NCBI RefSeq assembly: GCF_037392515.1
Contig: NC_090281.1
Span: 45,546,645 to 45,610,644 of the forward strand
Length of the DNA stretch: 64,000 nt
Origin: Haliotis asinina
Lineage: Eukaryota; Mollusca; Gastropoda; Lepetellida; Haliotidae
Direction: 5' to 3'
Shown: positions 1 through 64,000 of the stretch, in pieces
Layout: the number at the start of each line of letters is the position of its first letter
Position numbering within the stretch: the first letter of the stretch is position 1
The notes under the pieces: generated by a model
What the model was told of the DNA's origin: nothing
Database searches by the model: none
What the model saw: only the letters and a program-made list of their open reading frames with translations
Translations under genes and position numbers: made by a program

Positions 1-1493
1 CTTTCTTCAGTGTTGACATCGAAGTGATCAGCTATATCGTCAGGTATTTCAGCAGTCAAATCAGAATTTAGATCTTTGAAATATGAATAAAGTTTCTTAA
101 GTGGAGGTACATTTTTATCGTTGTTGCTTATTCGCAGTAGTTTCCAAAACGATTTTGAATCATCTTTTCGTAATTTTGACAGTTTGCCCTGTAAATTATT
201 TCTGTGTAGGTTATGGAATTTTGTCAATGTTTTTTTGTATGATTTACTTGCGTTGATAAGTCTTCTTTTATTTTCCATAGTTTTATTCTTTCGAAATGTA
301 GATTTAGCCTGGTGATATTTTCCTCTACTGACTTTACAGTCGCGACCAAACCAAGGTCTTTGTCGTCGCTTATTTGTATGGGTGACGTTGTCGGGTTTCC
401 TAAAACCAAAAACATATTTAGCACTGTCAATAAAAACATTGTTGATTTCAGAAACAAGATTAGTCAATGATACATGATCACCTGTTGCACAGTTATCAAT
501 GCCAGATAAAATGTTGTCAATTTCATCTTGACGGGAGTCAATTGCACGATGGAATTGAGAGGCACGCCGTTTGTCCCAGCGGCGGTGGGAGCACGTAGAG
601 TCCGTGTTATTGTCAATTTCTGGTCGTGATTGACAGTTCGGAGCTATTATACCACACATGTTAACACTCAATTTCAATGCGCAGTGAGCATCTGAGAGTA
701 CGGGGTCAAAATCCAGTACACTGAAGTCCGTTATTGTTTTCAACATATTAAATGAGCAGATGCAGTAATCAATTAAGCTGCAGCCTTTACAAGTAGTTTT
801 GCCAATGTATTTATCATCACCAAAGCGGCCATTAATGATAAACAAATCATTATTTCTACAAATATCAATTAGCTTATGCCCATGGTTATTTATTCTTCCA
901 GAGTCAGTAGAAAATCTATCAATACCCAATCCAAGTGAAGGGAACATAGATAATACATCTCTTTCATTAAAAACATCTTCTGGAATACCAATGTTATCAC
1001 ATACAGAGTGTGAAAGTTGAATAAAATCAGCCAGGGTCTTAGTTCTAGCGTTAAAATCACCTAGCATCATTATTTCACAATCATTTGAAAATTTCTTAAT
1101 ATCATTTTCCATGTCAATAAAATGGGAGATGTTGTAATAGGGGGAACTCTCTGGTGGAATATATACTGCACCTATAAGCAGATCCCTGTCTATATTTAGT
1201 ACATGATGTGAAACTCTTATCCACTGAACACATTCTGTGTTTGTTTTAATAACTTTTACATATTTATTCAATGAACATTTGACTAAAACTGCAATGCCTC
1301 CTGATCGCACTCTGGAATCTCTGTTCTTAACATATACATCATAACCAGGCATATCAATATCATCAACATTTCCAAGTTTAGTTTCTGCGAGTAATATGAA
1401 ATCATGGTTGTTGACATAAGCATGAAAGTCAGGGTTGATGAGTTTGCTTAAAAGTCCACAGACATTAATGAAGAAGAATGTCAGAGTATTCAT
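1..1493 (-). CDS. LINE ORF2, endonuclease region (partial, runs off window edge)
   Basis: Translating the minus strand from the ATG at 1493 gives a frame open to base 1, about 497 residues, so the protein continues outside the window. It begins MNTLTFFFINVCGLLSKL and has the order of an apurinic/apyrimidinic-type LINE endonuclease: LLAETKLG (catalytic Glu), SGGIAVLVK, LIGAVYIPPESS, MLGDFNART (the GDFN box), then a basic linker before the reverse transcriptase. The SDAHCALKL segment carries the terminal S-D-x-H motif. ORF1 ends 24 bases upstream, a spacing normal for bicistronic LINEs. No stop or frameshift was met, so this copy may be young. The reverse transcriptase lies outside, and the clade (L1/Tx1-like or another) is not resolved. 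Confidence 0.88.
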   Translation of the reverse strand, partial: MNTLTFFFINVCGLLSKLINPDFHAYVNNHDFILLAETKLGNVDDIDMPGYDVYVKNRDSRVRSGGIAVLVKCSLNKYVKVIKTNTECVQWIRVSHHVLNIDRDLLIGAVYIPPESSPYYNISHFIDMENDIKKFSNDCEIMMLGDFNARTKTLADFIQLSHSVCDNIGIPEDVFNERDVLSMFPSLGLGIDRFSTDSGRINNHGHKLIDICRNNDLFIINGRFGDDKYIGKTTCKGCSLIDYCICSFNMLKTITDFSVLDFDPVLSDAHCALKLSVNMCGIIAPNCQSRPEIDNNTDSTCSHRRWDKRRASQFHRAIDSRQDEIDNILSGIDNCATGDHVSLTNLVSEINNVFIDSAKYVFGFRKPDNVTHTNKRRQRPWFGRDCKVSRGKYHQAKSTFRKNKTMENKRRLINASKSYKKTLTKFHNLHRNNLQGKLSKLRKDDSKSFWKLLRISNNDKNVPPLKKLYSYFKDLNSDLTAEIPDDIADHFDVNTEE

Positions 1494-1517
1494 AGTTGTA
1501 TATCTTCCTTGACACCC

Positions 1518-2264
1518 CTAGTGAGAGGGGGGATTGTCACTGTACCTTGCTTTCTTCTCTGGTTGTCTGTTGTTGGTAGGGGTTAAGGATGAGGGGGGAT
1601 CTCTGTTAGAAGTAAGGGGAGGGAAGTCTCCTGTAGGATCTATGTCAGGGGTGGAATCAGGGTAGATTCTTTTACCATCAATGTACAATCTATCTCTGAC
1701 AAATGAGGTTTTGTGGCCATTACTCTTAGCCTGCTTGTATCTATGCCAAAGTTGTTTTCTCCTTTGTTGAATTTCATAGGGAAAATGTTCATTTATTGCC
1801 ATCGGTGTTCCTTTCAGTTTATAACTTTTACTTTTAACAATATCCCTGTCCTTTTTTGAGCTAAACACAACAAGAATCGGTCTACATTTCGTTTGATCAC
1901 TCCTCTTCTTTCCTATTCTGTGAGCTTTTTCAAAGTCAACTGGTGTTTCCATTTGTAAATTATTCTCCATCACATCTTGTACTTTCACCTGGACATTTTC
2001 CTCCTCTGTCTCTTTTAATCCAATAAATATGAGATTGTTTTCCATATTTCTACACTGCAGCTCAAGTAGCTGCTCTTTTATCTCATAGTTCTGGTCACAT
2101 ACTTGATGTAATCTACCATACAGATAGTCAGTTTCCTCATGACAGTCATCAAGTTTACCCTCCAGGCTGTTTATTGAGTTTGTGTTTTCCTCTCCTGTAG
2201 ATTTAGTTCTATCTACTTTGACAGATAGTTGAGTCAGGGCACTTTCAATGTTCGACACTCTCAT
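1518..2264 (-). CDS. LINE ORF1 protein (coiled coil, RRM-like, basic C-terminus)
   Basis: This 248-residue ORF resembles L1-type ORF1 proteins, which trimerise and chaperone the element RNA. Residues 1-70 have heptad-like spacing with E/K/L/N and suit a coiled coil. Residues 75-140 contain NNLIFIGLKE and RPILVVFSSKKDRD, which match RRM core strands. Residues 145-205 (GTPMAINEHFP, RRKQLWHRYKQAK, LYIDGKRIYP) match the C-terminal domain of the Transposase_22 family. The tail is rich in P, S and T. In the same frame the coil continues upstream of the ATG as far as a stop near 2343, and beyond that stop another short open stretch follows, so the true N-terminus may have been longer and cut by one nonsense change. 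It forms one element with the endonuclease ORF. Confidence 0.85.
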   Translation of the reverse strand: MRVSNIESALTQLSVKVDRTKSTGEENTNSINSLEGKLDDCHEETDYLYGRLHQVCDQNYEIKEQLLELQCRNMENNLIFIGLKETEEENVQVKVQDVMENNLQMETPVDFEKAHRIGKKRSDQTKCRPILVVFSSKKDRDIVKSKSYKLKGTPMAINEHFPYEIQQRRKQLWHRYKQAKSNGHKTSFVRDRLYIDGKRIYPDSTPDIDPTGDFPPLTSNRDPPSSLTPTNNRQPEKKARYSDNPPSH

Positions 2265-2343
2265 TACAGTTTGTTGGACAGTCTGATTGAGAGTGTGTAA
2301 ATTAATGTCTATGTTTTTAACCCTCTCCTGAATTTTGTCAATT

Positions 2344-3479
2344 TATTCAGACCAGTCTAACTTATTGAATGGTATAACAATGGTTCCTCCTTACACGTGT
2401 CTGAAATCACATTTAGTATCAATCTTGGGATAATGCAAACACGACTCAGTGAAGAATGGCCACCCCTATCTATCGATGAACGTTTGGATGATTCAGGTGA
2501 TATATTATACCATTATATGAAGTCATGTACTATACCATTGTATGAGTGCCCATGTCAGATTGAGATTCATAATTTACCTTTACAGACAATCAGTGGTGCC
2601 TACAAAGACGAAAGTTGGCACAGGTGGATGACGAAACATTGATTATAATGTAGAATGTACAGAAAGTACCTTATTATTTAGCATCATTTCTTTTCTGAGA
2701 CAAGAAGCTTTATACAAATATTCACCTAAATTACACAACTGTTTTACATTTCTAACACTTACAAGTTGAATGCATTTATGCATTGTACTAATATGGTTTT
2801 ATATGTTAGTAATATGGCATCTGTAGTAATATGGTTTTATGTACAGTTTTCTGTAATTAATAAAATAGCGACATACTAATATAAAATGCAACTCGTCTCC
2901 AGTGTCGTCTTCACAAAAAAACATAGTTTCTTTCTGTTATTTCAACATGCTGTTTCTATAGTTGAATTACGAGAGTTACGTCGGAATTTAGATGGATATT
3001 TCCCGAAGATGTGCGGGATAGCTTTACATAGGTAATACAGTAGAGTGCAAATATCAATAATATTTATATAAATTACACATTCTGATCAATTGGATAAATA
3101 ACAACAATCTCTTGGGATGCTTGATCGAAACTTCGTATGTAAGAAGGTAGGTATGCAGGACATACTTCATCTCTATGTCATAATTCATTGATACCAATGT
3201 TAGATTAAATATTGTTCCCTTCATAATAATTTCGAAGGATAAGATCATTTGTGTGAAGCAACTTGCACCAATACTTTATATGTTAAATTGTCTCTGATAT
3301 ATGCGAGGGAGACGACCCAATTCTGCATAAGCCATAGAATTACGTGTATAGTTTTTTAACTTCAGTGGAGTAATTCAACAACGAATCTAACTGCTTTTGT
3401 GAACCATCAACTGATTCTGAAATTAGGACACGTCGTCTGCATACAGTAACAGAAAAATACTGAGGGATTTACATTTATA
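2344..3479. other. Gene-free AT-rich stretch
   Basis: No recognisable gene. The 5' end of the LINE probably lies in its first few hundred bases. A plus-strand open frame ends at 2642 and AATAAA follows near 2857, but nothing in the translation matches a family I know. Confidence 0.4.
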
Positions 3480-3760
3480 AGAAATTCAGTTATCTTCAAA
3501 AAAGGGGGTCTCAAAATCACTGAGATAAAATGAAAATAGAATTGGAGACAAAACATCGCCTTGCATTAAATCCGAATTATTCTTAAAGGATTCACTAAAA
3601 CAGCCGCCAACGCTAACAAACGATCTAACGTTCAGATACAAAGAATATATAACTGACATTAATTTTCCATTTACATCTAACTTTGACAACTTACCACAAC
3701 TTACACCTGTCGACAGAGTGCAAAACACCCTGAAAGTTGACGTAAGCACGATACAATACG
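3480..3760 (-). mobile_element. LINE reverse transcriptase fragment
   Basis: The minus-strand frame contains SDLMQGDVLSPILFSFYLSD, the QGDxLSPxLFxxYxxD block of non-LTR reverse transcriptases, preceded by a typical palm segment (KLMSVIYSLYLNVRSFVSV). Only about 85 residues remain, and no catalytic FADD box follows. It lies upstream of the LINE at 1-2343 in the same orientation and must be a separate truncated insertion. Confidence 0.75.
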
Positions 3761-4264
3761 CTTATTATTGTTAAGGCTGTTGCTAATTAATGTGAAACTA
3801 TGTTTACGACACAAATTGAAATGTTGGTATTCCCCGAACGGAAGCGAGGGATATACAGATATTTAGGCACGAGTGTGCCTATCTATTACCAAACTCAACT
3901 TTCAAACATGGGCTGGTTACCCACAATGGCCTCATTTAGAACGCAACGTTATAGAGGAGACGTGGCGTCCTTGCATTGCTCACGACATCACCTCACCATG
4001 ACAAAGTAATATTTTCCCCTAGGTCATCGTATGAAAAATATGAACCCCGATATTTTCGGCCTAGTAGTTAATATGGCTCATGGGCCAATCTGGTAGAAAT
4101 ATTAATATTAATTCTTCTGCTGGAGTAGATCATCCGGGTATCCTTGGTGCTGTAAGTTGGAGACCCACTTGCTTTTAGCATTGTCCTTGTGATACTCCGT
4201 GGTGGGTGGGTGGTTCGGATGATGAACCATATTACACTAACCATGGCTTACAGCTATGAAATGT

Positions 4265-4404
4265 CCACTTGAAATTGACCCTATTGATACTGATCACAGA
4301 CCTTCTGCATCGATTGAGTATTGGCCGCTTTTCCTTGTGATCGAGACTCCTGACAAGACACCGTAAAAGGTGAACCCCTTTGCTGTATCCAAGGGTAATG
4401 AAGT
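4265..4404 (+). mobile_element. LINE ORF1-like fragment
   Basis: A plus-strand frame reads PLEIDPIDTDHRPSASIEYW, then PLFLVIETPDKTP, an in-frame stop, and KVNPFAVSKGNE. The FLVIE...NPFAVSKG pattern is one I know from ORF1 proteins of some invertebrate LINEs. It is a short, decayed remnant and the family is uncertain. Confidence 0.5.
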
Positions 4405-5261
4405 AGTACAGGAGGAGGCAGCTGGAAAATCTGATGTGGTAGCCTCCCCAGTACTGAGTTTGTTTGACACTATCTTCAGTTAGTATGATGTCTTTGGCTC
4501 ACGAAAAGGCCTTTAATACTCAGGTTTTCACAGGCCATTTTATGTGGTAGAGGTCTGTGAGCATTTTCATGACATTTGGTTTGCTGGCCGACAACATCTC
4601 TAAGGTAATCATGGATAGTGTTACTAATATCAATCTGATCACGGTCATTGTGACTTTTGTGTATTGCTAAATGGTGTATATGTTTTTTGACATATATTTG
4701 CTTTTGAAAATAGTGAAAATGTCCGCCATTTTGAAATGTCTTCTCGGCAGTTACATTTACATAAAAATTAACACCGAATGTGTCCATTTACGGGTAATGT
4801 TGATACTTTTTATGTTTTTTGACACTTGTATCTTCTAGAGTGGTGACTCGAGCACAAAACAGGTGATTTTGCATGGTCATGTCGTGATAATATAATGTTT
4901 TACAGCTTACTCTTTGAGACGAGATTTTGTTTCCTGTTTACTTCTGGAGTGACAACATGTTACATGGAATAACTTGATATTACCCAGAATTCAAAAATGG
5001 CTGCCAAGATGGCCACCATTGTAGTTTTAGTGCCTATACAGAGCAGAGAACTAACAAACAATTCATTTGGTGTCACATGTTTAACACAGTTTAGAAAAAA
5101 ACAAACTTCAATGTTATGGTTAATAAAAGCTATACATTCCTAAACTATTTGATGAAATAGCAGTATCCAAAGTATTAGAAAACTATGCTTCACGATCGAT
5201 AACTGCCTCTAAGCTCTCGTAGTAAGCTAAGCTATTCAAATGGTCTGTCAGATAACTGTTA
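4405..5261. other. Gene-free stretch
   Basis: No conserved coding signal, RNA gene or clear repeat was seen here. Confidence 0.4.
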
Positions 5262-5573
5262 ATCACTTTTGATACATTCAGAAGCTTACAATTTGTTCAG
5301 TTTATCTGCTTTGATATAGATCTCTCTCTGATGGCATACTGACTTTATTGCATTTACTCTGTGTCAGTTCAACCAATCCATGGGGATCAGCATCTCTCGA
5401 CATCAAAACACCAGAAACACCACTTTTGATACATTCAGAAGCTTACAATTTGTTCAGTTTATCTGCTTTGATATAGATCTCTCTCTGATGGCATACTGAC
5501 TTTATTGCATTTACTCTGTGTCAGTTCAACCAATCCATGGGGATCAGCATCTCTCGACATCAAAACACCAGAA
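5262..5573. repeat. Two-copy 157-bp tandem duplication
   Basis: A block containing GATACATTCAGAAGCTTAC and ending AACACCAGAA occurs at 5262-5416 and again at 5419-5573, offset by exactly 157 bases. I saw no mismatch between copies, which suggests a recent event. No coding potential. Confidence 0.9.
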
Positions 5574-6369
5574 TAGGGATACGCTGACCATCACAAATGC
5601 TCCAACCATGGTCACCTGGTTAAGGAATACGATTGGCAAACATGCACTTGGTTGTTTACTTGCGCAATGTAATATTCTAGACTGTTGGATGTTGGTGGGA
5701 GCTTTTCATTTAATGTCTTGTCTCATCTACAGACACGACTGGATTGTTTAGTACATACATTGAACTAAAGCTCTGTGCCATGTGATCTAGTAATGTTGAT
5801 AGGCTTTTGTATTGTAAGTTCTGGTTTGTAGACATTAGAATACCCCCGTGTATTGATCTATTGTTTTAATGTTGGACTTGTTTCGTGATGTGTATCAGTG
5901 TTGGCGGTGTTTAGCAGTGCATGGCAGTATATGGCTAAAAACAAGCACTCCTACAAGGCGATAAAGTCGTGCACATCCGATTTCCATGGACAAAAACAAT
6001 TCTTCTCGAGTTCACAAGTTTCACAAACAAAACAGCAAAACAAACAAGTACAATTGGACCAGCTGTGCGGATTATGTTTTATTAATGTCATCATTCCCAA
6101 CATGGAACAGTACCAAATCCTCGAACATAAACACCAACATTGTTGTCGCAGAATGTGTGTCTAAATTGATCTTGATCAAATTTGAGATTTGAACAAGGTC
6201 AAAGGTAACAGAAGCCCGACACGTAAAACCAGAGATAAAAAACATTTTTGAGAAAAAAAACTCTGGAACCGTGTTCCCTCAACGTATGCAACGCTACCTA
6301 TTCTACTGGAGGGTTTACAGTAGTAGACACGCAGAGTACATTGTCACAAAATGTCCGAACAGTAAAACA
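5574..6369. other. Gene-free stretch
   Basis: Only short unrelated ORFs. No recognisable gene or repeat. Confidence 0.4.
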
Positions 6370-6392
6370 TCCACATGCTGCTCCAGGAGAAT

Positions 6393-6507
6393 CCTTGATC
6401 CACTTCTGTCCATGGAATATCTTCTTGGCAGTCGTCCTGCCTCTGGGGGACTTCAGGGTCCATTTCCGCCCCCAGGACGATGGCATCCACGCTCCTGATA
6501 ATAAAGG
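6393..6507 (-). other. Exon-like module, copy 1
   Basis: Minus-strand block with a possible acceptor (TTATTATCAG) followed by a GGGGGCGGAAATGGACCC core. Two frames are open: an acidic one (LGAEMDPEVPQRQDDCQEDI) and a basic one (WGRKWTLKSPRGRTTAKKIF). I do not recognise either product. Related modules lie at 8036-8179, 8425-8525 and, decayed, 9855-9975. Confidence 0.35.
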
Positions 6508-6759
6508 TAAACATATTTTACATCATTTTGTACTGTGTGCATAAATGCAAAATATATGATTCCACGAGAACATATCTCAAACACGAAAATCAAGTTGACT
6601 TGGCAGTAGACGTCATTGTACACAAGGAGGCACTTTATGATTTCTTTAAAAGATCGTTTGGAAGAACACAGTTGCTTCTGCTACTAAAGGTAAACAGTAT
6701 TCTGTATCATAATTTATACTTCCAGCACATATTAAGACTGCATGAGTGTCGTTTTCACA

Positions 6760-6897
6760 CTGCTTTTACCAGCATACCAGCTATATCACGGGGAGAAACA
6801 TCGGCTCCACACATCATTCAGAAATGGAAAATCGAAATAGGTTTGTTTGGAGCGTCATGAGCGAACGCTTAAACCATTCGGTTATTCGACGATCCCC
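6760..6897 (-). mobile_element. tRNA-derived SINE (type 1), diverged
   Basis: Reverse-oriented copy with the GAGCGAACGCTTAAACCA box-A side and a GATATAGCTGG tail. Duplicated with its surroundings at 8804-8950. Confidence 0.6.
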
Positions 6898-7254
6898 TTA
6901 CATTTAAATGCAAAGCAAATATATCGGGACGTGAAAAACAAAATTTAATTTAAGTTTTAAACTGAAATAGTTAATGCTTTACCAGCAGGTGGCCAGTACA
7001 CTGACTTTCAAAGTGACCATCCGGGACTTGCTTTGTCTCGAACTACCTATTGAAGGACGGAATGGTGGTTTAACACTAAGTTATACTATCTATAGATAGC
7101 ATCGTACAGGGCATGCACGAAGGGGGCCCTATCTACACTAACCCCTAAATCTACCAGTCAAGTGCAGTCAGCATTGGGTCTACTGGGGGTGCTGAAAAGA
7201 CTGGGACCACAGAGTGTGCCAACCCTAAACTAGCTGGGTTGCTGTAACAACCAT

Positions 7255-7272
7255 CCTGACTGTACAGTCAGG
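7255..7272. repeat. Perfect 18-bp palindrome
   Basis: CCTGACTGTACAGTCAGG equals its own reverse complement. The duplicated unit carries the same palindrome at 9308-9325. Confidence 0.9.
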
Positions 7273-7733
7273 CCCTAGCACCGAACCTACTCCATGTACG
7301 CTCGGCAGGGGGCTACGCGGAGAGCAGACGCACAATGGAGCCACCATGAGACAAAAGCTCATCCCATCGGACCCTCGGAAAGTCAGTGTACTAAAGTCCA
7401 GGTGGAAGGGTTTAGAGTGACACAACACGAAATCCAGAGTGTGCCATGTTCCTGCGTCTGAAAGAAATGAGTCATGCATAAGCATCAGTAATCACATTTC
7501 TCTCGGGTGTAGATTGGATTAAGAACAGCGAGTAAGTGTGGTTTTCTGCCGCTTTGGACAATTTTCCAACGACGGGCCTCATACGTAGGCGTGGGGCATA
7601 GTATTTAAGTGAGGACTCGAACAATGATACTGAACATGATGTGCCAACACTTGAACAACTACACTACCACTCCGTTTACATGCACAAACCAGTATCAACC
7701 TTTCCCATCTATATCTAAATGTCTGTGACTATG

Positions 7734-7935
7734 CTGGTCGTAAGAGGCGACTAACGGGATCGGGTGGTCAGACTCGCTGACTTCTTGGTTGAAACATGTC
7801 ATCGGTTCCCGTTTGCGCAAATCGATGCTCGTGTTGTTGATCACTGGATTGTCTTGTCCAGACTCGATTATTTACAGACCGTCACCTTATAGCTGAATAT
7901 TGCTGAGTGCGGCGTAAAACTAAACTCACTCACTC
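7734..7935 (+). mobile_element. SINE type 2 with target-site duplication
   Basis: Nearly full-length copy from TGGTCGTAAGAGGCGACTAA to the AAACTCACTCACTC tail. Flanks are 7715-7733 and 7936-7955, imperfect copies of CTAAATGGCTGTGTACTATG. The paralogous unit keeps the uninterrupted site at 9774-9793. Confidence 0.92.
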
Positions 7936-8035
7936 CTAAATGGCTGTATACTATGAGAGAATTAGTGTGCACTATATATGAAACAAATACACTATATATG
8001 AAACAAATATTTTCTTCCAAATAGAGTTGAAAACA

Positions 8036-8179
8036 CCTGCCTGTCTGGTCCTCTGCCACCCTTCCGAAGAATCCATGGTTCACGTCTATCCATGGAATAT
8101 CTTCTTGGCAGTCGTCCTGCCTCTGGGGGACTTCAGGGTCCATTTCCGCCCCCAGGACGATGGCATCCACGTTCCTAAT
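8036..8179 (-). other. Exon-like module, copy 2 (longest)
   Basis: The acidic frame reads VDAIVLGAEMDPEVPQRQDD..., then GFFGRVAEDQTG. It ends before GCAGGT, where copy 4 (9855-9975) has GTAGGT, a plausible splice donor. An exon is therefore possible, but there are no neighbouring exons and the family is unknown. The core shared with copies 1 and 3 is nearly identical at the DNA level, so conservation reflects duplication as much as selection. Confidence 0.35.
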
Positions 8180-8424
8180 AGTAACGATAACGAATAGGTT
8201 CATGTTTCATATCACTGGTACTTACTACATAGATAATAAATATTAAAAGCATATGCTTTTTGGTCAGGAAAACGCTGTAACCTGAAACACAAGCTGTAAC
8301 TTGCTCATGACGTCATTGTCAACAAGAATATATTGTTATGTTGTCTTCAAAAGATAGTTTGGACAACTTGCCTTCCTGGTAGTCTGGCGGCTTTGTGGTC
8401 GTTGTCCTGCCGCCAGAAGAGACC

Positions 8425-8525
8425 TTGATCCACTTCTGTCCACGGAATATCTTCTTGGCAGTCGTCCTGCCTCTGGGGGACTTCAGGGTCCATTTCCGCC
8501 CCCAGGTAGATGGCATCCCTGCTCA
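8425..8525 (-). other. Exon-like module, copy 3
   Basis: Same core as copies 1 and 2, with small changes (IV to IY in the acidic frame). Upstream AGCAG could serve as an acceptor. Function unknown. Confidence 0.3.
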
Positions 8526-8803
8526 TAACAGTACATAGAATATAGTTTACATCGCTGGCACTTACTGTGTGCATAAATGCAACTTATATGCCTACACGTA
8601 AAATCTCAAACATGAAACTCAAGTTGTAATTTTGCAGTAGACGTCATGATAAACAAGGATGCATTGCATGTTATGGTTTATTCAAAAGATTGTTTGAAAG
8701 GAACAGTTGCATGCGTAAGCAACGGTTCTACTTAAAAAAGGCAAAGAACACTTTACATAATTTATGCTTCTCACACAGATTATGACTGCATGAGTGTCCT
8801 TTT

Positions 8804-8950
8804 ACACCGCTTTCAGCAATATACTAGCTATATCACGGTGGGAAACAACAAATAGATGCTTCACACATCATTCAGATATGGAAAATCGAAATAGGTTGTT
8901 TGGAGCGTCATGAGCGAACGCTTAAACCATTCGGTTATTCGACGATCCCC
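8804..8950 (-). mobile_element. tRNA-derived SINE (type 1), duplicated copy
   Basis: Counterpart of the 6760-6897 copy in unit 2, with the same GAGCGAACGCTTAAACCA segment. Confidence 0.6.
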
Positions 8951-10481
8951 TTACATTTAAATGCAAAGCAAATATATCGGGACGTGAAAAACAAAATTTA
9001 ATTTAAGTTTTAAACTGAAATAGTTAATGCTTTACCAGCAGGTGGCCAGTACACTGACTTTCAAAGTGACCATCCGGGACTTGCTTTGTCTCGAACTACC
9101 TATTGAAGGACGGAATGGTGGTTTAACACTAAGTTATACTATCTATAGATAGCATCGTACAGGGCATGCACGAAGGGGGCCCTATCTACACTAACCCCTA
9201 AATCTACCAGTCACGTGCAGTCAGCATTGGGTCTACTTGGGGTGCTGAAAAGACTGGGGCCACAGAGTGTGCCATCCCTAAACTAGCTGGGTTGCTGTAA
9301 CAACCATCCTGACTGTACAGTCAGGCCCTAGCACCGAACCTACTCCATGTACGCTCGGCAGGGGGCTACGCGGAGAGCAGACGCACAATGGAGCCACCAT
9401 GAGACAAAAGCTCATCCCATCGGACCCTCGGAAAGTCAGTGTACTAAAGTCCAGGTGGAAGGGTTTAGAGTGACACAACACGAAATCCAGAGTGTGCCAG
9501 GGTTCCTGCGTCTGAAAGAAATGAGTCATGCATAAGCATCAGTAATCACATTTCTCTCGGATGTAGATTGGATTAAGAACAGCGAGTAAGTGTGGGTTTC
9601 TGCCACTTTTGGCAATATTCCAACGACGGGCCTGATATGTGGGAGTGAGACATAATATTTAAGTGAAGACTCGAACAATGGTACTGAACATGACGTGCCA
9701 ACACTTGAACAACTAGGCTACACTACCACTCCGTTTACATGCACAAACCAGTATCAACCTTTCCCATCTATACCTAAATGGCTGTGTACTATGAGAGGAT
9801 GAGTGTGCACTGTGTATTAAACAAATATCCATGAAGATGCATATTTTCTTCCAAATAGATAAGGAAACACCTACCTGTCTGGTCCTCTGTCGCCCTTCCG
9901 AAGAATCCTTGAAGTCGTCCTACCTCTACAGGATTTCAAGACTTTCTGTCCCCACGACGAATATTTCACATCACTATAGGTGGGTGCTCAAACTCCAAGC
10001 GGGCTGCAGTCGCTCGCTTCGGGTCGCTCGCTTACGCAACCTAATCCCAGTCGCCGAACCCGAAACAAAGGATTAGAGCTGTTGGAAGCACCTCAATCAC
10101 AAGTGTTTGCACAGAGGCATGTTTTCTTATTTAGCGTGAGCCAAGTAAGACCTGGTAATATTCATTATTGAAACAAAACGAAACAAAATTTTCTTTCATT
10201 GATTCCAGATTTATTTATGTAAGACAATATAGCTAAAACATAATCAACGGCTAATACAATACAGGTATAACCCATTGTAAATTTAAAATTACAAGTTAAA
10301 CCCAAAGTGACATAGGTGTATGGAACATTCAATGTAAATGAATTAAAACAAACTGTCGTCCGTGGGTGGGAATGTTGTAAATTGTGATTGATGTGCTTAT
10401 CACTGCTCATCGCTTTCGTGACTCACTCGTGTTATTCTGCGATTACAGTCCGTTTGCCGTGAAAGCGTACCGATGAATGTC

Positions 10482-10931
10482 TCTTTAAACAAAAACGTAA
10501 ATCGAATAAAATGAAATTACGATGGCAAATTGCTTATAATTTTATACCTTGCCAATTGAACATTTAATTCTCAGAATTTTATTCAACTTAAGATGAAAGT
10601 TGTTAAACAAATGATCATAATTTCAAATCACTTTCTTTGTTTGTATTACAGGGGGTTTGGGGTGCACATTAAATAAAACGTCGAGAAGTTGGATTGTTCT
10701 AAGTTAACGCTCATCACGTACCGCACGTGCACTTATTTCACTGTTCTAACTGCTGCGCTTACCTCCTTGCAATACAAACCTGTAATAACGATCTGAATCT
10801 ATAATCGTTTGTTAAACAACTTTTATCCTAAGTTGAATAAAATTCTAAGACTTAAATTTTCAGTTGCAAGATAAAATGACGTGGATTCGAAATATTAATT
10901 TCACTATGTCTGGTTTACGTTTTGTTTAAAG
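10482..10931. mobile_element. Foldback (inverted-repeat) element
   Basis: Left arm (about 10482-10655, starting TTTAAACAAAAACGTAAA) and right arm (about 10766-10931, ending with its reverse complement) are imperfect inverted copies of about 165-175 bp, each with a AGAATTTTATTCAACTTA-like core. A spacer of about 110 bp holds CGTACCGCACGTGC. No coding capacity, so a MITE or foldback DNA transposon. It ends about 50 bp before the 51-bp minisatellite. Confidence 0.8.
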
Positions 10932-12544
10932 CAAAAAAAATCATCTCAACATCGTACACCACAATACATGTAAATGAGACACCACCATCCCATTCACCAA
11001 TGCATGGCGCACCTCACCAGCATACACGAGGACACCTCAACATCCACCAATGCATGAAGCACCACCAACGGCATACGTGAGTACACCACAACATCCACCA
11101 ATGCATGGGGCACCACCAACGGCATACATGAGTACACCACAACATCCACCAATGCATGGGGCATCACCACCGGCATACATGAGCACCCCACAACATCCAC
11201 CAATTATTTGGGCACCACCACAGGCATACATAACACATCAAAATCACATCTACCAATGCACGGGGCACCACCACCGGCATATATGAGACACAACCATCAC
11301 ATCCACCAATCCATGGCACACCGCCACCAGCATACATGAGGACACCACAACATCCACCAATGCATGGTGCACCACCACAGGCATACATGAGTAAACCAGA
11401 ACATCCACCAATGCATGGTGCACCACCACAGGCATACACAAGTAAACCAGAACATCCACCAATGCATGGTGCACCACCACCAGCATAAATGAGCACACCA
11501 CAACATCCACCAATCCATGGCACACCACTACCGGCATATATGAGACACCACCATCACATACATCAATGCATGGCAAACCGCCACCGGCATACATGAGTAC
11601 ACCACAACATACACCAATGTATGGGGCACTGCCATCGGCTTACATGAGTACACTACAACATCGACCAATGCAGGGCACACCGCCAACGGTATACATGAGT
11701 ACACCACAACATCCACCAATGCATGGCGCACCGCCACTGGCATACATGAGCACACCACAACATCCACCAATGCATGGCGCACAGCCACCGGCATACATGA
11801 GTACACGACAACATCCACCAATGCATGGGACACCACCACAGGCATACATGAGACCTAACCATCACATCCGCCAATGGACACCGACAGGGGGCACAACCAC
11901 CGGTATACATGAGTACACCACAACATCCACCAATGCCTGGCACACCACCACCGACATACATGAGTACACCACAACATCCACCAATGCATGGCGCATCGCC
12001 ACCTGCATACATGAGTACACCACAACATCCACCAATGCATGGGGCACCCCAACCCTCATACAAGAAACATAACCATCACATCCACCAATGCATGGCACAC
12101 CACCACTGACATATTTGAGTACAGCACAACATCCACCAATGCATGGTGCACTCCTACCGGCATACATGAGTGCACCAAAACTTCCAACAATGCATGGGGC
12201 ACCGCCAACGGCATACATGAGTACATAACAACATCCACCAATGCATGGTGCACCACCACCGGCATAGATGAGCACACCACAACATCCACCAATGCATGGC
12301 GCACCAAAAGCGGCATACATGAGTACACCACAACATCCACCAATGCATGGGGAACTGCCACCGGCATTCATGAGTACACCAGAACATCCACCAATGATGG
12401 TGGTGGTGCCACCGGCATACATGAGGCACCACCATCACATCCACCAATGCATGGGGCACCACTACCAACATATATGAGTAGATAACAACATCCACCAATG
12501 CATGGTGCACTGCCACCGGCCTACTGAGGCACCAGCATCACAGC

Positions 12545-13740
12545 CACCTGCATACATGAGTACACCACAAGATCCACCAATGCATGACGCACCACCACAG
12601 GTATATATGAGCCACCACCATCACATCCACCAATGCATGGGCCACCACCACCCTCATACATATACATGAGTACACCATAACATCCACCAATGCAAGGCGT
12701 ACCGCCACCGACATACATGAGTACACCACAACATCCACCAATGCATGGCGCACCGCCACCGGCATACATGAGTGCACCACAACATCCACCAATGCATCGT
12801 GTACCGCCACCGACATACATGAGCACACCACAACATCCACCAGTGCATGGCGCACCACTATCGGCATACATGAGCCACCACCATTTCATCCACCAATGCA
12901 TTGGGCACCGCCACTGGCATACATGAGCACACCACAACATCCACCAAGGCACTGTGTACAGCCACAGGCATACATGAGGACACCACAACATCCACCAATG
13001 CATGGGGCACCGTCACCGGCATACATGAGCACACCACAACATCCACCAATGCATGGCGCACCGCCACCAGCTTACATCAGACACCACCATCACATACACT
13101 AATTCATGGGGCACCACAACCCTCATACATGAGACGGCACCATCATATCGACCAATACATGGTGCACCGCCACTGGTATACATGAGCACACCACAACAAC
13201 CACCAATGCATGGGGCACCACCACATGCATACATGAGACATAACCATCACATCCACCAATGGATGGCACACCCCTACTGGCATGGGGCACCACCACCGGT
13301 ATACATGAGTACATCACAACATTCACCAATGCATGGTGCACCACCACCGGCATACATGAGTACACAACAACATCCACCAATGTATGGCACACCACCACCG
13401 ACATACATGAGTACACCACCATCACATCCACCAATGCATGGCGCACCGCCAGCCTCATACAAGAGAAATAACCATCACATCCACAAATGAATGACACACC
13501 ACCACTGACATACATGACTACACCACAACATCCACCAATGCATGGTGCACCATCACAGGCATACATGAGACATAACCATCAGATCCACCAATGTATGGCG
13601 CACTGCCACCGGTATACATGAGATCACCACAACATCCACGAATCCATGGGGCACCACCACTGGCATACATGAGCACACCACAACATCCACCAATGCATGG
13701 GGCACCACCACCAACATACAGGGGTACATAACAACATCCA
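12545..13740. repeat. Higher-order block, copy 1
   Basis: This irregular run of 51-bp variants recurs at 14275-15625. The offset is 1730 bp at the left end and 1885 bp after about 12900, because copy 2 has an extra run of about 155 bp near 14620-14775. From 12900 to 13600 the copies are almost identical. Confidence 0.85.
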
Positions 13741-14274
13741 ACAATGCATGGTGCACCACCAGAGGCATACATGAGACATAACCATCACATTCACCAATGC
13801 ATGGCACACCGCTACTGACATGCATGAGTACACTACAACATCCACCAATGCATGGGACACCACCACCCTCATACATGAGACACCACCATCACATCCACCA
13901 ATGCATGGTGCACCGCCAAAGGCATACATGAGTACACCACAACATCCACCAATGCATCGTGCAACGCCACCGGCATACATGAGTACACCACAACATCCAC
14001 CAATGGATGGCGCACCACTATCGGTATACATGAGCCACCACCATCTCATCCACCAATGCATGGCGCATCGCCACTGGCATACATGAGCACACCACAGCAT
14101 CCACCAATGCTTGGCGCACCGCTACCGGCATGCATGAGCACACAACATCCACCAATGCATGGGGCACTGCTACCGGCATACATGAGTACACCGCAACATC
14201 CACCAATGCATGACGCACCACCAAGTGCATACATGAGCCACCACCATCACATCCACCATTGCATGGCACAACGC

Positions 14275-15625
14275 CACCGGCATACATGAGTACACCACAA
14301 CATCCACCAATGCATGACGCACCACCACAGGTATATATGAGCCACGACCATCACATCCACCAATGCATGGGCCACCACCACCCTCATACATATACATGAG
14401 TACACCATCACATCCACCAATGCAAGGCGTACCGCCACCGACATACATGAGTACACCACAACATCCACCAATGCATGGCGCACCGCCACCGGCATACATG
14501 AGTGCACCACAACATCCACCAATGCATCGTGTACCGCCACCGACATACATGAGTACACCTCAACATCCACCAATGCATGGTGCACCACTATCGGCATACA
14601 TGAGCCACCACCATTTCATCCACCGATGCATTGCGCACCGCCACCGGCATACATTAGTACATAACAACATGTACCGATGCATCGTGTACCGCCACCGGCA
14701 TACATGAGCAAACCACAACATCCACCAGTGCATGGCGCACCACTATCGGTATACATGAGCCACCACCATTTCATCCACCAATGCATTGGGCACCGCCACT
14801 GGCATACATGAGCACACCACAACATCCACCAAGGCACTGTGTACAGCCACAGGCATACATGAGGACACCACAACATCCACCAATGCATGGGGCACCGTCA
14901 CCGGCATACATGAGCACACCACAACATCCACCAATGCATGGCGCACCGCCACCAGCTTACATCAGACACCACCATCACATACACTAATTCATGGGGCACC
15001 ACAGCCCTCATACATGAGACGGCACCATCATATCGACCAATACATGGTGCACCGCCACTGGTATACATGAGCACACCACAACAACCACCAATGCATGGGG
15101 CACCACCACATGCATACATGAGACATAACCATCACATCCACCAATGGATGGCACACCCCTACTGGCATGGGGCACCACCACCGGTATACATGAGTACATC
15201 ACAACATTCACCAATGCATGGTGCACCACCACCGGCATACATGAGTACACAACAACATCCACCAATGTATGGCACACCACCACCGACATACATGAGTACA
15301 CCACCATCACATCCACCAATGCATGGCGCACCGCCAGCCTCATACAAGAGAAATAACCATCACATCCACAAATGAATGACACACCACCACTGACATACAT
15401 GACTACACCACAACATCCACCAATGCATGGTGCACCATCACAGGCATACATGAGACATAACCATCAGATCCACCAATGTATGGCGCACTGCCACCGGTAT
15501 ACATGAGTTCACCACAACATCCACAAATCCATGGGGCACCACCACTGGCATACATGAGCACACCACAACATCCACCAATGCATGGGGCACCACCACCAAC
15601 ATACAGGGGTACATAACAACATCGA
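14275..15625. repeat. Higher-order block, copy 2
   Basis: Second copy of the block at 12545-13740, with three additional units. A further shared run (14100-14195 and 15830-15925, offset 1730) shows that the duplication was longer and later rearranged. Confidence 0.85.
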
Positions 15626-16240
15626 AAAATGCATGGTGCACCACCACCCTCATACATGAGACACCACCATCACATCCACCAATGCATGGTGCACCGCCAA
15701 AGGCATACATGAGTACACCACAACATCCACCAATGCATCGTGTAACGCCACCGGCATACATGAGTACAACACAACATCCACCAATGCATCGTGCAACGCC
15801 ACCGGCAAACATGAGCACACCACAACATCCACCAATGCTTGGCGCACCGCTACCGGCATGCATGAGCACACAACATCCACCAATGCATGGGGCACTGCTA
15901 CCGGCATACATGAGTACACCGCAACATCCACCAATGCATAGCGCACCACCACCGGCATACATGAGTACACCACAACATCCACTAATGCATGGCACACCGC
16001 CACCGACATACAGGAGCACACGACAACATCCACCAGTGCATGGCGCACCGTCACCAGCATACATATCGAATGTGTGGATTTAAGCCGCTTTTAGCAATGT
16101 TCCAGCAATGTCCCGTTTTATGCCCTCAGGCAAGGGCCTCAGACCTTTTATTTATGGATCTCCGGCTGAAACCTCTATGCGTACACAATCTATCCATCTA
16201 ATACTGAACTGTTAGAGAAGGTAATAGTATCCTATTCCAG

Positions 16241-16402
16241 TGAGTGAGTGAGTGAGTGAGTCTAGTTTTGTGCCGCTTTTAACAATATTGCAGCAATATC
16301 ATGGTACATCAAAAAGGGGCTTCACACATTGTACCCATGTGAGGAATCGAACTCGAGTCTTCGACGTACAGAGCAGACTCTTTATCCATTCGGTTACTGG
16401 CC
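16241..16402 (-). mobile_element. tRNA-derived SINE (type 1)
   Basis: Begins with (GAGT)n and GTGCCGCTTTTAACAATATT and ends ATTCGGTTACTGGCC. The reversed B box (GAATCGAACTCGAG) is present. Nearly complete. Confidence 0.85.
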
Positions 16403-16424
16403 GCAGATTCTATTTGGGATTTAA

Positions 16425-16660
16425 TAATATTAATGCAGAGCATTTATAACGCGCCTTTCCAAGTTTTATATCCTGCTCAAAGCGCACACACATAATCTGA
16501 TTTTTATTATCCCGGATAACTTAAGGTGCCTGTGAGGTGCTAAAGGGTTACGAGTCAAATGGTATATCCCACCGGGTACCCATTTTCTGCATGTGGTAAA
16601 CAAAAGCAGTTTTAAACAAACTCATGAGACCACATGTGTTACACATTTTGCTGCTTCATT
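16425..16660. repeat. Interspersed repeat, shared with 45775-46000
   Basis: Contains ATAACGCGCCTTTCCAAG, CTCAAAGCGCACA, ACCGGGTACCCATTTTCTGC and GAGACCACATGTG. The second half recurs at 45775-46000. No coding signal; class unknown. Confidence 0.65.
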
Positions 16661-17167
16661 GTGTGAAATAGTTTCCAAATTACTTCAGTTAATAATGTAC
16701 AATAACTTAACAAGTCGAATGGGGTGATATATTTAAAAACTGACCCACTGAAAATTCACAAGCCAGTCGGGGAAGAGACTCTGGAGATTAACAAGCTTTG
16801 TTGCACTAGCCACGGACTAACAGGCTAGTGGCTCTGTAACATAGTGTGCTGTTTGAAATGTGTCTGAGAAATTCGACCAGGGATGTTCATTCTCTCAACC
16901 ACTTTTTCGATGCTACAAACAGTCGTGATGTGACTATTCATTGTTACGGTGTCGAAGAGTAATACTCTTCTCATATAATGCCAGCGGGGACGAGTCGCTC
17001 AGTCTCATACTGGACAAATGTTCCAGTGCTCTTGGGTTCGACACCCATTTTAGAAGCTTCAAGTGGATTTGAATCCACGTTTGAAATCCATGTTCTATAA
17101 AAACCTTCATCACCGGAATGGATCTGTCCACCTTGGACATCATTCTTTCATAATAGTCAAGCGCTAC

Positions 17168-17370
17168 GTGTCGTATTATACGCAACACTCTTCAATAATC
17201 CAACTATGTCGGTCTGTACAAAATCCAGTCTGGATCAGACAATCTAGTGATTAACAGCATGAACATCGATCTACGCAATGAGGATACGAAGACGTATTAC
17301 CCAAGTCAGTGAGTCTGACCACCTGTTCCCGTTAGCCACCTCTTATGAACAGCATGGGTTGTTGAAGACC
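17168..17370 (-). mobile_element. SINE type 2, diverged
   Basis: Reverse copy with TCGGTCTGTACAAAATCCAG, ACATCGATCTACGCAAT and AGCATGGGTTGTTGAAG in order. Confidence 0.75.
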
Positions 17371-17660
17371 AATGGTAATCTTCTAGGGTAATCGTATTGG
17401 TACTGTCATCAACACGTAAAAGATCACTATAGTTTTAATCAGACAATGGTTATCCGAGTTCACTTATGACTTTTGTTTTATCAGAACCAAGGTCTAGCAT
17501 TTTAGCATTCTTGTGAATGTCTGGAAGCACTGTTATCCTCCTCCTAACGTTAATTCCATAACATCTGTATAATTATATAGTTCAAAGTGAACGATGATAC
17601 AGCTGCATATGTGACTCGGTATAAAAAGGTCATGACTGTAAGTGGGCCATGAGTCATTTG

Positions 17661-17889
17661 AGTAAGTGAGTGAGTGAGTTTAGTTTTACGACACATTCAG
17701 CAATATTACAGCTCTATGACGGAGGTCTGTAAATAATCGAATCTGAACCAGACAATCCAGGGATCAACAGCATAAGCATCGATCCGATCCACGCAGCTGG
17801 GATACGATGACATGTGTTAACCACGTCAGCGAGCCTGATCATTCAATAACGTTAGTCGCCTCTTACGACAAACATGGGTTACTGAAAAA
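17661..17889 (-). mobile_element. SINE type 2, full length
   Basis: Starts AGTAAGTGAGTGAGTGAG, passes through TAGTTTTACGACACATTCAG and ends CATGGGTTACTGAAAAAC. Confidence 0.88.
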
Positions 17890-18006
17890 CAAATCTCCCC
17901 GGGACATTGATGGTTCATATTCATTGATGGGTTCATTACTCCACGATGACGGTGATTATGATTATTCATTACTTGATTATGACAACTATAACAACAATAA
18001 CAATAA

Positions 18007-18012
18007 TTTATT
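18007..18012 (-). promoter_or_regulatory. Possible polyadenylation signal, gene A
   Basis: AATAAA on the minus strand, 240 bases beyond the gene A stop codon. This is the first canonical hexamer I noticed downstream. Confidence 0.3.
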
Positions 18013-18251
18013 TGGCATCTGTACCTCTCTCGATTACATGATCTGTGTTTACAGATTTAAATATGGATATTTTACATGTGGCAATAGAATGTAACTGTCA
18101 CTTAACCTTGAATGTTCATTTTTATACACATTGTTCAATCATTCGTTGAAAGCCGACAAAACTCTCATGCTTAATTTTAAAACGACCTTGTCAGTCGATT
18201 ACTACAAGGTATCTCGAACGTCGACGTGACCTTGACCTTGACCTGGAACCT

Positions 18252-21200
18252 CTACTGCTCTGCAACTTTGACAGTTTTGTCCTTCCGGAGGTCAACAAAG
18301 CTTTTCCCGGCTACGTCGGTGAAGTTGTTGTTGCAGTCTAGGATGGCGCTGTTTGGCACCTGAAACACCCCCAACACCAACATCATAACAACGTGTACGT
18401 GGAAATTTATTCAACACCACCATTACTGAGAAGTAAAGCTGCTTTAAACGTTACAGCGTTACGGTCCATATCACGGTGTGACTGTTTCATGTGGGAGGAA
18501 AACTCGAAGTCATGCAGACCTTAGACGTTTATTACTGTTGTAAAACCAATGATCATCGACATGGGTGTGACATTGAGAAGAAGGGACCATGGTCAAGACC
18601 TGAGAAAAATACTGCGAATGGCTTATAGAAAATACTGTGGGCATTCGTGGTCGTATCGTGTTCAGTTTAGCTTCATTCGGGTACATATGTTCATGCCTTG
18701 TTTAGTTTAGCACAATGCGGAATTTCATTTTCATACCTTGCTCAGTTTAGTACACTGCGAGTGCTCGTGTTAATACCTTGTATAGTTGAGTATACTGCGG
18801 ATATTCATGTTCATAGACCGGGTTGTTAGTAGCTTTGTTGAAAGCACAGATGAGGACCCAGCGTCTCATGGAGCTGTTGTTGGTACCGCTGCTGTGTAAG
18901 AGGTTGCAGTGGAAGAAGAGGGCGTCACCTGGAGGACGCAAATACCTTTGAATACAGGTACGAAATATATGTTTATTAGTTTCTGGACTCACAAATTGTG
19001 TTTACAGAGATGAGTCCTTTCTAAAATAATATTTCACTGTATATGTAAATGATTTCACAGAATAGCATAAATTAGCAGCGAAAATTAGTTGCGAACATAA
19101 TCCCGTGATATAGTCACGTCCAAAAGAACCTTGACTCTAATTACTTGTGCTCTAAATGTGTGGTTTGAGATGTGGCAAAATATATGTCCCGAGTTCTTCT
19201 GTGTTCGTAGAGACTTGGAACCTATAGCAGAAACCCAGGATACCTAAAGCATGGTTCACGGGCCAGGTTCTTGTAAAATCGGCTTTCTGGCAGGTACACG
19301 AACCGCACGAGCAATGTTCGGTATAAAGTGTCTCCATATAACCAGCTGTCATCAGTTTCACTGGAAAACCACAGCAAGAGTGCCGAGACTGATCGCGGAA
19401 AAGCGTGAACGAGCCATATGATCCTAATTAGGGTTTCTCGTGATCACGTAGCAACAAGCTTCGGTTGTTCTACCACGGCTACATCCAACCTCATCCAGCG
19501 GTTCCAACAGACGAGAGACCGACCTAGAGCAGGAGGGTCCCGAATCGCAACGACACAGGGAGACCGAACATCCGTACGATCCACCCCGTGACCGCTTCCT
19601 GACGGCAACCTCAACGGCAACAACGGCATTGGGTCGTCGCCAGACGTCTGTGCCTCTTTACAGGAAAATGGGTGAACAAATGGCTCCTTGTTGTATTCAG
19701 GCGTCGGAGCCTTTCTGTGTAGGGGATGTGGGGAGGCATTATTGGAGATCGGATCATTAGACTTGTTGTGTTTGAGGAGACGCTGTACTTCGTTGTGGGG
19801 CAGGACCCAAGTCCTAGAAGCTCTCAGGAGTTAAACTGCCAAACACGACACATTGAATATTCCATGCATCAGTTGTGCTTGTCAATAGATTTATCTTCAT
19901 ATTACAAAAGGTTTTAGTGACACCATCACCTGGTTCCATCTCTATGTATTTGTGTCGACACATCCTCCTAACTTCAGCGACCCTCTGCAAGTCAGCCCCT
20001 GTCTGTCCACCCACCATCAGATGTTCAATACGCCCACACCGGTGGGACCCCTCCAGGATCTGACAGGGGTGGAAACAAAACCTTCAATAAGTGATAAGCC
20101 AAATCACTCACTGGACAATTAGTCACTGTGACAAATACCTCCATATATATTTCAAGGACAACATGACGCCATCACAGGACAGGTACGAAATCAAATGCCA
20201 AAAAACGACATTCTGAATATAAACGAAAGATCAAAATACGCCATGACACTTTAAAGAATGCTTTGTTATCTCAGGGGTTCATCATTTTTTCCAAAAGAAA
20301 CACATGCCACAGAGCACAGGGACTTTAAGAAAGTGACTTTTCCTGACTAATTTTTCACTTGCCCTGATTTTATGACGTAACCATGTTGATGTAACTATGA
20401 AAGAATAACTCAGCGTGGTATTTGATGTCAATGTTTTCTGGATTCTATACCGATAAGTTACAAATAGCAAAGAATGTGAACTCTACTGAAACCATTAGTG
20501 GAAATTATCTAGGAGCCCACGGACAAGTAAGATACCATTATTCGTTTGCCCGAAATGAAAACGGACTTGTCCCGGGCATGGGGCGATGGGATTTTTGAAA
20601 GCCGAATTGTCATACTCCTCCGTTTCAGAAGAACATGAAAGAGACTAAATATTCGTTCGAGACGAAAACACATCAAACACGAGGCCATGGTTGAGATTTT
20701 ACGAAAGCTTCCAATGTGTCAGTTGTCAATTGTGACAGTGTGGTGATTGTGTGTTTGTTTGTTGGTTGTTGGTTGGTTTGTCTCCCAGCCGCATCCCAGC
20801 TGTAAATATTTGAGTCCGGATTAGACTCTCCAGTGATTGAAATCTCCCTACACTTCACATTCAACCACAGAATATTACATGCATGTACATATATACACAT
20901 ATCATACTTCAAGGCAGCCGTTTTCTTTCACAGAACGGTCAATAGGAAGGTACACACTGAGCATGTCAGGAAACAGGCAGCAGTTCTTGTACCAATAGCT
21001 GAAATTATATTAAACGACTAATATCAATATCATAGGTTTTATACCATTTTGTGAAAAGACGTCATTGAGCATATATGAGGCCAATTTTACCATATTCGAC
21101 CTAAGGAAATATGGAAATTTGACTCCAGTCATTGCAACCTTTGGGGAATCGAATCCACGCCTTCGTCTGATGAGCAAACACTTAAACCACCGGATACCTT

Positions 21201-24200
21201 ACTTCCGCTATAATATATGGCCCTAGACAACTGTCGATAGCATGGCCCATGTAAGGCATTTACTATCTAAATGCATCAAACAGGTCAAACATCAAGCATG
21301 ACTAAATTATGTTAGAGCGGTTTCACCGTATTATCTGACATCGTGGTAACGTAATGAAACGTTAAAATAAATCCTGTGGTTCTTATTGTAGCCTTGCACT
21401 TTTGTGATCATATCTGATGTCAGTGTTATAGGAGCAGAAACAGGAAGACAACGTCATCCATATACCCTCGCCACAGTGCTCTGTTCCTGTATTGACAACG
21501 CTTCATTCTTTCTACAAACAGCGATACATGAGATTAAATAAAATCAGTTCCCACTTATTTTAACGTGCACTAAACCAAGAAATGCATGACAAGGGCCATA
21601 AGTCCGATACAAATTGTAACTCGGTTTCTAATTTCGAACTCCATCAAGGCATTCTTGCCCTGAAAACATATACCAAAAAGGGTTTCCCTATCTATAATGG
21701 TTTTTCAGAAAAACATGTCCCCATCATCTCGGCCAGCGGGCGGAATTCAAACCTGTCCCCCTTCCACTTCATGGCGGGGGATAATAACAACAGTGCAGAA
21801 AATATGATTCGAACACACAATTATAGATCCGTAAAAACAAGAGCTGAAACTCTGCTCTTCACTTTACGAACTAGTCAGAATTCGCAAAGCGTTCGTAGCG
21901 CTACCACATTCGTAAGCCTAGGATGAACTACAGGGTTACGATCGGTCGTAACCGTACGAACGATTGACGATCGGGGCACAGATCAACAAGTAGTGTAAAT
22001 TGATGTCATGATCGGATCAATATTTCCTTGAACTGAACACAAGCGGAACAATATTTGGAAATTATATATAAGTGGTCTCTAAGTGTTTACCCATAGTCCT
22101 GATGCCAGAGAAACCTGCCGCCAGTCCTGGCTTCCTTCATCATCAGCTTGCAGTGATAAACGTAACTTTCTCCCCCAAGCAACTGATGAAGGAGAAAAGA
22201 GTATAAGTACAAACCTGAGTCAGTTTTAAATGTAGATCAGGCGATAGGTCGTTAATTGTTAATAGAGCATGAAAAAATATTGTACGAAACATTGAAGAGC
22301 TGAGTTTTGAATTTTGTACCGGCAACGTGTACTGACGTTGTTAAAGCATCGCCTCATGGCAGGAGGCACACGGTATGGTAGCCATAGTCTCAAGGCCATA
22401 AAGATGGAATATTGCTGAGCGCGGCGTAAAATTAAACTCACTCACTCGGATCTCAAGACGAGTGTGTTACCTTTTCACTGAAACCTGCCACTTTGTCACA
22501 GCGAGTCAACATGCCTGTGACGTCACTTCCTGGATGGCGCCATATGGCTAGTTTGCTAGACCTGTCGTCACCGTCTGAAACCTGGAAGCATCCAGTTACC
22601 AAAGGGTCAACAGCTGCATTACGCTGGATATCGTTTAATGTTAGGGGCGGCATAGTGTAAACATAACGAACAGCAAATGAAACGCAACTCTTGTTTATCA
22701 GGTTTATAAATGGAAGACTTAAACATGAACGCTTGGTTTCATGCGATTTCATTTTTATCGAAACTTGCATTTTTTTAGCTGTTTAGTATATAATGATAGG
22801 TTTGGGTTAAGAAAGGGGCAGAATTATGATTACACCCGGGGACGGAGACATTTCATTCAATCGATCCCCGATCGGTCAGGTCGATCATTCAAACACTCTG
22901 AATGTTGGGAGTCCATTATATTCACAAACATTTCGGATGAATTACATTTGAATTTGAAACTGTTTTGTCAATTGAGTATTTTTTAAATATTGTTGCTGCC
23001 AGAATTCCTACCCCTTGAGAATGTTCCATATATTCCTCCGATTCCTCCAGGGACTTCTTCACATGTGACGTCTCCTCCGGGCTCAACAACCCCCTGAAGT
23101 CAAGTTTCAGTTATTTCTTAACATAAAACGCCTTTTATAGACATGTAATGACACAATAATGTTGCACACCACTGCCGTGGGGCGATAAAGATGTTAGCAT
23201 CCCGGTCTCCCGAAAGGCGAATAGCAACGTTTCGATCATGTACGGAAGGGGGCGAGAGGAGACGAATGTAACGAATGATGGCATTCCGTAATATCGAGTT
23301 GGTTACGAATGAAATAATGATAAACATCTTCCGTAAAACTACCGAGAGTTAACGAAAATTGTTGTTATCACATGACCTGACGTCGTAGTAGGGAGTTGAC
23401 TTGGAGTCGGTAGATATCTCAGTATTGAGTTCAATGGCTTACAGCGTACACCTTGGTATCAAGAAATAACCACACCTATAAAAATCGTGCATCTTTCTAA
23501 GTGTGTCGAAAAACCACGAAACAAACGACCCAAAGTTCCTACCTGATGAGAATGTAGCCATTTTATCGTAGGCCTTCTTCACGTCTTCGGTGATGTCAAA
23601 CGCTTCGTGGTACTGGAATTCTAACTACATATGTATGCGGTAAATGTATTCTGTCATGCAATTGTTACAATATCCGATTTTTGGTGTCGAATATTTATTG
23701 AAATGGTTTGCTGTGTATAATGTTTTCAATCTGTACAATAATTGCCTGATCTCACTACAAACTGAGAAAAAGTCTGTTTCAAGTTAGCTTTCATGAAACG
23801 GTGATGGAATCCATTCTCAGTCTTTGCTCATCAAATAAGCAGCGTTCACCTCATTTTTCCGCGTCATTTGGATCTAGCCGAGAGTAAACTTATAACGCAT
23901 TACCTTTAAGCGGTGTACTAACATAGGCTACCCACTGTGACTTTGGTCATGCTTGTGTCTTAGCTATTTGATAAAATCTTTGCAAATAAGCATCAGTGTT
24001 ATCTTTCTGATCTTCGAAAGGGGGCGATTTGGCTTACACCTGGGAGAGATGGGGTACCGTTCTCTTGAGTCTCAATCAAACTCTTTTCCTTCTCGAATTT
24101 GTCCAATTCTATACTTTCAGTCCTTTCTAACTGGATGTTTTCTTTCTCTAAGTCCAAGTCCAACTTTCTCTCTCGTCGTCTTCTATCCTTGCCTTCTCGA

Positions 24201-26483
24201 ATTCAATTCTCTCGTTTTCTTTCCCTCTAACTCTTCTTCAAACCTTTTAGCTTCCCTCACATTCGCCCTCTCCTGTCTATCTTGTTCAGCCTGCACTTAA
24301 GCAAGCTGTGTGCCAGTATGTGATTTCATAAATAGTTATGAACCCTTTCCCGTAAAACCCACACTGTGAACAAAATCTGAAATATGCTGTAGATCCATGG
24401 TGACTAGAAAACCAATAACAAAAATAAAACCCATGAAACTGACTTCCCATCTACTAGTCCTTTACACTTCCTTAAAACATGAATATAATGCCCTCCTGCA
24501 CAATTCCTTATTGAGTTAACACCTTAGAGCATACCGAGGGCCAGAACATGGTCAAAGGTTGTGAAAGACTCTGTCTCAAGTCCACTCTACTATCACTTAT
24601 ATGTCCCGGCTCTGCCGTCATCTAATGTTCTCTACCTTCCAACGTCCTCTACTGCCAACTAATGCCGTGTACTGTCTACAAATGTCCTCATCTCTCATCT
24701 AATGTCCTCTATTCTCATCTAAGGTCATCTACCCTCATCTAATGTACTCTACTCTCATCTAATGTCATCTTCTCTCGTCTCATATCCTCTACTGTGATCT
24801 TATGTCCTCTTCCGTCACCTATTGTCCTCTACTATCTAGTCCTCTGCATGTAGGTGTGTATACACTTCAACATTTTACAGTGCAGGCGGCATGTTAGCGT
24901 GATCCCACTCAATCAGTTAGGCCAGCCGTACCGGAGCAACATGTAACTATACCTAGGCACTCAGATGTCAGAGTCTAAGTGTACGGGCGGCATGTCAGGG
25001 TCGACCGCTACCGATGGGCGGGACAGCCTTACGTGGTGTATCACCTACCCTGGACACTAGATAGAAAGAGCACACCATATACTTGGTGACTTAACACATA
25101 CAGTATACGTACGTCTTAAAGTTGCATACAAGATACCAATTTGTCTAGAAATTGTTGAACTTGGTATTATTTTCTAAAAAATGGGGCCCCTATCTAATTA
25201 TATTATAAGAATAGGAAGTCACCTCGACATTTGTTTGACAAGTGATGCCCCCTTGTGGCACCGTATATATAAAGTAAGATGTCAATATTAGTTTTCTGAA
25301 ATATAGGCGGAAAATCAAATTTCTGTATGTATGATCTGACACATCTAAAACATAGGAATTTATATTGATTCAACAATGAAAAAAAACATCATATTTTGTA
25401 TAAACTTAATTTGCATATAGAAAATTCACACTAGAGTAATATTTAAAAATAAAAATAAATATGTTATTAGAAGGTATCAACATTATCGCAAATTAAAACA
25501 GAACACCTATATTAAACTTGATAAGAGAAGATAAATCTTGCCCACGTTTACCTCAGGATAAATGCTTATGTGGCCCAAATATCATGAAGTATGAGGAGAA
25601 ACAAAATAAAGGGAAATAACTGCTTAAAATAAACACGCGCATAGGGTATCCACACAAACCACGGCATCCTGCCTCTTCAACACACACACATATATATCAT
25701 ACTTCACATACACAGGATGTCCATTTTTATTGTCTGTTTTATTGACCAATGCTTGATGCACCGCCACAAACACAACACCACCAGTATACATTACACGTGA
25801 CCTGCTGACTGATTAATATCATTACGCCAGTACACTACCATTAGTGACAATACGAAGTAAAATATTATGAACATTAACAATTGAATGATGTATCCTAACT
25901 AAAACATAACAAAAACATAACACTCACACCAGTCGAGTGTTGAAAAAACAGCCAACCTGACTCGCACATACACTTTCCAAGTGGTTGAAAAACTGACTTT
26001 CAAATCAGTCCTAATATATCACGCCGCCGTCCTACCCCTATCCCTTTCCAAAAGCCAAGCTATAATAGTACCCGTCTTAACTGACTCTAACCTTACTTCC
26101 CAGATACAATACATACAATGGTCTCTCATATCACGCACTTTCAACACGGACAGTGACTCACTAACATCACCGATCTAGCTTGCACGTCCTCACTCCAAAT
26201 TACACCTCAAACATAAAATACAACATACATTATGCTAATTGTGACATTCACAATCACATCACTAAGCAACAAAATTGTGTCCCTCATTGTCCCGATTAAT
26301 AGGCGTTTAACCTAATTCCTACAACTGAAGTCTATGACCGCATTCCTCTAACATAGCCAAGGCACGTTGTGACATGAGCTATATTTAATATAGGGCCCAT
26401 TGCACACCAGTGTTTGAAATAATTCAACATACGCAGCCTATGAATCTAATGATTCAATAAAAGCTTCACGTACCTGACGACAT
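18252..26483 (-). CDS. PhyH-family Fe(II)/2-oxoglutarate dioxygenase, gene A (possible frameshift)
   Basis: Coding exons on the minus strand, 5' to 3': 26474-26483, 23543-23620, 23012-23093, 22471-22581, 22091-22182, 20908-20998, 19930-20059, 18777-18928, 18252-18359 (stop TAG). All have AG/GT borders. The family hydroxylates or decarboxylates small acyl or amino-acid substrates; the exact substrate is unknown. Key residues are present: WHQDYG (iron HxD) in exon 5, NLLHSS (second iron His) and MRRW (2-oxoglutarate Arg) in exon 8. Exon 1 (M-S-S) is inferred only from phase and its GTACGT donor. Exon 2 is 78 bases where B and C have 79: a run of four T (23561-23564 on the plus strand) shifts the frame just before the expected NGYILIR. 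This is either an assembly error or a disabling change. The other exons look intact. It is the most divergent of the three paralogues. Confidence 0.85.
19415..19655 (+). mobile_element. Tc1-like transposase fragment
   Basis: The plus strand reads VATSFGCSTTATSNLIQRFQ, then QTRDRPRAGGSRIATTQGDR. This is the second helix-turn-helix and the RDRPRSGRPR-like GRPR-box region of Tc1 transposases. After a frameshift it continues RDRFLTATSTATTALGRR, the next conserved segment. No DDE catalytic domain remains. It lies in gene A intron 7, antisense to the gene, and has higher GC than its surroundings. Confidence 0.75.
20795..20839 (-). mobile_element. SINE type 2 fragment
   Basis: Short piece with CTGTAAATATTTGAGTCC and CTCCAGTGATTG, in gene A intron 6-5 space. 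Confidence 0.5.
21105..21212 (-). mobile_element. tRNA-derived SINE (type 1) fragment
   Basis: Contains GGGGAATCGAATCCACG (reversed B box) and GAGCAAACACTTAAACCACC (reversed A-box side). Decayed; in gene A intron 5. Confidence 0.55.
22405..22447 (+). mobile_element. SINE tail fragment
   Basis: Tail only: GAATATTGCTGAGCGCGGCG followed by the ACTCACTCACTC end. It stops 24 bases from the 3' end of gene A exon 4. Confidence 0.6.
24050..24300 (-). mobile_element. Possible LTR-retrotransposon gag-leader fossil
   Basis: A polypurine minus strand encodes highly charged E/R/K-rich stretches of the kind found ahead of gag in some invertebrate Gypsy-type elements. It is short and broken, with no capsid, protease or polymerase motif nearby. 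It could equally be simple low-complexity DNA. Age is not estimable. Confidence 0.25.
24640..24845. repeat. Short minisatellite, about 18-20-bp unit
   Basis: Irregular tandem copies of CTCATCTAATGTCCTCTA. Lies in the presumed first intron of gene A. Confidence 0.7.
25746..25793 (+). repeat. Isolated unit of the 51-bp minisatellite
   Basis: ACCAATGCTTGATGCACCGC, then CACCACCAGTATACAT, reproduces one diverged unit of the 10975-16072 array, about 9.7 kb away from it. Confidence 0.5.
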
Positions 26484-27644
26484 AGTGGATGCACGTTAAA
26501 CACCACGGAACAGCGAAATGATTTACGTGTTTGGGGGTCAGAACAAGGTTAGGCCACATAACAATACAGTGTTTTTTTTCATGTACTGATTGTTACAGCC
26601 CTATTCGTACATTTTTGCATGTCAGTTAAAAAGAAGATGAAAATGTTTTCATTAACACCAGTATGGGTTTCGACTGCATCATGAACATGTGTTTATGAAT
26701 CACTGTTAAACAGAAGCAAAACTCGTAATGGGCAAGTTTTCTGCTCTCAAGGGCGATAACTCTCCTTGTGAAATGTTGTAAGCGACGGTCCAACGTCGCT
26801 CCCTTCTGGTCTGGTTCCACATTCAATGTGCGCAGCCAGAACTTGCTACCTGTAAAGACAGAGCCAAGCTCAAAAAATGCGCTCTACCTTCATTGAATTA
26901 CCGTTAACAGAAAAGTTTTTCAGGATGGTTCCGAGTTCCAAATCCGAATTCGTTTCTTATTGAAAGCTGTACTTTTTTCAGGAAACCTCTATGACGAAAG
27001 TAACACAGTTCTTAATAAATGTACTCTCTACTTCAAACATTGTCAACTTTTGTTACTATTAATTTAAGTTAGATGTTTTCGAAAACGAAATATGTCAAAA
27101 ATTAATAAATGGATGGAAATAAGTAAAATTTAACTATTTCTAATTCTGTTTTTAAGAAATAACGATAAATATGTTTTTTAAGCAGCCTGAAGACGTTGAG
27201 AAAATTCACATGTGTTTCTTTATCTCCTTACGCAGTTCGAGCTCTGTATGATGTACTATATGTCATCAGGATAACTACCCTTTTTGTGGTCTTACACATT
27301 TGGTTGAACTGTTTATGCATGCCGTGTTTATCTGACCTTGATCCTTAAAGCAACATTTGTTAATAGGACAGATTACAGTTTCTGACATCGCTACACACCT
27401 GCTCATGTTGTTCTCTGTGTCAAAAGATATCTGATATATTTAATCACTCTCACGAAAAACATCTTCTCTAGAATTAGTATTCAGCAACCCATACTTGTCG
27501 AAATATTGAACCACTCCTATGCAAATGACTCTGCAAATCTGCTAGTTAGCATTAGTATTCATATGCTTGTCGCTATTTTTAATATCTCATGAAAATCAAT
27601 CTGCCAAGATTCTGGTTAGAACTAGTTTTCAACAACCCATTCTT

Positions 27645-27786
27645 TTCGCCGCTTTTACCATTATACCAGGAATATCACGACGGGACACGCCAGAAATGGG
27701 CTTCACGCATTGTACCCATTTTGGGAATCGATCCGGGTCTTCTGTGTGACGAGCACACGCTTTAACCTCCAGGCTACCTCACTGTC
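27645..27786 (-). mobile_element. tRNA-derived SINE (type 1)
   Basis: Reverse copy with CGCCGCTTTTACCATTATAC, GGGCTTCACGCATTGTACCC and the reversed B box GGAATCGATCCGGGT. Confidence 0.85.
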
Positions 27787-27965
27787 CCTTGTAAAGAGGA
27801 TGAATGGAACTGGTGACAGGTTCGGTGACTTGGTGGATCCACTTCGTCGGATCTCATGTGCGTAGACAGATACTCATGATGTCAATCACTGGATTTTCTG
27901 GCTTACCAGAAGGGCTCTCTAAAGTCCATACGACACCTCTTCGAAGAACTGTCACTTCACGAACG

Positions 27966-28113
27966 TGACTGAGTTTAGGTTTACGTCGCAGTCAACAGTA
28001 TTCCAGCAATATGGCTGCGGTCTGTATACAAACGAGTCTGGACCAGAAAGTCCAGTGATCAACAGCAAAACAATCCATCTACGCAAGTAAGATCCAATGA
28101 CACGTGTTCCGTG
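27966..28113 (-). mobile_element. SINE type 2, 3' part
   Basis: GTTTAGGTTTACGTCGCAGT, GGTCTGTATACAAACGAGTC and ACACGTGTTCC are in order; the 5' half is missing. Confidence 0.75.
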
Positions 28114-28429
28114 TCCAGACACTCCCAAATATAAATAATAAATTCTAAGCATGAATAGTTTTGGACAAAATCAATAAGGGTATTTTTTAATGCGAAGGAA
28201 AAATGTATGCACGCATTTATCGACACGAATTAACCATGAAATTACTATGTCATCCATGTCACTATGGAATAACCATTTTGTTGGGTAAATCTTTGGCCAC
28301 TATCGAAAATGTGTGTACAACCTGTGCTAGCTCATTGTTCATAAAGAAGTCTGCACTGTCACATGTGATAGGTTTAAAGGTTTATATTTCTATTCAAGGT
28401 GGTCTTAACAATCATAGCTAGATTGTCAT

Positions 28430-28498
28430 TATGTTGATCACTGGATGTTCTTTTCAACAGCTTGAAAATTGTTGAGTGTTGCGTTATACAATAAACCG
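28430..28498 (+). mobile_element. SINE type 2 tail fragment
   Basis: TGTTGATCACTGGATG followed by a decayed GTTGAGTGTTGCGTTATAC tail. Confidence 0.5.
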
Positions 28499-28570
28499 AC
28501 AAACCAATAAACAAGTCCATAAAAACTCTTTTTGTTTCATCAATGAAATGTCTTTGATGCATTACTGGCT

Positions 28571-28697
28571 GTAGGATACCCTGTGGTTAAAGCGTTCGCT
28601 AGTCAAACCGAAATACGAAACCCGAGTACGATTTCCCATGCACGTGGCTACCATGTGTGAAGGTCCTACAGTTGTTGAAAGTATAGCAAATACTGCG
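28571..28697 (+). mobile_element. tRNA-derived SINE (type 1)
   Basis: CCTGTGGTTAAAGCGTTCGC (A-box side) and CCCGAGTACGATTTCCC (B box) are clear; the tail is decayed. Confidence 0.75.
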
Positions 28698-28928
28698 TAA
28701 AAAACTAAGGCATCACATGAAACCGATTTCATAAGCTGCGCATTACAAAGCAAAGAGACCTTGGAAAAAAATAGAGGAGCACTTGTGTTTTCATATTACT
28801 CCTTATGCTTTTCCCTCAGTATATGTACATGTTCATTCATTCACGGGTTTGACTGTCAGTTGCACAATCGCTGTGGCATCGCACATGCAAATGCATCCTC
28901 CTGTCTAAACAGAGCTGCAGATTCTACT

Positions 28929-29202
28929 TGACAAGCACTAGACAAGCCACGACCTGACAAATGACCCAATTTGCATATATGGGAACGCCCTCCACAAGAT
29001 TCCATCTGAATAAAGAGGGAAACAGGTTGTCGTCAAAATATTGAACAGTTCAATTTCCTCGTGCGAAACATGTCGTGATGGTGTATTCTGAAATACATCG
29101 CTCTACGAGACACGTGTTAAACAGTAGGGGTGTTTCGTTTCGTCCAGATTAATTGTCCCGCCTGCTTGTCACAAACGCGTTCACTGCGCTTGTCAAGCAG
29201 TA
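28929..29202. mobile_element. MITE-like element, copy 1
   Basis: Shares CCTGACAAATGACCCAATTT, GGGAACGCCCTCCA and GTTCAATTTCCTCGTGCGAA with 32485-32836 in the same order. Ends are weak inverted repeats (GACAAGCACTAGACAAG and CTTGTCAAGCAGTAGTTGTC). Confidence 0.7.
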
Positions 29203-30129
29203 GTTGTCACTATACACTGTTGATAGTGACGCAAGTTCTAACATGTTTCTAAATTAGTTATGATATGCCTTTTGTGTTATTTGTACCTGTAAAATGGTAT
29301 TTCAGATAACCAAATTAAAAGGACCAAATTAAAAGGCCTAGTTGGGAAAAACACTGTTACTGTAATATGAATTCTTAAATCATGTGCCATCTTCGCTGGG
29401 AGTGATAGGTAGTATTAATGACGGAAATGCAATACTGATTTGTAGAGAAGTGTGTCGTGATAGTGTGGCTTTAATGTCCAGCCCAGGTGGACACATAACA
29501 TGAAATGTGTTTAGGTGAAATAGGGCTTAACGTCCTACTTAAGGATATTTCGCTCATATGAGACATACACGCGTGTGTATGTGTTGCTGCTTGTAACATG
29601 CAAGACTGGTTTTATAGTGCCAGGTCAATGAGATACCACCTCGCAGTAAAGCATGAATATCCCACTCGGACACATTATACTGACCCCATGGAGACAAGGC
29701 CTTGTTTTAGCCACTAATGCCCACAGCCAGGAAGGTACCAACAAGCACAATATTGTCATATTTAAAGCTGTTCGACTCGTTTCAGTTATCGATTTCAAGC
29801 AAGTCGCAAGGGATAATAATAAGTATTTTATTGTAACAATAGGAGGCTAAAGTGATTGCGTGTATCCCGAAATATATATATTAAAATATATATATATATA
29901 TAATCGACCAACAGTGACAGTGACAGAAGAAACTCTCCACGACACAAGTTGACTTCATTTTTCCAATTGTTTATTTTCCCTCTATTTCAAGCAATATCCC
30001 AGAAGTTCATTGTCTGGCGTTTACATTTCATAAATTCTGAAATACAGTCAAGCAGGCTCTTTTGGCGAAGATGATGATACAGAGGGTCATTCGACTCCTG
30101 CTCAAAGCTGTTAGATCATTGCAAGGACA
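29203..30129. other. Intergenic, gene-free
   Basis: Contains a (TA)n run at about 29876-29905 and a segment at about 29505-29740 that reads like an old interspersed repeat. No gene seen. Confidence 0.35.
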
Positions 30130-30991
30130 TTGCAGGTCTCAGTAACTCTTTTAGAAGGATTTATGTCCAAATTGGACGCATTTACGACAACACAGATGCT
30201 CAGTATATTCACCTATTTTGGCTTGAACCATATACCTTTGTGTTCGTTTCCAGTGAACAACTCATGGCCAATGTCATGGGGGGTCATGACGTCCGCCATA
30301 TCCAGCGCAACAGCCCCAAAATAGGTCATCATATATTTTGAAAAGATCAACACATGACAAAATAACCTGCTCAATATTTTGGTACCCACAGATAGCTATA
30401 AAAGCTTTATTGGACCGAGAAGCAAGAACAGTTTTAGCTTTTCACCATATTAGCCTAGGAGTCAACACAATACTCAAACCCCTGTAGTATCTCTTTCCAT
30501 ACTGCTTAAGGGCCCAGTATCCGAGACTGAGGAAACATTTGCAAACATTAGAACATATAGATTATTGACATCAGGTGAAATAAATATACCAAAGCCACCA
30601 AATTCCTCCCCAGCAGCTGATTAACAAGGAAACGATGAATCCCTGCCATGCACCTCTACTACAGCCATAATGACTTGAAAGACCATGATGTGTTCTTACA
30701 CTAGCCGATATCCTCCCATGCACTGATGCAAGAATGTTATAGAATTTATCAGCAAGACACACTTTTCTCAGATTTGACAGAATAAGGTTGCGATTAACTC
30801 TATCAAAGGCCTCTGAAAAATCTATAAACAGACGATAAAAAACCTTTTTTCTTACATGAATGTGCCATAGTTTGAAGTGAGAATACATAATCAGTAGCAG
30901 AAGAATTAGTCCTGTATAATGTCAAAACTTCAGAATTAAAATTCTTCATGTATCTGGGATATCTATCTGGATATCTGGGATCCAACGTCAA
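30130..30991 (-). mobile_element. LINE reverse transcriptase remnant
   Basis: Minus-strand frames read FIDFSEAFDRVNRNLILSNL (motif A palm block), SVRTHHGLSS, then a GAWQGFIVSLLI segment corresponding to GVRQGxxxSPxLF. Downstream a KAFIAICGYQNIEQV-like segment matches the post-palm region. Several frame changes make it non-functional. It separates the 5' side of gene A from the 3' side of gene B. Confidence 0.72.
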
Positions 30992-31353
30992 TGAATGATT
31001 TTCTGGGCATTCCCATGTAAATCTTCAAAAACGTATATTGTATTCATCATCCCTATCGTGCCTTTGAGGCAACAATAAGTGCAATGTATCAGTAACCTTA
31101 TTCACCTTTAAAAAGATAAAGCAGCAGCAAGCGAATCGTGAAGCATCAATGAAGCAGTCTTAGCAGTAACTATCCTCTGGAATCCATGATCGTTCATTAT
31201 TATGTACTTGGGGAACGATAATTCAAATGTAGCAATAACCTAACAATTGTTATTAAAATGAAGCAGCAGCGACGCAACAGCAAACCAGACAGGAAGCAGC
31301 AATGAAGCAGTCAGGAAGCACCAATGAAGCACTCAGGAAGCAGCAGTCACGAA

Positions 31354-34300
31354 TCATCCTCTCGAAGCCTCGATCGTCTTGTTGTCAGCAGGATCCAGGA
31401 ATTCTTTGCCGCTCATGTCGGAGACGTTGGTGCACTCACGAATGGCGTTGTCGTTCACCTGTCAGAATGAGTGCGTGGGTGAATGAGTGAGTACTGTTTT
31501 ACGCCTCTACAACCAATATCTGGGACACCAGATATGGACTTCACACATTGTATCTATTTTGGGACTCGACCCGAGTCTTCAGCGTGACGAGCGAACGCTT
31601 TAACCACTGGGCTACCCCATCTCTATCTCCAGCTGTCGAAAGAGACATGACATCGTAGTACGTGCCTTACATTTACTGATTACCATAATTACTTAGACAC
31701 ACAGTTTTAGTTTGACAAACGCTATTGACATAATTCAATGAAATGGAAGATAGCGTAATGGAGAACAATCTGTCTCTATTAAAAAAATATCTTACGATAT
31801 CTAGCTTGGTATAACGAGGGTAGTGATGCTCTATGACGGGGTCATTGGTTGCTTTGTTGTAGCAGGCGATGACCACCCAGCGTCTCTTGTCGCTCACGTT
31901 GGCGGTATTGGTGTGCAGAATGTTGCAGTGAAAAAAGAGAGTATCACCTGTAAATGAGTTGTAGTAGATGAAAGCAGAAAGTGTTGTTTATGATGTAGAG
32001 GTCACTGTAAAAAGAAGGTGTCACCTTGTTAATTTACTGATGCCGGTGACACTTTTGCGTTTGTAGTCAGTAAAATGCGTTACCTTGCAACCTTGACGAT
32101 TCCTCTGAAATTAATACATTTGTAGTCTGTGAAAAGATCACCTTGTAACGTTGCTGATGGCAGTGAAATTCATGTGCTTGTAGTTAGTGATAAGCGTCTT
32201 CTTGTAACCTTGACGATGGCAGTGAAATTGATGCGTTTGAAGCATCATTTTCTGACAGTAGAAGCCATTATGTGACAATACCTGGATTCATCTCTATATA
32301 TCTGAGAGGAAGCCTCGACTTGATTTGTTCCACCCTGTCCATGTTCGCCCCCATCTGACCACCGACCCTGCCGTGTTCGATACGACCGCATTTGTGAGAA
32401 CCTTCCAAGATCTAATAATGAAAACGTATATTGGCTAACTAATCATCCTCCTAGAGCAAGGTAGCTGACATGGATCTACTGTTTGACAAGTATTAGATGA
32501 GCCATGACCTGACAAATGACCCAATTTGCATGTATGGGAACGCCCTCCAGAACATTCCATCTGAAGAAAGAGGGAAACAGGTTGTCGTCTAAATATTGAA
32601 AAGTTCAATTTCCTCGTGCGAATCGTGCCGTGATGGTGTTTTGCTGAACTAAATCGCTCAACGAGACACGTTTAACAGTAGTGGTATTGCTTTCACGCCA
32701 CCGACAGCATGTATTGCGCGTGCTTAATCGCCAATCTACCTGTAGCAACCAAGTGTCTTCGTCCAGATTACTTCGTCCAGATCCCACCTGCTTGTCACAA
32801 ACGCATTCACTGCGCTGGCCCATCTAATACTTGTCTAGCGATAATTGAGGTCACAGTAACGAAATCCACATCCAGTTGAAAAATAAGCCACTGGAACGTT
32901 TCTTTCTCCGCAAGAGTTTGGGACGCATGCGTACCGTCAGTTGGGCACATATTTTCCATGTATTTGAATGTGTTGAAATGCTACAATAATTGAGTGCACT
33001 TAAGGAAGCAGGGCCTTCCTTAGTGCCATAATAATCTTGGTTACTGATCAGGTGTCCTTTCACGAGGCAACCTTAAAGGTCACATGCAACCAAAAAATCA
33101 AACATAACTAAAACAGAATTATCACTCATCCATGACATATAATATACATTGCTCTTGTAAAAATTCACATAGACAAAATTATAAGCGTACAATCGCGATT
33201 CAAAAGCGCAGTATTTTGTACTTCGGCTTACTTCCCCCGAAACGAAGCCCTCGGGAGATCGAACCCAGTCATAGCGGGTGGATGTGCACTCAAGTGTAAC
33301 GACGACTTCCGATTGGCTGGTTCATTTGCTGATACGCTGAGGACTCATTGTGTGTACAGAAAGACAATCTGTTTGATGGGCATTTTAGAAGTATGGCGAG
33401 TCACAAGAAACAAAAAGATTCTTTATGGATAACAACTTCATTTATTGTACTTGATGCGTCGTTTCAGTATGGATTCATATACCGTTGTCAAACAAAATCA
33501 TATAACTAGAAGAAATTGTTATCCATAAAGAATGTATATAGAGATGTTGGGTTTTTTAAATACGTGTTCTCTGAATTTGCGTTCGATCCAATCAAAAATC
33601 ACCTCTGTAGAGATGGTGAACTACTGCGTGCCTGGAAATTGTCATTCTTCAAAGTACAAAGCAGGACTTGAAATTGACAAAAGTTTGCACCAGTTTCCGA
33701 CAGATCCAGTCATCCGAGAAAAATGGATGGAATTTGTTTGCAGTTCACACACATAAAAAACTGTCACGTGTACAAGTATCACATCTGCCTAATTGCATAA
33801 TGTAGCAGAGACAGGACTCATAAATCAATTTATTTTGTTTATGGCGTATAGTCTGAAAGGTGCTAAGTTCAAATTGCATGTGGTCAATGATTGAAGCTGT
33901 GCATATTGTCTTTAGCAGACAGGCAGGCAGGCAGACATATTGGTGTCAATAAACCAGACATTGAGCGTTATTTGTGACAGAGGCTGCTTACCACAATCAA
34001 CAAATTTTTTTACATAACGAGTAGATTATTTACTTGTTCGTGTACACAACCAAGATTTGAATACTTTGAAAATTTAGTGAATCGTTTGAACTCCTATTTC
34101 GCGGGCTTTATTTCATCGCGTTTTTTTTCAACTTTATAGGTTGAATTGGCATTTGTGATGATTTGTTTCGGTAAGTGCATACCGAAAGGTCTTAGAATCT
34201 GCAAAGTTGTATTTTACGTTGCATGTGACCTTTAACTAACCGTAACTTTAACTCCCACTCTTTAACATTACACTAAGGTTACCTTGGTGACGTACGATCA

Positions 34301-37300
34301 CCTTAGTTCTTTGTGAGAGGATAAGGTCCCAACTGCTCGAAACACACCTATGTTTTCACTCAAATCTCAAACTGAGTTTGACAATTTGAAACAGCTGCAT
34401 TTTTAACTCAACTCATGTTTTTAAATAAAAAAGTTCAAACAACTAACGAAATCTCTTCACCAAACTCAGATTGTCTTCTCAATTTGAGTTTGATACCGAT
34501 TTCCGTACATTTTGGAAAATGCATATTCGTGCGTTTTCTCAGATTTGAGCAAAAACGTGAACTTAAGTCAAAACTCAGACTTAAGTTTGTTTGGAGAAAT
34601 CAGGATCAGATCGGCTTCAGTGAGAGCCGCATTTATAGTGGAGGCAAAGGAAAATGATGTGAAAGGTGTAATCGGAATGAACAATATATGAGAATATACG
34701 CAAGGGACATAATTCATAATGGCTAATTCGGGTGGCTTCATGGATAAGCATACCCGTTCGATGTTTGTTTGTACTTCAGTTATTTCCTATGCCTCAAGAA
34801 AATGTTAATTCACTTGCGATTTAGCGATAACTAAACCACTTATGTAGCGAACGTTTTGTTACAATTATCTTTACGAGGTTTCCCAGTGGGAATATGTCTG
34901 GGTAATCCGTCTTAGAGTATTACGTGATCACAATCGGAAATCGTGATGTCAGACTCGAACATTTATCGGCAATGACTGTGACACTGCTTCAGTGTTGCCA
35001 GCGATGAGGTAAACAAGAAATGACAACAATGTTAATGTTTACCTGTAAACATCCATTAGCTTTTTCACACTTGTCGATGGCGACAAACACACTTATCATG
35101 TCAGGATACAGGTTCCCGTTGTTGTACCAATACCTGTAACAGTGTGTGATACAGTAATAATGTGTGATAGACGTGTACCATGCATGGTACACATGTACCG
35201 TACAGTATCATATTATGTATCCAAATTGCCCGTTCAAAATTATTAGCTGACATCTACATACAGGTTTTGATTTACCACACAGTGCTGGTAATATGTCCTG
35301 AAACATCAAAGGCATAACTTATTCACACGAGTCTTATTTTTCTTACGGCCTCATCATCTGATAGATGGCATGCGTCAGGGTTTGAAGCCAACTGCTGATC
35401 GCAACCATTCAACAATTATTCAAGTAATGATCTGCGTTATATTTGGTCTTCGGCAACAAATGCTCATTCTTGAAGCCACTTACGGTATGCGTGTAATTGT
35501 ATTCCAAATCTATGTTCTTGAGGTCATACACTCGATGTTCTGATCTGGACGCAAGACAAACAAGCAAACAAACGAACCCGTAATCCTGATGCCATACAAA
35601 TCGCCCGCCAGTCCTGGGTTCCTTCATCATCAGCTTAGTGTAGTAGTGATAGACTTCTCCCCCAAGAAGCTGTAAATCACAACACTGTAAATCACAACAC
35701 TGTAAATCACAACACTGTAAATCACAAGTCTGTCTCATTGTCTTACTATCTAACGTCAAATGATGGCGTTAGTTGCCTCGCCTGGCACTCTGCATTGACA
35801 AAATGAAATAAGGAATACTTCTGTGTCATAGGTTACCGTTGTAATCTACGTATAGTTGAAACCTACGTCTGTTTCAATATCTGCGGGCATTATTTTAATC
35901 ACTGACAACAGTCACTGACAGGGCATTTTGAAGATCCACGACTTATACAATTTGTTTGTCGATAAGGACTGACATCATATCAGCCAACGGAGCAGCCATT
36001 ACAAATAGGAAGACCAGAAATCGATGTTTATCCACTGGAGGGTGGGGGCTGGGATGATTCGGGTCAAAGTTGAGATGCTACTTAACCACAGACTACTCCA
36101 CCAGCCTATGGGTCAAACACATTTTTAGTCAAATATATGTCCTACTTGAGGATATACTAAAGTCGTTGTTCTTCCATAAAGTTTGTCTTTATCTCATTCA
36201 CTGATTTCTAAACATGCCGCTCAGAGACAAGTTGCGTTTCTGTTGCTGTTCAGTATATATCTCTAATATTTATTATCCCTTTAAATTTCTCTCTCGAATT
36301 CTTTAAGTGCAGTGGTTTTGAAGTTGTGATTCAAACATAGCGGTTGGGATAGAATTTCGTTAATGTTATTTGTGTAGGAATAATATTGTTTGTGAAATAG
36401 GTTCCATGCTTTAAGCACATCATGCCAAAAAGGGTTTCAATCTCAATAAAAGTTTCAGAATTGGTCCAAAATTAAACATAACTTTGACAGATAGGTTGCA
36501 TGGATATTTCTTTCACATTTTAAACATGTAGACGAACAGTGGAACATTTCAAAGCGTCATTAAATTTATTCACTGTCTTCTCTCTTCATATTTATTTTTT
36601 ACACTCCTTTTCATCATTCCAAATGAGGGGCAGTGGGATAGTCTAGTGGTTAAAGGGTTCGCTCGTCAGGCCAATGTCACGCGTTCGATTCCCACACATG
36701 GGTACAATGTGCGAAGCCCATTTCTGGTGTCCCCTCCCACAGTATTGATGGAATATTTTTTAAAGCTGCTGATAACCCAATACACTCACTCATTCACATC
36801 CTAAATGACTTCACAGATTAATTTTTCAGGCGAGGGAATACATCCGGGTAGTGGGTTCAGCAAGGAGTTGAAAATATGACCTAGTTAGCAGGTTGCTAGG
36901 GATTTTATTACTGTTATTTTACCAATAAGTCTTAAATGTCGGTTTCTCCAAGATGCTAAGAATCTATAAGTCCCTGGTGTTTATTACCCATTAGGTCAGG
37001 TCATTGCATATCTTATCAATAGATTCAGCTTTTCGTCATATCTAGATTGCTTTGATTTACCTAAGTTGATTTTCAAACCTGAGATTTTATAAAATACATT
37101 AATTGTGTCAGTAACAAGATACAGCCCCCCTCCTCTTCCTCGGTTCCATCTAGACATATTTCTGTTATCATAAGCCTATCCAGCTAGAAGAGTCAACTGT
37201 ATTGAGGAAATACAAGGCTTTTATCAAGGGCAATATACGTAATAACTTCTTACTTCGGCGCAGGTTCCAGCTAGTCTTTGACTTCGGGACAGCATTCCTG

Positions 37301-40300
37301 TGACGTCATTTCCGGGTTGACACCAGAGAGACACGCGGGTTTTTCTCCCTTCACTGTCATCAGTCTGTAAGATAACCACATCGATTGTTATATTGTTTAC
37401 GAAGTCTTTCTTTAAAATCCATGGCATTGACTATTTGCAAATATACAAAATCAGTGTTACGCGCTGTATACATGGATAAATTTAAGAAATACTGGGGCGA
37501 TGGGGAAATGACAAAGTTGCAGGTTCATGTCCCAAAAATGGTTAACATTTGAAGATAGCCACTGGGGCCTCACTGACGATATGACTCAAATACATATCAA
37601 ACCTCAACTCCAGTTAAGATCGTGCTCATAGAGTATCATTATTTCAGATAATAGGTCAGTGTGCATTTAATTTAATTTACAATCAGTGTATTTTCTTAGC
37701 TCCCTGGGGAAGATTAAACATATCCTACAACCCAGCCTTCAAGGTATCCCTTGCCTTTATGTGTCAACAGCATTGATATGGCAATTGTCACTTAAAGGAA
37801 ATAAAACTGAAACACAAAAAAAAAAAACTCACAACGAAGGAATGTCGTTGGATTTCTTCGCTCCCTTCCAATGTTGATTTTACTTTCTCTAGTTCGTCCT
37901 TCTCCAACAGACCTCTGTAAAAACAGGACGGGACTACATGTGGCAACCATGTTCAGATATCATGGACCAGATTGTATGCCTGTAGGTCAACGACCATGAT
38001 CAGAAATATCTTGGACTGTCCAGCGGGACTACAAGCTTGATCAGAAATATCTTGGACTGTCCAACGGGACTACAAGCTTGATCAGAAATATCTTGGACTG
38101 TCCAACGGGACTACAAGCTTGATCAGAAATATCTTGGACTGTCCAGCGGGACTACAAGCTTGATCAGAAATATCTTGGACTGTCCAACGGGACTACAAGC
38201 TTGATCAGAAATATCTTGGACTGTCCAACGGGACTACAAGCTTGATCAGAAATATCTTGGACTGTCCAGCGGGACTACAAGCTTGATCAGAAATATCTTG
38301 GACTGTCCAGCGGGACTACAAGCTTGATCAGAAATATCTTGGACTGTCCAACGGGACTACAAGCTTGATCAGAAATATCTTGGACTGTCCAGCGGGACTA
38401 CAAGCTTGATCAGAAATATCTTGGACTGTCCAACGGGACTACAAGCTTGATCAGAAATATCTTGGACTGTCCAGCGGGACTACAAGCTTGATCAGAAATA
38501 TCTTGGACTGTCCAACGGGACTACAAGCTTGATCAGAAATATCTTGGACTGTCCAACGGGACTACAAGCTTGATCAGAAATATCTTGGACTGTCCAACGG
38601 GACTACAAGCTTGATCAGAAATATCTTGGACTGTCCAGCGGGACTACAAGCTTGATCAGAAATATCTTGGACTGTCCAACGGGACTACAAGCTTGATCAG
38701 AAATATCTTGGACTGTCCAACGGGACTACAAGCTTGATCAGAAATATCTTGGACTGTCCAACGGGACTACAAGCTTGATCAGAAATATCTTGGACTGTCC
38801 AACGGGACTACAAGCTTGATCAGAAATATCTTGGACTGTCCAGCGGGACTACAAGCTTGATCAGAAATATCTTGGACTGTCCAACGGGACTACAAGCTTG
38901 ATCAGAAATATCTTGGACTGTCCAACGGGACTACAAGCTTGATCAGAAATATCTTGGACTGTCCAACGGGACTACAAGCTTGATCAGAAATATCTTGGAC
39001 TGTCCAACGGGACTACAAGCTTGATCAGAAATATCTTGGACTGTCCAACGGGACTACAAGCTTGATCAGAAATATCTTGGACTGTCCAACGGGACTACAA
39101 GCTTGATCAGAAATATCTTGGACTGTCCAACGGGACTACAAGCTTGATCAGAAATATCTTGGACTGTCCAACGGGACTACAAGCTTGATCAGAAATATCT
39201 TGGACTGTCCAACGGGACTACAAGCTTGATCAGAAATATCTTGGACTGTCCAACGGGACTACAAGCTTGATCAGAAATATCTTGGACTGTCCAACGGGAC
39301 TACAAGCTTGATCAGAAATATCTTGGACTGTCCAACGGGACTACAAGCTTGATCAGAAATATCTTGGACTGTCCAACGGGACTACAAGCTTGATCAGAAA
39401 TATCTTGGACTGTCCAACGGGACTACAAGCTTGATCAGAAATATCTTGGACTGTCCAACGGGACTACAAGCTTGATCAGAAATATCTTGGACTGTCCAGC
39501 GGGACTACAAGCTTGATCAGAAATATCTTGGACTGTCCAGCGGGACTACAAGCTTGATCAGAAATATCTTGGACTGTCCAGCGGGACTACAAGCTTGATC
39601 AGAAATATCTTGGACTGTCCAACGGGACTACAAGCTTGATCAGAAATATCTTGGACTGTCCAACGGGACTACAAGCTTGATCAGAAATATCTTGGACTGT
39701 CCAACGGGACTACAAGCTTGATCAGAAATATCTTGGACTGTCCAACGGGACTACAAGCTTGATCAGAAATATCTTGGACTGTCCAACGGGACTACAAGCT
39801 TGATCAGAAATATCTTGGACTGTCCAACGGGACTACAAGCTTGATCAGAAATATCTTGGACTGTCCAACGGGACTACAAGCTTGATCAGAAATATCTTGG
39901 ACTGTCCAACGGGACTACAAGCTTGATCAGAAATATCTTGGACTGTCCAACGGGACTACAAGCTTGATCAGAAATATCGCAGACAAACACACAGGTATAC
40001 AACTTTGATAAGACGCATCGTGCACAACCATAACGGACTACAGACGTGATGAGAAACATATTTGACAGTCATACAGGAATACAACCTTCACAAGAAGCAT
40101 TGTGTACAAGCGTGCAGGTTCACAACCTTGATCAAAAACATCGTGTACAAGTGTGCAGGTTCACAACCTTGATCAAAAACATCGTGTACAAGCATGCAGG
40201 TCTACAAATTTAATCAGAAAGAAAACAGGCTTACATGCGTAAATCATGTTACGTCATAATATAATGAAAGAAGTTGCCGTCCATAAGGTACCTTGCCTTT

Positions 40301-41328
40301 CTACAATAACTTCTAAAAATGCCAATCAAACCTATCAACGTTACATTTGTAAAAGCATAACCAGGAATGTCTTTCATATGTCTAAGTCTCGTACTACAAA
40401 CAGTTGATTTTGGGAGTCTTGCAATGAAAATGGCATTTGAGCTTCGAAGACTTTTCATTCGAAGGGCGAAATCTGAAAAGGGTGGCAATCCGGTACATAT
40501 AAACTGTACAATGGTTCATTTGCTGGCATAGGTTCAGAAACATATGCTGGTGCCATGTAAAATTATTGTCACCTCGGAACTACACACAAATGTGTTTACT
40601 AACGACAAAAGGATAATTTCTCATTCGTTCATTCGTTGTATGCCAACGATGGGATCGCGAGACGTATGAAGCACTCAACCAGTCTATTCACGCGCTGCAT
40701 CTTGGGATTACTTTGTCTTTCATTCAAAATTACAACCTACCGAATAAGGACATAGCCTTTTTCCTTAAACGACTCCTTCATTTCTTCAGTTACCGTAAAT
40801 GGGGCGCTATAGTTGAACTCTGGAAGAAAACATGCTTTTAAACAGGTTAGCTTAAGAAAATGTAGGTATACATTACGATATATTGATAAACTTCCTTTAC
40901 ACAGAGTGTTTTCGTGTAATAATTTGCTGTTTACATTTGCGAAAAAAGATTATTGCTATTTTTATAGTTTCCTTTTTATGTTTTGAGATGGAAACGTGTA
41001 TCACTTACACATACAAATTCCATTCTCCGTGGATATAATGTCAAATAGTTGTTTAAATACTACATTTCAGTAATATCAATTTTTACAGGTTTACACAAAA
41101 GTGTATGATATTTGACATATGCAGGATTCTTTAGTGACTTAAGACAGCACAGATAGCAATGATCGAACACTGACTAGTTTCCCATCGATCTGGCTCCTTA
41201 GTTATTACCTGTTCCCAATCAACACTGATTGATGCTACTACTGACAGTACTAACAGTACGGGTTACAAGAACAACATTCTAAAGAAAATGTGACAGATTA
41301 TGGAAATATGATTACCTGATCTTGCCAT
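31354..41328 (-). CDS. PhyH-family Fe(II)/2-oxoglutarate dioxygenase, gene B
   Basis: Nine coding exons, minus strand: 41316-41328, 40741-40819, 37833-37914, 37254-37364, 35578-35669, 35043-35133, 32282-32411, 31796-31947, 31354-31458 (stop TGA). Total 855 bases, 284 residues, all borders AG/GT with matching phases. Starts [19 protein letters not shown]. Motifs: WHQDYGYWYNNG (iron H122, D124), [20 protein letters not shown] (iron H211), DKRRW (2-oxoglutarate Arg, about 222). This layout is like PhyH-domain proteins often labelled L-proline trans-4-hydroxylase-like in molluscs; the substrate is not determined. There is no signal peptide or membrane segment, so it is probably cytosolic. Intron 2 holds the 41-bp array, intron 6 the THAP element, intron 8 a SINE. 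The exon 5 donor GTTCGT is weak. Confidence 0.93.
31470..31620 (-). mobile_element. tRNA-derived SINE (type 1) in gene B intron 8
   Basis: Begins GTGAATGAGTGAGTACTG and ends ACCACTGGGCTACCCC, with GTGACGAGCGAACGCTTTAA inside. It starts about a dozen bases from the exon 9 acceptor, as the gene C copy at 45526-45638 does. Confidence 0.85.
31995..32250. repeat. Intronic minisatellite, about 59-60-bp unit, gene B intron 7
   Basis: Diverged repeats of TTGTAACCTTGACGATGGCAG and similar, matching the cleaner array in gene C intron 7 (46395-46760). On the minus strand units carry AAGGTGACACC-like sequence resembling the exon 8 start. Confidence 0.7.
32485..32836. mobile_element. MITE-like element, copy 2, with terminal inverted repeats
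   Basis: Left end GACAAGTATTAGATGAGCCA and right end TGGCCCATCTAATACTTGTC are inverted copies with one mismatch. The interior is shared with 28929-29202 plus an extra block. Non-coding. Lies in gene B intron 6, just 5' of exon 7. No convincing target duplication was seen. Confidence 0.8.
33418..33532. repeat. Inverted repeat inside the THAP element
   Basis: ATTCTTTATGGATAACAA at 33418-33435 is matched by TTGTTATCCATAAAGAAT at 33515-33532. A related segment lies at about 46780-46860 in gene C intron 7, so this may be a small nested element. Confidence 0.65.
33613..33756 (+). CDS. THAP domain fragment (transposon-derived)
   Basis: From ATG 33613 the product is [20 protein letters not shown]..., then [18 protein letters not shown], 47 residues to the stop. 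The CxxxC pair, the HxFP motif and the invariant Trp match the first half of the C2CH THAP zinc finger that binds transposon ends. The second C-x2-H pair is replaced by SSHT and a stop, so the finger is incomplete in this reading. An intron at this point is possible but no downstream match was seen. Confidence 0.72.
   Translation: MVNYCVPGNCHSSKYKAGLEIDKSLHQFPTDPVIREKWMEFVCSSHT
35670..35733 (-). repeat. Four tandem 15-bp copies of a splice acceptor, gene B exon 5
   Basis: CTGTAAATCACAACA is repeated at 15-bp steps directly 5' of exon 5. On the minus strand each copy ends GATTTACAG, so each is a possible 3' splice site. The step is five codons (C-C-D-L-Q), so use of an upstream copy would keep the frame. 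Gene C has two copies (49003-49033). Confidence 0.85.
36626..36793 (+). mobile_element. tRNA-derived SINE (type 1)
   Basis: GGGGCAGTGGGATAGTCTAG, TGGTTAAAGGGTTCGCTCG and the B box GCGTTCGATTCCC are well preserved; ends TACACTCACTCATTCAC. In gene B intron 4. Confidence 0.88.
36825..37130 (-). mobile_element. LINE reverse transcriptase C-terminal remnant
   Basis: One minus frame reads [17 protein letters not shown], then after stops [18 protein letters not shown], then [17 protein letters not shown]. The SGLKIN...K and GKITVIKSL...LPNP blocks are the thumb region of L1/Tx1-like reverse transcriptases. At least three in-frame stops. It lies in gene B intron 4 in the same orientation as the gene. 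Confidence 0.8.
37999..39979. repeat. Homogenised 41-bp minisatellite, 48 exact periods, gene B intron 2
   Basis: The TCAGAAATATC landmark occurs at 38000 and last at 39968, exactly 48 x 41 bases, with no indel seen. The unit contains AAGCTTGATCAG and CTTGGACTGTCCARCGGG. The only variable site I found is that R: G in units 1, 4, 7, 8, 10, 12, 16, 21 and 37-39, A elsewhere. The array starts about 85 bases past the 5' end of exon 3 and lies within intron 2. Confidence 0.95.
39980..40230. repeat. Diverged 41-bp units flanking the array
   Basis: CACAACCTTGATCAAAAACA and TCGTGTACAAGTGTGCAGG recur with the same 41-bp step (40112 to 40153) and align base for base with the homogenised unit, at many mismatches. 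They look like the old edge of the array. Confidence 0.8.
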
Positions 41329-42042
41329 TGTGGTTGCAAAATACTCTGCAACGAAAAGTGTAACATATTAATAATCAGCAAACCTGTCCAGTGTAACTCA
41401 CTTACTCGCAATGTACAATAAATTATCTCAACTATGTGTCTGACCTTTTCTCATTATATTTGCGATCATAGTCAAATCTGACAGACCAGTCGATAATTAT
41501 ACTGGAACAGAGAGACAGACAGACAGGCAGACAGACAGAAATGTTTATTCAGTATCACAGTTTGTGCAGTACAAAGACACACTATAACCTTCTGACAAGT
41601 ATCATTTGGATCTAAGTTGTAGAATAATAACTGGAATTTATGCATTTCTAATGTTACGTACCTTTTTCAAAAGCTTAGCAATACTTATCAAAACGTTTTC
41701 ATCCCTACTTGACATAAGTCAAATCTGACAGAGCAGTCGATATATATATTGGAACATATCGTACTAATGTCATTCAAGAAGGTTTCAAATTCTGACGTTG
41801 CCCAACCGTCTTTTATACAGATGCTTAAATTTATAGATTTGCATAATCATGTTAATGCTGACAAGAACTCAAATGAGACAATTATGAAAGTCATCAGACC
41901 CACGAACGTCCAGCAAACTGGGCTAATGACACCTGTTTGGAGGACCGCCAATGAAACATTGAATGGTGAAACATTCTTATGATTCCATATCAATTTCGAC
42001 ATATGGTTTTCGGGTATGGCAATACTTTAGCAACATACTTAC

Positions 42043-42150
42043 AGAAACTGCGCAGAAATACGTCCCGTGACGTGGTAGTTGACTGCGTCACCTTATCTGT
42101 CTGTGTGCGTGACTGTGCAAGTTGTGAAGGATATCTTATCACCAAATTAC
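42043..42150 (-). other. Probable non-coding first exon, gene B
   Basis: Block conserved with 54218-54330 upstream of gene C, ending on the minus strand at a strong donor (GTTTCT then GTAAGTATGTT). The next exon acceptor (TTCGTTGCAG, near 41340) precedes the start codon by about 15 bases. The 5' limit is unknown. Confidence 0.6.
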
Positions 42151-42159
42151 CTTACCACC

Positions 42160-44039
42160 ATCCACTCACGCACCCATCCACGCGCAGAACCAGCCCACAA
42201 GCCCTCGACCTGTCTTGACGAGGGTTATTTCTCAAAAAAATGAGGGGACCCCCGTCTCGAAATTTCGAGTTGGGGGTCATCTCAACCTTTTCTTATTAAT
42301 CTTCAATCCTCGCAAAGACACACGGTAGCTAATATGTTTTTTTCAGGAAGCACAGCTTTGTTGTATCAATATAGGTAATGTTGATAAAACACGTGTTTCA
42401 TTTAAATTGAAATGTAGTGCTCGCCCCAGTGAGGCGGGGATATCTGGACGTGCTCCACGACATGTTTATACCTCTTCATACACTTACGGAACAGTGGCCA
42501 GATTGATAAAACTTCTTAGAATATTCTTAATCTTAAGAATCCTTAAGTCAGTCTCTGCATAAAAACAGATGTGAAACCATATTATCTCCAAACCCTTTCA
42601 AATCCAAACAAAGCCAAACCCAAGTCCAAATAAAACATATTCTTGATATGAGATGCCCATGTTGTATGTCCAGATGCATCCGAAGACTATCACATTAAAT
42701 TGAACTGATTAGGTAATCTACAACTTGGAGAAGTACCTACAACAAGAAGGAATTTGCCAAATTCACCAAGAACCATGTTTCCTTCTTCCGCGCAGGTGTA
42801 ATGCAGGGTCCAAATTTGCCTTTTAAAGACAGCCCTGTTCTCTTCAACTAGCGGAGTTAAAGCCTGAGTTATTAGCCTCTGCTTCCCTGTCCAGGTTGAT
42901 TATATTGCACCATTTTCTGTCTTTCTTGTATCTCCAGTTATGCTCTAAATAGATACGCAGATTTCCAATACGTCATCTAAGAAAACTCTTAGCATAAATA
43001 TCATAATCCCACGCGTTTCTCACTTAAAAAATGTAAGACTATTAAAAAATAAAACGTTACTGTGGTGAAATCGTCAGACCTCGTATCTTTCCAATCAGGA
43101 ACCGTCAGAACGTCAGTTTAGATGATAACGATTGGACCGTTTTCAGCAAGATTCATCGAAGGATTTCTTGCTCAGCAAAACGTTCGGATTCTCGAATAGT
43201 CCTCTGAGTCACCAGAACCCAACTGATCAGTTGTGAGAGGAACTCGATTACTGTGTGAGGCAGCGTAGTCCTCAGACATCTCTTTTCTCTCTTTCGTTTT
43301 CACTTGTGTTTAGTAATGGTAGCTATGCCCCTGAGTTTTGTTTATGTATATACTTCAGGTGCCTGTTTGACTATTAAGCGTCCCGGATGATGCCACCTTC
43401 GTCTCTTTGTAATACTTTTCTGAAACATCTGTGGGACGTGTGGGTTACTGAATACACTGAACAGAAAATATCCATCATACTTTTAATTTCAAGCAATGAT
43501 TAATAGTTCATAGAATGCTATATTTGGTGTAAATATCTAAAGAATTCGGATATATTGTTAGTTATTCAGCGTACTTTTTCTGAAATGCATGACACGTGCT
43601 GGGCGGTTAACCAAAGCACTGTTGAAACGTTAACCACGTGGCTCTTCATGTATTTATCAAATTAAGTAAGAAGGCATTTTTATGTAATTTGACGCACTTG
43701 CAACAAATCTGCTGCTCATTATATTTACCTATTTTGACTTGTACCATAAAACCGTTTGTTTGTTTCCAGTGAACAGCTCCTTGCTTTTGCATCTGTTTGT
43801 AAGTGAGGAAAGGCTCATTTCATTCCGAACACCTGATATCATCGCAGCTCGATTGTTATTCATAAATGTACCCTCTTGGTGCAATCCAAGTTTTGTCCTC
43901 GGCGGAGTAGGACAACGGATTTGTCTCCTTCGTCGGCTTATGTAAGTATCGCCATGGCAATGCTATTGCAGGACCACTCCACTATAGACATGGTCATCAC
44001 CCAAGTTCGATGACCGATGACCAAGTGAAGAGGTTATCA
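42160..44039. other. Intergenic region between genes B and C
   Basis: No gene recognised. Contains a 32-base hairpin at 42247-42278. A segment at about 43690-43780 resembles 30170-30260 and is probably a shared repeat or LINE piece. Confidence 0.4.
42247..42278. repeat. 32-base hairpin
   Basis: GACCCCCGTCTCGAAA followed by TTTCGAGTTGGGGGTC. Self-complementary except around two positions, with a perfect 14-bp core CTCGAAATTTCGAG. Confidence 0.85.
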
Positions 44040-44040
44040 A

Positions 44041-44600
44041 AAATTGTTACTTGATGATATAAGTCATTTGCTAGATCCTCTGCACTTTGCGACAAGACCA
44101 GGACTTGGGCCGGAGGACGAAATATTTACCCTCCTACAACATATTTACTCTCATCTGAGTGAGTTTAGTTTTACGCCACACTCAGCAAAATTCCAGATAT
44201 AAGGCGGTCTGTAAAGAATCGAGTCTGGACCAGAAAATCTAGTGATCAAGAGCATGAGTATCGATCTGCTCTATTGGGAACCGATGACATGTGTCAGCCA
44301 AGCCTGACCACCCGATCACGTTAGTCGTTACTCTCATCTGGAGACTTGTAAGAACTATGTAAGAGCCCTCTTCCTTGATTTTCTTCCTTCCGCCTTCAAT
44401 ACCATTGAGTTACAACTTTTGATGAGTAAACTGCTTAATCTAGGCGACTGTAGCAACATTATTGAAGAGGTTAAAGAGCTCATGCTACATAGAACTCAGT
44501 ATGTCAGTGTCAGTGGCTATCAATCTTCTCTCCACCTCTGCTGGAGTTCCACAGGGATGTGCCCTTTCATCCTCACTTTTCACGAGGGATTAGCGTAGGT
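44041..44600 (+). mobile_element. LINE reverse transcriptase fragment split by a SINE
   Basis: One plus frame reads LLDPLHFATRPGLGPEDEIF, then TLLQHIYSHL up to 44157. After the SINE it resumes ETCKNYVRALFLDFLPSAFN, TIELQLLMSKLL and RTQYVSVSGYQSS, then shifts frame near a STGMCP (STGVPQGCALSP-like) segment. The DPLQFAYR..., FxDFSSAFNTI and STGxPQGC blocks are typical of the CR1/L2/Rex group. Dead copy. Confidence 0.85.
44158..44327 (-). mobile_element. SINE type 2 inserted in a LINE, 13-bp target duplication
   Basis: Starts AGTGAGTTTAGTTTTACGCC and ends CCCGATCACGTTAGTCG. Perfect flanking repeats TTACTCTCATCTG lie at 44145-44157 and 44328-44340. Removing the insert and one repeat restores the LINE reading frame. 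Confidence 0.95.
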
Positions 44601-45313
44601 GTGTCGACATTATTTGTACGTGAACATCTCTTAGGTTGTTCATGCTCACACCGATTTCGTGAACAGTTTTTGCCGAACCTGTCCCTCGCTCTGTGAAGGA
44701 CAGAGGGAGACACCTGTGGACGGCGAACAACACTTCTTAAGGATTCACCATCTTGGAAGCATGCAATGGTCCTGCTCCTGACGTGGGCGCTTAGCGCTGT
44801 GGCATGTGGAAGAAATTATGAGACTTTTATACTGTTTGTAGATATTTTAAAGGGCGCGTTGCCAAAAGCTGTTTGGGAAGTCTGTCTTCCACAGTTACCA
44901 GTCTGTTGTGTTTGCGCGTTTGAATCTAGCATGGTGCTTGTGTGTTCCAGCACCCTTGTTTTTCACTATTTTTGACAATGTTTCATTTCACTCAAAGTCA
45001 ACGAATATTTAATCGGTTGCTTCACTTCAAGCCCTACGATGTTGACTAAAGTGTCCATTCCGCACACAAAAAGTTGCATTCATCTTAGAACGTCCCGTAT
45101 ATATGACCAACAACGTTTACGTGTATATAAGAAAAGACTATCAAATTTTAGGGTGTTCCCATATAAATATACAGCCCTAAGTAAAAGTTGAACAACTGTG
45201 TTGTTAGTGAGTATATGCGTGTATCTGGAATACAACGTCAATGGATGATTTTCTGAGCACTAAGTGTAAATTTTTAAAAACACATATTTTTTCATCCACG
45301 TCATTTTTATGGC

Positions 45314-45319
45314 TTTATT
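45314..45319 (-). promoter_or_regulatory. Polyadenylation signal, gene C
   Basis: AATAAA on the minus strand, about 100 bases beyond the gene C stop, within a 3' segment conserved with gene B. Confidence 0.55.
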
Positions 45320-45417
45320 CGTCGTTAAAAAGACGAAGCAACAGCAAACCAGCCTTGAAGCACCAATGAAGCCGACTTGAAGCATCAGTGACTCGGTGAG
45401 GCAGCTTCAGAACATCC

Positions 45418-53426
<8,009 letters not shown>

Positions 53427-54067
53427 TGTGGTTACAAAATACTCTGCAACGTAAAGCATCATGTTAATAATCAGCAAACCTGTCCAAAGTAAGATCTAAG
53501 TCTTGGTGTTATTCTGCAAATTCAGTTGGTTGAGCAACAACATAGATTGAAACCATACAAGGTATGTTTGGGTAGCCTTGTTGGGTAGCCCTGCAGACGT
53601 CCTGGGTTCGGTTCGGTTCTTTGCATGGGTTCAGGAAGGATGGTCAGTGGTAACTCCAGCCGTGAGATGTCCGGAATAGGACTAAACCTTCTCATCCACA
53701 TACTCGTTCACTCCCTCTCTCTCAATCTTCACATATTACTCAGTTGTTTCTGGATCTTCCAGCACCCACGGGTATTTCACTGTGATCACTGGTCAGATCT
53801 GACAAAACAGTCGATATCCGACCATTTCTGGAATCTAAGATTCCAGAAGGCGTTTATCTTATAACCTCAGAACCATTTCCCACTTTCCAAAAAGAAGCAT
53901 GCAGAGGCATGTCAACACAGTTAAGAAATCAAATGGGAAAACAAGCCATCAGACCTAAGACCATCTGTTTCACTTTGTCACACCTCCGTCACTGAAGCGT
54001 CTGCAGGACCACCGATGCAACGTGAAATTGCCACACGGTCTTATGATATGACTCGATATCGATTTCG

Positions 54068-54069
<2 letters not shown>

Positions 54070-54112
<43 letters not shown>

Positions 54113-54138
54113 AACACACACAAACACACGTGTGTACG

Positions 54139-54170
<32 letters not shown>

Positions 54171-54190
54171 TGTGTGTGTGTGTGTGTGTT
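54070..54190. repeat. (CA)n-(GT)n inverted microsatellite
   Basis: (CA)n to about 54128 runs into CGTGTGTACGTGTGTGTGTG and (GCGT)n to 54190. The two halves are complementary and alternate purine and pyrimidine. Lies next to the gene C non-coding exon donor. Confidence 0.97.
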
Positions 54191-54217
54191 TGCGCAATGC
54201 TTTGGTAACATACTTAC

Positions 54218-54330
54218 AGAAATTGCGCCGAGGTAACTCGTCTGACGTGGCGATAGACTCCGTCGTCTTATGTATGTGGAACATGAGCCTGACTGTGCAA
54301 GCGGTGAAGGATATCTTATCACCAAAATAT
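54218..54330 (-). other. Probable non-coding first exon, gene C
   Basis: Conserved with 42043-42150 and ends at the same strong donor (AATTTCT then GTAAGTATGTT). A TTACGTTGCAG acceptor near 53440 would join it about 15 bases before the ATG at 53426. The 5' limit is uncertain. Confidence 0.6.
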
Positions 54331-54448
54331 AACAACCTAAAACTTGGGTTTATTTTATTTACTGATTGTGATCACGGTGGAGGTGGTCACATCGTTGACG
54401 ATGGTAACTGTTCTTCGACTCTTCACATTATTCAGTAGTTGCTGAGGT

Positions 54449-54456
54449 TGACGTCA
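54449..54456. promoter_or_regulatory. CRE-type palindrome upstream of gene C
   Basis: TGACGTCA, the full cAMP-response-element core, lies about 120 bases 5' of the probable first exon. Not seen at the matching place upstream of gene B. May be chance. Confidence 0.3.
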
Positions 54457-56152
54457 GTGACGAAGCGATTACGTAAATTTCCGTACTTATACAATAAACA
54501 CATGTGCCGATCTTCTTTCTCAGTGGTAAGTCGTAGTCAGCCGTGATAACTCGTGGTCGACAGTACGACCTGTCTGCCTTACTTTTGTCTGGAGTCTTGT
54601 TATCCTAGTTCCAGAGCAACCGAAGATCCTTGCCACACGATGATGCAGCGTTCAAAATACCTGCATGTTCGATCGCCCGGGACGACTTATTTTCAATACG
54701 GGCTGTCAGATTCTCAAATTCACTTGCCCGACGGTCAGGTTAAAATCTAGACATGTTGTATTTGAAGAAATTTTGGGGGGCAGGCAAGTTTTACATCTAA
54801 CCAGCCAGGTGGTGTAGCTAAAACGTTTAGTCATTTAGTCATACCACCTGATTAATAATTTCTTGATAGGCATTAATCAATACACTATACTGAAACGTGA
54901 AAAATACTCACGTGTAATTTAATGATGTCTAAGGGAAACCACTCTCCGCAAAGTCGTGAAATTTACTGCCCTTAATGTTCCTATAAGGTCAAGGTCGAAT
55001 ATTTCAAACACTTATTGACATCCCTCAACAAACATGTGCCTGATGTAAAAGTAAGTTGCTCCCCTGCCTAATGTTTGGAGTTATTGCCTTATTTATTTAT
55101 ATTTGGCTTGGGAGAACGCGATAGCTTGTACAAACACATTCCTTTATGAAACAATCATCGTGTTTTTTCAGCAGGGCACGTTTCCAAAGTTAACGATTAC
55201 TTATATACACAGGACAAGTTAACTTCTAACACCTAAGACTAGAGAATGGAGACACGCATTATGATCATGCTTTGTGTTTGTCTTGACAGTTTATAAACCG
55301 GATGGATTAATTAATACCGTTTGTTTTAGTATCAACAAACAAGCGACACAAACGGTCATAGGCATACAACAGAGTAGCGAAATTTGTTGAGGTCAGTGAC
55401 GCTTGTTCGGTAATGGACACTAGGCTACACACTGAACGGCTTGTTTTGATCGGACGGTATGTACAGTCCTGTGACAGATGGTAATAGCATTTGATGTAAG
55501 GGAGATAACTCTAATTTCTCTAGCGGTATGCAAGGTGAGCATGCCGTAGGGAAAAGGAAGATAACTCTCGGGAGGTTGGCGAGAGGACGTTTGAAGGTTG
55601 TGATGGTGACTGAGCTTTCACTGAAACAAATGCACACGGCTGCACAGTCCATATATAGCTAACAAAGACTAACATTATGATTTGGAACTGCGTAAAGCAC
55701 TTTAATGGCCATACAATGCTATATTTAGAATGTGGTATCCCAGTTTTGAACAGGACTTGTTGGCGCAGCCATCTCATAGACGATGTATTAACGCACAACC
55801 TTTAAGCATGTAATGCAAGTTGCTTGTCTTTTGGTCAATATTCTTCTCTGCGCCCTTGAAATATATTTAGGCAGGGAGAATCTGAAACAGGCATAGATCA
55901 CTCACTAGCTTGCTTTCTTTACCATTTGTACCAGGGAGACTATATAGAGAGGAAAAAGAAACTCCCCGAAAAGCCCCTGAACATACGCCTCGGGTCGTTA
56001 CGTAAACAATGTAGCCAGTATGGCAGCAGCGCAGTATTGAGCCTGGTTTATTTCCAACAGCTGATTGAATTCGCTGAGTGTTGTTACAACTGAAATCCAA
56101 CATGTAGAAGATGGGTTAACTATTTTGTCACTTCAGTTTATGTCAAATAATT
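54457..56152. other. Intergenic region between gene C and CDK9
   Basis: No gene recognised; only short ORFs without family resemblance. GGGAGATAACTCT-type short motifs (near 55500) are common filler in mollusc DNA. Confidence 0.4.
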
Positions 56153-56692
56153 GGCATTAGTGTCAGTATTAAGACAGTAGATTTGTAGTAAAGTTTCAAG
56201 TGGGTATGTTATAGGTCACTGGCTTCTAGTCTCGATTCACCGCGAAGATAGACTAAAATGTGCCGATAAAAACTTCTTTCACACATTCGTTTAATTTTTA
56301 GAAAGGAAACATACCTTTAGTTGAAAGGTATTTGCAAGTAATAAGCAAGGCGTTTGTGAAAGATGTTTTTATTTTTTAAGAAAAAATAGAAACACGTAAA
56401 CAAGGGCGTGTAGCATTTCAATGGCGGATCAGAACAGATCGGCGATATGTCATATTTTTCACACAAATCAATTACATCCTATCAATTTTAAAGTCATGAA
56501 ACTATCATTCTTACTTGCAAATACCTTTCAACTAAAGGTATGTTTCATTTATAAAAGGTAAACGAATCCGTGAAGTTTTCAGAATTTAATCTATCTTCGC
56601 AGTGAATCGAGAATGGATGCCAGTGACCTATAACTTACCGACTTGAAACTTTTCTACAAATCTACTGTCCTAATACTGAAACTAATAACAAT
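56153..56692. mobile_element. Foldback element with about 185-bp arms
   Basis: Left arm 56153-56345 and right arm 56511-56692 are inverted copies: for example AAACATACCTTTAGTTGAAA on the left and TTTCAACTAAAGGTATGTTT on the right. Spacer about 165 bp, non-coding. MITE-like. Confidence 0.88.
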
Positions 56693-56926
56693 TCTACCAT
56701 GACTTCCGTAAATACTGGATTGTGATTGGTTAATCAAAGTCATTCAGAGGTATATAATCACGTTACATACCTCTGATTTTCCAACACATTATATCTGTTT
56801 GTTTAAAATCTGAATAACGCGGTTATGGTAGATAACTGATTTAAGGAGCAGACAATCGTTTTCCGGTAGAGGAAGTTTCCCTTTCATGACATGAGCATAA
56901 AAACTGCGATCGACAGCTTGAGAAAA

Positions 56927-57471
56927 CGTTGGTTTCACATTAATTTCAGGCTCGCTGTGCGCATGCGCAGAGCGTGTAAAAATATCTACTGGTCAGTTCC
57001 GCTTTGGACGTACGTTTACCGATAGTGTAAACACAAGCTAAAGAAAACGAAAACTCAAACCAAATACATAGTTGTATGTCTATTACAACTTATTTTTATA
57101 CCTGTATGTACAAAAGACAGGGAGTAGAGAAATAAATAGCTTGATTTATGTCAATAAGTTCGTGTATATAAACACTCTCGCCACCACCGTTCTTCCTGCA
57201 CATCCCCTTCTCACAACTAACAAAACACACATTTCTTATGCAGCTGTAACCAAAATAGCACATCAATACCTGAAAAGCATATGTAAATTGATATATTTAG
57301 TCAGCTATGAACAGTTATCACTCGTAAATAATTATTATTTATTCACTTTAAATTTGTTTTGAGTGTATTAAATTTACACTTTCGGTATGCGTGCGTCCAA
57401 AGCGAAATTGACCAGTAGATATTTTTACACGTTCTGCGCACAGCGAGTGTGAAATTAATGTGAAACCAACG
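56927..57471. mobile_element. Foldback element with about 110-bp arms
   Basis: Ends CGTTGGTTTCACATTAATTT and AAATTAATGTGAAACCAACG are perfect inverted copies. Arms extend to about 57034 and 57361 and include GTGTAAAAATATCTACTGGT and its complement. No transposase. Lies about 340 bp upstream of the CDK9 start. Confidence 0.9.
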
Positions 57472-57760
57472 AATACCGAAATGGAATTTTCTTCGGCAAT
57501 AGCCGCTTGCTCGGTAATACCCGACACCGCTCCACGTGTAATTAGTCTGAAATACTGGTGACACCACCCCCACTCATGCCGAGAAACATTGACAATGGCA
57601 AATAACATATACCTTGCGATAGAGTCGACCAACAGTAGAATGTGTTTCAACTAATACAATGCATATTTGTGTGTAGACCTTCAGTCTTTCGCAGGACTGA
57701 TTCAAGCAACATGTTTATTGATTTTGTTTTGTTGTAAGCGAGGAAAGTTCGACGTAAGAC

Positions 57761-57767
57761 CCGGAAG
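57761..57767 (+). promoter_or_regulatory. ETS-type site in CDK9 promoter
   Basis: CCGGAAG, 54 bases 5' of the first CDK9 ATG. ETS sites are common in TATA-less housekeeping promoters; no TATA box was seen here. Confidence 0.35.
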
Positions 57768-57770
57768 CGC

Positions 57771-57818
57771 ATGGCCATAGGGCGCCGGTGTGAGCTGTCA
57801 AACACGAAATACTTATGA
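57771..57818 (+). promoter_or_regulatory. Upstream ORF overlapping the CDK9 start
   Basis: ATG at 57771 opens 15 codons and stops at TGA 57816-57818, overlapping the CDK9 ATG (57815-57817) as ATGA. It matters only if transcription starts 5' of 57771. Its context has C at -3 and G at +4. Confidence 0.5.
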
Positions 57819-60800
57819 CTGCTTCGCTACAAATGAGCAAATACGAGGACTTAGTGTTCCCCTATTGTGAAGATGAAACAAAATATGAAAAACTTGCGAA
57901 AATTGGACAGGGTACATTCGGGTAAAATATATTTTTCTGTGATAAACTTCCATTTTTAAGACAGGTGTACCGTATTTCATTGTGTTTGTATGTCATGAAT
58001 GAACGCTGAACAGATGGTGAAATGAAGACATATATCATTTTTATTTGTCTTTCATTATATTTCAAACCAACATTCCAGTTTATTTAAGGCAATAGGTTGG
58101 TGCAAAACACAGACAAATGATTCTGTTATTTATCTTGACATTTAAAAATTTGATTTGAAACATATGTCTGTAGTGTGATTACAAAATCTGAATATACTCA
58201 TCATAGGTATTTTTATTGAAACTCATGTGACTGAAGGGATTCTTGTCAGCAGATGTGTATACATCCTAAATGTACAGAAATGTACCTTAATGTCAAATCG
58301 CAAAAAAAACAACCCAGTCTCCTAAAAGGGGTACAAAACCATATTCTTCAACCAAAAACATGTGTAGTTGATCCCATATAACGTAGTATGAGAGTGGTTT
58401 TGTGCATCGCGAAAAATATTCATTACTGTGTATACTGTGTTCTTCAAATGTATCTGATACAACAGCTGTTCCAACGTTGACCCAATATTGGCATTATTTG
58501 TGGTAGAATTCTATATGTTGGCCAAACGTCAGAATGCTACAGAGGAGTGTGATTGTTCCATTCAAGAAAAAAGCACAATGCTGAATGGACTTTTCCAAGA
58601 GTACATTTCTGTATTCTGATTCTAGTTAAGATGCATATCTGTAGTACCTGTGCTGACGGCGCCTCCTTCAGCAACACTGTTCTCTGTGATGTTGTAGTAT
58701 TCTTTCAGTGAATGATATGGGGCAGTACGATGGCCATTGTGGGTAAGAGATGCACAAGTCATGCAGAAGTCAGTTCCCACATAACAGCTTCAGAGTGAAA
58801 GATTTCATCACATGCAAAGTCTAGGTTCTATTTCTTTCTTTGGATATGATGTGTAGACCATTTCTATGTCCCTGTCATGTCATTGTTTGAATATTGCTGA
58901 AAGTGGAGTTCATTCCTGCCTCAATGATTCCATCATTCTATTCAGTCATGTTTAACTTTGATTTTACTTTTCAGTGAGGTTTTTAAGGCCAAAGACAAAA
59001 AGACGAAACGACTTGTGGCCATGAAGAAAGTGCTGATGGAAAATGAAAAAGAGGGAGTGCGTTATAATCATTTGAAACTCTTTCAGCATTTCATTCAGAA
59101 TATAACCCATGAAGATCCAAGTTAGTACTGGTCTTCAGTAACCCATGCTTGTTAAAACAGTTGACAAACAGGATTGATTGGTCAGGCTCACTGACTTGGT
59201 TGACACATGTCATTATATCCCAGCTACATACATCAGTGCTTATGATGGTGATCACTGGATTGTCTGGTCCAGACTTGATTATTTCCAGAACGCTGCCATA
59301 TAGCTGAATATTAGTGAGTGCGGTGTAAAACAACAAGCAATTATTCTCCATGCATCTACCTCCATGATCCTGTGGGTAGAATGTTAGCCTGGGAGCAGAA
59401 GATCTTTGGTTTCTTCCCCATCCATGTCAATTTTTTTGTCATACATAAGATGTTAAACAATGTTGTTACATTGGCTTGCATATGACCAGGAGGTGAAAAA
59501 CAGAATATCGGCACAACATTGGCATTAGATGCCAGAATGGTTTATCCTTGTTATGATTTGGCATGGTATCCGAGTTGGATTGTACTATAACACATAAACT
59601 AAATTTATGGAGACAAACATGGTTGTCACTACAGTAGCACAGTAATCTTGAAATCTGTGTTAAACCAAATTTTACCTCACCTGTATACAACATGCTGTGA
59701 CTTGGGTTAGAATGTACCTTCAGTAACCCATGCTTGTCATAAGACGCGACTAATGGGACCAGGTGGTCAGACTCACTGACTTAGTTGACACGTCATCATA
59801 TCCCAGGTCAGTGCTTATGCTGTTGGTCACTTGATTATTTGGTTCAGACTCCATTGGTCACAGACCGCCGCCATATGGCTGTCATATTGTTTAGTGCCAC
59901 GTAAAATTAAACTCACTCAACACATATTTATATATGAGTGAAGTGTTGAAAGCATCCCCAAACCAAACTCATTCACCTTCTCATTTTTCTCTGTTTCAGT
60001 TCCCAATTACAGCGATCCGAGAAATCAAAATCCTGCAACTTCTGAAGAATGAGAATGTTGTCAACCTAATTGAGATCTGCAGGACGAAAGGTACACATCT
60101 AATGTGTTAAATTCACAAACATACTGTGATTTCAGAGTTGAGATTGTCCACACAACACATTCTGATCAAAACAACATGGTCATGCTGAAGGTTTTACACA
60201 GATGTTTAAAACTGGGTGTCATGGTGATTCACAATATTTCTTTTGGGGAGTCATTTTCAATATTTGAGAATCATGAAAAGTTAATATTTCTTTGTGTGAA
60301 GCAAAAAAGCAAGATATTGTGAAGATTTTTTTGTTTTGTGTTGTATTGTCATTTATACAGTTTGTTAATAAATAGTAATATTTCGACTGTTAAATTCAGT
60401 CACAGCAAACTCCAGTATACTGAACAAATAACTGTACTGAATAAATAAATGTATTCTCTGTAACATACAGTTATTAACATGAACTGAAAGAAGTATCTGT
60501 CGAAGATATTTAGCATGAAAATTGTATGATTATTTTCTGTCTACATTCGTGAATCTTATGACATGTTATTACTTGCAAAACAAATTACTTCACTGGCATG
60601 ATATTTGTGTTAATCACTCTCAATATGTAACTGTATATTTCACACCACCAAATGCAGCTACAGCAAAGTTCAGTTCAAACAGCTAGGATTACTGTCTCCT
60701 CTGAGTTCTCTGGAACAATCTGATAGCACTGTAAAAGTCAAACTATCATGAAAAACTGTCAATGTTTCCTTACCATATTGATATTATTGGCTTCTGAGGG

Positions 60801-63104
60801 TCGCCCATAAAACTTGAGTCAAGTTTGCCCCGTATGATTATATTTTGAGAGTCTTGTACAAAATTGTTATGCAGGAATCGCATTTCATTAAAATCTGATC
60901 AGACTCAGTGAAATTGTTGGTTAGATTTAAATTAGAACCACATAAGTTGATGCTTGCAGCATCAGTCACCCGATTGCTGTGCAGGATTGTAATGTTTTCA
61001 GGCCTCAGTCATTGAGCTGAAAAAATAATGTTGTGTTAAAGATACATGATAAAGTCAAACAAAACAAACCTAAACAAAACAGTCCATTAGCGCTGAAAAC
61101 ACTCTACGCTCTACTGTAGTGATATATTTGGATCTGTGCATACTGTTTAAACATGTTAATTTAGACTGACAGACGGACAACTCTGAAACTGTCCAAAATT
61201 GTCACTATGTCAGTATTTTATTCAGAATGTAATTATAACCTGTGAAGATCCAGGCATGAATTGGTCACCAGCTTGTCGTAAGAGGTGGCAAACAGGATTG
61301 GATGATCATTCTTGCTTTCCAGTTATATATCAGTGGTCTGTAAATAACAGAGTGAATGTGATGATGTATGTCAACCAAGTCAACAAGCCTGACCACCTGA
61401 TCCCATTTAGTTGCCTCTTATTACAAGCATGGGTTACTAAGGCATACAAGACTGTACCTGGGGTATAAATCTGTGTTTATTTCAGTAGATTGTACCTGGG
61501 GTATAAATCTGTGTTAATTTCAATAGTGGTAAACTTCAAAAATACTAAATGCTAACATGCAAGCTTTTGAAATGTTCACTGGAACCAACTTATGGTCTAA
61601 GGCAGATAACTCTAGTCACTGAAGGTGACGATTGCACCGTTTGATGTTTAAATATACCCTGGCATCCATAAATTGAAGAGTAAGGTATCAGTGTCATTGA
61701 ATCTGTATAAGGCAAATGTAATGTTTTGCCAAGTTTGTAGGGAAATGACTTTCTCGAGGTGTAAAGATGGACCAAGAGTCTTCTTAATACACTGAGGGGC
61801 AGTGGGGTAGCGTAGAGGTTAAAGCATTCATTAGTCACTCTGAAGACCTAGGTTCAGTTAGCAACATGGGTACAATGTGTGAAGCCAAATTCTGGTAGTC
61901 CCTGCTGTGATGTTGCTGGAATATTGCTAAATGTGATGTAAAACAAAGTGTCAGTGAACACAAATACTTTTGTGAGTGACCCTAGGCATAATTGATACAA
62001 ATTCATTCCTATACCTGACGTTGTTGCCTTAGGCAAGTGACTTACCTTTAGGTCACCTGGTCACCATCATCACTGAACAGGGAATCAGTTGTTAATAACA
62101 GTAGTGGACTTGCCAAAATTATTATCCCTCTGTCTCTAAAGCATTCTTAGAGTCCACAAATTTGCAGCCTTCCCAGACATTAGTGACAGACATGCAGCTT
62201 CATTTGTTCATTTGGTACAAAAATTAAGTAAGAAGAGGGCAATAACTTTATGTTTTTCATTCCAGTATCCCCCTACAACAGATTCAAGAGCACATTCTAC
62301 CTTGTATTTGAGTTCTGTGAACACGACCTAGCTGGTTTGTTGAGCAATGCCAATGTCAAGTTCACCCTAGGTGAGGTCAAGAAGGTCATGCAGCAGCTCC
62401 TCAATGGCCTCTACTTCATCCACAGCAACAAGATCCTCCACCGCGACATGAAGGCAGCCAATATCCTCATCACTAAGACCGGCATCTTGAAGCTGACCGA
62501 TTTCGGACTTGCCAGAGCCTTCAGCGCCAACAAGCCAGGCATGCCAAACCGATACACCAATCGGGTGGTGACATTGTGGTACCGACCGCCAGAACTCCTG
62601 CTGGGGGAGAGGAACTATGGGCCAGCCATTGATATGTGGGGGGCGGGATGCATCATGGCGGAGATGTGGACCAGGAGTCCGATCATGCAGGGAAACACCG
62701 AGCAGCATCAACTGTTGCTGATTACACAGCTATGTGGCTCGATCTCACCCGAAGTTTGGCCCGGTGTCGAGAAGCTGGAACTGTATGATAAGCTGGAGCT
62801 ACCAAAAGCTCAGAAACGGAAGGTGAAGGAGAGATTGAAGTCTTATGTGAAGGATCAGTATGCCCTTGACCTTTTGGATAAACTTTTGACCCTTGACCCC
62901 TCTAAGAGGATTGACAGTGATACATCTCTGAATCATGATTTCTTCTGGATGGACCCGATGCCAGCAGATCTGATGCCGATGTTGTCGCGGCATACAACGT
63001 CAATGTTTGAGTATCTGGCGCCACCGAGACGTAGGGGTCCAATTCCACAGCAGATGCCGAATAAACCAGTGACTCAGACTCAACACTTTGAGAGGATATT
63101 CTGA
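57815..63104 (+). CDS. CDK9: Cyclin-dependent kinase 9 (P-TEFb catalytic subunit)
   Basis: Coding exons 57815-57921, 58975-59056, 60000-60090 and 62266-63104 (stop TGA), all AG/GT; 1119 bases, 372 residues. The nuclear kinase pairs with cyclin T and phosphorylates the RNA polymerase II tail and pausing factors. Seen: glycine loop GQGTFG (31-36), catalytic Lys in LVAMKKV (53), PITAIRE helix (65-71), HRDMKAAN (Asp154), DFG (172-174), T-loop NRYTNRVVTLWYRPPELLL (Thr191, matching human Thr186), C-terminal FEYLAPPRR...FERIF. A second ATG at 57833 (MSKYEDLVFPYC) aligns better with the human N-terminus and would give 366 residues; both ATGs have C at -3. Exon 2 ends at a GTGCGT donor. About 75% of the protein is in the last exon. 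Introns carry SINEs. Confidence 0.97.
59109..59338 (+). mobile_element. SINE type 2
   Basis: GAAGATCCAAG start, TTCAGTAACCCATGCTTG, GGTCAGGCTCACTGACTTGG and a GAGTGCGGTGTAAAAC tail. In CDK9 intron 2. Confidence 0.88.
59702..59921 (+). mobile_element. SINE type 2
   Basis: CCTTCAGTAACCCATGCTTG through GCCACGTAAAATTAAACTCA. In CDK9 intron 2, same orientation as the copy 590 bp upstream. Confidence 0.88.
60091..61190. other. CDK9 intron 3, first part
   Basis: AT-rich intron sequence without recognisable genes or repeats. Confidence 0.5.
61200..61445. mobile_element. Two SINE type 2 pieces, head to head
   Basis: A plus-oriented 5' piece (GAAGATCCAGGCATGAATTG, CTTGTCGTAAGAGG) meets a minus-oriented piece (GTCAACCAAGTCAACAAGCC, AAGCATGGGTTACTAAGG). 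In CDK9 intron 3. Confidence 0.65.
61796..61944 (+). mobile_element. tRNA-derived SINE (type 1)
   Basis: GGGGCAGTGGGGTAGCGTAG and AGGTTAAAGCATTCATTAG start it, and GGAATATTGCTAAATGTG ends it. In CDK9 intron 3. Confidence 0.88.
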
Positions 63105-63114
63105 GATAATTGTT

Positions 63115-64000
63115 GTGATGATGTATATGGGACACGTCTTGAGAGGATTTATGTTGACAAAGTGTTGTCTGGGTGGATTTGGACATTTGAATATCAAGGC
63201 GTTTGAATCAACCGTATTATCAAGCCAGGATCATTGTGATAGGTGGACAAAGTGATATCTTGTGAAAACCAGACCTATAGTTTCACAGTCGTTGGATAAC
63301 ATGTTATTTGGTGATTACTTGGTGATATCTAGTGATGATTGAGCAATTTGTTGTCTGCTGATAATTGGACCAAGTGTTATATACTGTAGAAATAGTTGGA
63401 TGAAATGGTAACTGAAGATAGTTTGACCAAATGTTATCTAAAGGTGGTTGTACCAAGTGTCAACATGAGGTAGTTGGACAAGTGTAACCTGAGATGTTTG
63501 GACCAAGTGATAACTGGAAATACTTTGACTTATTGTTATGTAGAGATGGTTATATTAATTGACAATTTGAGATAGTTGGACAAATGTTATCTAGAGATGT
63601 TTGGACCAGGTGTTAACTTGAGATAGTTGGATCAAATGAGATGGTTGACACAAGTGTTTTATGGAGATATTTGAACCAGATGTATTTGAGATAACTGGAC
63701 CAAGTGTTATCTAGTGAGATAGTTGGACCATTTGTTTATTATATTTGAACCAGGGACCATCTGTTTATCTAGAGGTAGTGGGACCATCTGTTAGCTAGAG
63801 ATAGTTTGATCAAGTGTTATAAGAAAACAAAAGTATTAGCTTGATAAAGTGTTATCTGGTGATAATTTGGTGATATCTAGTGATGGCTGAACAACTTGTG
63901 AGGTAACAGCTCAATCAAGTGATACATTGTGATAGTAGAGCCAGGTTTTAACTGGTAGTGTTGAACAAATTATTGTATGGTGATAGTTGGACCAAATGTG
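63115..64000. repeat. Degenerate minisatellite 3' of CDK9, about 28-36-bp unit
   Basis: About 25 irregular copies of GATAGTTGGACCAAGTGTTA followed by TCTAGA-like sequence, starting within tens of bases of the CDK9 stop and running to the window edge. A longer repeat (GGTGATATCTAGTGATG at about 63322 and 63863) suggests higher-order structure. The CDK9 3'UTR probably includes part of it. Confidence 0.8.

Follow-up and report, generated by a model that had tools for sequence, protein, structure and literature searches.

A uniform 41-bp minisatellite, probably re-amplified recently, in an intron of a PhyH-domain gene of Haliotis asinina

A PhyH-domain gene of Haliotis asinina carries in one of its introns a tandem array of 41-bp units that are identical but for a single two-state site. 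The array is very likely a neutral, single-locus intronic minisatellite, in which an old array has decayed and the inner units of this one gene copy have been re-amplified recently. The window analysed here is a stretch of 64,000 nucleotides (contig NC_090281.1, positions 45,546,645 to 45,610,644), and all coordinates are positions within it unless stated otherwise. The analysis followed up an earlier note that had drawn attention to the array.

Results

The array is centred on a core of nearly identical units.

Positions 37997 to 39978, no strand assigned: homogeneous core of 1,982 bp (48 units of 41 bp and a further 14 bp)

The landmark TCAGAAATATC occurs exactly 49 times from 38000 to 39968, with all 48 steps measuring 41 bp, and TRF run on the window returned 37997-39978 with a period of 41, 48.3 copies, 99% matches, and 0% indels; the two results agree and bear out the 48 exact, indel-free steps described earlier. 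Going outward, the core consensus is first broken at 37996 on the left and at 39979 on the right. The sole variable site is unit column 27, which reads A in 37 and G in 11 of the 48 whole units, as had been claimed, and no difference is found at the other 1,920 positions (48 x 40). The G units are numbers 1, 4, 7, 8, 10, 12, 16, 21, 37, 38, and 39, in eight runs interspersed with A units, and this recount matches the earlier list exactly. Both ends of the core carry an identical 14 bp, as would be expected if units 41 bp apart had mispaired. Head-to-tail units of 41 bp in 48.3 copies fall within the range of about 10-100 bp that defines a minisatellite (VNTR), and the 1,982-bp core falls within the range of about 0.5-30 kb at a locus. 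In its two interspersed unit types the array, known from one allele, also resembles minisatellites of the two-state MVR type.

The palindromes AAGCTT (within CAAGCTTG) and TGATCA are both present in the unit, as previously noted, and a longer dyad of 13 bp, TTGGACTGTCCAA, had been overlooked. When the bases of the unit are shuffled singly 20,000 times, 1.5% of the shuffles contain a dyad at least as long, and by inspection the outer pair of TTGGACTGTCCAA is lost in G units. Expansion driven by hairpins was considered and rejected, as the fold energies of the array are unremarkable and near those of shuffles (z -0.4 to -1.7) and nothing beyond the 13-bp dyad speaks in its favour. A coding tandem repeat was likewise set aside, as each of the six frames is interrupted by stops in three successive units and the array has no stop-to-stop frame of 120 aa. 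Rfam gave no match at gathering score anywhere in the window, and an RNA-family reading was dropped; viral contigs also gave no match, which has little bearing on the array.

The core lies within a gene on the minus strand.

Positions 31793 to 40823, minus strand: PhyH-domain gene B, seven exon matches (Pfam PF05721, E 3.7e-24)
Positions 37915 to 40740, minus strand: host intron of gene B, GTAGGT...TTTTTACAG, 2,826 bp, splice sites by inspection

The PF05721 (PhyH) match was obtained with the seven exon peptides of gene B joined, and the exons lie on the minus strand at 40823-40740, 37913-37836, 37367-37251, 35669-35577, 35123-35040, 32402-32280, and 31948-31793. The core makes up 70% of the host intron and is separated from its 3' end (acceptor) by a gap of 82 bp. 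Gene B is one of three PhyH-domain genes arranged in tandem on the minus strand (A at 18783-23621, B, and C at 46193-52718); A and C both have exons related to those of B, and A is the more distant of the two. Over seven aligned exon stretches (729 bp), B and C show 87 differences and 88% identity, and 19 of 80 fourfold sites differ, giving a Jukes-Cantor distance of 0.29. The introns of B and C also have in common a 59-bp repeat (32061-32229 and 46523-46735), which is probably an array predating their split. Elsewhere in the window, a protein-kinase frame is found at 62232-63104 (PF00069, E 3.1e-48), which we take to be CDK9-like.

It is highly improbable that the array influences how gene B is spliced or expressed, for example via motifs of the unit. 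The array lies 82 bp from the acceptor, and each unit is directly seen to contain, in transcript sense, AG dinucleotides and a CTGAT motif, which we presume to resemble the branch-site consensus. Motifs this short are nevertheless expected by chance, fold energies are as unremarkable as noted above, and gene C, if functional, manages without a long array. No effect of the array on gene B is indicated.

Related but decayed units were found at both edges of the core.

Positions 39965 to 40210, no strand assigned: six decayed units in phase with the 41-bp period, each identical to the core consensus at 22-31 of 41 positions
Positions 37928 to 37967, no strand assigned: left trace of a decayed unit, beside the 3' splice site, with 6 of 1000 shuffles as good

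The right-hand units show, in order, 28, 25, 31, 22, 25, and 27 identities of 41, and the leading 14 bp of the first are common with the core. The right edge is thus marked by an abrupt drop from identical units to 54-76% identity per unit. On the left, CGGGACTACATG matches at 37929-37940, its single occurrence in the window outside the core, with 0.54 expected per window. Strongly diverged units had been said to flank the core on one side; the six on the right answer to this description, while the weaker trace on the left speaks against a restriction to one side.

A relative of these units is present in the neighbouring paralogue.

Positions 51980 to 52638, minus strand: matching intron of gene C, 659 bp, decayed repeat relative with its best unit at 52163-52197

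The introns measure 2,826 bp in B and 659 bp in C, and the core supplies 1,982 of the 2,167 bp by which the intron of B is longer. When the right-hand decayed units of B were compared with the intron of C, the local score was 256, whereas 500 shuffles averaged 149, reached 221 at most, and were in no case as good. A tile in the C intron also ranked first (249 vs 224 for the second) among 124 tiles of the window, a comparison that left out two regions. The unit at 52163-52197 was matched by nhmmer with a model made from the units of B at E 0.005, which is weak in absolute terms, and a search for the unit in the matching intron of gene A gave no match. The shuffles and the tile ranking uphold the claim that the matching intron of C holds a decayed relative. 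This similarity between the flank in B and the intron in C suggests that the old array most likely predates the B/C split; the ancestral array is probably older than that split, at a modest statistical weight. The uniform core, the decayed flanks, and the decayed relative in C together agree with the earlier proposal that the expansion followed the split.

The same observations bear on the possibility that an old array has been held uniform by ongoing gene conversion, without recent growth in copy number. A uniform core with interspersed A and G units is what such conversion could produce, but C has no comparable long array and the right edge falls abruptly from identical units to 54-76% identity per unit. 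We regard this explanation as decidedly unlikely.

The absence of differences outside column 27 limits the age of the core. Under neutral, equal-rate assumptions, the usual 3/n rule gives a bound of at most 0.0016 changes per site for a star history and about 0.006 changes per site for a branching (Yule) history. The divergence of B and C amounts to about 0.14 per lineage (half of 0.29), by which measure the core has no more than about 1-4% of the age of the B/C split. Very recent amplification or gene conversion had been invoked for this uniformity; recent amplification is supported, although a single allele does not directly separate it from conversion or an assembly effect, nor conversion from unequal exchange.

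The G units had also been described as clustered, which did not hold up, as neither the number of runs (p 0.25) nor the longest A run (p 0.10) is significant in 200,000 shuffles of the A/G order. A weak bias of G units to the left end was seen (p 0.03, two related measures, uncorrected). In the six right-hand decayed units, column 27 is split evenly between A and G, three units each, and both A and G are present in 9 of 41 flank columns. Growth by duplication only, without gene conversion, was simulated under 24 arbitrary settings of 600 runs each (14,400 in total), and a run qualified, as a small part of them did, if it finished with a single variant present in 6-42 copies. At least seven interspersed clusters arose in none of 66 qualifying runs with single-unit steps, in 59 of 95 with blocks of up to 5 units, and in 78 of 96 with blocks of up to 12. 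These simulated cluster counts favour duplication in blocks, through misaligned exchange or through repair, over single-unit slippage, and under this model multi-unit duplication would be preferred to single-unit duplication for the growth of the array. It is also conceivable, if unlikely, that the core arose in a single burst instead of many gradual exchanges, for example by copying from a circular or rolling template of a mixed A/G block, and is so young that a short ancestral allele of the intron still segregates alongside it.

The unit was found at this locus only. The 26-mer TGATCAGAAATATCTTGGACTGTCCA from the unit has 48 matches in the 1,143,192,487-base assembly, all in the array, and no further matches were found with up to 3 mismatches (best candidates scored in both cases). 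A dispersed satellite is accordingly not supported, with 48 matches at one locus among the best candidates whether 0 or up to 3 mismatches were allowed. A fragment of a dispersed repeat does adjoin the array.

Positions 40251 to 40331, no strand assigned: dispersed repeat fragment of about 80 bp, adjoining the decayed units

This position could be taken to mean that the array is the internal tandem-repeat part of a transposable element, to which we give next to no credence, as the unit is found at one locus. It was present in none of six other copies of the fragment, and the unit model run on the six 2-kb stretches around them gave one chance-level match (E 6.7).

To place the array in its genome, 20 stretches of 10 kb were taken at round positions (200 kb without N, a small sample). 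TRF returned about 25 arrays with a period of 10-120 that span at least 100 bp (rows merged by start), and two of these, a 61-bp array of 11 copies and a 51-bp array of 62.1, combine at least 95% matches with five copies or more. The rarity implied by the earlier note is weakened by these two arrays in 200 kb, while neither is as uniform as the present one, which is the most uniform of four arrays compared unit by unit. The 51-bp array (stretch L018, positions 2627-5792 of that stretch) resembles it in copy number and match level (62.1 copies, 95% matches). Cut without gaps, it yields 62 units of 11 types, the commonest occurring 34 times, which are more types than in the window array, and three of its columns have a minor share of at least 10%, compared with one here. 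It also has 45 variable columns and a mean difference of 0.12 per site vs 0.0086 in the window array, where the 45 columns and the 0.12 may be overestimates caused by units cut off register. The array is thus ordinary in kind, and its uniformity lies at the extreme for the Haliotis asinina genome.

Other repeats were seen in the sample and in the window. One sampled stretch (L015, positions 220-9558) contains a subarray with a 53-bp unit in 7.8 copies, which recurs seven times at a spacing of exactly 1,487 bp and looks like a nested satellite, and in another (L016, positions 1-9993) a 101-bp satellite of 98.6 copies and 87% matches fills the 10 kb. The window itself contains at 10991-16064 a 5-kb array of far more diverged 51-bp units (72-80% matches for the 51-bp rows). 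As 51 bp correspond to 17 codons, HPPMHG- and AYM-type motifs recur 12-20 and 10-24 times; they are found in each of the three plus frames, every one of which has 33-53 stops, and the array looks non-coding or decayed. A stretch of nearly 1 kb within it has a second copy at an offset of 1,885 bp (about 12800-13700 and 14685-15585); the two are about 99% identical and represent a recent block duplication. The window also holds a perfect 157-bp tandem duplication at 5264-5573 (2.0 copies, 100%) and a direct duplication of 1.4 kb at 90% identity (6383-7733 and 8413-9793).

Tandem arrays are generally error-prone in assemblies, and the unit number or uniformity could in principle be wrong through collapse, expansion, or consensus polishing. 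We consider such an artefact very unlikely, because the assembly is contiguous (159 contigs, the eleven with listed lengths measuring 53-106 Mb each), the A/G differences are kept here and heterogeneous arrays are kept elsewhere in the genome, and no indel occurs across these 2 kb.

Discussion

Literature listings on mollusc intron and Haliotis minisatellites, on Haliotis satellite DNA and tandem repeats, on array homogenisation, and on MVR, searched by topic and not by sequence, showed no report of the present array. A 27-bp minisatellite in intron 3 of the TSSK1-like gene of Haliotis discus hannai is described, in which the repeat number varies among individuals (PMC6905558). The likeness lies in an intronic tandem array of short units in a gastropod gene; gene and unit are different, and polymorphism was shown there, whereas one assembly is considered here. 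Two human loci offer further comparisons. At D7S21, studied by MVR-PCR, two similar unit types are interspersed along the array (PMC2363947), although many alleles were typed and instability was measured there, while the window array is one allele, intronic, and from another animal. MSY1 of the human Y has short units of fixed length (25 bp) with base-substitution variants (PMC2599865), but there the variants are grouped in blocks and a hairpin is predicted for the unit, whereas those of the window array are interspersed and its folding is unremarkable.

Under the favoured reading of a recently re-amplified minisatellite, an array with a unit of about 41 bp would have been present in the ancestral intron before the B/C split and would have decayed both in C and along the margins of the array in B, as the similarities between them suggest. 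One or a few inner units of B may then have been re-amplified to 48 copies through misaligned exchange or repair in blocks of several units. It is possible that the A/G difference in column 27 arose early and was copied along with the blocks, leaving A and G units interspersed, and that the time since has been too short for further mutations in the core. The number of units would be expected to differ among individuals.

Otherwise one among many minisatellites of the genome and of little import beyond its locus, the array would, if polymorphic, provide in its A/G order a handy two-state barcode of array growth. In that case, the decayed intron of the neighbouring paralogue would serve as an out-group for this growth.
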